The notes under the pieces are model-generated. The model made no database searches, had not been told where the DNA came from, and saw only the letters and a list, made by a program, of their open reading frames with translations. Shown here piece by piece: positions 1-45,980 of a stretch of DNA of 45,980 bases (the stretch's first letter is position 1; each line of letters starts with the position of its first letter). The DNA is taken from the NCBI GenBank assembly GCA_026415235.1, contig JAOAHM010000015.1, positions 1 through 45,980 on the forward strand, written 5' to 3'. Made by a program: the position numbers and the translations under genes. The DNA comes from Ignavibacteria bacterium. GTDB lineage: Bacteria > Bacteroidota > Ignavibacteria > Ch128b.

Positions 1-335
1 TATAAAACTACTTCCTCACCATTCTATTCTTTATTTCAAATTTTAACTTATTAACAAATTATTCACTTAATACCCTGGGAAATTATATAATTATATCATT
101 ATACCCCTGAATTATATTGTTATATTATTATAGAGGATGAAAGAGGTTCATCCGTTGCAGTATGTTAAACCAAAAAAAAGAGGTACAAAATTCAAAAATT
201 CAATTTCAGAAAGGTTAACGGCAGCACAGATTGCCAAAACCAACTCATTTGTAATAATTTTAAATCGAAACTAATTTCGAGTAATAAAATCATTTCATTA
301 AAAAGTTTGTTAAACTAAAAGAGGAAATCTTAAAT
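1..335. other. Gene-free leader region with one hairpin
   Basis: No open reading frame worth calling is seen in this AT-rich stretch. The only structure I can point to is a perfect 7-bp inverted repeat, GGATGAA at 135-141 and TTCATCC at 147-153, with a 5-nt loop. It has no T-tract, so it is not a convincing terminator. It could be a regulatory hairpin for the following hydrolase gene or the remnant of a dispersed repeat. The hydrolase ribosome binding site, AGAGGAAA, lies just before position 336. Confidence 0.4.
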
Positions 336-995
336 ATGAGAAAAATAAAACTACAAGAGAAAAATAGAGAGTATTATGTTTGCAAAATAGCATGTGTAGG
401 TAAAAATTATCTTGAGCATGCAAAAGAACTTGGAGATGCAGTGCCAGAAAAACCTGTGATTTTTATTAAACCTTCTTCTTCGATAATCTTCAGTGGAGAA
501 AAAATTATTTATCCAGAATTTTCAAATTCACTTCATTATGAAACAGAACTTGTTCTTTTAATTGGAAAAACAGGTAAGAAAATCTCTAAGCAAAGTGCTT
601 TAAATTATATCGCAGGTTATGCTGTTGGACTTGATATGACATTAAGAGATTTACAATCGGAAGCAAAGAGACTTGGTCACCCTTGGACAATTTCTAAATG
701 TTTCGATACCTCAACCGTTTTGAGTGAATTCGTATCAGCTGAAAAGATTGATAATCCCAATTCTCTTGAAATCAAACTTTGGGTAAACAATCAACTAAAA
801 CAAGATGACAATACTTCGAACATGATTTATTCAGTTGAAGAAATTATTGAATACTTATCTTTTTATTTTACTCTTGAGGAAGGAGATTTAGTATTTACTG
901 GAACCCCAAAAGGAGTTGGTGAAGTGAAAGTGGGTGATAAACTTGTAGCCGAGATTCCAAAGGTTGGTAGATTGGAAACTGAAGTAATAAAATAA
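336..995 (+). CDS. FAHD1-like fumarylacetoacetate hydrolase family protein
   Basis: This 219-aa protein matches the small single-domain FAH family, to which human FAHD1 (acylpyruvase / oxaloacetate decarboxylase, about 221 aa) belongs. The metal-binding acids typical of the fold are visible: E69 and E71 in YETELVLLIG and D100 in GLDMTLRD. K121 in the SKCFDTS segment and the late GTPKGVG motif are also present. The start at 336 is preceded by AGAGGAAA and leaves about 17 residues before the conserved VGKNYLEHA segment. It should cleave or decarboxylate a small 2-oxo acid in the cytoplasm; oxaloacetate or acylpyruvate is the best guess from family resemblance, but homologues also act in aromatic degradation. 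It appears to be a single-gene unit facing the convergent 1007-3043 gene. Confidence 0.88.
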   Translation: MRKIKLQEKNREYYVCKIACVGKNYLEHAKELGDAVPEKPVIFIKPSSSIIFSGEKIIYPEFSNSLHYETELVLLIGKTGKKISKQSALNYIAGYAVGLDMTLRDLQSEAKRLGHPWTISKCFDTSTVLSEFVSAEKIDNPNSLEIKLWVNNQLKQDDNTSNMIYSVEEIIEYLSFYFTLEEGDLVFTGTPKGVGEVKVGDKLVAEIPKVGRLETEVIK

Positions 996-1006
996 AAATT
1001 TAAGCA

Positions 1007-3043
1007 TCATCTTTTGACATAAAATATTCTACCGTAGTAAAATTCACCATTAGTGATTTGTATTGTATAAAGATATGCACCAGTAGAATTGAGTATTTTA
1101 TCTAAGTTAAGTTTTAGTTCATGATTTCCAGGTCTTAAAAATCCGTTATAAGCTGTTTCAATCTTTTCTCCTTGAAGGTTGTATATATTAATAAGTACAA
1201 ATTCTGGTTTGTAAGGATTGAAGAAATCTTTTGCTTTTGAAATTTTGAAATTTAAAACATATTCACTTTCGAATGGATTATTTTGCCATTGATAGCTGAA
1301 AGGATTTTCTTTTGCACGAGCGTAGAAGTTAACGAGATTAAGAGGAAAATTAGATTTATAGTAAAAGAAATTTCCGCTGTAATCTCCCAATACAAGTTCT
1401 AATCTTCCATTACCATCAAGGTCAGCAAATCCTGGTGAAGCATTTTGTTTAACTCGAACATCTTTAAATAAATCTCTATTTAATTCGAAATATGGGAAGT
1501 AAGGTGTTCCAGTATTTTCATAATAAATAATTCTACCATCTCTTGTACCAATAATTAAGTCATAATCGCCATCACAATCTACATCTGCAAAAGTAGGTCT
1601 TGAGTCAAATAAGAAATTAACATTATTCAAAATCGAGTTATTCACATTGAAATTATTTTTCCCATCGTTAATCAACATTAAATATTGATCAGGAGTACCA
1701 CCACAAATCAGATAATCCATAAAACCATCACCATTAATATCTGCTGCAGCAGGTGCGCTTTTTTCTTTCACTTTAATATTCTTAAAGATAGATTGATTTT
1801 CAACAAAACCAGAGCGATTATTAATGAAACAATAAACTTTTCCATTCAATGCACCTGAAATAATATCCATATCACCATCATTATCAACATCAACAAAAAT
1901 TGGTGTGCTAAAAGAAGGTACACTTAAGCTTGAGAATATTTTATTTTCTTTTTTGAAAGAAGGGTAAAATTTATTTCCAACATTTCTAAAAAATTGAAAT
2001 CCGCCGAGGTAATCTCCACTTAGTAAATCAATATCACCATCGTTATCAAAATCGGCAAGAGAAACCGAAGCAGAACCACCAGCAATTCGTATCGGTTCAA
2101 AAAGCTGTGATTCTAATTTGAACTTAGGATTTTTTGCAGTACCAATGTTTCTATAAAAGTAAAGTTCGCCATCGGCAGAACCATAGATTAAATCTAAATC
2201 ACCATCGTTATCAATATCAGCGAAAGTGGGAGTCTTCCAATAGGATTTAGATTCAAAATTTCCAAATGGAAAACTCTGTCTTGCCCATTGCGGAATTTTT
2301 TTCGAACCTACATTAACAAAATAAGCAAAAGTATTTTGGTCTCTTCCGACTAATAATTCAATTTTACCATCGTTGTTTAAGTCAGCAAATGCTGGAAATG
2401 CATTTAATCCTAAATCTTGAATACCATTTGTTAACGCTCTATCTCTAACAAATCTTGGAAAATTTTTTCTGCCAGTATTTCTAAATCCAATTATTGTCCC
2501 AGCAGAAGGACCACCGAATAAAGATTCACCAATACCTATAAATAAATCCAAATCCCCATCACCATCAATATCAATTAAAGCTGGTTTAGCGTCGTTGCCT
2601 GTAAATTTATTCACTTCGAAAAAGAAATTATCTATCTTAAAAAAGATGGGAAAAGTTTTATCACCAACATTACGATAATATTGAAGACCTCGAAAAGAAC
2701 TAAGAATTAAATCATAATCACCATCACCATCTAAATCTGCAAGAAAAGGATAAGACACCGAGTTATGATATTCTCTTTCGTTAACCTCTTTTAGTAATTT
2801 ATCATCACGGATAAATCTCGGATTATCGGGAGTTCCTACATTTCTAAAAAATAAAATATTGTTTAATGAAGAACTTCCAAGAAATAAATCTAAATCACCA
2901 TCACCATCTATATCACAGAAAAATGGGGAACTGAAACTAATTGCTTGTATTTCGTTTGGTGTAAAAATAGAATCAACTCGAATCCAGTTTTGAGCAAAAG
3001 ATGTTTGTATTAATGTGAATAATATTAAAAACAATTTCATCAT
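1007..3043 (-). CDS. Secreted FG-GAP/VCBS repeat protein
   Basis: A 678-aa protein with a signal peptide at residues 1-18 (hydrophobic core, ending SFAQ). Ten copies of a D-x-(D/N)-x-D-G-D-x-D-L/I-x-x-G calcium-loop motif (for example DIDGDGDLDLFLG and DVDNDGDMDIISG) are spaced about 50-60 residues apart. This is the FG-GAP/VCBS pattern of an integrin-type beta-propeller, probably more than one propeller or a superhelix. The last ~90 residues form a beta-rich domain ending in basic residues, like a T9SS sorting domain, but the NPFN box is degenerate. It should be extracellular or surface attached, with a binding or adhesive role; no enzymatic motif is seen. It is followed by the STAS gene upstream on the same strand, 29 nt away, so the two may be co-transcribed. 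Confidence 0.85.
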   Translation of the reverse strand: MMKLFLILFTLIQTSFAQNWIRVDSIFTPNEIQAISFSSPFFCDIDGDGDLDLFLGSSSLNNILFFRNVGTPDNPRFIRDDKLLKEVNEREYHNSVSYPFLADLDGDGDYDLILSSFRGLQYYRNVGDKTFPIFFKIDNFFFEVNKFTGNDAKPALIDIDGDGDLDLFIGIGESLFGGPSAGTIIGFRNTGRKNFPRFVRDRALTNGIQDLGLNAFPAFADLNNDGKIELLVGRDQNTFAYFVNVGSKKIPQWARQSFPFGNFESKSYWKTPTFADIDNDGDLDLIYGSADGELYFYRNIGTAKNPKFKLESQLFEPIRIAGGSASVSLADFDNDGDIDLLSGDYLGGFQFFRNVGNKFYPSFKKENKIFSSLSVPSFSTPIFVDVDNDGDMDIISGALNGKVYCFINNRSGFVENQSIFKNIKVKEKSAPAAADINGDGFMDYLICGGTPDQYLMLINDGKNNFNVNNSILNNVNFLFDSRPTFADVDCDGDYDLIIGTRDGRIIYYENTGTPYFPYFELNRDLFKDVRVKQNASPGFADLDGNGRLELVLGDYSGNFFYYKSNFPLNLVNFYARAKENPFSYQWQNNPFESEYVLNFKISKAKDFFNPYKPEFVLINIYNLQGEKIETAYNGFLRPGNHELKLNLDKILNSTGAYLYTIQITNGEFYYGRIFYVKR

Positions 3044-3072
3044 TTTTCGATTAAAGAGGGAAGATTAAAAAA

Positions 3073-3426
3073 TTATGAGTTAAGAATTACAAAATTTTCG
3101 GTTGCTTCTTGTACACTGGGGAAAATTTTAAATATTTTATCCATTCTTGTCATCTCTAAACTGGCAATGACATTTGGATTGTTAACAACGATATGAATAT
3201 TCCCGCCAATAGGAAGTAACTTTTTATAAGATACAACCAATACACCTAAAAATGTCGAGTCAACAAATTCACATTTCGAAAAATCTACTATTATATATTT
3301 CTCACCACTATCAATGGCATTAAATATTATGTCCTTAAAGTCATTAGCTAAGTAAATACTTGTTCGAGGAATATTCACATCAACAATTAATACTTTGTCT
3401 TGCTTTATGCTTTGTATCATAACCAT
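3073..3426 (-). CDS. STAS-domain anti-sigma factor antagonist-like protein
   Basis: This 117-aa protein is a stand-alone STAS domain of the SpoIIAA/RsbV type. It shows the beta-strand IIVDFSKCEFVDSTFLGVL with the conserved D56-S57-T58 triplet; S57 is the expected phosphorylation site of an anti-sigma kinase. In the family, the unphosphorylated form sequesters an anti-sigma factor in a partner-switching module. No kinase, phosphatase or sigma factor gene is adjacent, so its partner is unknown. The start at 3426 gives MVM; the Met two codons later is an equally good start and neither has a clear ribosome binding site. A perfect palindrome lies 3 nt upstream (see separate entry). Confidence 0.83.
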   Translation of the reverse strand: MVMIQSIKQDKVLIVDVNIPRTSIYLANDFKDIIFNAIDSGEKYIIVDFSKCEFVDSTFLGVLVVSYKKLLPIGGNIHIVVNNPNVIASLEMTRMDKIFKIFPSVQEATENFVILNS

Positions 3427-3428
3427 TC

Positions 3429-3446
3429 TTGATTTAATTAAATCAA
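3429..3446. promoter_or_regulatory. 18-bp perfect palindrome before STAS gene
   Basis: TTGATTTAATTAAATCAA is its own reverse complement and sits 3 nt upstream of the STAS start codon. It could be an operator, but it is entirely AT-rich apart from the G/C pair near each end. In a genome this AT-rich, a palindrome of this length is expected about once per tens of kilobases by chance. Its position is the only argument for function. Confidence 0.25.
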
Positions 3447-3823
3447 AAATAAAAAAAATTAAATTTAATAGATATAATTAACTCCAAGAGGAGAACATTT
3501 TTAGGTGATATTGATGACATTTGATTTAAAGATAAAATTTTTATTAAAGGAATTAATAAAATTATGTTTGGTGAGATTTTGTTAATTAATTCGAAATTGT
3601 AATGAGGAAATATTTTATAAATTTTGATAAAGTTGAAATCGCTTCTGTAACTTTTGATAAACGCTAATTTCAAACTTACTTAAAATCTTATTCGGCTACG
3701 ATTTAATGATATTGTTAAGTTATAAAAGCTTGCTAAATTAATTTAGAAAAAAAATTCTATTGAAAAGTTAGTTAAAACGGAAATTATTAATTCAACAATC
3801 AGAAATAATGAAAGGAGAGCATA
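3447..3823. other. Divergent intergenic region, no gene
   Basis: This AT-rich gap lies between the minus-strand STAS gene and the plus-strand epimerase gene and must hold both promoters. I see no RNA gene and no convincing protein. A 76-codon minus-strand frame (3443-3673) has low-complexity Ile/Leu/Phe composition and no family resemblance. The epimerase ribosome binding site, AAAGGAGAG, ends a few nucleotides before 3824. Confidence 0.5.
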
Positions 3824-4735
3824 ATGAAAAGAAAAGTTTTAATAGTTGGAATTACTGGTCTGATTGGAAAAAAACTTGCAAATGCATTGAAAGAAAAATT
3901 TGAAGTTCGAGGTTTAGTTAGAAATAAAGAACAAGCATTAAAAAACATTCAAGGATTTGAATTGTATGAATGGAGCATGAGTGAACAACAACTACTTCAA
4001 ATGATGGAAGATACTAATGTAGTAATTAATCTTTCTGGCAAATCTATTGCAAAAGGGAGATGGACAAAGAAAGCGAAAGAAGAGATTTATAACAGTCGTA
4101 TCTTAACCACAAAGAAATTAGCTGATTTAATTTGCCGTTCTTCAAAAAAACCTGATTTATTTATTGTGGCTTCTGCAGTTGGGTATTATGGTTTGGATAT
4201 TGATAAAATTTCTGATGAAGACTCACCACCTTCAAATGATTTTTTGGGACAAGTTTGTGTTGATTGGGAAAAAGCTTCAGAAAGTGTAGATGAGGTTGGT
4301 GTGCGAAGAGTAAACATACGAATTAGTACAGTTTTAAGTCGAGATGGAGGAGCTTTACCTTTGCTTGCTTTGCCATTTAAATTTTTTGCTGGAACATATT
4401 TCGGAAGTGGTAAACAATTTCTGCCGTGGATACATGAAAAAGATTTAATCAACTTATTTGAATTTGTTATTGAAAACGAAAATGTTCGTGGTCCAATTAA
4501 TGCTGTCTCGCCTCAGTCAATTACAATGAAAGAATTTTGTAAAACAATCGGAAAAGTACTTAATAAACCTTGCTGGATTAGAATCCCTGAATGGAAAGCA
4601 AAGATTTTATTTGGGGAGATGAGCGAACTTTTGATTAAAGGTGGAAGAGTTATTCCAAAAAAAGCTCAAAGTTTGGGATTCAAATTTGAATTTGAAAATA
4701 TTGAATTAGCTTTGAGAGATTTACTTAAGAGTTGA
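3824..4735 (+). CDS. TIGR01777 family epimerase (SDR, YfcH-like)
   Basis: A 303-aa extended short-chain dehydrogenase/reductase-like protein. The N-terminus has the Rossmann NAD(P)-binding pattern GITGLIGKKLA (residues 8-18), followed by NLSGKSIAKGRWT, AVGYYG and CVDWEKAS, which are hallmarks of the TIGR01777/YfcH family. The last ~50 residues (KAKILFGEMSELLIKGGRV to the end) match the DUF1731 tail of that family. The catalytic substrate is not known for these proteins, so 'epimerase' is only a family label. The start is fixed by a good AAAGGAGAG ribosome binding site. It stands 82 nt upstream of xdhA on the same strand and could share its transcript, but no functional link is evident. Confidence 0.9.
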   Translation: MKRKVLIVGITGLIGKKLANALKEKFEVRGLVRNKEQALKNIQGFELYEWSMSEQQLLQMMEDTNVVINLSGKSIAKGRWTKKAKEEIYNSRILTTKKLADLICRSSKKPDLFIVASAVGYYGLDIDKISDEDSPPSNDFLGQVCVDWEKASESVDEVGVRRVNIRISTVLSRDGGALPLLALPFKFFAGTYFGSGKQFLPWIHEKDLINLFEFVIENENVRGPINAVSPQSITMKEFCKTIGKVLNKPCWIRIPEWKAKILFGEMSELLIKGGRVIPKKAQSLGFKFEFENIELALRDLLKS

Positions 4736-4817
4736 TAGATTTCTAAAAATATGATCCTTTAATCTTTGAAAATGCTAAAATTAAGTATTATTTTTAATCG
4801 CAAAATAAGAGAGTAAA

Positions 4818-6248
4818 ATGATATCATTTATATTGAATAACGAAATAATCAAAACTGATTTACCAACGGGGTATGTATTGCTTGATTACATTAGAAAAAA
4901 TCAAAGGCTCACAGGAACAAAGGAAGGATGTAGAGAAGGTGATTGTGGTGCATGTACAGTTCTTATTGGTGAATTAGTTGATGATGAAGTTGTTTACAAA
5001 ACAGTTAATTCCTGCTTATTTCCTCTGGGCGATGTACATCTTAAACATGTAGTTACAATTGAAGGATTAAATCTTGAAACGATAAATTACCTTCAAGAAC
5101 AATTTGTATATCAAGGTGGAACGCAATGTGGTTTTTGTACACCTGGATTTATTGTTTCTTCTATGGGTTATTTAATTAGTTGTAAAAATTATAACCTGAA
5201 CGATGCATTGATTTACATTGGTGGAAATATTTGTAGATGTACTGGATATTCGGGAATTAGAAGAGCTTTAACAAATACAATTAATTTTTTGAATGAAAAG
5301 TTAAAAGGATTCAATTCGGGTAAAAATAATTCTATCAAAAATCTTGTTGAATTAAATTTTCTTCCTGATTATTTCATTACAATTCCCCAAAAGTTAAGAG
5401 AATTAAAAGAACATCAAATTGAGGAAAAAGTTAATTACCAAAAGTTTGTATCTGGAGGAACAGACCTTTATGTTCAAAGATGGGAAGAGTTAGTTGACAA
5501 AAATGTATATCTCCTTTCGACCAAAAATGATTTGAAAGGTATTTATGTTAATAACGATGAAATTTTCATAGGAGGTGCAAATACAATCTCGGATGTAGAG
5601 GAATCTCAAGTTATCAAACAATATCTTCCTGAACTATCTGAGAGTTTGAAATATTTCGGTTCGAAGCAAATTAGGAACAGAGCTACTGTTGCTGGAAATA
5701 TAGTCAATGCTTCGCCTATTGCCGATTTAGTTAACATGCTTCTTGTTTTAGATGCAAAACTTTATCTGGAAAGTGAACAAAATAAAAGAGAGATATATTT
5801 ACGAGAGTTTTTCAAAGGTTATAAATTGTTAGATAAAAGTGATGATGAGATAATAAAAGCAATTAGCTTTAAGATACCGAAGGAAAATTATCTATTTAAT
5901 TTTGAAAAGATATCTCGCAGAACATATTTAGATATTGCAAGCGTAAATTCTTCATTCTTTGGTTATATTGAAAATAATTTTGTTGAAGAGATTCATATTT
6001 CTGCAGGTGGAGTTGCACCAATTCCACTTTACCTAAAAACAACATCATCTTTTTTGAAGAATAAAATAATTACCAAAGATTTAATAGCCGAAGCAATTGA
6101 AATTGGAATGAACGAAATATCTCCAATTAGTGATGCTCGTGGTTCAGCTGAGTATAAAGAACTTTTACTTCGACAGTTAATTCTTGCTCATTTTGAAAAA
6201 TTCTTCCCTGAGTTAGTTAGTATTGATTTAGTCCTCAAAGAAGTATAA
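4818..6248 (+). CDS. xdhA: Xanthine dehydrogenase small subunit (2Fe-2S / FAD)
   Basis: This 476-aa protein combines the two electron-transfer modules of xanthine dehydrogenase. Residues 1-75 form a plant-type 2Fe-2S ferredoxin domain with C38, C43, C46 and C66. Residues 85-155 form the second 2Fe-2S domain with C104, C107, C139 and C141 (CGFC...CRC). From about residue 185 there is the FAD-binding domain with SGGTDLYVQ and RNRATVAGNIVNASPIADL, then the C-terminal FAD-associated domain. Electrons from the molybdenum site in the partner subunit pass through these centres to FAD and then to NAD or another acceptor. It is followed by xdhB after 9 nt. The length and XdhA/XdhB split match the bacterial two-subunit form. 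Confidence 0.95.
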   Translation: MISFILNNEIIKTDLPTGYVLLDYIRKNQRLTGTKEGCREGDCGACTVLIGELVDDEVVYKTVNSCLFPLGDVHLKHVVTIEGLNLETINYLQEQFVYQGGTQCGFCTPGFIVSSMGYLISCKNYNLNDALIYIGGNICRCTGYSGIRRALTNTINFLNEKLKGFNSGKNNSIKNLVELNFLPDYFITIPQKLRELKEHQIEEKVNYQKFVSGGTDLYVQRWEELVDKNVYLLSTKNDLKGIYVNNDEIFIGGANTISDVEESQVIKQYLPELSESLKYFGSKQIRNRATVAGNIVNASPIADLVNMLLVLDAKLYLESEQNKREIYLREFFKGYKLLDKSDDEIIKAISFKIPKENYLFNFEKISRRTYLDIASVNSSFFGYIENNFVEEIHISAGGVAPIPLYLKTTSSFLKNKIITKDLIAEAIEIGMNEISPISDARGSAEYKELLLRQLILAHFEKFFPELVSIDLVLKEV

Positions 6249-6257
6249 GGGGGTCTT

Positions 6258-8540
6258 ATGATAAATTTTGATTCAATTAAACATGTCCGAGGAGAATCTC
6301 AATTTGTAGATGATTATATACCTTATGAGAAAATTCTTTATGGTTATGTTTTTTATTCTCCAATTGCGCATGGCTTAATTAAAAAATTAGACTATTCGGA
6401 AGCATTACAAATTCCAGGTGTGAAATATGTTTTTACCTACAAAGATATTCCTGGCGAGAACCAAGTTGGTGGAATAATACAAGATGAAGAGTTATTTGCA
6501 GAGCATAAAGTTGAATTTGTTGGTCATCCAATTGCGCTTGTTGTTGCCGAAGATTTTTTAACTGCCAAAAAAGCAGCGAAGAAAATCAAAGTAGAATTTG
6601 AAGAATTGGAACCAGTATTTGACCCAAGAGTGGCTTATGAAAAAGGTTCGTTAATAATGCCCCCTCGAGTTTTCTCGCTTGGTGATGTGAATGAAGCATG
6701 GTCAAAATGTGATTATATTATAGAAGGAAGGGTTGATTCAGGCGCGCAAGAGCATCTTTATCTTGAGACTCAAGGTTCAATCGCTTATCCAATTGAAAAT
6801 GACTCAATCAAAATTTACTCATCAACTCAAAATCCTACTCATACTCAGAGAATTGCTGCTCGTGTTCTTGGTTTACCAATGAATAAAATAGAAGTTGATG
6901 TCTTACGACTTGGAGGTGGATTTGGCGGAAAAGAGGATCAAGCAACTCATTGGGCAGTAATGGCTGCATTAGCTGCAAAAAAACTTAAAACAGCTGTTAA
7001 GATTATTTTACCACGACAAGAAGATATGAGACTTACTGGTAAAAGGCATCCCTATTCATCTGATTTTAAAATTGGTTTGGATAAGAATGGAAAAATTTTA
7101 GCTTATGAAGTTACATTTTATCAAAATGCTGGTGCAAGTGCAGACCTTTCGCCTGCAATTTTAGAAAGAACTCTTTTTCATACTACAAATACTTATTACA
7201 TTCCTAATGTCAAAGCTACTGCTATTAGTTGTAAAACAAATTTGCTTTCAAACACTGCTTTCCGAGGATTTGGTGGTCCCCAAGCTATGTTTGTGATTGA
7301 ATCAGCTTTATTCAAAGCTTCTAAGGTAACTGGGATTGATTATCACGAGCTACAAAAAATTAATTTGTTGAAAGAAGGTGATGAATTCCCTTATGGACAG
7401 AGAGCAAAAAATTGTCGTGCTCAAATTTGTTACAATACTCTCGAAAAAATTTATAACCTTCCAGAAGTGAAAAAGCAAATCAATCAGTATAATCAGACAA
7501 GTAGGTTTTTTAAAAAAGCATATTCAATTATGCCAATTTGTTTTGGAATATCTTTCACATCAACATTTTTAAATCAAGCAAGTGCATTAGTTCATGTTTA
7601 CACTGATGGAAGCGTTGGAATAAGCACTGCTGCTGTAGAAATGGGTCAAGGTGTTAATCAAAAATTAATTGAAATAGCTTCTAAGGTTTTATCAATTTCA
7701 AAATCAAGGATAAAAATTGAAACTACAAACACAACACGAGTAGCAAATACTTCGCCTACTGCTGCAAGCAAAGCTGCTGATTTAAATGGTTTTGCTGTTA
7801 TGGAAGCTTGTGAAATAATAATGGGACGATTGAAAAAATTTGCTGCTCAACTCTTGAATGTAAAAGAAGATAATGTTCAATTAATAGATGAATCAGTTTA
7901 TGTGAACAATCAGAAAACAGAACTACGCTGGAATGAGTTAATTCAGAAAGCATATCTTTCTCGAATTAGTCTTTCTGCTCAAGCGCATCATGCAACACCT
8001 GATGTTTATTTTGATAGAGAAAAATCTAAAGGCGAACCATTTGCTTATCATGTTTACGGAACCGCTCTAATTGAAGTAACAGTGGATTGCTTAAGAGGAA
8101 CTTACAAAATCGATTCAGTTAAGGTTGTCCACGATTTAGGTGAATCACTTCATGAAATAATTGACTTAGGTCAAATTGAAGGTGGAATTGTTCAGGGAAT
8201 TGGTTGGATGACAATGGAAGAAATTTTATTTAATGAAAAAGGAAAGTTAATTACCGATGCTTTGTCAACTTACAAAGTACCGGATATCTTCTTTGCACCG
8301 GAAAAGATTGAAGTTCATTTTCTTGAAAATGCACCAAATCCTTTTGGTCCATTTAAATCAAAAGCTGTGGGCGAACCTCCATTCATGTATGGAATTGGTG
8401 CATACTTTGCCATCTTAAAAGCAATGCTTGAATTCAATCCAAATATGGAATTGAATTTTAAAGCACCAATGACTAACGAACGAGTTTTAATGAGTTTGTA
8501 TTCTAAAATAAGAGAGAAAGTTCATCAAACAATTAATTGA
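6258..8540 (+). CDS. xdhB: Xanthine dehydrogenase molybdopterin-binding subunit
   Basis: A 760-aa molybdenum subunit that oxidises hypoxanthine/xanthine to urate. The xanthine-type active site is intact. Compared with bovine XDH, I find Q191 (Q767), E226 in GGGFGGKE (E802), R304 in LERTLFH (R880), F338 in FRGFGGPQ (F914), F433-T434 in ISFTSTF (F1009-T1010) and catalytic E706 in KAVGEPP (E1261). The spacing from Q191 to F433 equals the bovine spacing. E802 and R880 equivalents separate xanthine dehydrogenases from aldehyde oxidases, so the xanthine assignment is firm. An AAGGGGG ribosome binding site precedes the ATG, 9 nt after xdhA. No xdhC maturation gene or other purine catabolic gene is in the window. 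Confidence 0.95.
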   Translation: MINFDSIKHVRGESQFVDDYIPYEKILYGYVFYSPIAHGLIKKLDYSEALQIPGVKYVFTYKDIPGENQVGGIIQDEELFAEHKVEFVGHPIALVVAEDFLTAKKAAKKIKVEFEELEPVFDPRVAYEKGSLIMPPRVFSLGDVNEAWSKCDYIIEGRVDSGAQEHLYLETQGSIAYPIENDSIKIYSSTQNPTHTQRIAARVLGLPMNKIEVDVLRLGGGFGGKEDQATHWAVMAALAAKKLKTAVKIILPRQEDMRLTGKRHPYSSDFKIGLDKNGKILAYEVTFYQNAGASADLSPAILERTLFHTTNTYYIPNVKATAISCKTNLLSNTAFRGFGGPQAMFVIESALFKASKVTGIDYHELQKINLLKEGDEFPYGQRAKNCRAQICYNTLEKIYNLPEVKKQINQYNQTSRFFKKAYSIMPICFGISFTSTFLNQASALVHVYTDGSVGISTAAVEMGQGVNQKLIEIASKVLSISKSRIKIETTNTTRVANTSPTAASKAADLNGFAVMEACEIIMGRLKKFAAQLLNVKEDNVQLIDESVYVNNQKTELRWNELIQKAYLSRISLSAQAHHATPDVYFDREKSKGEPFAYHVYGTALIEVTVDCLRGTYKIDSVKVVHDLGESLHEIIDLGQIEGGIVQGIGWMTMEEILFNEKGKLITDALSTYKVPDIFFAPEKIEVHFLENAPNPFGPFKSKAVGEPPFMYGIGAYFAILKAMLEFNPNMELNFKAPMTNERVLMSLYSKIREKVHQTIN

Positions 8541-8637
8541 ATGTTAATTGTAACCTTAAATTTTGTGTAGCAAAAAATACTTTAATTATAATTTTAAATT
8601 TTTTAATTTTAGAAAGAAAAAAAAGTGAGGTAAAAAA

Positions 8638-9063
8638 ATGGGACGAAAAAAATCTAAAGAAGAACTCTACCGATTTGGAGTATCAATGGAAGAAAGCCTC
8701 ATCGAAAAGTTCGATAACTATTTAATGAAAAGGGGCTACTACAATCGTTCTGAAGCAATAAGAGATTTAGTAAGAGATCTTTTAGCTAAAGAAAAAGTAG
8801 AGTTAAAAAATGCAACTGTCTATGGAATCGTTTCATTTATTTATGAACATCATCAAAGAGAGTTAGAAGAGAAAATAACAGAATATCAACACGAAAACTA
8901 CAAATCAATAATCTCAACAACTCATATTCATATTGATCATGAGAATTGTCTTGAAGTAATAATAATGAAAGATAAAGCACAAAAAATTAAATCAATTGCA
9001 GATTCAATCTTTGCATTAAAAGGTGTTAAGAGCGGTCAAATATCTTTTGTATCTCTGGTTTAA
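8638..9063 (+). CDS. nikR: NikR nickel-responsive transcriptional regulator
   Basis: A 141-aa ribbon-helix-helix repressor with a C-terminal ACT-like nickel-sensing domain. The N-terminal beta-strand and helices (LYRFGVSMEESLIEKFD, SEAIRDLVRDLL) form the DNA-binding part. The four high-affinity nickel ligands of E. coli NikR (H76, H87, H89, C95) are present at the same spacing: H85, H96, H98 and C104. It is therefore expected to bind Ni(II) as a tetramer and repress nickel uptake genes. A GTGAGG sequence precedes the ATG. It lies 97 nt after xdhB and 34 nt before the NYN gene on the same strand. No nickel transporter, hydrogenase or urease is in the window, so its targets are elsewhere. Confidence 0.94.
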   Translation: MGRKKSKEELYRFGVSMEESLIEKFDNYLMKRGYYNRSEAIRDLVRDLLAKEKVELKNATVYGIVSFIYEHHQRELEEKITEYQHENYKSIISTTHIHIDHENCLEVIIMKDKAQKIKSIADSIFALKGVKSGQISFVSLV

Positions 9064-9097
9064 GAAGATTTAGTTATAAACTTAATTAGAAAATTAA

Positions 9098-9589
9098 ATG
9101 AGAAGAATTGGTGTCTTTATTGATTTACAGAATATTTATTTAGCAGTTAAAACAATTGAACAGAAATCCAAAATTAATTTTACCGTCCTTAAAGAATTTC
9201 TCCATCGAGACGATTCGATTGTAACAATGTCTGTTTTCACTTGTTTTGACCCTGAGTATAAATCGCAAATTGATTTTATGAATCATCTGGCTTTACTTGG
9301 TTATCGTGTGGTTTCCAAACCATTAAAAAAACTTCCTGATGGAACAACAAAAGCTAATATGGATTTGGAAATGGCAATGGAGGTTTTGAACCAAGCCCCT
9401 TATCTTGATGAGATTGTTTTAGTCACAGGTGATGGAGATTTTACTCCACTTGTTAATTATTTGTGTTCTCTTGGGAAGTATGTTCGAGTCATTGGACCTG
9501 ATGTGCTTACTTCTCCTGAACTGATTCGCGCTTGCCACACATTCCAAAACTTAAATAAGATTGAAGGAATATTTGATATCAATCCATAA
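9098..9589 (+). CDS. NYN (LabA-like PIN-fold) domain protein
   Basis: A 163-aa single-domain protein of the NYN/DUF88 group, a PIN-like nuclease fold. The acidic residues that would bind metal are visible: D9 in FIDLQN, D89 in KANMDLEMA, and D112 and D114 in VTGDGDFTPL. The GDGDF motif and the following segment up to GPD are highly typical. Family members are proposed RNases in RNA turnover; no substrate can be inferred here. There is no evident Shine-Dalgarno sequence. It follows nikR closely and is followed by a terminator-like hairpin, suggesting that it ends this transcript. Confidence 0.87.
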   Translation: MRRIGVFIDLQNIYLAVKTIEQKSKINFTVLKEFLHRDDSIVTMSVFTCFDPEYKSQIDFMNHLALLGYRVVSKPLKKLPDGTTKANMDLEMAMEVLNQAPYLDEIVLVTGDGDFTPLVNYLCSLGKYVRVIGPDVLTSPELIRACHTFQNLNKIEGIFDINP

Positions 9590-9618
9590 TCGTATCAAGT
9601 TCTAATTGATTTGATGTG

Positions 9619-9654
9619 AATGATTGAAACTATTTTAAAACAATCATTTTTTTT
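9619..9654 (+). terminator. Rho-independent terminator-like hairpin after NYN gene
   Basis: Inverted repeat AATGATTG (9619-9626) and CAATCATT (9641-9648), with a 14-nt loop, runs into a T-tract (9647-9654). Its 3' arm overlaps the last codons of the convergent esterase gene, so it is compact and shared. The large AT-rich loop and low-GC stem make it a weak to moderate terminator. Confidence 0.5.
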
Positions 9655-11102
9655 GTTTCGTTGAAGCTACCTTTCGAGTTTAATCCTTCACTACGAAAAC
9701 TCATTTGATAATAATAAACTCCACCAGCTAAGTTGTTTGCATCAAAATTAATCTCATATTCTCCCGGAGTTTCAATTTCTTTAACCAAATTTTTTAATTC
9801 TCTTCCGAGAGTATCGAAAATTTTTAATTGAACAATTCCAGGATGAGCTACATCAAATCTTATTTTTGATTGATTGTTGAAAGGATTAGGAAAATTTTGG
9901 TAGAGCTTGAATTTGTTAGGTACAACATTTCCTTTTAAGTCTTTCACATCAGTAGTTTTTTTGGGGAAAAAGAATTTCAAGTAATCGTCAATATGAGCAC
10001 GCCAATTACCCCAGCTATGTCCTTCATTGTATTCACGGTAAATCATCTCATAACCTTTTGATTGCAGTATGGAGCGTAAATTTCTAACGAGGGGGATTAA
10101 AACAGAAATGTCATATTTACCTATATCGAGATAAACTTTGAGATTTAATTTTGGATTATTTTGAAATCCTTGTGAGATTGAAGAGATAACATTACTCGAC
10201 TGAGCAGCTACATTTCCAAAAACATTTGGATAGTTCAGAGCTAAGTACAAGGAAATATTACCACCATTTGATGCACCACCTACTGCACAATTTTGTGGAC
10301 CTGATTTTACTCGATAACGATTTCTTATATATGGTAATAATTCATTCACTATAAAGTTACTGAAAGCTTGAATTTGATTTCCAGCATATTCTGGAGTTCT
10401 ATTGACAGGAGGAACAAAAACACCAATTATAGGCTCAATTTGATTCTGAGCAATTAAATAATCGAGTACATTATGCATTGATGCGAGAGAAATATACTCT
10501 AAGCCATCGTGCATTAATATCATTGGAAAGCTATCGGTAGAGCTTTCATAATTTGGTGGTAGATATACTCTAATGGTTCTTGAATTATTCAAATTTGTAC
10601 TGTAAAAGGTTGTATCTCTTAAGGTTCCATGAGGTATGTTTGGATAGTATTTTATTTCAACTGGTTGGATATAATCGGGCATTGCTAATTCGGAGTTTGG
10701 ACCAAAACCACCTGGACATGTTTTAGGATTAAGTGGATCTAAAATCCAATTTCCATCAACAATAAATTTGTAATCCAATCGTGCATCTCGTTCAAAAATT
10801 TTTGTGATGTAAAAGAAATTTGTTCCACTAATTCGATTAAGTTTATCTGCTGAACTTGACCAACCATTAAAATCACCAGAAAGATAAACATTAGTTCCAC
10901 TACCACGATAAATAAAGTTGGCTAAAGTATCTTCGATATAAGGTATGCCCTGAGCTTGGGCAGAAATCAGAAATGAATCAATCATTCTGTTTTTAATTGA
11001 GTCGCTTGAAGTAGAGTTTAATCGTTGTATAAAATTTTGAAAATTCGATTGTGCCGATGCAATACTAATTAAAAGCGTTATGACAAGAAAAGTTTTTTTC
11101 AT
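9630..11102 (-). CDS. Secreted esterase (esterase D / Fes-like) with CBM48-like and T9SS domains
   Basis: A 490-aa secreted protein. Residues 1-18 are a signal peptide ending ASAQ. Residues ~62-125 resemble an E-set/CBM48 domain (VYLSGDFNGWS, DYKFIVDGNWILDP), as found in front of Fes-type and polysaccharide esterases. Residues ~145-380 are an alpha/beta-hydrolase of the esterase D/enterochelin-esterase family with the nucleophile elbow GGASNGG (S278) and catalytic H362 in GHSWGNWR; the acid is probably D326 or D331. The last ~90 residues are a T9SS type A sorting domain (YQNFPNPFNNQ). It likely removes acyl or feruloyl groups from polysaccharide or cleaves a siderophore; the CBM48 domain and T9SS tail favour a glycan role. 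It is not part of the efflux operon, being 192 nt downstream of it. Confidence 0.88.
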   Translation of the reverse strand: MKKTFLVITLLISIASAQSNFQNFIQRLNSTSSDSIKNRMIDSFLISAQAQGIPYIEDTLANFIYRGSGTNVYLSGDFNGWSSSADKLNRISGTNFFYITKIFERDARLDYKFIVDGNWILDPLNPKTCPGGFGPNSELAMPDYIQPVEIKYYPNIPHGTLRDTTFYSTNLNNSRTIRVYLPPNYESSTDSFPMILMHDGLEYISLASMHNVLDYLIAQNQIEPIIGVFVPPVNRTPEYAGNQIQAFSNFIVNELLPYIRNRYRVKSGPQNCAVGGASNGGNISLYLALNYPNVFGNVAAQSSNVISSISQGFQNNPKLNLKVYLDIGKYDISVLIPLVRNLRSILQSKGYEMIYREYNEGHSWGNWRAHIDDYLKFFFPKKTTDVKDLKGNVVPNKFKLYQNFPNPFNNQSKIRFDVAHPGIVQLKIFDTLGRELKNLVKEIETPGEYEINFDANNLAGGVYYYQMSFRSEGLNSKGSFNETKKMIVLK

Positions 11103-11294
11103 TTTGGTTCCATTAATTGATTAATTTTTTTGCAACTTAACTCTTAGTCATAAATTTTGAAGCATAAATTCATGGGTAAATTAAGTAATAATTAAACTTC
11201 ACTCGAAAAAAATTTTTACTCAAATAACCTTCTCCATTTCTATAAAACTATAAATAAAGAACTTGGAAAATTTTTGTAACAGTTATCTTTTCTC

Positions 11295-11585
11295 TTAAAA
11301 GAAGTTACTTGCTTCTAATTCATAATATTTCAAGTCCGGAATTTTCAAATGTTCTTTGATAAACTTTACTTCTTCTCTTATCTTTTCGATTTTATTTTCA
11401 GTGTCTTCGATGATTGTAATTGAATAATAACCTGGCCAGATTTTATCATCGAAGACAGGATCAGCAAATTGACTTTTACCAACAGCTTTAGCAATTCTGG
11501 TGAAATTTTTTATTTGAAGTTTATCAATTATTTGGTTGATGCTTTCTGTTTCAGAAACATTATGAATGATAAATGCGACTTTCAT
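11295..11585 (-). CDS. Small PII-like protein in efflux operon
   Basis: A 96-aa protein whose predicted strand/helix order (MKVAFIIHNV, helix, PGYYSITIIED, helix, LKYYELEAS) fits a ferredoxin-like/PII-like fold. I do not recognise a named family with certainty. It starts 3 nt after the RND pump gene ends, so it is almost surely co-expressed as the last gene of the efflux operon. Small PII-like proteins occur beside metal and drug RND pumps in other bacteria, which is the basis for the label. It has no signal peptide and should be cytoplasmic, perhaps sensing a ligand or regulating the pump. Function unproven. Confidence 0.65.
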   Translation of the reverse strand: MKVAFIIHNVSETESINQIIDKLQIKNFTRIAKAVGKSQFADPVFDDKIWPGYYSITIIEDTENKIEKIREEVKFIKEHLKIPDLKYYELEASNFF

Positions 11586-11588
11586 ATT

Positions 11589-14500
11589 CTACTCACTTTG
11601 TTTTTTCAATCTTTTTTCGAAAATGCTGTAAATGACAGGTACAATAACTAATGTAATGAATGTTGAAAATACCATTCCACCGACTAATGATGCACCTAAA
11701 GGTTTCCAAGTTTCTGAACCACTACCAGTGCTAAGTGCAAGTGGTAATAATCCAAAGATAGTTGTGAATGCTGTCATCAAAACTGGTCGCAAACGACTTC
11801 TACCACCATTTAAGATTGCTTCAATAAGTGATTGTCCTCTTGCTCTTAAAATGTTGATAAAGTCCACCAAAACAATTGCATTGTTAACTACAATTCCAAC
11901 CAGCATTATTATTCCAAGGAAAGAAATTACATTTAATGTTTGACCGAAAGTAAACAAACCAATCAACACACCTGAGAACGCAAAGGGGATACTGAACATA
12001 ATTACAAAAGGATCAAGTAAATTTTCAAATTGCGCTGACATAACAATGTACACTAAAACGATACTTAGAAGCAAAAGTAATAACAAATCACTGAATGCTT
12101 CTTGCTGTTGTTCGTAACTTCCGCCTAACTCAATTCTTGTATTTGGTGGAACAGGAATTTCTTTCAAAATATTTTCTATTTCAAGAACAGCTTGACCCAA
12201 ACTTGTTCCTGATAATCCTGCTTCAACTTTTACAATTCGTTCTTGATTTTTTCTGTCAATTTCAACGGGACTGAAATCTGTTTTGATTTTAGCAAAATTC
12301 TTCAAAGGTATTGGCTTACCCATAACATTAGTTACTTCGATATTTTCGATGTCTTCTATTTTCATTCGGAATTTTTCATCGAGTCGCAATCGAATATCAT
12401 AAGTTGTTTTTGTTCCGCGAAATTGAGTCGGTACATTTCCGAAAACTAAACTTCTCAGAGTTGTTCCAATAATTGCAGTATTCAAGCCAAGTAAAGCAGC
12501 TTTTTCTTTATCAATTTCTATTGTGATTTCAGGTTTGTTTTCTTGTAAAGATATTTGAGGTTCTACTATTCCTTTGACCTTTGAAATTTGGTCTTTAATT
12601 TTTTCAGCAACTTTTCGTGAAGCATTTAAGTCAGGACCAAGAATTTCAATTGAGATTGGTTTCCCTTGACCAAAAATAGCTGCTTGACCACCAGCTTGAG
12701 TTAATACATTTAGCTTATTGATTTTCGGAAATTGTTTAAGCATTTCTCTTAAATCATTAGCAATTTCTTTGTTTGACCTTTTTCGTTGTTCAACATCAAC
12801 AAGTCGAATGTTTATCAATCCAATGTTATCACCTTCTTTAGTACCAAAGACAGAACCTAAACCAGAAGCGCTTTGCCCAACTTGGTAGAAAATATCTTTT
12901 ATCTCAGGAGTTCTTGATTTCACCAATTCATAAATTTTGTAAGTAAATGCTTCTGTTTCGTAAACGCTTGTTCCAACGGGTAATTCCATTATGATTTGTA
13001 ATTGACTGTTATCGCTTTCGGGAATAAAATCTGAACCAATAAAAGGAATTAATCCAAGCGAAAGAACAAGAAATAAAAATCCACCGACTAAAGTAGTTTT
13101 CTTATGATTTAATGCCCACTTGAGTATGTTGTAATAAGTTTGATCAATTTGATTGAAAATATTTTCAGACCAGTTAAATAATCTATCTAAGAATTTTTGC
13201 GAGTCAACTTTCTCTTCAAATTTTTTAAGTAAAGTTGAAGTTAACATTGGTGTTAGGAAAAGAGAAACAATCAGAGACATTGAAATCGTAATTGTTGTAA
13301 TTGCAGCAAGTTGTGTGAAGAGAATTCCCGCAATTCCAGTTAAGAAGAATAATGGAGCAAAGACTGCGATTGTAGTTAATGTTGAAGCAAGCAAAGCCGA
13401 GCCAACTTCACTTGCACCATACATAGATGCTTCTTTAACATGTTCACCACGCTCTAAATGTTTGACAACATTTTCAAGCACTACAATCGAGTTATCCACA
13501 ACCATACCAACTGCAATTGCAATCGATGAGAGTGATAAAATATTTATAGTATACTTTGCAACATACATAAAGAAGAATGCAAGTATGAGTGAAAAAGGAA
13601 TTGAAACTACAATAATTAAACTTGCTCGAACTCTTCGAAGGAAAAGTAAAACAACAAGAGAAACTAATACAAGACTTGTTAAGAATGTTTTAAATAAGTT
13701 GTTAATTGACTTTTTAATGAAATCAGCGCCATCGAAAACAATGTTGATTTTAATTTTATATTCATCTTCAATCTTTTTTATTTCCTTTTTGAGAGCTTCG
13801 GAAACTGCAACAGTGTTTGCTCCAGAAAGTTTGTTCATCAATACAACAACACCTTTTTCACCATTAATCAAAGTTCTTCGTTCATCTCGAGTTACTGTAT
13901 CAACTATTTGGGCAATATCTTTTAAGTAAATAATTTTTCCACTACTCGCGCCAACTACTACATTACCAATATCTATAGGTGAAGTATATTCACCTTTTAA
14001 TCTTAAAATGTAACTTAGTTTTTTATCATCAATACTTCCTGCTGGGATTGACAAATTTTCTGCTCGAACAACTTGAGCAATTTGATTAATGTTTAAATTG
14101 TAAGCTTTCAATTTGTATGGGTCGAAATCAACTCTGATTTCTCGAGCAGGTGCACCAAAGGCTTGAACTCCACCAACACCAGGAATTCTTACCAAACGAT
14201 CGGCAATGTTGTCGTCAACAAAATCTTTGAACTCTTTATAATCAATATTTCCTGGAGCTGTAACTCCTGCAACAATTACTGGAAATTGTTCAGTAGAGAA
14301 CTTAAATATTTTTGGACTTTCAACACCATCAGGAAGTTGAACCTTAGCAAATTCAAGTGATGACCGACAATCATTTGCGGCTTCGTCTAAGTCAGTTCCC
14401 CAATCAAATTCAAGAGTTACTACAGATATATTCTCTTTCGAAATAGATGTGATTTTTTTCAGATTAGGAACTGATGCAAGTGATTTCTCAATAATTCGTG

Positions 14501-14690
14501 TAACTTTAACTTCAATGTCATCTGCACTTGAACCTGGATAAGTTGTCAAGACTGTTAAAACTGGAGCTTCAATCTTTGGAAGTAAATCAATTGGTATTAA
14601 CCGTAAAGAATATAATCCAAAAACAAGTGTGGCAATGAAAAACATTGCCGTAAGGACAGGTCTTTTAACGCCAATTTCAGGTAATTTCAT
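11589..14690 (-). CDS. RND efflux pump inner-membrane transporter
   Basis: A 1033-aa proton-driven RND transporter of the AcrB/MexB-like group. The N-terminal TM1 (residues 10-28) is followed by a large periplasmic loop, the TM2-TM6 block (~335-475), a second loop after ~530, and a C-terminal TM7-TM12 bundle ending near residue 1025. This duplicated architecture and the length match the family. The TM4 proton-relay segment reads VGMVVDNSIVVLENV, with D399 followed by N400; AcrB has two adjacent Asp here. A strong AAAGGAGG ribosome binding site lies ahead of the ATG. It sits between the membrane-fusion and PII-like genes in one operon controlled by a MarR regulator, so it should export toxic organic compounds or bile/detergent-like molecules. 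Confidence 0.95.
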   Translation of the reverse strand: MKLPEIGVKRPVLTAMFFIATLVFGLYSLRLIPIDLLPKIEAPVLTVLTTYPGSSADDIEVKVTRIIEKSLASVPNLKKITSISKENISVVTLEFDWGTDLDEAANDCRSSLEFAKVQLPDGVESPKIFKFSTEQFPVIVAGVTAPGNIDYKEFKDFVDDNIADRLVRIPGVGGVQAFGAPAREIRVDFDPYKLKAYNLNINQIAQVVRAENLSIPAGSIDDKKLSYILRLKGEYTSPIDIGNVVVGASSGKIIYLKDIAQIVDTVTRDERRTLINGEKGVVVLMNKLSGANTVAVSEALKKEIKKIEDEYKIKINIVFDGADFIKKSINNLFKTFLTSLVLVSLVVLLFLRRVRASLIIVVSIPFSLILAFFFMYVAKYTINILSLSSIAIAVGMVVDNSIVVLENVVKHLERGEHVKEASMYGASEVGSALLASTLTTIAVFAPLFFLTGIAGILFTQLAAITTITISMSLIVSLFLTPMLTSTLLKKFEEKVDSQKFLDRLFNWSENIFNQIDQTYYNILKWALNHKKTTLVGGFLFLVLSLGLIPFIGSDFIPESDNSQLQIIMELPVGTSVYETEAFTYKIYELVKSRTPEIKDIFYQVGQSASGLGSVFGTKEGDNIGLINIRLVDVEQRKRSNKEIANDLREMLKQFPKINKLNVLTQAGGQAAIFGQGKPISIEILGPDLNASRKVAEKIKDQISKVKGIVEPQISLQENKPEITIEIDKEKAALLGLNTAIIGTTLRSLVFGNVPTQFRGTKTTYDIRLRLDEKFRMKIEDIENIEVTNVMGKPIPLKNFAKIKTDFSPVEIDRKNQERIVKVEAGLSGTSLGQAVLEIENILKEIPVPPNTRIELGGSYEQQQEAFSDLLLLLLLSIVLVYIVMSAQFENLLDPFVIMFSIPFAFSGVLIGLFTFGQTLNVISFLGIIMLVGIVVNNAIVLVDFINILRARGQSLIEAILNGGRSRLRPVLMTAFTTIFGLLPLALSTGSGSETWKPLGASLVGGMVFSTFITLVIVPVIYSIFEKRLKKQSE

Positions 14691-14708
14691 TTTAATCTAA
14701 TCCTCCTT

Positions 14709-15737
14709 TTATAAACCTTTGAAAAGTTTAACTTTATCTCCATCAATTAAATTGGATTGACCTTCAACAATAATTTGATCACCTTCGTTCAAACCACTTT
14801 TAATAATTGACTCATCATTAACCTGTTTGCCCTTAACAACAAATCTTTTACGAGCAACTCCATTTTCATATTTGTAAACAAAATTTTTACCTGTTATTGG
14901 ATCAGTAAGAATTGCAGATGTTGGTATAACTAATTCTTTTGTTTCACCTAAATCAATCTCAACTCGTAAGAATGAATTGGCTTTGAGTTTATTGCCACGA
15001 TTAGGTACACGAAGTTCAACTTCCACAGTTTTACTAACTGGATCCAAGACAGGACTAATTCTTGAAACTTGCCCATAAAATTCTTCAGGAAATACATCAC
15101 TAAAAATTTTTGCTTTCTGTCCAATTTTCAATTTGTATGCATCAAATTCATTGACTGTAATTTTTACTTTCAAATCGCTAACATTCATAAGGTGAAGAAT
15201 TGCAGGAACAGAGCGACCACCAGCTGGAGCCATTAAAAACAACTCACCATCATTCAAATATTTTGCAGTGATGATACCACTAAAGGGTGCACGAAGTTGT
15301 GTATTCTCTAAAATTTTCTCGTAATTTGTTTTAAGAGTTTCGTAAGCAAGTTTAATTTTTTCGTATTGCTGTTCTGATATAGCACCTTGCGCTTTTAATT
15401 TTTCTGCTCGTTCAAAATCTTTTTTTGCATCATTGAACTGCATCTCGATTTGTGTAAGTTGCTGGTCATCCATTTGAACAAGCAATTGTCCAGCTTTAAC
15501 ATAGTCACCTTCTTTCACATATATCTTTCTAACTCTTGAAGCCATTTGAGCCGCTAATGCAGCTTCTTCCCATGGATATGCTGTTCCTGTAAATATCAAA
15601 TTGTTCTTGATTACTTTTCTTTCAACTTTTTGAATTGAAACCGATTTTTCTTCGACAGTTTTTTCTTCAATTTTCTTTTGTCCACAACCGACCAAAGAAA
15701 GAATTAAAGCTACTATAATTAAATTTTTAATTTTCAT
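14709..15737 (-). CDS. RND efflux periplasmic adaptor (membrane-fusion lipoprotein)
   Basis: A 342-aa membrane-fusion protein. The N-terminus is a lipoprotein signal with lipobox LVGC. The body has the usual order: half of a lipoyl/barrel-sandwich domain (AAQMASRVRKIYVKEGDYVKAGQLL), an alpha-helical hairpin (DDQQLTQIEMQFNDAKKDFERAEKL...), the second lipoyl half (LRAPFSGIITAKYLNDGE), then beta-barrel and membrane-proximal domains. I place the start at the ATG at 15737, because AAAAGG lies 8 nt ahead of it; an in-frame GTG three codons earlier lacks a site of its own. It links the RND pump to the TolC-like channel. It starts 12 nt after the TolC-like gene ends. Confidence 0.93.
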   Translation of the reverse strand: MKIKNLIIVALILSLVGCGQKKIEEKTVEEKSVSIQKVERKVIKNNLIFTGTAYPWEEAALAAQMASRVRKIYVKEGDYVKAGQLLVQMDDQQLTQIEMQFNDAKKDFERAEKLKAQGAISEQQYEKIKLAYETLKTNYEKILENTQLRAPFSGIITAKYLNDGELFLMAPAGGRSVPAILHLMNVSDLKVKITVNEFDAYKLKIGQKAKIFSDVFPEEFYGQVSRISPVLDPVSKTVEVELRVPNRGNKLKANSFLRVEIDLGETKELVIPTSAILTDPITGKNFVYKYENGVARKRFVVKGKQVNDESIIKSGLNEGDQIIVEGQSNLIDGDKVKLFKGL

Positions 15738-15749
15738 ATCCCTCACCTT

Positions 15750-17084
15750 TTAGTTATTTGATTTGTTCAGATAAAATTCTAATTCTGCTTGAGCAACTAA
15801 ATACTCATATAATGCTTGGTAATAACCAAGTTCTGCTGAAAGCAAATTCAAGTTTGCATTACTAATTTCAAGTTGCGTACTCATTCCTTCGGCAAATCTT
15901 AATTCAGCAATTTGATAACTTCTCCTTGCTTTCTCTTTGTTCAATTTTTGAGCTTCGATTTTTTCTAAGCTTGTTTGCATTTTGTTTCTTGTATTTGAGA
16001 TTGCAATTTCAAGTTGCTTCTTTGTATAGTTCATTGTTTCTTCTAATTGCTTCGATTGTATCTCAGCTTGTTCCACTTTGCTTGTTACACCGAAACCAGA
16101 AAAGATTGGTATGTTCAAACTTAATCCAACAGCAGCACTTTTAACCCAACGATATGAATTGAATTTGTAATCTTCTGCTTGAGTTTGAATTTGATAATTT
16201 CCGAAAGCAATTAAACTTGGGAAGTGTCCCCATTTCTGAAGCATTATGTTTTTATCAGCAAGTTGTTTTTGTAAGCTTAATTTTTTTAGTGTGAATGTAT
16301 TGTAAACCGAAAAGTTATCTAATTGAGGAACATTTTTATTAATCATGAAAGATTGAAAATCACCAATCACTTCAATACTATCTTCTGACGAAAGATTGAG
16401 AAGAGCTTTCAAAAAGTTGAGAGCCGTTTGGTAAGTGTATTCTGCTTGCAGAACATTTGGTTTAATTTTTTCGACTTCAACTTGAGCACTCAAATAATCG
16501 AAATCGGAAAGTAAACCTGCAGCATTCAACTTTCTTGCATTTTCAAGATTTCTTAATGCGTTTTCATAACTTTCTCGGATAAATTTCTCAGCTTCTTTTG
16601 ATAAAAGAACATCAAGAAAAGCTTTAGTTGTATTTAATCGAATTTGAGCCAAGGTTTCTTCGTAAGATAGTCTGCTCAAATCTAATCCAAGTTTACTCAT
16701 CACAATTCCAGTGTAAGCCTGACCAACAAAAATTGGAACACCAACCTTTAGTTGTGCTGAGTAAGAATTTTTAGAACCAATTTCAATTGGTCGAACTTGT
16801 CCTGTTCCACCAAAGAAATCTGGTAAAAAGAAAACTGGTTTTTTGATATTTCTAATGTATGAACCCTCTCCGCTTAAACTCGGAATAAGTGATGAGTAAG
16901 ATTCAGTTAACTTAGCTTCAGATTTTTCAATTTCGTACTGTGCAATTTTTGCTTGTGAATTTTCTTTGAGAGCAATTTCAATTGCTTTATCGAGAGTGAG
17001 ACCTGTAATAATTTTTTTTGTCTCACCTGCAAAAGCAAAAGAATAAATTAGTTGAAGTGCCAGAATGAAAATTAACTTCCTCAT
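15750..17084 (-). CDS. TolC family outer-membrane efflux channel
   Basis: A 444-aa outer-membrane factor. Residues 1-19 form a signal peptide (ending AFAG). The mature part is rich in long amphipathic helices with the two-fold internal repeat of TolC (ALKENSQAKIAQYEIEKSEAKL and the later KEKARRSYQIAELRFAEGMSTQLEISNANLNLL). Together with the adaptor and pump it completes a tripartite exporter. The start codon is at 17084 with AAAGGAG just upstream, overlapping the marR stop by four nucleotides (ATGA), which implies translational coupling. An A8 run lies about 25 codons in, but the frame is intact. Confidence 0.93.
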   Translation of the reverse strand: MRKLIFILALQLIYSFAFAGETKKIITGLTLDKAIEIALKENSQAKIAQYEIEKSEAKLTESYSSLIPSLSGEGSYIRNIKKPVFFLPDFFGGTGQVRPIEIGSKNSYSAQLKVGVPIFVGQAYTGIVMSKLGLDLSRLSYEETLAQIRLNTTKAFLDVLLSKEAEKFIRESYENALRNLENARKLNAAGLLSDFDYLSAQVEVEKIKPNVLQAEYTYQTALNFLKALLNLSSEDSIEVIGDFQSFMINKNVPQLDNFSVYNTFTLKKLSLQKQLADKNIMLQKWGHFPSLIAFGNYQIQTQAEDYKFNSYRWVKSAAVGLSLNIPIFSGFGVTSKVEQAEIQSKQLEETMNYTKKQLEIAISNTRNKMQTSLEKIEAQKLNKEKARRSYQIAELRFAEGMSTQLEISNANLNLLSAELGYYQALYEYLVAQAELEFYLNKSNN

Positions 17085-17551
17085 TTTTCTCCTTTATGAA
17101 TTTGGTTTGCCAATTCTAAAGACACTTGATAAAACTTTTGCATTGCTGAAAGATATTCTCGTTGTTCTTCGATTGGAATTTTTTTTAAGAGTTTTTCAAA
17201 AAATGCTTTGTTTTCAATTACATGTTGTTCGATAAATTTTTTGCCTTTGTTTGATAGACTCAAAGTAACTTTCCTTCTATCTTCTGGTGAAATTTTTCTT
17301 TCCACATATTTCATCTTCACAAGACGATCTACTAATTCCGAAGCAGAACTTTGAGCAATTACCATTTTTTCGGCAAGCTCTTTTAATGTAATGTTTGGAG
17401 TGTGACATATATACTGAAGTGCTGTTAACTGTGTGAGAGTTAACTCTGATTTGAACAATGTTGGGTTAAGCTTAAACATTACTTCCCTAAATTTATAACC
17501 TAATTCCATTAGTTCTTTAATTATGTTCTCAGTTTCTTGATGTTTAGTCAT
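17081..17551 (-). CDS. MarR family transcriptional regulator
   Basis: A MarR-type winged-helix repressor of about 156 aa. The DNA-binding helices lie around residues 54-80 (ITLKELAEKMVIAQSSASELVDRLVKM) and the wing is SPEDRRKVTLSLSNKG with the typical D-R-R. I choose the ATG at 17551, since GGAG stands 6 nt ahead of it; an in-frame TTG at 17563 would lie inside that site and adds only four residues. It is the first gene of the efflux operon and probably represses it, with release by a small aromatic or toxic ligand. A 9-bp inverted repeat lies 25-51 nt upstream. Confidence 0.93.
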   Translation of the reverse strand: MTKHQETENIIKELMELGYKFREVMFKLNPTLFKSELTLTQLTALQYICHTPNITLKELAEKMVIAQSSASELVDRLVKMKYVERKISPEDRRKVTLSLSNKGKKFIEQHVIENKAFFEKLLKKIPIEEQREYLSAMQKFYQVSLELANQIHKGEK

Positions 17552-17575
17552 TCGGTTCTCCAATTATTAGAATAA

Positions 17576-17602
17576 CGAATTAATAGAAATCCGATTAATT
17601 CG
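17576..17602. promoter_or_regulatory. Candidate MarR operator
   Basis: Perfect inverted repeat CGAATTAAT (17576-17584) and ATTAATTCG (17594-17602) with a 9-nt spacer, so half-site centres are 18 bp apart, close to two helical turns. It sits directly upstream of the marR start in the expected promoter region. Overlapping it is a second shorter repeat, TCCGA/TCGGA (17590-17604). MarR proteins usually bind palindromes of 16-20 bp next to their own gene, so this is a good autoregulatory site by position and symmetry. Binding itself is inference. Confidence 0.55.
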
Positions 17603-17604
17603 GA

Positions 17605-18047
17605 AACCGATGCAAAATTAATTAATTAATTAGCTCAATGTCAAATGATAATTTTATCCCTCTTTTTATTTGACTAAAAATTAAATCATAGTGAGCTGTG
17701 CTTGGTATAACTTGTCAACTGTAAAAACAAAATTCATTGAGATAAAAATTCTTTGTTCTAAAATTATTTTCAGTTGAAGTGTGTAAGGAGAAGTTGTAAG
17801 AAAATTTCGTAGTAATTCTTTGCGTATTGAAGATTATGAAAAATTTATGCATATGAGAACTTGTGGATTTGAGAAGCTTAACATTATGAGTTTAGGATTT
17901 ATCAAATTAATAAATAGTTATTATCAAAATTATAATTGAAATGAATTATGCCTTAAATCTTCACGGCATTTTTAATTTTTTTTCATTATTTGATTTGTTT
18001 GATATGGCATTAAAATTGACAATATGATTTCAAACTAAATATTAATT
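17605..18047. other. Divergent intergenic region upstream of symporter
   Basis: No gene, RNA or repeat is convincing here. The stretch is very AT-rich and holds the start of the plus-strand glycan locus, so it likely contains its promoter. A 5-bp stem ATGCC/GGCAT (17948-17969) followed by T-rich sequence is too weak to call a terminator. No clear ribosome binding site precedes the symporter ATG at 18048. Confidence 0.4.
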
Positions 18048-19676
18048 ATGATTGAAGTTTTTTCATACATAGATGCGATTGTGCTTCTTCTTTATTTCAT
18101 CCTAATCTTGAGCTTGGGCTTTTACTATTCTCAACGAAATGATGATACTTATGAAAATTACTTTCTCGCTGGTCGAAACATACCGTGGTTTGTAGTAGGC
18201 ATTTCCATATTTGCGACAAATATTTCGAGCGAGCATTTTATTGGTTTAGCTGGTGCTGGTTCAATGCGGGGACTTGCTGTTGGTCAATTTGAATTAATGG
18301 CAATTTTCACTTTGCTTTTCCTCGGTTGGTTTCTTGTTCCAATTTATTTCAAGACAGGTGTGATTACTATCCCTGAATTTTTGGAAATAATTTTTGATAG
18401 ACGAATTAGAAAATTCTTCGCTCTTTTTTCTGTTTTAATTTACATCTTCACAAAAGTATTAGTATCGCTTTTTGCTGCAGGTTTGCTTTTTTATGATTTG
18501 TTTGGTTTAAACATTTATACTTCTTCAATCTTGATTGTTTTGATTACAGGTCTTTACAGTGTAATTGGTGGTTCGAGTGCTGTAATTAGAACACAATATT
18601 TTCAAGGTATAATTTTAATCTTAGGAGCTTTTATAATTTCAATCTCTGGATTTTTTGCAGTTGGTGGCTTCGAAGGAATTTATTCAAAAGTCCCGCAAGA
18701 ATTTTATAATATGTTTAAGTCAATAAATGATCCTGACTACCCGTGGACGGGAATAATATTTGGAGCTCCAATTATTGCATTTTGGTATTGGTGTACAGAT
18801 CAGTACATCGTTCAAAGATTATTAAGTGCTAAATCAATTGATCAAGCAAGAAAGGGAAGTCTATTTGCTGCTTCATTAAAAATTCTTCCAATTTTCATTT
18901 TAGTTTTTCCTGGAATTTTTGCGTCAATTCTTTTTCCAGAATCAAAAGGTGATGGAGCCTATTCGGCTTTGTTGTATAGCGAAATTGTTCCGCATGGTTT
19001 GAAAGGATTTGTAATTGCTGGGGTTTTAGCTGCGATAATGTCTTCATTAGCTGGTGTATTTAATACAATTTCAGTTTTGTTTACAAATGATTTTTATAAG
19101 ATTAAACATCCTGAAGCAAGTGATAGAAAATTAATTCTAATTGGTCGACTTTCAACAACTGCTGCTGTTGTAATTGCAATTTTAATTGTACCTTTAGTTA
19201 AAGTAATCACTTCTCAAATTTATCTTTTCTTACAAAGCGTACAATCTTTTGTTAGTCCTCCAATCACAGCGGTTTTTTTGTTTGGATTGTTTTCCAAAAA
19301 AATGTCAGCTAAAACAGCAATTATCACATTGATTGTAGGAGAAGTGATAGGGATTTTCCGATTAGTTTTACAATTGCTTTATGATAACGATGTGATACTT
19401 CATCCTTTCTTATTGAAAATTTTAGAAATTAATTTCCTTCACTTTTCTATTCTTCTATTTTTACTTTGTGTAGTTCTAATCAAAATTGGAAATGAAATTT
19501 TTAAGACAAAAGAGTCTGCAACTTCATTTAAAATTGATTTGATGATTAAAGAAAGTTATCAAGAGATAGTTCTAAATTTTAAAAGAGTGTTAGAAGTGAA
19601 AAGACTAAACCCAAATTTTGTTATTTCCGTTTTTATTGTTTTTGCAATCATTCTACTGTGGAGTGTTTGGAATTAA
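18048..19676 (+). CDS. Sodium:solute (SSS) symporter, sugar type
   Basis: A 542-aa inner-membrane protein with about 13-14 hydrophobic helices, the size and pattern of the SSS family. The N-terminal YYSQRNDDTYENYFLAGRNIPW and the ATNISSEHFIGLAGAGS segment are typical of the SGLT-like branch. YWCTDQYIVQRLLSAKS corresponds to the conserved W-C-T-x-Q-x-(I)-VQR-x-L-x-AK signature of Na+/sugar transporters such as Vibrio SGLT. It should take up a monosaccharide, probably glucose or galactose, with sodium. Its position 33 nt before the surface glycan-binding gene and at the head of the beta-glucan locus supports glucose release products as substrate. Confidence 0.9.
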   Translation: MIEVFSYIDAIVLLLYFILILSLGFYYSQRNDDTYENYFLAGRNIPWFVVGISIFATNISSEHFIGLAGAGSMRGLAVGQFELMAIFTLLFLGWFLVPIYFKTGVITIPEFLEIIFDRRIRKFFALFSVLIYIFTKVLVSLFAAGLLFYDLFGLNIYTSSILIVLITGLYSVIGGSSAVIRTQYFQGIILILGAFIISISGFFAVGGFEGIYSKVPQEFYNMFKSINDPDYPWTGIIFGAPIIAFWYWCTDQYIVQRLLSAKSIDQARKGSLFAASLKILPIFILVFPGIFASILFPESKGDGAYSALLYSEIVPHGLKGFVIAGVLAAIMSSLAGVFNTISVLFTNDFYKIKHPEASDRKLILIGRLSTTAAVVIAILIVPLVKVITSQIYLFLQSVQSFVSPPITAVFLFGLFSKKMSAKTAIITLIVGEVIGIFRLVLQLLYDNDVILHPFLLKILEINFLHFSILLFLLCVVLIKIGNEIFKTKESATSFKIDLMIKESYQEIVLNFKRVLEVKRLNPNFVISVFIVFAIILLWSVWN

Positions 19677-19709
19677 ACTCAAATTATAAAAACAAAATAG
19701 AGGTGAACC

Positions 19710-22193
19710 ATGAAAAAACTTTTCAACATTTTTCTTACGGTTTTCTTTTTAACCTCGATTACATACGCACAGAGCTATATAATCGAGAGTTTTGATTCTA
19801 ATTTGTCACAAGATAATACTTGGCAATTCCTTCATGAAGGTCCACCCAGCAGAATTGATTATTCTCTCAACACAACAGATAAAGTTGAGGGAACAGGTTC
19901 TGCATTGGTGAAATTTGTAATTGGTCCACATCATCCATGGGGAAGTTATGCTCAATTGATTAAAACACTCCCAGCAGATGCTACACCATGGAATTGGACA
20001 ATTTCTGATTCACTTTCAATTTGGATTAAAGTTGTAACGCCTCCAACAATTCCTGCAAATATGGTTTTCAGGATTCATATTAAAGATAGGCCCACAGGTG
20101 CATCAAACATTGAAGAGTGGATTTATCAGCATAATACAATTATTGATGCAACAACAAATTGGGTAGAATTACGAATACCTTTGAAGATTTTGGATTCAGA
20201 AGGTAATTCAGATCCAAGTGATCAAGGTTTTGTAATTTTCCCATCAAGTTGGGGTGGTTCTTCTTTTTGGAATAATAAAAAATTTGATGCTGATAAAATT
20301 GTTGGCTTCAACATTGCTGCTGTAACGGTTGGATGGAATCCAAGTGGCAACATTCCAGCTGATTCTCTTGTAGTTCAATTTGATGGTTTCCGAAGATTTG
20401 GATTGAAAGCAATTCCAGCAGTTATTTTTAATGGAATGACATTCCCATCTCATATTTCCAATGTATGGGCATGGGGGCAATCAACTGTTGAAGTTGTAAA
20501 AGGTGCTGGTCCAATTCAAAATTCAAATGCAATCAAGTGGACGCAAGGAAATGAATGGGGTAACGGTTGGACAGGTTGGGGAATGGATATCAATCCTCCG
20601 TTTAATCTTGCTGGTGCCTGGCCTAAAGATACTTGTAAAATAAAATTAAAATGCCCACCGGGAACTGGTCCATTAAGAATTCAATTTGAAGGTGGTACTG
20701 GTAAAGTTGGAAAAGTTTTCCAACCAATTGCTGATGGTCAATGGCATACCTATTTCTTTCCATTAAGAGAAATGGAATATCAAGATAATACGAGCAACTT
20801 CGATTCATCCGCAGTTCATATTGTTGGACTTATGGCTCAAGCTTCTGGTGTTGCGGGTCGTGTTATTTGGATAACCGATTGGTGGACAGGTAATCCAGAG
20901 TTTGATGTAATTCCACCAAATCCTCCAGGTGGTGTAATGGCAATCGCAGGTACATTTCAGAATATAGTCACTTGGCAAGATGTTCCAAACGAAATAGGTG
21001 AAAAGTACAACATTTATTATAGCCGTAATCCAATAACAAATATCAATGCACCTGGAGTTGAAGTAGTTAAACTAAATGTTCCAGAAAACACTCAACTTAT
21101 TGAACATCTCCTCTTTTCACCAAATACTAATCAAAGTGTAACTTACTATTATGCTGTAACTTGTGTCGATGCATCAGGAAACGAAAGTGATGTTAGTGTA
21201 AATTCACAACCAGTTACAAATACTGCAAGAGGAGTTGCAACAATTTCACTCAATCCACCAAACTTTAATCCTGATGGAGATTTAACAGAATGGTCTCACA
21301 TCAGACCATTTAGAATGTTCCCATCAGATGGTAGTGGTCATATTGTAACTAATACAACAATTAATGGTGATAACGACTGCTCAGCAAATGCTTATGTAGC
21401 TGTTAATCAATCATACTTGTATGTCGCTTTCGATGTAAATGATGATATCTTTTCACCATCAGGTAATCCATCTTCTTGGTTGAACGATGCACCAGATATT
21501 TACATTGGTCTTTATAACTGGCGAGGATTACCTCATACAAATTATCAACGAGGAGCACAACCTGATTATCATATTAGATTTACATATAACAGAATCTTAG
21601 GTGATGCACCAAGTGGAATACTCGATACACTAGGTCCGAACTATTACATTGGTCCAAAATTCCCAACAGGTTATGTTGTCGAAGCAAGAATTCCATGGAC
21701 TGCTTTGGCTGCATTAGGCAATGATAACTTATTCACACCTGTTGAAGGATTCAGAATTCCAATTGATTTCTCTATAAATGACAGGGATAATGGACCAGAG
21801 AGAGAAGGAATCTTAACTTACTCACCATATAATGAAGATCAATCATGGCGAGATGTTTCAAGATGGTTATATACTTGGATTGGAAATCGTTGGGATCCAC
21901 TTTCGGTTGAAAGACAAGATGTTATGGTGAAAGATTATCAATTGTATCAAAATTATCCTAATCCATTCAATCCAACGACTGAAATTCAATTCGCTTTACC
22001 AAAACAAGATTATGTAACTTTGAAAGTTTATGATGTCTTAGGAAAAGAAATCTCAACCTTGATTGAAGGAGATTTACAGCCTGGAGTATACAAAGTTAAA
22101 TTTGATGCTGGTAAACTATCCACAGGAGTCTATTACTATAGATTGACATCTGGCTCATTTAGTCAGACGAAGAAGATGATGATAATCAAATAA
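19710..22193 (+). CDS. T9SS-exported multi-CBM surface glycan-binding protein
   Basis: An 827-aa secreted protein without a recognisable catalytic domain. Signal peptide at 1-20 (ending TYAQ). Residues ~22-225 and ~228-400 are two beta-sandwich modules with Trp-rich, CBM11/CBM30-like character. Residues ~405-505 are a fibronectin type III-like domain (PPNPPGGVMAIAG, YYYAVTCVDASGNES). Residues ~518-730 resemble a CBM9/DOMON domain (DGDLTEWSHIRPF, LYVAFDVNDDIFSP, VVEARIPWTAL). Residues ~743-827 are a textbook T9SS type A sorting domain (YQNYPNPFNPTTEIQF). It should be anchored on the cell surface and hold glycan near the TonB receptor, taking the place of a Sus surface binding lipoprotein. A GAGGTGA site precedes the ATG, and a hairpin follows the gene. 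Confidence 0.83.
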   Translation: MKKLFNIFLTVFFLTSITYAQSYIIESFDSNLSQDNTWQFLHEGPPSRIDYSLNTTDKVEGTGSALVKFVIGPHHPWGSYAQLIKTLPADATPWNWTISDSLSIWIKVVTPPTIPANMVFRIHIKDRPTGASNIEEWIYQHNTIIDATTNWVELRIPLKILDSEGNSDPSDQGFVIFPSSWGGSSFWNNKKFDADKIVGFNIAAVTVGWNPSGNIPADSLVVQFDGFRRFGLKAIPAVIFNGMTFPSHISNVWAWGQSTVEVVKGAGPIQNSNAIKWTQGNEWGNGWTGWGMDINPPFNLAGAWPKDTCKIKLKCPPGTGPLRIQFEGGTGKVGKVFQPIADGQWHTYFFPLREMEYQDNTSNFDSSAVHIVGLMAQASGVAGRVIWITDWWTGNPEFDVIPPNPPGGVMAIAGTFQNIVTWQDVPNEIGEKYNIYYSRNPITNINAPGVEVVKLNVPENTQLIEHLLFSPNTNQSVTYYYAVTCVDASGNESDVSVNSQPVTNTARGVATISLNPPNFNPDGDLTEWSHIRPFRMFPSDGSGHIVTNTTINGDNDCSANAYVAVNQSYLYVAFDVNDDIFSPSGNPSSWLNDAPDIYIGLYNWRGLPHTNYQRGAQPDYHIRFTYNRILGDAPSGILDTLGPNYYIGPKFPTGYVVEARIPWTALAALGNDNLFTPVEGFRIPIDFSINDRDNGPEREGILTYSPYNEDQSWRDVSRWLYTWIGNRWDPLSVERQDVMVKDYQLYQNYPNPFNPTTEIQFALPKQDYVTLKVYDVLGKEISTLIEGDLQPGVYKVKFDAGKLSTGVYYYRLTSGSFSQTKKMMIIK

Positions 22194-22217
22194 ATTTCTT
22201 CTAAAATATTTCTGATT

Positions 22218-22253
22218 AAGCGAGGCGGTTAGTAACCGCTTCGCTTTTGAATT
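22218..22253 (+). terminator. Strong hairpin between surface protein and TonB receptor genes
   Basis: A 13-bp stem, AAGCGAGGCGGTT (22218-22230) with AACCGCTTCGCTT (22234-22246), has one G-U pair and a 3-nt loop, followed by a T-rich stretch. It lies in an otherwise AT-rich gap, so its GC-rich stem stands out. It may terminate or attenuate the transcript, or stabilise the 3' end of the upstream message. The GC-rich form also resembles mobile repeat hairpins of the type seen near 45.5 kb. Confidence 0.65.
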
Positions 22254-22290
22254 TTTATGAAAATAAAAACAACCATTCAGGGTTTGAAAT

Positions 22291-25014
22291 ATGAAAATAA
22301 AAATTAAGATGGGTGAGTATCAGAAAAATAATTGGCTTACTTTTGTCACTCTGATTTTTCTTACTTCAATGAATTTTTTGTTTGCTGGAACAACTGGAAA
22401 GATTGTTGGAAAAGTTGTGGATGCTCAAACCAACGAACCAGTTGTAGGTGCAAATGTAATTGTTGAAGGAACTTTTCTTGGTGCTGCTGCAGGAATTGAT
22501 GGTTTTTACTCAATTAATAATGTTCCACCTGGAAAATACCGATTGATTGCTTCTGCTGTTGGTTATCAAAAAACAATTGTTGAAAATGTTCTTGTGAAAA
22601 TTGATTTAACAACAAGAGTTGATATTAAGTTAACCAGCGCAGTAATTCAATTAGAGAAAGAAGTAATTGTAACTTCAGAAAGGCCACTTGTTCAGAAAGA
22701 TTTAACTTCCACTTCAGTTACAATTTCAAGTGATGATATTAAGATGATGCCAGTTGAAAGTGTGAATAGAATTGTTAACCTTCAGGCTGGTGTAATTGAT
22801 GGACATTTCCGTGGTGGAAGAGCAAATGATGTTGCTTACTTGATTGATGGTGTGTTGGTTACTGACCCATTTAATGGTGGTTTTAACATTGAAATTGAAA
22901 ACACTTCAATTCGTCAAATGGAAGTTATCACAGGTACTTTTAATGCTGAATATGGACAAGCTCTATCTGGAGTTGTGAATATTGTTACAGAAGGTGGTTC
23001 GGATAAATTCAGAACAGATTTTAGTGCCTACACTGGAAATTTCTTTACTACCCATTCAGATATTTTCAGAAATCTCGATCGAATGGATCGAGTCTCACAA
23101 AGAAATTTTCAAATTACTTTAAGTGGACCTTTGAAGCCATTTAAAAATCTTTATTACTTTTTAACTGGAAGATATTATCACGATATTGGTCACCTCTATG
23201 GAAAAAGAGTTTATAACACTTGGGATGATGTTCCTTTCTATCCCAATCCATTAGATAAATCGGTTTGGATTCCACGAAATACAGGTGATGGTGCTTATGT
23301 ACCAATGAATCCATTCACAAAGTATTCTGCAAATGGAAAATTAACTTACGCTCTCCCTTCAATTGTTCTTTCTTATTCTTTCTTTTATGACAAAACAAAA
23401 AATAAATATTATGACCATTACTGGTCGTGGACTCCCGATGGTATGATGACTCATTATGGAAACGATTGGATACATACTTTACAAATGACTCATTACATCT
23501 CTTCAAATACTTCACATAGTTTTAAGTTCACATTCAACAATTACAACTTTAAGGGATATCTTTACGAAGATCCTTATGACCCAAGATATGTTGACCCACG
23601 ACAGGGAATTGCTATCTCGAGTTATACTTTTCGGTCTGGTGGAAATCAAGGCGGAAGATATAAAAGATTCACTCGGTCTTACATCGCACAATGGTCAATT
23701 TCATCGCAGATAAATAAAGAACATAAAATTGGTTCGGGATTTGAGCTGAGATATCATCACATATATAATCATTACATGGATTTGATTAATCTTACTGAAG
23801 GTCAAATTGATTCACTTGGAAGAAATATTTTCACTCCAGGTTATCCTGATAAAGGTACAATTACAGATCGTGGTTCACATATTGAGTATGTAAGATTTCC
23901 TTATGAAGCTTCCGCATACATTCAAGATAAGATGGAATACGATATAATGATAATTAATGCTGGTGTGAGGTTCGATTATTTCAATGCGAATGCAAAACTT
24001 CCTGCAGATAAAAAGAATCCAACTCGTAATCCCAATTTCCCAGGTTACAACGAATGGGTAAAAGCAAAACCAAAAATGCAAGTAAGTCCCAGACTTGGTG
24101 TTTCATTCCCAATTACAGATAAAGGAATAATTAGATTTTCTTATGGTCACTTCTTCAAAATTCCAAACTTCGAAAATCTCTATGCTAATCCCGAATTTGT
24201 TGTACAACCTGGAAATGCTCTAAGTTCAATAATTGGAAATCCTGATTTGAATGCTGAGAAAAATGTGATTTATGAACTTGGATTACAACAGGTCTTGATG
24301 GAAGATTTAGCTCTTAATGCATCTGTTTATTACCGTGATATTCGTAATTGGCTCGGAATGGAGATTGTAAATACATACGAAGGTTTTAAGTATGCACGTT
24401 TCATTAATAGAGATTATGCAAATGTTCGTGGTTTGATAGTCACGCTTGATAAAAGATTTTCAAATTACTTTGGTGCTAAGTTAGATTATACTTATCAAAT
24501 AGCTGAAGGTAATGCCTCCGACCCTTACGCAGTTTACAATTACAACCAAACAAATCCACCAATTGAAGAATCAAAAACAGTTGTTCCACTTGATTGGGAT
24601 CAAAGGCATACACTTAATTTAAGTGTGACTGTTGGTATTCCAGGAAATTGGTCGGCTGGGTTAATATTTCAATATGGTAGTGGTATGCCATACACAGAAG
24701 ATATAAAAATTTCGAGAGGAGTAAGGTTTGAGAATGGTGGTCGTGAACCAGCTTTCTTCAATCTTGATTTACGAGCAGATAAAAATTTCAAATTATTCGG
24801 ATTAAATATTTACGCTTATGCAATAATCTACAATGTACTTGATATCAAGAATGAAGTTGGTGTTTATTCAACTACTGGTCGCGCTACTGCTGATTTGAAT
24901 GTGAAGTATGCAGGCGAGATTATTGGATTGAATACGATAGAAGAGTATATCAAAAATCCTGCAATGTATTCAGCACCAAGACAAATTCGTCTTGGGTTAG
25001 GATTTCAATTGTAA
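22291..25014 (+). CDS. TonB-dependent receptor with carboxypeptidase-like N-terminal domain
   Basis: A 907-aa outer-membrane receptor. After a signal peptide (to about residue 33, ending LFAGT) there is a carboxypeptidase regulatory-like beta-sandwich (GKIVGKVVDAQTNEPVVGANV to about 118), then a plug domain (~125-235: SERPLVQKDLTST, FRGGRANDVAYLIDGVLV, FNAEYGQALSGVVNIVTEGG) and a 22-strand barrel ending with the aromatic-terminal LGLGFQL. The architecture is that of SusC-like receptors, yet no SusD partner follows. It should import glycan fragments or another large ligand using TonB energy. The next two genes follow at 18 and 14 nt spacing, so the three form a tight operon. Confidence 0.92.
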   Translation: MKIKIKMGEYQKNNWLTFVTLIFLTSMNFLFAGTTGKIVGKVVDAQTNEPVVGANVIVEGTFLGAAAGIDGFYSINNVPPGKYRLIASAVGYQKTIVENVLVKIDLTTRVDIKLTSAVIQLEKEVIVTSERPLVQKDLTSTSVTISSDDIKMMPVESVNRIVNLQAGVIDGHFRGGRANDVAYLIDGVLVTDPFNGGFNIEIENTSIRQMEVITGTFNAEYGQALSGVVNIVTEGGSDKFRTDFSAYTGNFFTTHSDIFRNLDRMDRVSQRNFQITLSGPLKPFKNLYYFLTGRYYHDIGHLYGKRVYNTWDDVPFYPNPLDKSVWIPRNTGDGAYVPMNPFTKYSANGKLTYALPSIVLSYSFFYDKTKNKYYDHYWSWTPDGMMTHYGNDWIHTLQMTHYISSNTSHSFKFTFNNYNFKGYLYEDPYDPRYVDPRQGIAISSYTFRSGGNQGGRYKRFTRSYIAQWSISSQINKEHKIGSGFELRYHHIYNHYMDLINLTEGQIDSLGRNIFTPGYPDKGTITDRGSHIEYVRFPYEASAYIQDKMEYDIMIINAGVRFDYFNANAKLPADKKNPTRNPNFPGYNEWVKAKPKMQVSPRLGVSFPITDKGIIRFSYGHFFKIPNFENLYANPEFVVQPGNALSSIIGNPDLNAEKNVIYELGLQQVLMEDLALNASVYYRDIRNWLGMEIVNTYEGFKYARFINRDYANVRGLIVTLDKRFSNYFGAKLDYTYQIAEGNASDPYAVYNYNQTNPPIEESKTVVPLDWDQRHTLNLSVTVGIPGNWSAGLIFQYGSGMPYTEDIKISRGVRFENGGREPAFFNLDLRADKNFKLFGLNIYAYAIIYNVLDIKNEVGVYSTTGRATADLNVKYAGEIIGLNTIEEYIKNPAMYSAPRQIRLGLGFQL

Positions 25015-25032
25015 ATAATCAGGAGATTAAGA

Positions 25033-28000
25033 ATGTTGAGGAAATTAGTTTCACTTATACTTTTAGTTCTCTTAGAAATTTCATTTGCCCAGATACCTTA
25101 TCAAATTCAATTATATCGTGATGAACCAAAAGGGAACATCCAATTTCGCCGTGAAGGTGTGATGGATGGAAATCAAATTAGAACATTATTTTATAACAAT
25201 GGCGAAGTTGGACAATGGCCCTATCAACCATCAGGTGAATGGCCTAAAGGTAGTGGTCATTCTTATCTCGATGGTGTTTGCGTTTTAATTGCTTCAGAAG
25301 TTCGTGCACCAGGTACTGGTCAGATTATTCATCCGCTCGAATCGTCTTATCGCGAATGGATGGATAAAGATCCTGTGACAGGTGAAATATGGGGACTTGA
25401 ACCAGTTCCAGGTTATGTTAATCCAAGTTCAACTAAACCTGCAATTAATACCGACCCAAAATCTTGGCCCTTAGTTTGGCCCAGAGCATTAAATCTGACA
25501 CCTGAATGGAATGGTTACTGGTACGGTTACTTCGGGCGTGGTGTGATGAATTCTGATTTCGAAACATTTTTTGTAATGGATGACTCCAGAGATAAAGAAT
25601 TTACTCGCGCACCTTTTCTCTACTTTCCAATTGCTGCTGATTCTGACCGTGGTGGACTTGGATTAAGAGTTGAAGTTAGAGGTTTTCAATGGTCTCATGT
25701 GCTTGCAGAAGATATCATCTTCTGGCATTATGATATTGTAAATATTTCAGATTACAACTATCCAACTACTGTATTTGGATTTTACACAGATTGCGGAGTT
25801 GGAGGAACAAACGACTCGGGTGATGACTGTGCTTCTTTCGATTTGAAACTTGACTTAGCCTATTGCTATGATAACGATGGACTTGGTTTACCAGATTATT
25901 GGAAGACAGGAATGTATGGTTACGCTTATCTTGAAAGTCCAGGTAACCCATGGAATGGAATTGATGATGATTTAGATGGATTAATAGATGAAAGAAGAGA
26001 CGATGGAATTGATAATGATGGAGATTGGCAACCTTACACTGACTTAAATGGAAATGGTAAATGGGATAGAGAAGAAAATGAACCATTGAATGATGATGTT
26101 GGAAGAGATGGTGTTGGACCATTTGATCGACAATATCTCGGACCTGATGAAGGAGAAGGTGATGGATTACCAACCGATGGCGAACCTCATTTTGACAAAA
26201 CTGATAAAGATGAATCTGACCAAATTGGATTAACAGCAGTTTCAATTTATCGCCTTGGCGAAGGTGGAACAGGTGGAGGCTGGCCTAAAGATGATGAATC
26301 AATGTGGCTCAAGATGGTTGCAGGTACATTCGACACTTCACTCCAACGGTCAAATATTTCAATGGTATTTGCATCTGGTCCATTCCCATTGAATAAAGGA
26401 TTAAGAGAAAGATTTTCCATGGCTTTAGTTTTTGGTGAGAATTTAGCTGATTTAGTTTTCAACAAAGAAACAGTTCAACAGATTTATAACGCAAACTATA
26501 ACTTCTCGAAACCACCATTAAAACCAAAACTAACTGCTGTACCAGGTGATAGAAAAGTATTTTTGTATTGGGATAATATTGCAGAAGAATCGAGAGATCC
26601 TTTCCTTGGTTATGAAGGTGGTGACCCAAGAAAAGGTTATAAAAAGGATTTTGAAGGTTATTTAATCTACCGAAGTCAAGAACCTGAATTTAATGACATA
26701 AAAGTAATTACTGATTCAAGAGGACTTCCTCGTTACTGGAAACCAATTGCCCAATTTGATAAGATTGATGGAATTAAAGGTCCTGATCCAGTTGGAATTA
26801 ATGGCGCTCATTTCTGGAGAGGTGACGATACAGGTCTACAATATTCTTATGTTGATACCGATGTAAAGAATGGTGTAACTTACTATTATGCTTGTGTTTC
26901 TTACGATATGGGTGATCCAAATTATGGAACAACAGGATTACAACCGAGCGAATGCACAAAAATAATTACAGTTGATTATGCAGGTAATGTTCAATTTGTT
27001 GATATCAATTGTGCAGTTGTTACGCCCAATGCACCTGTTGCAGGTTATGTACCTCCACAAATTCAAGGTGATACAAAACAAGTAACAGAAGGTGTTGGGA
27101 CAGGTTCAATTCAATTTCATGTCTATGACCCAAGACTTGTTGAAGACAATACTCGATATGAAATTGTTTTCAAATCAACGAATGATTATCCACTCTATAA
27201 AACACAATCTTATAAAGTCATAAAAACTAATGGAAGTGGAATAGATACAATTCTTACTGTTGATACAACTTACATTGGAGCTGGTCGTGTAAGTCCTCCA
27301 TTTGATGGTTTAGCTTTAACAGTAATAAATGATACAACAGTTACAATAATTGATTCATTAACTGGTTGGTTAGTTGGAAATAGTAATCTTGTGATGATGG
27401 CATTTCCAGATCAAACACCAATTCGTGGTGTTCCCTGGCCTGCAGATTACGAAATAACATTTTATGACAGTCCTGCTGATACATGTTATATTTCCTCTCC
27501 GCCACTATATCGAAGATTTCCAGTTAACTTTAAAGTTTATAACAAAACAGAACAAAAGTATTGCAAAATTGCTGTTCAAGATCGAGATCAGTCACAATCA
27601 CTAACATTAGGTGATGTGATTCAAATTCTTGAATTTAAAGATAGAATAATCAATCTAGCTAATATTCGTTTTGCTTGGAACATCACTTATAATTCACCTA
27701 CAAATCCTAATGTAACCCCAATCTTTCCAAAAGGTGGAGATAAGTATGTAATTACAACGAGAAAACCATTTAAGACAGGAGACAAATTTGTAGTAACAAC
27801 AAAAGCAGCAACAACTGATAACTCACTTGCAAAATCACAGTTATCAAAAATTGATGTTGTACCAAATCCATATCTCGGTGCTGCTGCATGGGAAAAAAGA
27901 AATCTCAACACTACTGGTCGTGGTGAAAGAAAAATTGATTTTATTAATCTTCCTCAGAAATGTACAATTAGAATTTACACTCTTTCAGGACAGTTAATAA

Positions 28001-28155
28001 AAACAATCCATAAAGATTCATATTACTTAGATGGAACTGTTTCCTGGAATTTAATCACTGACGATGGAATGGAAGCGGCTTATGGCGTTTATGTTTATCA
28101 TGTTGATGCCCCTGGAATAGGAGAATACATCGGCAAATTTGCATTAATTAAATAA
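25033..28155 (+). CDS. Large secreted protein partner of TonB receptor, unknown function
   Basis: A 1040-aa protein I cannot assign to a named family. Signal peptide at 1-19 (ending SFAQ). Residues ~20-305 are Trp/Tyr/Gly-rich and likely beta. Residues 310-360 form a very acidic stretch (DDDLDGLIDE, DNDGDW, DLNGNGKWD) resembling calcium-binding EF-hand or thrombospondin type 3 loops. Around 500-660 are fibronectin-like segments (PKLTAVPGDRKVFLYWDN, VTYYYACVSYD). The end (~942-1040: VVPNPYLGAAAW, IRIYTLSGQLIKTI, AAYGVYVYHV) looks like a FlgD/T9SS sorting domain. An AGGAG site precedes the ATG. It lies between the TonB receptor and the PorV-like gene, so it is probably surface exposed and could be the substrate-capturing lid that SusD provides elsewhere. 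That role is inference. Confidence 0.8.
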   Translation: MLRKLVSLILLVLLEISFAQIPYQIQLYRDEPKGNIQFRREGVMDGNQIRTLFYNNGEVGQWPYQPSGEWPKGSGHSYLDGVCVLIASEVRAPGTGQIIHPLESSYREWMDKDPVTGEIWGLEPVPGYVNPSSTKPAINTDPKSWPLVWPRALNLTPEWNGYWYGYFGRGVMNSDFETFFVMDDSRDKEFTRAPFLYFPIAADSDRGGLGLRVEVRGFQWSHVLAEDIIFWHYDIVNISDYNYPTTVFGFYTDCGVGGTNDSGDDCASFDLKLDLAYCYDNDGLGLPDYWKTGMYGYAYLESPGNPWNGIDDDLDGLIDERRDDGIDNDGDWQPYTDLNGNGKWDREENEPLNDDVGRDGVGPFDRQYLGPDEGEGDGLPTDGEPHFDKTDKDESDQIGLTAVSIYRLGEGGTGGGWPKDDESMWLKMVAGTFDTSLQRSNISMVFASGPFPLNKGLRERFSMALVFGENLADLVFNKETVQQIYNANYNFSKPPLKPKLTAVPGDRKVFLYWDNIAEESRDPFLGYEGGDPRKGYKKDFEGYLIYRSQEPEFNDIKVITDSRGLPRYWKPIAQFDKIDGIKGPDPVGINGAHFWRGDDTGLQYSYVDTDVKNGVTYYYACVSYDMGDPNYGTTGLQPSECTKIITVDYAGNVQFVDINCAVVTPNAPVAGYVPPQIQGDTKQVTEGVGTGSIQFHVYDPRLVEDNTRYEIVFKSTNDYPLYKTQSYKVIKTNGSGIDTILTVDTTYIGAGRVSPPFDGLALTVINDTTVTIIDSLTGWLVGNSNLVMMAFPDQTPIRGVPWPADYEITFYDSPADTCYISSPPLYRRFPVNFKVYNKTEQKYCKIAVQDRDQSQSLTLGDVIQILEFKDRIINLANIRFAWNITYNSPTNPNVTPIFPKGGDKYVITTRKPFKTGDKFVVTTKAATTDNSLAKSQLSKIDVVPNPYLGAAAWEKRNLNTTGRGERKIDFINLPQKCTIRIYTLSGQLIKTIHKDSYYLDGTVSWNLITDDGMEAAYGVYVYHVDAPGIGEYIGKFALIK

Positions 28156-28169
28156 GTGGAGTTGGGAAA

Positions 28170-29201
28170 ATGTTAAAGAAAATTTTTAGTTCATTTCTGA
28201 TTTCATTAATTATTTTCAATGTAGCTCTTGCTCAAACTTTTAAAACAAATGTTTCGAAGCGTGGAACAACTGCTGCCACTTTTCTTTCGATTGGACAAAG
28301 TGCAAGAGCTATTGGAATGGGGTCTGCTTTTGTTGGGGTTGTAAATGATGTCAGCTCGATTTATTGGAATCCCGCAGGTTTGACTAAAGCTCAAGGTGGT
28401 CAGGTTATGTTTGATCACACAAGATGGATTGCTGGAACTGAGTATAATTTTCTTGCTGTAAGTTATAACATTGGTGACTATGGAACTGTTGGAGTAAGTT
28501 TTATCGGTTCAAATATTGGTGATATGAAGGTTACAACAATTGAAGAACCTTGGGGAACAGGTGAAGTCTTCTCGGCAACTGATATGGCAATTAGTATTGC
28601 TTATGCGTTACAATTGACAGATAGATTTTCAATTGGTTTCAATCCAAAATTTGTTTATCAAGGAATTTGGAAAATGAGTGCAAGCGCCTTTGCAATTGAT
28701 ATGGGCGTTCAATATGTGACTCCTTTCGATGATGCCATTCTTGCAATGTCTATTTCAAATTTTGGAACCGAGATGAGATTATTAGGTCAATCAAATCTTG
28801 TACTTTATGACCCAGATCCATTTACAACTGGAAATAACAACAAAATTCCTGCTTATCTCGAAACAAAAGATTGGGCATTGCCACTAACTTTCAGAGTAGG
28901 TGTTGCTTATAATCCAATAAAATCTGAAACACATCGTTTAACTTTCGCATTTGATGCACTTCATCCAAGTGATGATTACGAAAGTGTCAATTTAGGATTT
29001 GAATATGGCTTTGAAGATTTTCTTTTCTTAAGAGGTGGTTATAAATCATTGTTCCTTGATGACTCCGAAGAATCTTATGCTCTTGGTTTTGGTGTGAAGA
29101 AAAATTTAATTGGTAATGTGGCTATTAAAGTTGATTACGCTTATCAAGATTTTGGTCGTTTAAATAACATTCAAAAGTTTTCTCTGACAGTTTGTTTCTA
29201 A
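28170..29201 (+). CDS. PorV/PorQ family outer-membrane protein
   Basis: A 343-aa beta-barrel-like protein. Signal peptide at 1-22 (ending ALAQT). The segment SARAIGMGSAFVGVVNDVSSIYWNPAGL (residues 44-71) is the hallmark of the PorV/PorQ (FadL-like, UPF0164-like) family, where the NPAG box lies in the N-terminal plug. The C-terminus ends in an aromatic Cys-Phe, typical of outer-membrane barrels. PorV in T9SS shuttles cargo from the translocon to the attachment complex, but many members sit beside TonB receptors with unknown roles. Here it closes the receptor / 1040-aa protein / PorV-like set and is followed by a strong terminator. A GGAG site precedes the ATG. Confidence 0.9.
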   Translation: MLKKIFSSFLISLIIFNVALAQTFKTNVSKRGTTAATFLSIGQSARAIGMGSAFVGVVNDVSSIYWNPAGLTKAQGGQVMFDHTRWIAGTEYNFLAVSYNIGDYGTVGVSFIGSNIGDMKVTTIEEPWGTGEVFSATDMAISIAYALQLTDRFSIGFNPKFVYQGIWKMSASAFAIDMGVQYVTPFDDAILAMSISNFGTEMRLLGQSNLVLYDPDPFTTGNNNKIPAYLETKDWALPLTFRVGVAYNPIKSETHRLTFAFDALHPSDDYESVNLGFEYGFEDFLFLRGGYKSLFLDDSEESYALGFGVKKNLIGNVAIKVDYAYQDFGRLNNIQKFSLTVCF

Positions 29202-29214
29202 TAAAATCGCTCTC

Positions 29215-29253
29215 AACCCCGATACTTTTCAGGGTATCGGGGTTCTTTTTTAT
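29215..29253 (+). terminator. Rho-independent terminator after PorV-like gene
   Basis: An 11-bp perfect stem, AACCCCGATAC (29215-29225) with GTATCGGGGTT (29234-29244), is followed by CTTTTTTT. This is the clearest intrinsic terminator in the window. It marks the end of the unit that includes the TonB receptor and separates it from the glycoside hydrolase genes, which must therefore have their own promoter in 29254-29341. Confidence 0.9.
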
Positions 29254-29341
29254 TGCAGTATTTTTTGTCAAGAAAAAATTTTATGAACAATATCATTACA
29301 AAGAAATTTTGAAGTATTGTTAAACAAAAAATTTAATTGAT

Positions 29342-31168
29342 ATGAATAAAATTAATTCAATTCAATTGAAATTGTTTTTCTACTTTTCGGTTCTTTTTTT
29401 CTTAATCATTTTATCAGATCTTTTTTCAAAAGATTTCAAAGGGGCTGAGTTTAGAACAAAACAAACTTTTCTTTACGGACGATTTGAAGTTAGGATGAAA
29501 TCAGCCTATCGTTCGGGAATGCTTTCATCATTTTTCACTTATCACGAGTTTACGGGTGGAATACAAAATTGGAACGAAATTGACATCGAAATACTTGGAA
29601 GATATCCAAATGATATTCAATTCAATACAATTACTTCGGGACAAACAAATCATGTAAGTCATTATCCGCTTCCTTTCTCACCTCACGAAGATTTTCATGT
29701 TTATGCATTTGAGTGGACACCAACTTATGTGGCTTGGTTTGTTGATGGTGTAGAAGTGTATCGTCAAACGGGAGAGCATATTCCAACATTAAACAAACCT
29801 CAGAAATTGATGATGAATATTTGGAATCCCGAAGCTCCAAATTGGGCTGGTGAATTTCTACCCGATGCATTACCTGCTTTTGCTTATTATGATTGGGTAA
29901 AATATTACATATATACTCCAGGTTCAGGAAATTATGGAACAGGAAACAATTTTACTTTTTCATGGTCCGATGATTTTAATTACTGGAATACCTCACGATG
30001 GGATAAAGCAACTCACACTTGGGTTGGAAATGGTTGCGACTTCATTCCCGAAAATGCTGTCCTAAGAGATGGATATTTAATCTTGTGTCTAACCAATGCA
30101 ACCAATATTGGCTACACAGACACCAAAGGACCAGTTCTTTTATCTGCAAAAGTTCATAACGGAAAAATCTTAGTTAATTTTTCTGAAGAGTTGGATGAAG
30201 TTTCAGCTCAAACTAAATCAAATTACATTATCTATGGAGTAACTGTAGATACTGCAAAATTACTCTCCGATAAAAAAACAGTTGAACTTACGGTTTCAGG
30301 TTGGGATTTTATTTCTCCAAAAACTTTAGTCGTAATGAATGTGAAAGACGATTGGGTTCCTGCAAACACAATGAGTCCAAAAGCTGTCAACATTATCAGT
30401 CAAACTCAATTTAATTTTCCGTTGAAGATAAATTGTGGTGGACCTGCTGCGCTCGGATATTTACCCGAACAAAGCTGGACACTTACTTCTGACTACGGTT
30501 CAATTGATGGTGGCAATTCAACCTTTTCATTTAGCATTAACAACACCGATGAAGATGAAATTTACCAATCCGAAAAATGGGGAATGACAACTTATCGTGT
30601 TCGAATTCCAAAAGGTGTATATAAAGTTAAGTTAATGTTTGCTGAAAATTATCACAATCAAGCGGGTCAAAGAATTTTCGATGTTTGGATTGAAAACGAA
30701 AGAGTTCTACAAAATTTTGATGTATATGCTCTTGTTGGTAAAAGTACTGCTTATGTGAAAGAAGTTAACAATGTTCAAGTTAACGATGGATATTTAGATA
30801 TTTACTTCGTTACTCACAAAGATAATCCAATGATAAATGGAATTGTAATTGATTTAATTTCACTTGATGTTAACGATAAATTAAACTTAGAAGAAAAAAA
30901 ATTTACCTTACATCAAAATTTTCCAAATCCATTCAACGGGCAAACTAAAATTACTTATTCTATTCATAAGCCAGACTTTTATTTTTTCCGATTGTATGAC
31001 ACTCTTGGTCAAGAAATTTTGAACAAAGACCTCGGTTATCTAAATCAAGGAAATTATTCTTTTAATCTAAATTTAAGTGAAGGTTTAAATCTTTCTTCAG
31101 GAATTTATCTTTACACTCTCAATAACAGAAACTCTTTTCAAACCAAAAAAATGGTTTTGTTAGATTAA
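29342..31168 (+). CDS. Circularly permuted GH16 lichenase with malectin and T9SS domains
   Basis: A 608-aa secreted endo-beta-1,3-1,4-glucanase candidate. After an N-terminal signal anchor, residues 30-190 hold KGAEFRTKQTFLYGRFEVRMK, the catalytic EIDIE motif (nucleophile E79, D81, acid/base E83) and WTPTYVAWFVDG. The piece that normally opens a GH16 domain (SWSDDFNYWNTSRWDK to RDGYLILCLT) follows at 207-250. This is the same natural circular permutation known in the Fibrobacter succinogenes lichenase, and the local sequence resembles that enzyme. Residues ~262-350 are an Ig-like domain, ~360-508 a malectin domain (LKINCGGPAALGYLPE, RIFDVWIENERVL), and ~520-608 a T9SS sorting domain (HQNFPNPFNGQ). 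It should cut mixed-linkage beta-glucan outside the cell. It is 19 nt upstream of the GH3 gene. Confidence 0.92.
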   Translation: MNKINSIQLKLFFYFSVLFFLIILSDLFSKDFKGAEFRTKQTFLYGRFEVRMKSAYRSGMLSSFFTYHEFTGGIQNWNEIDIEILGRYPNDIQFNTITSGQTNHVSHYPLPFSPHEDFHVYAFEWTPTYVAWFVDGVEVYRQTGEHIPTLNKPQKLMMNIWNPEAPNWAGEFLPDALPAFAYYDWVKYYIYTPGSGNYGTGNNFTFSWSDDFNYWNTSRWDKATHTWVGNGCDFIPENAVLRDGYLILCLTNATNIGYTDTKGPVLLSAKVHNGKILVNFSEELDEVSAQTKSNYIIYGVTVDTAKLLSDKKTVELTVSGWDFISPKTLVVMNVKDDWVPANTMSPKAVNIISQTQFNFPLKINCGGPAALGYLPEQSWTLTSDYGSIDGGNSTFSFSINNTDEDEIYQSEKWGMTTYRVRIPKGVYKVKLMFAENYHNQAGQRIFDVWIENERVLQNFDVYALVGKSTAYVKEVNNVQVNDGYLDIYFVTHKDNPMINGIVIDLISLDVNDKLNLEEKKFTLHQNFPNPFNGQTKITYSIHKPDFYFFRLYDTLGQEILNKDLGYLNQGNYSFNLNLSEGLNLSSGIYLYTLNNRNSFQTKKMVLLD

Positions 31169-31187
31169 TTAAAATTAAGGTTGAAAA

Positions 31188-33413
31188 ATGAAAAATCAAT
31201 TTTTTCTAATTCTTATGATGTTTATTCAAATTCCATTTACTGCTCAATCACAAACGATTGAAGAAAGAGTTAAAGAGCTTCTTTCCAAGATGACAATTGA
31301 AGAAAAAGTTGGTCAAATGACGCAAGTTACGCTTGAAGTTGTCTCTAAGAAACAAGGAAACAAAAATCAAAATCATGAACTTGACGAGAAAAAGCTTGAA
31401 GATGCAATTGTAAAGTATAAAGTCGGTTCAATTTTGAATGTTTATGATGTTGCTCATTCAATTGATTACTGGCATGAGGTAATTACAAAGATTCAGGATA
31501 TAGCAACGAAGAAGACGAGATTAGGCATTCCAGTAATTTATGGAATTGATGCAATTCATGGTGCAACATACACAAAAGGTGCAACACTATTTCCACAAGC
31601 ACTTGCGGTTGCTTCAACTTTCAATAAAAAAATTTCAGAACGCATTGGTGAGATTACATCAATAGAAACTCGAGCAAGTGGAATTCCTTGGAATTTTTAT
31701 CCTGTCATGGATTTAGGTCGTCAGCCTCTCTGGCCACGATTATGGGAAACATTTGGAGAAGATGTCTATTTAGCTCAACAAATGGGTGCTGCTTACATTA
31801 AAGGTGCACAAGGTGATGATATAAGTCGGCCAGATAAATTAGCTACTTGTTTGAAGCACTATGTTGGTTATAGTTTTCCATTTAATGGTTTTGATAGAAC
31901 ACCAGCTTACATGTCCGAAAGAACTTTGAGAGAATATTTCCTTCCACCATTTGAAGCTGGTATTAAAGCCGGTTCAAAAACTGTAATGGTTAATTCAAGT
32001 GAAGTTGATGGAATTCCAGGACATGCTAATTATCATCTTCTTACAGAAATCTTAAGACATGAATTGAAGTTTGATGGATTTGTTGTTTCTGATTGGGAAG
32101 ATATAAAACGATTACATACGAGAGATAGAATTGCTTCAACTCCTGAAGAAGCAGTAAGAATTGCAGTGATGGCTGGAGTTGATATGAGCATGGTTCCTTA
32201 TGATTTCAGTTTTTATGAAATTCTTGTAAAGTTAGTGAAGGAAGGTAAAGTTCCGATGTGGAGAATTGATGAAGCAGTAAGTAGGATTTTGAAAGTGAAA
32301 TTTGAACTTGGATTGTTTGAAAATCCTTATCCAAAAAAAGATTACTTGAAATTATTCGCATCTCCAGAGCACACTCAAGCTAATCTTGATGCAGCAAGAG
32401 AATCAATTATTCTTGCTAAGAATGAAAATAAAATTTTACCACTTAAGAAAAACATTAAAGTATTTGTTACTGGTCCAACTTCAAATAAACTTTCACCATT
32501 AAATGGTGGTTGGACTATTACTTGGCAGGGAAACGAAGAGAGTCTATATCCTCAAGAAAAAAGTACAATCCTCGAAGCAATACAACAAAAAATAGGTTCG
32601 AAAAATGTTTTATTTGAAGAAGGAGTTTCTTTCGATAAAGAATTGAATTTGAGCTCAGCACTTCAAAAAGCAAAACAATCGGATGTAATTATTCTTTGCC
32701 TTGGTGAACCAGCTTACTGTGAAACCCCTGGAAACATAAACGACTTAACACTACCCGAAGCTCAGTTAAATTACGCACAAAAACTTATTGCTACTGGTAA
32801 ACCTTTAATTCTTGTAATGGTTGAAGGAAGACCAAGATTAATCACAAAAATTTTTGATAAAGTTAAAGGTCCATTAATTGCATTCTTGCCTGGCATGGAA
32901 GGAGGAAATGCAATTGCTGATATTCTTTTTGGTGATGTAAATCCTTCTGGTAAGTTGCCCATCAGTTATCCTAAATATCCAAATGCAATTGTTCATTATG
33001 ATTATAAACCAATAGAAAATTCTGGTGAAAACAAATATGATCCACTCCTGCCTTTTGGATTTGGACTAAGCTATACTCAATTTTCCTATTCAAATCTGAA
33101 GTTGAATAAAACAGAAATGACCGAAGATGATGAAATTATAGTTTCAGTTGATGTGAAGAATGAAGGTTCAATTGCTGGTAAGGAAGCTGTACTTATGTAT
33201 GTTACAGATTTATATGGACAAGTTTCTCGTCCGAATAAGCAATTAAAAGGTTTTGAAAAAATTGATTTGAATCCAGGTGAAACAAAAACAGTTCAGTTCA
33301 AAATAAATAAAGAACATCTTTCGTTTATTGGTTTGGAAAATAAAAGAATTATTGAACCTGGTGAGTTCATCGTAACGATTGGAAATCTTCAACAAAAATT
33401 TTACTTGAAGTAA
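31188..33413 (+). CDS. GH3 beta-glucosidase / exo-beta-glucanase
   Basis: A 741-aa glycoside hydrolase family 3 enzyme. Signal peptide at ~1-21 (FTAQSQ). The N-terminal (alpha/beta)8 barrel carries KHYVGY and the nucleophile D302 in VVSDWEDI. The C-terminal alpha/beta sandwich holds GEPAYCETPGNINDLTLP, where E512 matches the acid/base of the plant ExoI-type enzymes. A fibronectin III-like domain typical of GH3 (~655-725) ends the protein. There is no T9SS sorting domain, so it should stay in the periplasm and cleave imported beta-gluco-oligosaccharides to glucose. The SDWEDI and ETPG context resembles broad-specificity beta-1,3/1,4-glucan exohydrolases. It is likely co-transcribed with the GH16 gene. 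Confidence 0.94.
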   Translation: MKNQFFLILMMFIQIPFTAQSQTIEERVKELLSKMTIEEKVGQMTQVTLEVVSKKQGNKNQNHELDEKKLEDAIVKYKVGSILNVYDVAHSIDYWHEVITKIQDIATKKTRLGIPVIYGIDAIHGATYTKGATLFPQALAVASTFNKKISERIGEITSIETRASGIPWNFYPVMDLGRQPLWPRLWETFGEDVYLAQQMGAAYIKGAQGDDISRPDKLATCLKHYVGYSFPFNGFDRTPAYMSERTLREYFLPPFEAGIKAGSKTVMVNSSEVDGIPGHANYHLLTEILRHELKFDGFVVSDWEDIKRLHTRDRIASTPEEAVRIAVMAGVDMSMVPYDFSFYEILVKLVKEGKVPMWRIDEAVSRILKVKFELGLFENPYPKKDYLKLFASPEHTQANLDAARESIILAKNENKILPLKKNIKVFVTGPTSNKLSPLNGGWTITWQGNEESLYPQEKSTILEAIQQKIGSKNVLFEEGVSFDKELNLSSALQKAKQSDVIILCLGEPAYCETPGNINDLTLPEAQLNYAQKLIATGKPLILVMVEGRPRLITKIFDKVKGPLIAFLPGMEGGNAIADILFGDVNPSGKLPISYPKYPNAIVHYDYKPIENSGENKYDPLLPFGFGLSYTQFSYSNLKLNKTEMTEDDEIIVSVDVKNEGSIAGKEAVLMYVTDLYGQVSRPNKQLKGFEKIDLNPGETKTVQFKINKEHLSFIGLENKRIIEPGEFIVTIGNLQQKFYLK

Positions 33414-33501
33414 TCTTTGCTTCAGAGACTTCATTCTTTGTGTAAATAAAATTTTGATGAAATTGAAAAATGTTTTAGAAGAGATAAAGTTATAAATGAT
33501 G

Positions 33502-33534
33502 ATTGCGTCATTCCTAAGTCAGGTGTGACGCAAT
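33502..33534 (+). terminator. Hairpin between GH3 and GH5 genes
   Basis: ATTGCGTCA (33502-33510) pairs perfectly with TGACGCAAT (33526-33534); inside it CCT/AGG (33513-33523) can also pair. It is followed by TAATTTATTT, a poor T-tract. It could be a weak terminator, an operator for the GH5 gene, or a decayed copy of the GTCATTCCTG...CAGGAATGAC repeat seen near 45.3 kb, which its core resembles. Confidence 0.4.
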
Positions 33535-33592
33535 TAATTTATTTAAATAATCAACTCAAATCTTTCACATTAAATTGCAGAGAGGAGTTGTG

Positions 33593-35578
33593 ATGAAGTC
33601 CCTTAAAATTTTAGTTTTTGTAATTGCTTTAATTACAATGCAATTAAATTTATTATGGGCAATTGGATTCCTCAAAGTTCAGGGCAAAAAAATTGTTGAT
33701 GGAACAGGACAAGAATTTTATCTAAAAGGAATGGGCTTAGGTGGTTGGTTGCTTCAAGAAGGTTATATGATGCATACATCATCTTTTGCAAATGCACAAT
33801 GGCAAATTAGGCAGAAAATTGTTGAGCTTATTGGAGAAACTAACACTGAAATTTTTTATGAAACTTGGAGAAAAAATTTTATTCGTAAGATTGATATTGA
33901 TTCATTGAAAGCTTGGGGATTTAATTCTGTTCGTTTACCATTTCATTGGAATTTGTTTGCAACAAATACAAATCCGCCACAGTTCTTAAACAAAGGTTTT
34001 GAAATTATTGATTCACTTCTTGCTTGGTGTGAGGCAAATCAAATTTATCTTATTCTTGATATGCATGCAGCTCCAGGCGGACAAAACGATGAAAATATAA
34101 GTGATTACAATCCTGCTTATCCTTCGCTATGGCAAAGTGAATTTAATAAAGATTTGACCGTAAAAATCTGGAGAAAAATTGCTGAAAGATATAAAGATAA
34201 ACAATGGATTGGTGGTTATGATTTGTTGAATGAACCAAAATGGAATCTCCCACCAAACAATCAACCACTTAGAGATTTATATATTCGAATAACGGATACA
34301 ATTAGAGCTGTTGATACAAATCACATCATTTTCATCGAAGGCAATTGGTACGCAACAGATTTCACTGGTCTTACACCTCCATGGGATAACAATATGGTTT
34401 ATAGTTTTCACAAATATTGGAATTCAAACGACCAATCAAGTATTCAATATTTAATTAATATCAGAAATGATTTTAATGTACCTCTTTGGTTAGGCGAAAG
34501 TGGAGAAAATTCAAACAAATGGATGGTTGATTGTATTGAACTAATGAATCGAAATAACATTGGATGGTGTTGGTGGACACACAAAAAAATTGAAACAATT
34601 GCTGGACCTCTTTCTGTTGTAATGTCTCCATTTTACAGAACTTTACTTAACTATTGGAGTGGTTCAGGTCCGAAACCAAGTGCAAGTTATGCTTTTAACG
34701 CTTTGATGATGCAAGCAGAAAATTTGAAACTCGAACTTTGTGAATTCCGAAAAGATTTTATTGATGCTTTGATGCGTCAACCAAACAACACTCAAACTCG
34801 TCCTTATGGTCAAAACATTATTCCAGGAATTATCTACGCTACTGAATTTGATATGGGCAAATTAAACATTGCTTATTATGATGTAGATTATCAAAATGTT
34901 GGTGGTGGGTCGTGGAACAGTGGAGGAAAATTTAGAAATGATGGAGTTGATATCGAATCATGTACCGACTTGACTTCTAATGGTTATAATGTAGGTTGGA
35001 TTCAAAATGGAGAGTGGTTGAGATACACATGCAAGGTTACTCAATCTGGTAACTACAAAATTAAACTGAATGTTGCATCAATGAATTCAAATGGTCAGAT
35101 ACTTCTACGATTGAATGGACTAATTCTTGGCAGTTTCATAAATGTTCCAAATACAAATGGTTGGCAAAACTGGCAACTTGTAGAATTAAATAATGTTTAT
35201 CTTCCAGCTGGCACTCATCAACTCGAAGCTCGTTTTTACAATGGTGGGTTTAATTTAAGTCACTTCGAATTTGAATTGCTATCTACAAAGGTTAATGAAC
35301 TTGAACACAAACCAAATCAACTCGAACTTTTCCAAAATTATCCCAATCCTTTCAATTCAAAAACAATAATTACTTATTCAATTCCAGAAGCTGATAATGT
35401 GAAACTTTTACTATACGATAGCTTGGGTAATCATGTTATGACAATTGTAGATGAGTTTAAAAATCCAGGTAAATATCTTGAAGAAATTGACTCAAAGTTT
35501 TTATCGAGCAGTTCTTATTTCTTAAAACTTCAGACGAGTAAAAATTCGATTACGAAAAAGATAATGGTTTTGAAATGA
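33593..35578 (+). CDS. GH5 glucanase with CBM6 and T9SS sorting domain
   Basis: A 661-aa secreted glycoside hydrolase family 5 enzyme. I start at the ATG at 33593, with AGAGGAG 5 nt ahead; an in-frame TTG six codons upstream would put that site inside the gene. Signal peptide to ~residue 23. The GH5 barrel spans ~25-390, with acid/base E214 in LLNEP and nucleophile E302 in LWLGESGE; DMHAAPGGQND resembles exo-beta-1,3-glucanase-type members. Residues ~412-555 are a CBM6 (DGVDIESC, YNVGWIQNGEWLRYT). The end is a T9SS sorting domain (FQNYPNPFNSK). It likely attacks beta-glucan (1,3- or 1,4-linked) outside the cell. Its stop overlaps the next start by four bases (ATGA). Confidence 0.92.
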   Translation: MKSLKILVFVIALITMQLNLLWAIGFLKVQGKKIVDGTGQEFYLKGMGLGGWLLQEGYMMHTSSFANAQWQIRQKIVELIGETNTEIFYETWRKNFIRKIDIDSLKAWGFNSVRLPFHWNLFATNTNPPQFLNKGFEIIDSLLAWCEANQIYLILDMHAAPGGQNDENISDYNPAYPSLWQSEFNKDLTVKIWRKIAERYKDKQWIGGYDLLNEPKWNLPPNNQPLRDLYIRITDTIRAVDTNHIIFIEGNWYATDFTGLTPPWDNNMVYSFHKYWNSNDQSSIQYLINIRNDFNVPLWLGESGENSNKWMVDCIELMNRNNIGWCWWTHKKIETIAGPLSVVMSPFYRTLLNYWSGSGPKPSASYAFNALMMQAENLKLELCEFRKDFIDALMRQPNNTQTRPYGQNIIPGIIYATEFDMGKLNIAYYDVDYQNVGGGSWNSGGKFRNDGVDIESCTDLTSNGYNVGWIQNGEWLRYTCKVTQSGNYKIKLNVASMNSNGQILLRLNGLILGSFINVPNTNGWQNWQLVELNNVYLPAGTHQLEARFYNGGFNLSHFEFELLSTKVNELEHKPNQLELFQNYPNPFNSKTIITYSIPEADNVKLLLYDSLGNHVMTIVDEFKNPGKYLEEIDSKFLSSSSYFLKLQTSKNSITKKIMVLK

Positions 35579-37230
35579 AAAAATTATTTTGCTTGATTTT
35601 ATTTGTAATGATTTCGGAAATTGTTAGTGCCCAGACTATAAATTTCACATCTTCTAATCTTCCAATTGTTGTTATCAATACTTTTGGTCAAGAAATTCCA
35701 AATGCTTATAAAATTAATGCACGAATGGGTATCATTTATAATGGCGAAGGAATAAGAAATTATTTAACAGACCCATTCAACAATTACAATGGTTGGATTG
35801 GAATTGAGCTTAGAGGTTCGAGCTCTCAAATTTTTCCAAAGAAATCTTATGCTGTTGAAACAAGAGACTCCCTTGGAAATGATATCTCTGTTTCAATATT
35901 AGGATTTCCTGCTGAAGAAGATTGGGTCTTTCTGGGTCCATACAATGATAAAACATTAATTCGTGATGCGCTTGCTTATAAACTCGCAAGAGATATGGGA
36001 CGATATGCTTCTCGTTCCAAATTTTTTGAACTTGTGATTAATGGCGAATACAAAGGTGTTTATCTTCTTCTCGAAAAAATTAAAAGAGATGCAAATCGGG
36101 TTAATATCAGAAAATTAAATCCAACTGACACAACAGGTGATGCTGTTACTGGTGGATATATTATTAAAATTGATAAGCTCGATGGTGAAAATAACGATGG
36201 ATGGTATTCGGAATTTAGACCTTTTCCACAACTAAGTGCAAGAATTTTCTATCAATATCATTACCCTGCACCTGATGAAATTGTTAGTCAACAAAAAAAT
36301 TATATCAAAGCTTTCATCTATGCATTTGAATCTGCTATGAATAGTCCTTTCTATGCTGATACACTTTTAGGTTATCCAAAATACATTGATGTAAATTCAT
36401 TTGTAGATTACATCTTATTGAATGAGCTTGTTAAGAATATTGATGCCTATCGTTTAAGCACCTTCTTTTATAAAGATAGAGATAGTCGAAACAACAAATT
36501 GTTTGCTGGACCAGTGTGGGATTTTAATCTTGCTTTTGGGAATTGTGATTACTATCAAGCATACATTCCAAGTGGTTATTATCTTCAATATGTTTCTGAA
36601 TATTCAAATATTCCTTCTTGGGAAAATTTCTTCATACCTTTTTGGTGGAAAAAGATTTTCAACGATCAAAAATTTCAAACAAAATTAAGAACAAGATGGA
36701 GCGAATTAAGGAATAGCGTTTGGAGGACTTCAAGAATTAATGCAATTATTGATTCACTTGTTAATTTACTTGAAGAATCTCGAACAAGAAATTTTCAAAA
36801 ATGGCCTGTTATTGGTCAATATGTCTGGCCAAATTACTATGTCGGACAATCTTACGAGGACGAAATTAATTATTTGAAGAATTGGTTATTCAATCGTTTG
36901 AGTTGGATGGATAGTCAATTGATTACTTCTGTAAGTGAAACTGAAATTAATCAACCTGATTTTGAATTCTATCTTTATCAAAACTATCCCAATCCATTTA
37001 ATTCAACCACAACAATAAATTACTATCTCAAAAAGCAAAAACACATAACTTTACGATTGTACGATTTACTCGGTAGAGAAATTTCTACATTAATCAATGA
37101 ATTAAAATTACCTGGATATCATTCATTTCAACTTGATGCATCAAAAATCTGTTTGAGTGGGGGAATATATTTTTATGAATTGAAGTCCCATAATTTTATT
37201 TCACGAAAGAAGTTTATTTATCTAAAGTGA
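35575..37230 (+). CDS. CotH-kinase family protein with T9SS sorting domain
   Basis: A 551-aa secreted protein. Signal peptide at 1-19 (ending VSAQ). The CotH domain (PF08757-like) covers ~30-445, with typical segments IELRGSSSQIFPKKSYAVE (75-95), DKTLIRDALAYKLARDMG, NGEYKGVYLLLEKIKRD and GPVWDFNLAFGN (312-323), the last containing the conserved acidic metal-binding D316. Residues ~464-551 are a T9SS sorting domain (YQNYPNPFNST). Bacillus CotH phosphorylates spore coat proteins; CotH domains are also frequent in cellulosome and polysaccharide-degrading systems with unclear substrate. Its start overlaps the GH5 stop (ATGA), so the two are translationally coupled and probably act on the same surface. 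Kinase activity is inferred from family only. Confidence 0.9.
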   Translation: MKKLFCLILFVMISEIVSAQTINFTSSNLPIVVINTFGQEIPNAYKINARMGIIYNGEGIRNYLTDPFNNYNGWIGIELRGSSSQIFPKKSYAVETRDSLGNDISVSILGFPAEEDWVFLGPYNDKTLIRDALAYKLARDMGRYASRSKFFELVINGEYKGVYLLLEKIKRDANRVNIRKLNPTDTTGDAVTGGYIIKIDKLDGENNDGWYSEFRPFPQLSARIFYQYHYPAPDEIVSQQKNYIKAFIYAFESAMNSPFYADTLLGYPKYIDVNSFVDYILLNELVKNIDAYRLSTFFYKDRDSRNNKLFAGPVWDFNLAFGNCDYYQAYIPSGYYLQYVSEYSNIPSWENFFIPFWWKKIFNDQKFQTKLRTRWSELRNSVWRTSRINAIIDSLVNLLEESRTRNFQKWPVIGQYVWPNYYVGQSYEDEINYLKNWLFNRLSWMDSQLITSVSETEINQPDFEFYLYQNYPNPFNSTTTINYYLKKQKHITLRLYDLLGREISTLINELKLPGYHSFQLDASKICLSGGIYFYELKSHNFISRKKFIYLK

Positions 37231-37724
37231 ATTATTAGAATTTGAATTATTGTATAAATGATTTGATTGAATCAAAAAAATTTTTAGTGAAGATAAATTA
37301 ATAATTAGTGTTATTGAAAGATTAAATTAGGTTTAACGAAGAGTAACTAAGTTTTTTAATAACTTTCTCTTTCACTCTAAACTTGATGAAGGATGACAGT
37401 TTATTTGAAATAATTTTTTTAAGAAAACTCATTCGGGTTTCGTTAAACTCAACCTGACACTTAGAGTATTCTGTTTCTCTATACCTGACGAAGGGTGAAA
37501 GTGTAATTGAATGATTCTACTTGAATTTCATTTGTCATCCTTCGTCTTTGCTATGAATGACAACAAGTTTGTTTGAAATTTTCAGCTTGTTACACTCAAC
37601 CAAAAGAAGAGTGATTGCTATATTTAAGTAGCCCATCAATCTTTCTTCAAATTAGATAAATTTTCCTACAACTGAGAGTACAATCAATTTGAAATAAACC
37701 AGAGAAAAAATTTTAGTAATTAAT
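37231..37724. repeat. Gene-free convergent region with three degenerate repeats
   Basis: No gene is seen between the convergent CotH and pullulanase genes. Three related 14-mers occur: GATGAAGGATGACA (37385-37398), GACGAAGGGTGAAA (37487-37500), and, inverted, TGTCATCCTTCGTC (37533-37546). A further inverted pair of GTTTAACGAA lies around 37332 and 37440. This looks like the remains of a palindromic dispersed repeat that has decayed by point mutation. No intrinsic terminator with a clear T-tract was found for either gene. Confidence 0.5.
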
Positions 37725-40040
37725 CTATCGTTTAATTAAAATTAATCCTTCCATTGGTGGAATAATAACTTTATTTCGATATACAATTTTTGCATCTACA
37801 TCAGAATAAATTTTCGAACCATCAGCAATCACAAACCATTCACCATCGGGTAAAGTAATCTCACCAGCAAATGTTCTATTACCATTAACTATTACAACAA
37901 CTTCATTTGTATTTTCACCAATCTTTTCTGCTTTTTTAGTCGAATGATAACCAACACAAAATTCATTTTTATTATCAACAAGAAAATTCAAATCACTTAA
38001 ATTAGAATTTCGAATTTGAGGCAATTTTTTTCTTAAGCTGATTAATCCTTTGTAATAATCAAGAAGTTCTTTATTCCAATTTGCATGTTCGAAGTTTATG
38101 TAATTAGTTTCGTTGTCTTTGTTGTAACTGTTTTCGTCTAATGTTCCGATGTGAATATCTTCTGCATTGGTTTGAGCAATAATTTTTGCTCGAGCAAATT
38201 CCTGGCCCTCATGTATCATAATTGGTCCTTGCAAAGTAAATAATGTCAATGCAGCTAATTTGTGAATTTTAAGTTCAATAGGTGTTAGTTGAATTAATTT
38301 TTTTGGATCATTTACTACATCATTCCTCTCAATTTTTCCAATTGCAAGTCGTATGAAATCACCGAGTGTGTAATTATCATGTGATTCAAGATAATTAATT
38401 GAATGTTCATGAGTTTGAAACAAGCCGCCAAGTTTTTCGAGTGTTCCAGCAAAAAATCTTTTCATCACATCTTGATTAACTCCATAATCCCATTTACCAA
38501 AAATGAAACTTTGACGATTAAAAGGATTTTCACCTTTGATTCCATTTCGTGCTTGATCGTTCCAAGCAGCCCAACCGATTTTAGAAAATCCAGCAGGGTC
38601 GTATCCACCACCCCAAGGCTCTGCAATTATTATCACATTTGGATTAATCTTTTTTGCTTCTTCAATTATTAATTTTCTTGTTTCTTCATCAATCAGATTA
38701 GCCAAATCGAAGCGAAATCCATCAATCTTATATTCAGTCATCCAATACTTAACCGATTCTAAAATCAATCTTCTCATCATTGGCCTTTCTGTCTTTAAAT
38801 CATTTCCACAACCACTAAATGAAAGAAAGTTCTGTTCTGAGTCGAGTCTGAAATAATATTTTTTATCTATGTATTTGAATGGGTTGTAATCGTATTGAGA
38901 AGTGTGGTTATAAACAACATCAAGAATTACGGCAATTCCAGCTTTATGAAAAGCTTTTACAACTTCTTTGAATTCCCTCACTTGCCTACCATCGACTCCA
39001 TTCCATTCGCCAAATTTTGATGTTCCATTTGATGCATAATAACTTTCTGGTGCGAAGAAGTAAGTTGACATGTAACCCCAATGATTTCTTTCATAAGGAT
39101 TCCAAGTATTGTAATAACCACGATAATTTCTCTTGTATGGAATTTCCCAATTAGCAAAATCATGAATAGGAAGAAGTTCAACCGCATTTACACCAAGTGA
39201 TTTAATATAATTAATCCCACCACGAATACCTTCTTCAATCAATCCTAAATATGTTCCTGGTTTAGATGAGCCTGATGAAATATGAGCAGTTAAATCTCGA
39301 ACATGCATTTCATAAATCACAAGTTCATTCATGGGAATTTTAACCCAATCGGTTCCTTCCCAATCGAAATTATCTTTGAAAATAAGTGTGCGCGATTCAT
39401 GTTCATAAGAGTTTTTTGAAGCTACGGCTGTTGAGTAAGGATCGGCAATTAATACATCAAAATCGAACATTTCAGTTTTATCTTTTGGACCATCCACACG
39501 ATAAGCGTAATATTTTCCGTAAAGTTCACCTTCAAGTTCAAGGGACCAAACACCATCACGATCTTTGCTCATAAAATATTCTTTACCTTCATAATCATCA
39601 TAACGATCAAACAAAACTAACTTCACAATCTTTGCCCTTGGAGCGAAAAGATTAAAATATGTTTTACCGTTTTTTATTTCCCAACCAAGTTTTTTCTTCG
39701 AATAAAATTTATCTAAAACTCGTGTGGGTTCTAACTTCTTTCGTCCAAAACCTTTTATCTCGATATAATGAATTTCAGATAAGTCAATCTCTGATGTTTT
39801 TAGAAAAATTATATCGTGCCTTTGCTCAAATCCTTTGATTAAACTTATACCAATTAGTTTTATGTCATCAGGTTTGATCTGAACATCGTTCCTTGATAGT
39901 TTAACGGCTACGGAGTCTATGTCAAGAATTTCTGCAGTTTCAATAAATTGTTGAGCTTGAATTTTGCGAGGCATAATAAAACACACCAAAATTATTATAG
40001 TGATTAAAAAAGTGATTTCGACTAAAGATTTCCTTTTCAT
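37725..40040 (-). CDS. Pullulanase-like GH13 alpha-glucan debranching enzyme
   Basis: A 771-aa exported GH13 enzyme. The N-terminus is a signal peptide (residues ~5-30, ending IQAQQ). Residues ~32-110 resemble the N2 domain of pullulanase, ~115-205 a CBM48 (TYFNLFAPRAKIVKLVLFD), then the barrel: VELLPIHDF, DVVYNHT, nucleophile D445 in DGFRFDLANL, acid/base E474 in IIAEPWGGG and D555 in ESHDNYTL. The usual pullulanase YNWGYDP box is replaced by NHWGYMS (319-325). It has no T9SS tail and is expected in the periplasm, hydrolysing alpha-1,6 branches of starch- or glycogen-derived oligosaccharides. It is a single-gene unit or the last of the lon-fRMsr-dnaX unit, 106 nt downstream of dnaX. Confidence 0.88.
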   Translation of the reverse strand: MKRKSLVEITFLITIIILVCFIMPRKIQAQQFIETAEILDIDSVAVKLSRNDVQIKPDDIKLIGISLIKGFEQRHDIIFLKTSEIDLSEIHYIEIKGFGRKKLEPTRVLDKFYSKKKLGWEIKNGKTYFNLFAPRAKIVKLVLFDRYDDYEGKEYFMSKDRDGVWSLELEGELYGKYYAYRVDGPKDKTEMFDFDVLIADPYSTAVASKNSYEHESRTLIFKDNFDWEGTDWVKIPMNELVIYEMHVRDLTAHISSGSSKPGTYLGLIEEGIRGGINYIKSLGVNAVELLPIHDFANWEIPYKRNYRGYYNTWNPYERNHWGYMSTYFFAPESYYASNGTSKFGEWNGVDGRQVREFKEVVKAFHKAGIAVILDVVYNHTSQYDYNPFKYIDKKYYFRLDSEQNFLSFSGCGNDLKTERPMMRRLILESVKYWMTEYKIDGFRFDLANLIDEETRKLIIEEAKKINPNVIIIAEPWGGGYDPAGFSKIGWAAWNDQARNGIKGENPFNRQSFIFGKWDYGVNQDVMKRFFAGTLEKLGGLFQTHEHSINYLESHDNYTLGDFIRLAIGKIERNDVVNDPKKLIQLTPIELKIHKLAALTLFTLQGPIMIHEGQEFARAKIIAQTNAEDIHIGTLDENSYNKDNETNYINFEHANWNKELLDYYKGLISLRKKLPQIRNSNLSDLNFLVDNKNEFCVGYHSTKKAEKIGENTNEVVVIVNGNRTFAGEITLPDGEWFVIADGSKIYSDVDAKIVYRNKVIIPPMEGLILIKR

Positions 40041-40146
40041 GTCAATAAACCTTGCTTTAATTGTAATTTAAGAAGAATTAAAGATTTAGGAATAGTAACT
40101 CGAATTATTGGATTTTTTTGAATGGTTTGTGAAAAATATTTGAGAA

Positions 40147-41862
40147 TTATTCGATTGTTTTTGCTTTCAATTTTTCGACAATTGCTTGACGAATTTCTTT
40201 GTCATTTTCAGGCAAGGATTGCAACATTTCGTCATATAAATCTTTTGCTTCTGTCTTAATGTAATTATGATTGAGAGAAATTTTTAGATTGCCTGTTGGA
40301 ATTTCATCACCAACAAAAACTTTAAATCCTTTCCCAAAAAAATCTTTTAGTAATTTGAATAAAACTTCTCGATTAGAATCAATTTTCGAAGGATTAGATT
40401 TTAACTGTTCAGAGTAAATGTAAATTATGTTGTCCTCAATTTTTACAATTTTTGAACCTGAAAGAAAATCTCCTAAATCTTTTTTCTTGGATTTGAGATT
40501 ATTAACAAAATCATTCCAATGGTTTATTACTTTCTCAATGCTTTGAGGTATTGTGTAATTTTTTGTGGGCTCTGAAATTTCCTTTCGAGATGATTGAGGC
40601 TTGATTTCTAATGCTGGATTTGAACTTTCAGTTTTTGTGGAATGCTCTTCAATTACTGGACTTTTTTTTTGAGTCGAGTCTGTATTTGATTCAATTGTTT
40701 CTGTTTTAGAAAGATTTATTCCATCTTTTTTCAACTTTTTGAGTTCTTGAATTAATTCATCAACTTCAATTGCGCGTGGTAAATCTATAAGTTGAGCCAA
40801 GGCGATTTCAAGCTTCATTTTTTGATTTGTAGCTTGACGAATTTCAAATTGAGTTTTGGATAGAAACGAAAGAATTCTAAGTAAATCACGAACTGAAAAA
40901 TCTTTTGCTGATTCTTTATATCTCTCTTTTGTAATCTCCGATTCTTCAATCAAATCGGTTTTGCCTGTTACAGCTACGGTAAGCATGTTTCTGAAGTGTT
41001 CAATTAAGTCGTTGATAAATGTGTTTAAATCCCAACCGTTAAAATAAATTTCATTAACAATACGAAAAGCTTCTTCAATTTCTCTTTTCTTAATTGCATT
41101 GGAAACTCTAAAGTAAATATCTACATCAATAATATTAAGAATATCTTTTACTTCATCGAGAACAACTTTTCCGTTTGAATAGACAACAATTTGGTCAAAT
41201 AAACTTTGAGCATCTCTCATTGCACCATCAGCACGACGAGCAATGAAGTGAAGAGCCTCTTCATCGTATTCAATTCCTTCGTACTGTGCGATTTTTATTA
41301 AATGATTTTTTATTTCTTCGGTAGTTAATCGTCGGAATTCATATCTCTGACATCTTGAGAGAATTGTAGCAGGTACTTTGTGAATATCTGTAGTAGCAAA
41401 AATAAAAATTATGTGTGGTGGAGGTTCTTCAAGAACTTTAAGAAGTGCATTGAAAGATTCGGTTGTTAACATGTGCACTTCATCTATGATATAAACTTTG
41501 TATTTAACAGTAGAAGGTGCGTATTGAACCGATTCGCGCAAAGTTCTTATTTCATCAATCCTCCTATTCGATGCACCATCAATTTCTATTACATCTATGT
41601 TTGAGCCATTTGTAATGGATTGACAAATTTCACATTCGTTGCAAGGGTTATAGTCTTTTGAGTTTGGACAATTAAGCGATTTTGCAAGAATTCGTGCAGT
41701 GGAAGTTTTTCCAATTCCTCTTGGTCCACTAAAAATAAAGGCATGAGCTATTTTTCCACTGCGAATGGAATTTTTTAATGTTTGCGTGATGTGGTCTTGT
41801 CCAACAACATCTTCAAATTTTTGTGGTCGCCATTTTCGAGCTGTTACTAAAAACTTTGTCAT
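40147..41862 (-). CDS. dnaX: DNA polymerase III subunit gamma/tau
   Basis: A 571-aa clamp-loader ATPase. Walker A GPRGIGKT is at 46-53, the zinc-binding cysteines at C65, C74, C77 and C80, Walker B/DEVH at 127-130 and the SRC motif at 169-171. Domains I-III end near residue 370; a low-complexity linker and the tau-specific C-terminus follow. Codons 398-401 contain an A9 run (plus-strand 40662-40670). Slippage by one base either way meets a stop within 3-6 codons, giving a 402- or 404-residue gamma-like product. The start overlaps the upstream fRMsr stop by four bases. It loads the sliding clamp and couples replisome parts at the replication fork. Confidence 0.96.
   Translation of the reverse strand: MTKFLVTARKWRPQKFEDVVGQDHITQTLKNSIRSGKIAHAFIFSGPRGIGKTSTARILAKSLNCPNSKDYNPCNECEICQSITNGSNIDVIEIDGASNRRIDEIRTLRESVQYAPSTVKYKVYIIDEVHMLTTESFNALLKVLEEPPPHIIFIFATTDIHKVPATILSRCQRYEFRRLTTEEIKNHLIKIAQYEGIEYDEEALHFIARRADGAMRDAQSLFDQIVVYSNGKVVLDEVKDILNIIDVDIYFRVSNAIKKREIEEAFRIVNEIYFNGWDLNTFINDLIEHFRNMLTVAVTGKTDLIEESEITKERYKESAKDFSVRDLLRILSFLSKTQFEIRQATNQKMKLEIALAQLIDLPRAIEVDELIQELKKLKKDGINLSKTETIESNTDSTQKKSPVIEEHSTKTESSNPALEIKPQSSRKEISEPTKNYTIPQSIEKVINHWNDFVNNLKSKKKDLGDFLSGSKIVKIEDNIIYIYSEQLKSNPSKIDSNREVLFKLLKDFFGKGFKVFVGDEIPTGNLKISLNHNYIKTEAKDLYDEMLQSLPENDKEIRQAIVEKLKAKTIE
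40662..40670 (-). promoter_or_regulatory. Candidate dnaX slippage site (A9)
   Basis: Nine consecutive T on the plus strand (A9 in the message) fall in dnaX codons 398-401, directly after the ATPase core and before the tau-specific region. Adding one A (or a -1 ribosomal shift) reads Lys-Ser-Ser-Asn-stop; removing one A (or a +1 shift) reads Val-Gln-stop. This matches the tau/gamma arrangement of Thermus dnaX, where RNA polymerase slips on an A9 run. I infer the same role here. Confidence 0.65.
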
Positions 41863-42362
41863 AGTAGTTCAAATCTTAGAGCTTTAAGTTTTTCTGCGAT
41901 TATAGAGTTTAATTTTTCAAGATACAACTTATCTACTTCGTCGAAGTTAGAATAATTGTAACTATCTATATCTAAAACGCCAATCAATACTTCGTCAATA
42001 AATAAAGGAACAACAATTTCTGATTTTGAATTTTCATCACAAGCGATATGTCCAGGAAATTTATTTACATCTTCCACAATAATTGTTTTTCTTTTTTCAG
42101 CAGATGTTCCACAAACACCTTTGCCTATATCAATAAATGAACATGCAACTTTCCCTTGAAACGGTCCCAAAATTAATTTTCCATTTTTCAATAGATAGAA
42201 ACCAACCCAAGAGAATGTTTCGAATGATTGTTTAAGTAAAGCTGTGAAATTTGAAAGTAACGATATCCATTCTTCTTCTTCTTCAACCAAAGACTTCGTA
42301 ATTGGAATTAAAGCTTTATATGTGTCTTCTTTACTTTCGCTTTTTAGATTTACTTTTAGCAT
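41859..42362 (-). CDS. Free methionine-(R)-sulfoxide reductase (GAF domain)
   Basis: A 167-aa single GAF-domain enzyme that reduces free Met-R-sulfoxide with thioredoxin. The three active-site cysteines of E. coli fRMsr (C84, C94, C118) are at the same spacing: C74 in VACSFI, C84 in GVCGTS and C108 in HIACDE. The motifs FSWVGFYLL, LGPFQGKVAC and VPLFIDEVLIGVLDIDS are also diagnostic. It starts 32 nt inside the end of lon and ends on the dnaX start (4-nt overlap), so it is in one translationally coupled operon. Its N-terminus is about ten residues longer than usual; no other Met start exists. Confidence 0.94.
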   Translation of the reverse strand: MLKVNLKSESKEDTYKALIPITKSLVEEEEEWISLLSNFTALLKQSFETFSWVGFYLLKNGKLILGPFQGKVACSFIDIGKGVCGTSAEKRKTIIVEDVNKFPGHIACDENSKSEIVVPLFIDEVLIGVLDIDSYNYSNFDEVDKLYLEKLNSIIAEKLKALRFELL

Positions 42363-44796
42363 TAGTTTTAGTTGATTTTGTTTTTGATTTTAGATTTTGA
42401 TTTTTAGTATCAAGTTTCAAATCGAAATTTTCAAAGACATGAGGAATTGCTTCAAGAATAGTTTCAATTGGAATTATCTTCAATGGTTTTTTAACAGTTT
42501 CAGGAATATCTGCAAGGTCAGTTAAATTTTCTTTTGGTATTAAAACTTTTTTGATGCCGTATCTTTGAGCAGCTAAAAGTTTTTCTGTTAATCCACCAAT
42601 TGGAAGCACATTTCCTCTAAGAGTAATTTCGCCAGTCATTGCAACATCAATACGAACTGGAATTTTTTTGATTGCCGATATCATAGCCATAGTCATTGTA
42701 ATACCAGCAGAGGGACCATCTTTTGGAATTGCACCTTCTGGTAAATGAATATGAATTTCTTTTCCTCGATAGAAATGTGGATCGATTCCTAATACTTTTG
42801 CATTAGAACGAATGTAGCTTAAAGCAGCTTGAGCAGATTCTTTCATCACATCACCAAGCTGACCAGTAAGAGTAAATTTCTCTGGTCCATCCATTATCGT
42901 TACTTCAACATTTAAAATGTCACCACCGACACTTGTCCAAGCAAGTCCTATTGCAGTACCAATTCTATTCTCAGCGGAGATCTTTTTCGCTTTGAATTTT
43001 GGAACACCTAAATATGTCTCAAGATTTTTTGCATCAATTATGCGAGATACTTTGTCAATATTTTTGTTTTTTGATTTTTCAAGAGCAATATCTTTTGCAA
43101 CTTTCCTTAAGATTGATGCAATTTCTCTTTCCAGATTACGAACACCAGCTTCGCGAGTGTATTCTCGAATAATTCTTAGAATTGCATCGTCATTGATTTT
43201 GATATCAAAATTCTCAAGACCATGTTCTTTCAATTGCTTTGGAATGATATGCCTTTTTGCAATTTCAAGCTTTTCATATTCGAGATATCCAGGTAATTCA
43301 ATTATTTCCATTCTATCTTGAAGAGGGAGAGGAATATTATAACGAACATTAGCAGTTGTGATAAATAAAACTTTTGATAAATCATAATCTACATCAAGAT
43401 AATGGTCATTGAATGCGTGATTTTGCTCGGGATCAAGAACTTCGAGCATTGCAGCAGATGGGTCACCTCTAAAGTCCATGCTCATTTTATCAATTTCATC
43501 TAAAAGCATTACCGGATTAATCACACCAGCTTTTTTCATAGATTGAATTATTTTTCCGGGCATACTTCCAATGTAAGTTCTTCTATGGCCTCGAATTTCA
43601 GCTTCATCTCTAACACCACCAAGTGAAATGCGCACAAATTTTCTACCTAAAGCTCGAGCAATTGATTTAGCAAGTGATGTTTTTCCTACACCAGGAGGTC
43701 CACTAAAACACAAAATTTGTCCTCTCATTTCTTTAACAAGATTAAGAACAGCAATATGCTCCAAAATTCTTTCCTTAGGTTTTTCAAGACCAAAATGATC
43801 TTCATCCAAAATTTTTCTTACGTGCTCTAAATCCAAATTATCTTTTGTCCTTTTTTTCCATGGAACATCAATCAACCAATCAAGATAATTTCTAATAACT
43901 GTTGCTTCAGGTGACATTGGTGGAGTTTTCTTAAGTCGATTCAATTCTTCTAATGCTTTCTCTTCTACATCTTTTGGCATCCGTGCTTTCTTAATTTTAT
44001 CCCGAAGCTTTTGAAATTCCGGTGATATTTCTTCATCTTCTCCGAGTTCATCTTGAAGAATTCGAATTTGCTCTTGTATTAGAAACTTTCTTTGAGCCTT
44101 CTGAATATTCTCCTGAACTTTTTGGTCAATTTCTTTTTCGATTTTTAATACATCAATTTCAGAATTCAAAATTTTTATCAAACGATAAAATTTATCTTTA
44201 AGAGATAATTCCCTTAAGATTGATTGTTTGACTTCTAAACTTTGTTGAATATTAGCTGCAACAAAATAAAGTTTGCGAACAGGATCGGTAAGATTTTTGA
44301 AAGCCGCATAAACTTCATCGGGAATGTTTCTACTTAAAGTGATATACTCATGAAAAAGATTTGAAGTGTGACGAACCAGTGCATCTATTTCAGGTGTTTC
44401 TTCAACTTCATGAGTGATTATTTCTACTTCTGCTTCTAAAAATGAGGTATTATCTGTAAATGACTTGATTATCCCTTGGGCAAGACCATCAACAATAATT
44501 TTTAATAAACCATTAGGAAGTTTTAATATCTGAACAATTCTTGCAACAGTTCCTTCTTGATATAAATCTTCTGGTTTTGGTTCTTCGATCTTTGGATCTT
44601 TCTGAGCCACTAAGAAAATCAGCTTGTGTGAATCGTTAGCATAATTAGCAGCTCTCATGGAAGTTTCTCGACCCACAAGCACGGGATAAACCATGTAAGG
44701 ATAAATTACAACATCTCTAAGTGGTAAGACAGGCAAACGATTATTAATTTCAGCGAGTTCTGATTTAAGTTCCATTTGAGTATCAGTATTTTCCAA
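42331..44796 (-). CDS. lon: ATP-dependent Lon protease
   Basis: An 821-aa LonA protease. The N-terminal substrate-binding domain spans residues ~20-215 ([15 protein letters not shown]), followed by a helical region (~230-300), the AAA+ module with Walker A GPPGVGKT (366-373) and Walker B LLDEID (431-436), and the C-terminal serine-lysine protease domain with S696 in DGPSAG and K739 in GLTEKL, 43 residues apart as in E. coli. The start is the TTG at 44796: AAAGGAG lies 6 nt ahead of it, while the first ATG, seven codons in, has no such site. A Lys/Ser/Thr-rich tail of about 24 residues follows the protease domain and overlaps the next gene. It degrades damaged and short-lived cytosolic proteins. 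Confidence 0.97.
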
Positions 44797-45192
44797 TTTC
44801 GTCTCCTTTCTGCCGTTTTGTATTACAAAATTACGAAAAAAAGGAGCAGAGATTTATAAGGCTTTTATGCTATTGAACAAAAATTTTTTTCAACTAAAAA
44901 CGACTAAATACTTTAAAATCTTTTCTTGATTTTTGTATAAAGACAATGATAAACAACAATAATTTTTAGTTTAAGAGTAAAATATTGATGTCATCTAATT
45001 AGTTAAGAGAGGATATAGTAACAATTAGCAAGATTAATGGAATTAATCAAAAGATCCTTAACATTTTTAAGATTAAAACAGATGGAGTTATTGTAAATCT
45101 CAAAAAATTAGAAGGGAAACTTTGAGTTAACCGAGTAACCCTAAGGATTTTGTGAATCACATCGTTACATATCATGTTGTTCATTTCAATTT
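44797..45192. other. Upstream region of lon, no gene
   Basis: This stretch holds the lon leader and promoter on the minus strand. A possible sigma-70-like pair on the minus strand, TTGTTC and TATAAA 16 nt apart, lies near 44850-44880, and a TAATTTTG sequence like the Bacteroidota -7 box lies closer to the gene. Neither is certain. No CIRCE-like or other heat-shock inverted repeat was seen. Nothing else is recognisable up to the repeats that begin at 45193. Confidence 0.35.
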
Positions 45193-45261
45193 GTCATACA
45201 TGTACAAACAGGTATCCAGAAAAAATTTCAGAAAATAGTTTCCTGCTTTCGCAGGAAAGAC
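45193..45261. repeat. Palindromic repeat unit 1 (GTCATnCCTG family)
   Basis: The left end GTCATACATGTACAAACAGG (from 45193) is a degenerate copy; the right end, TTTCCTGCTTTCGCAGGAAAGAC (to 45261), contains a clean hairpin TTTCCTGC/GCAGGAAA. The unit is about 69 bp and its two ends are inverted relative to each other. It is one of three related units in a row here. Confidence 0.7.
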
Positions 45262-45275
45262 AATGTGTTGTTAAT

Positions 45276-45343
45276 GTCATACCTGCGAAAGCAGGTATCC
45301 AAATTGCGTATTTAAAATGGATTCCTGCTTATGCAGGAATGAC
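45276..45343. repeat. Palindromic repeat unit 2 (best conserved)
   Basis: A 68-bp unit with left end GTCATACCTGCGAAAGCAGG (45276-45295, continuing TATCC) and inverted right end GGATTCCTGC...GCAGGAATGAC (45319-45343). Each end is itself a hairpin, and the whole is an inverted repeat. Read in one frame it gives the familiar 'IPAKAGIQ...WIPAYAGMT' peptide of widespread non-coding repeats, so the 60-codon frame over it is not a gene. No transposase is nearby; this may be a REP/MITE-type element moved in trans. Confidence 0.8.
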
Positions 45344-45392
45344 GGTGCAATGTTAAATGTCAGTCAAGGCAAACCACATCTCTACATTTCAA

Positions 45393-45435
45393 ACTCTCTG
45401 CGGTTCTCTGCGATAATCTCAGCGAACTCTGCGGT
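45393..45435. repeat. CTCTGCG short repeat cluster
   Basis: The motif CTCTGCG(G) or a one-base variant occurs four times in about 40 bp (CTCTGCGG, CTCTGCGA, CTCAGCGA, CTCTGCGG). It is a different family from the flanking palindromes. Function unknown. Confidence 0.6.
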
Positions 45436-45461
45436 GATAAATTTTGCTCAATAAAAACATC

Positions 45462-45532
45462 GGGCGAGGCAAGCCTCGTCCCTACATGTTGTTAATTGAT
45501 TGTAGATTGTAGGGACAGGGCTCGCCCTGTCC
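45462..45532. repeat. Pair of facing GGGAC...GTCC hairpin repeats
   Basis: Hairpin A: GGGCGAGGC (45462-45470) with GCCTCGTCC (45473-45481), one G-U pair. Hairpin B: GGACAGGGC (45513-45521) with GCCCTGTCC (45524-45532), perfect, followed by GTTTTT. Each has the flank GTAGGGAC, on opposite strands, so they are inverted copies of one dispersed repeat family separated by 31 bp. Hairpin B with its T-tract could act as a terminator on the plus strand. Confidence 0.75.
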
Positions 45533-45573
45533 GTTTTTCAGATTTATTTTTCATGCATTGTTAAATTCAAATT

Positions 45574-45630
45574 GTCATACCTGAGCAAACAGGTATCCAT
45601 AAAAATTTCAAAATGAGTTTCTTCGTCAAT
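45574..45630. repeat. Palindromic repeat unit 3 (degenerate)
   Basis: The left end GTCATACCTGAGCAAACAGG (45574-45593, continuing TATCC) and the next ~20 bases (AAAAATTTC) closely match unit 1 at 45193, including its spacer. The right end is eroded to GAGTTTCTTCGTC. Units 1 and 3 are therefore a direct repeat pair sharing a spacer that unit 2 lacks. Confidence 0.6.
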
Positions 45631-45751
45631 CTTCAACCATAAAATTTAACTACAAAATATACTCACAGAGTTTAATCTGCCTACAATTTTATTAATAGTA
45701 GAATATTCTAAAAATAATTTTTAATTTGTTTTAGAAAATATTGGAGTAGGA

Positions 45752-45980
45752 ATGTTCAAAAAAGCTCTAAATGTTTCTGTTCTTTCAATTTTAATTCTTA
45801 TTTCTCTCACCTGCAAAAAATCTCCAATAGAACCTGAATCCTCTTCCATTAGATTAAATCTTGAAGATGTAACATGCACAGAAGCTTGGTCAAGATTATA
45901 TTTTTATGAATTCACCCCACCTGTTAAAGCAGATTTAATCTTAAATGATAAAATTGTAAAGACATTTAACATTACAACAG
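45752..45980 (+). CDS. Partial lipoprotein, C-terminus beyond window
   Basis: An open frame starts at ATG 45752 and runs without a stop to the window edge (76 codons seen). It is preceded by GGAG. The N-terminus, MFKKALNVSVLSILILISL followed by TC, is a lipoprotein signal with the lipidated Cys at residue 21. The mature start (KKSPIEPESSS) is followed by RLNLEDVTCTEAWSRLYFYEF, which could be the first strands of a fibronectin-like beta-sandwich. The product is too short to identify; it is expected at the outer or inner membrane. Confidence 0.75.
   Translation, partial: MFKKALNVSVLSILILISLTCKKSPIEPESSSIRLNLEDVTCTEAWSRLYFYEFTPPVKADLILNDKIVKTFNITT

Follow-up and report, generated by a model that had tools for sequence, protein, structure and literature searches.

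Can a TonB-dependent receptor that has no SusD beside it nevertheless work with a dedicated surface partner and, if so, what would hold that partner in place? The question arises from a 45,980-nucleotide stretch of DNA from an Ignavibacteria bacterium (assembly GCA_026415235.1, contig JAOAHM010000015.1, positions 1 to 45,980; hereafter the window), in which a receptor gene is followed by genes for a large secreted protein and an outer-membrane barrel. We refer to these as T (TonB-dependent receptor), B (big secreted protein) and V (PorV-family barrel), and to the three together as the triad. The source genome, at 88.8% completeness, is a draft of 2.14 Mb spread over 97 contigs; among named organisms its nearest relatives belong to Ignavibacteriaceae and elsewhere in Ignavibacteriales. 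It encodes SprA and PorU of the type IX secretion system (T9SS), with its own PorV gene immediately 3' of PorU. The features of the triad are as follows.

22218..22246, forward strand: terminator-like hairpin 5' of the triad (13-bp stem, T-rich tail)
22291..25014, forward strand: T, TonB-dependent receptor of 907 aa (PF07715 and PF00593 above cut-off)
22402..22665, forward strand: carboxypeptidase-regulatory-like N-terminal domain of T (CarbopepD_reg_2, PF13715)
22696..22974, forward strand: plug domain of T (PF07715)
25033..28155, forward strand: B, secreted surface protein of 1040 aa, all-beta and family-less (AlphaFold2 mean pLDDT 82.8)
25033..25089, forward strand: signal peptide of B, signal peptidase I type, no lipobox, mature start Q
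25963..26079, forward strand: acidic D-rich loops of B, possible calcium sites, family-conserved
27835..28152, forward strand: C-terminal sorting domain of B, VVPNPY class, kin to the C-terminal domains (CTDs) of PorZ and PorU
28170..29201, forward strand: V, PorV/PorQ-family 14-strand outer-membrane barrel of 343 aa (NF033709 and structural model)
29215..29244, forward strand: intrinsic terminator 3' of the triad (13 pairs)

The three open reading frames (ORFs) are adjacent, and the gaps, on re-measurement, are 18 nt between T and B and 14 nt between B and V, in agreement with the original prediction of a tight three-gene module. That prediction also placed a hairpin before the module and an intrinsic terminator after it. 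These two structures prove to be the best terminator-like hairpins, and the sole ones of 13 pairs, between 18000 and 37900, where all others have 8 pairs or fewer; their folding z-scores against shuffled sequences are -4.6 and -5.4, respectively. The upstream hairpin is the end of the unit to which the preceding CBM9 gene belongs.

T had been described as a SusC-like receptor, a description that stands in part. Its Plug and TonB barrel domains (Pfam) identify it as a TonB-dependent receptor, a profile of T (A5) matches the structures of FepA, Cir, SusC and RagA, and the carboxypeptidase-like and plug domains are present as described. Membership in the SusC/RagA family, on the other hand, is rejected: T scores 51 bits against model TIGR04056, whose cut-off is 368, and the match covers only about 120 N-terminal positions. 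Triad receptors from ten genomes match this model in the same partial manner, and among these ten a SusC above the cut-off occurs only in G050 and G085.

The claim that the partner of T is not SusD is upheld at several levels. The SusD families PF07980 and PF14322 are absent from the genome of the window and from its family (0 of 6 genomes); SusD occurs in 29 of the 99 genomes of the class. G050 carries a genuine SusCD pair as well as the triad, so that the two systems coexist in places. B itself begins, as predicted, with a signal peptidase I leader, cleavage falling between MLRKLVSLILLVLLEISFA and the mature Q, and of 102 B proteins only 3 have a lipobox-like motif. AlphaFold2 models B as a nearly all-beta protein. 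Three acidic D-rich loops (aa 311-349) are kept across the family, which agrees with the acidic region noticed earlier; the loops are possible calcium sites. No relative of the whole protein was found in Pfam, NCBIfam or the PDB sequences. In whole-model comparisons, the likeness to PorZ is confined to local domains (TM 0.10), while GH94/GH149 phosphorylases are matched with probability 1 but a TM of about 0.19. Two identities for B were considered and rejected, that of an enzyme, since B matches no catalytic family, and that of a disguised SusD, given the all-beta model and the absence of SusD profiles.

What remained of the description of B was its sorting-like tail, and here the relationship could be made more precise. 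A profile built from the C-terminal 106 residues of 41 B-family members, searched against the PDB, retrieves the CTDs of PorZ (E=1.4e-6) and PorU (E=6e-4), followed weakly by flagellar FlgD; no other T9SS cargo CTD appears in the PDB at E<=1. The B tail does not match the type A models TIGR04183 and PF18962, which five neighbouring proteins do match; nor does NCBIfam yield, at E<=1, a hit to the type B model or, as regards the barrel, to PorP/SprF. In a held-out test with half-trained models, 59 of 60 B tails, as against 0 of 93 type A tails, were assigned to the B class. Judged by sequence, B tails thus form their own class of T9SS C-terminal domain, apart from the type A tails of their neighbours. 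We infer that the tail of B stays uncleaved, a suggestion limited by the intermediate character of the PorU tails of these genomes, to which the B-tail and type A models give similar scores. With a Sec signal peptide, a CTD matching those of PorZ and PorU, and a genome bearing SprA and PorU, B has the general features of T9SS cargo.

V is, as anticipated, a PorV/PorQ-like barrel. It scores 213 bits against the PorV family model NF033709 (cut-off 90), and falls below the equivalog cut-offs of PorV (NF033710, 71 of 250 bits), PorQ (NF033711, 103 of 220) and PorV2 (NF052325, 94 of 325). The structural model is a 14-strand barrel (pLDDT 86.6) whose best matches are PorV in 8gl6 (T9SS, CTD-bound) and in 6h3i (translocon); BamG, TodX and FadL rank lower. 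In a tree of V, triad barrels separate from the single-copy PorV encoded immediately 3' of PorU, as well as from further small PorV-family groups.

The pairing of B with V recalls several arrangements within the T9SS. In Porphyromonas, PorU and PorZ retain their C-terminal domains, with PorV and PorQ, respectively, as anchors (PMC5562754), while other T9SS cargo have dedicated barrel shuttles encoded directly downstream (PMC12618676). The tail of B is closest to the retained tails of PorU and PorZ, V is likewise a 14-strand barrel of the PorV/PorQ family, and PorU and PorV adjoin in this genome as B and V do. Unlike PorU:PorV and PorZ:PorQ, the triad is multi-copy and tied to a receptor and to glycan genes, and V lies under the three equivalog cut-offs given above. 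SprB-SprF, a type B cargo with its PorP/SprF shuttle, resembles B-V in that one barrel follows directly 3' of each cargo; it differs in that V is of the PorV/PorQ rather than the PorP/SprF family and that the tail of B does not match the type B model. B and V thus fit both the anchored pairs of Porphyromonas and the cargo with dedicated shuttles: a PorV-family barrel gene comes directly after the cargo gene, there are many pairs per genome, and the tail is nearest to the retained ones.

Are the three genes usually apart? Clearly they are not. Among 80 named loci, T is the gene just 5' of B in 77 and V the gene just 3' of it in 75, the exceptions being contig ends save for L228 (Calditrichia), whose order is B-B-T-V. 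Apparent exceptions at L172, L182, L213, L152, L268 and L274 result from ORF pruning or a frameshift, and these are complete triads. The named loci come from Ignavibacteriaceae, Melioribacteraceae, Calditrichota/Caldithrix, Neomarinimicrobiota and Stahlbacteria, mostly as metagenome-assembled genomes, for which lone odd taxon assignments are unreliable; Stygiobacter electus (L173) is a cultured carrier. Twenty more loci, 17 of which belong to other classes of the phylum, were read, and each carries T, B and V. Relatives of B occur in 96 of the 99 genomes of the class, often in multiple copies and in several families as tail-only matches, and in 65 of 158 genomes of a phylum sample in which the tail was not counted (39 outside the class).

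Within single genomes the triad has multiplied. The loci analysed contain nine T...V units in G085, seven each in G032 and G002, five in G000 and four in G034, counts that include two T-V pairs without B between them (L109, L142). Five genomes together contain 54 PorV-family genes, of which 34 have a same-strand receptor plug within 8 kb upstream, where about 2-3% each would be expected by chance. Distance matrices of the T, B and V paralogues of a genome correlate pairwise with r of 0.81-0.98 (Mantel p 0.0004-0.02 in G085, G032 and G002; in G000, with five triads, one of three comparisons gives p 0.07), and distances of the B tail alone correlate with those of V (r 0.70-0.82; of four genomes, three give p<0.05). 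The units have therefore been duplicated as blocks, without reshuffling. Block duplication is equally to be expected of any stable operon, and this, like the two T-V pairs without B, counts against the explanation that we favour below.

An uptake role had also been predicted, and it gains support from the glycan genes and inner-membrane importers that adjoin triads. In the window the neighbours are as follows.

18048..19676, forward strand: sodium:solute symporter (SSF), inner-membrane importer, conserved in the orthologue group
19710..22193, forward strand: CBM9 protein with a type A T9SS tail, conserved in the orthologue group
29342..31168, forward strand: GH16 and malectin protein with a type A T9SS tail, conserved in the orthologue group
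31188..33413, forward strand: GH3, conserved in the orthologue group
33575..35578, forward strand: GH5 and CBM6 protein with a type A T9SS tail, locus context

CotH genes also lie downstream, with GH5-CBM6. The orthologue group of this triad has the order SSF-CBM9-T-B-V-GH16-GH3, and across the class the neighbours are matched 24 (SSF), 20 (CBM9), 20 (GH16-malectin) and 18 (GH3) times, a neighbourhood that points to beta-glucan. Another group, that of L270, is found outside the class as well and comprises LacI, a CBM4_9 T9SS protein, an ABC sugar importer (a solute-binding protein and two permeases) and GH130; at L119, V is followed by a solute-binding protein of the same kind. Other triads adjoin CBM20 proteins, LacI, glycoamylase or GH9. 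A few copies are without nearby glycan genes and adjoin glutamine synthetase/AsnC or cell-division genes instead, which also counts against the explanation that we favour.

In its overall design the triad is akin to SusC-SusD (RagA-RagB): both pair a TonB receptor that bears a carboxypeptidase-like domain at its N-terminus with a surface protein encoded directly downstream, and both occur in many copies per genome, in glycan loci with inner-membrane importers. The differences lie in a receptor below the SusC cut-off, in a partner that is a 1040-aa all-beta T9SS-type protein where SusC-SusD has the helical SusD lipoprotein, and in the addition of a constant PorV-family barrel. Since neither a SusC by the family model nor a SusD partner was found, the triad is not a member of SusCD, though it probably works like one.

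Several elements are directly supported, namely the module, its block duplication, its glycan context, the absence of SusD, the T9SS core, the folds of B and V and the kinship of the tail. On balance, we favour the reading of the triad as a SusC-SusD-like module for TonB-dependent glycan uptake, built by means of the T9SS. In such a scheme, Sec would take B over the inner membrane, and B would then cross the outer membrane through SprA. V would receive it and hold its uncleaved C-terminal domain, as PorQ does for PorZ and PorV for PorU. Fixed at the surface beside T, B would capture an oligosaccharide (beta-glucan at this locus) and pass it to T, which would import it using TonB energy; the inner-membrane step would fall to the neighbouring symporter here and to an ABC importer in other copies. 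Without a lipobox, B needs some other hold on the surface, for which V is the obvious candidate, and the anchoring of B by V is the part of the scheme that we regard as quite likely. A role for B as the capture or lid partner of T seems somewhat probable, T being always present and B thus its natural partner. The three proteins would accordingly be expected to form a physical complex.

Alternatively, B may be a glycan binder and V the shuttle that delivers it to the surface, the two forming a cargo-shuttle pair, with T merely co-regulated and importing without a physical partner. Dedicated pairs without a receptor are known (PMC12618676), and further T9SS proteins that bind or degrade glycans (CBM9, GH16, GH5) are encoded at this locus. 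Against this account, the other T9SS proteins of the locus end in type A tails and lack a private barrel, T adjoins B as strictly as V does, and the distance correlations of T with B and with V are as tight as that of B with V. We consider this account rather unlikely, without dismissing it.

Two further accounts turn on the nature of the barrel and of the tail. V belongs to the FadL superfamily and matches the TodX and FadL structures, as would suit a FadL-type channel for hydrophobic compounds with B as its receptor, importing lipids or aromatics rather than glycans. Yet PorV is clearly the closest structure (E 2e-15 versus 4e-8 for TodX) and the closest PDB sequence, and the glycoside hydrolases, CBMs and sugar importers that adjoin triads make such a channel very improbable. 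We give equally little credence to the triad as the T9SS's own attachment or processing complex, comparable to PorU/PorV/PorQ/PorZ: the tail of B does resemble those of PorZ and PorU, and V resembles PorV, but a single genome contains many divergent triads, each of which includes a receptor and adjoins genes specific to its substrate, and a separate PorU-PorV exists in one copy.

The favoured reading, of an uptake module, has parallels elsewhere. BtuG, the partner of the receptor BtuB, is a surface lipoprotein, unlike B, and BtuB-BtuG is not known to involve a T9SS or a PorV-family barrel. As presented in PMC10404256, these vitamin B12 transporters join a TonB-dependent receptor to a non-SusD surface partner, and they set a precedent for the pairing of T with B. 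Another parallel is the Rhodothermus marinus alginate locus, whose alginate lyases have been tested and in which Figure 2 of PMC9530828 places tonB, hypA and hypB in a row: a TonB receptor, a T9SS sorting-domain protein and a PorV/PorQ family member, in the same order as the triad. The figure and its legend give annotation only, proposing neither function nor module, and the middle gene is 2181 nt. From gene types, order and sizes, this trio appears to belong to the same family as the triad, and as drawn there the alginate locus is independent support for the uptake reading. A literature search that reached few subscription papers or preprints found no published description of the triad beyond this legend. 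There is perhaps an even chance that the triads, multi-copy across Ignavibacteria, Calditrichota, Neomarinimicrobiota and other relatives, constitute a SusD-independent class of three-part TonB uptake machines, in which a T9SS-exported capture protein is permanently held by a private PorV-family barrel, with its tail a third T9SS class.

Members of these phyla degrade polysaccharides, many of them without SusD, and the triad bears on how glycans are captured at their surface. If it is a counterpart of SusCD, receptor-partner uptake would have arisen a second time, from parts of a secretion system, and PorV-family barrels would do more than transient shuttling. Hundreds of unnamed genes of Ignavibacteria, Calditrichota and Neomarinimicrobiota would then gain a testable function, and the three-gene pattern could locate glycan loci that searches for SusD have missed.

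Among the 80 named loci in which adjacency of the TonB-dependent receptor (T), the big secreted protein (B) and the PorV-family barrel (V) was counted, a single rearranged unit was found, in the Calditrichia (L228:601-10247), with the gene order B-B-T-V. A tandem B, consisting of two related proteins of about 600 aa, also lies ahead of V in the triad at L126:8898-12483.

At two loci (L109:8057-11862 and L142:7898-12027) a PorV-like barrel immediately follows the receptor, with the big protein absent between them; each pair is immediately preceded by a 492-535-aa protein without a Pfam family, and an NHL-repeat protein is encoded downstream.

The window additionally encodes the following:

4818-9063: molybdenum hydroxylase genes (FAD/2Fe-2S subunit, molybdopterin subunit), then a NikR-type regulator
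11589-17563, minus strand: an operon for RND efflux, comprising an AcrB-type pump, a membrane-fusion protein and an outer-membrane factor
35575-37230: a protein of the CotH kinase family, which has a type A T9SS tail and closes the beta-glucan locus

PorV-family barrels also occur as a tandem pair, 3' of a 521-525-aa protein (L105:9842-11796, L116, L128, L139 and L144), at a site found once per genome and belonging to no triad; at least some of these preceding proteins carry a T9SS-type tail.

In genome G000, the single-copy PorV gene immediately follows PorU (G000:C37:25698-30163, L097), and this gene pair is likely the model for the B-V arrangement.
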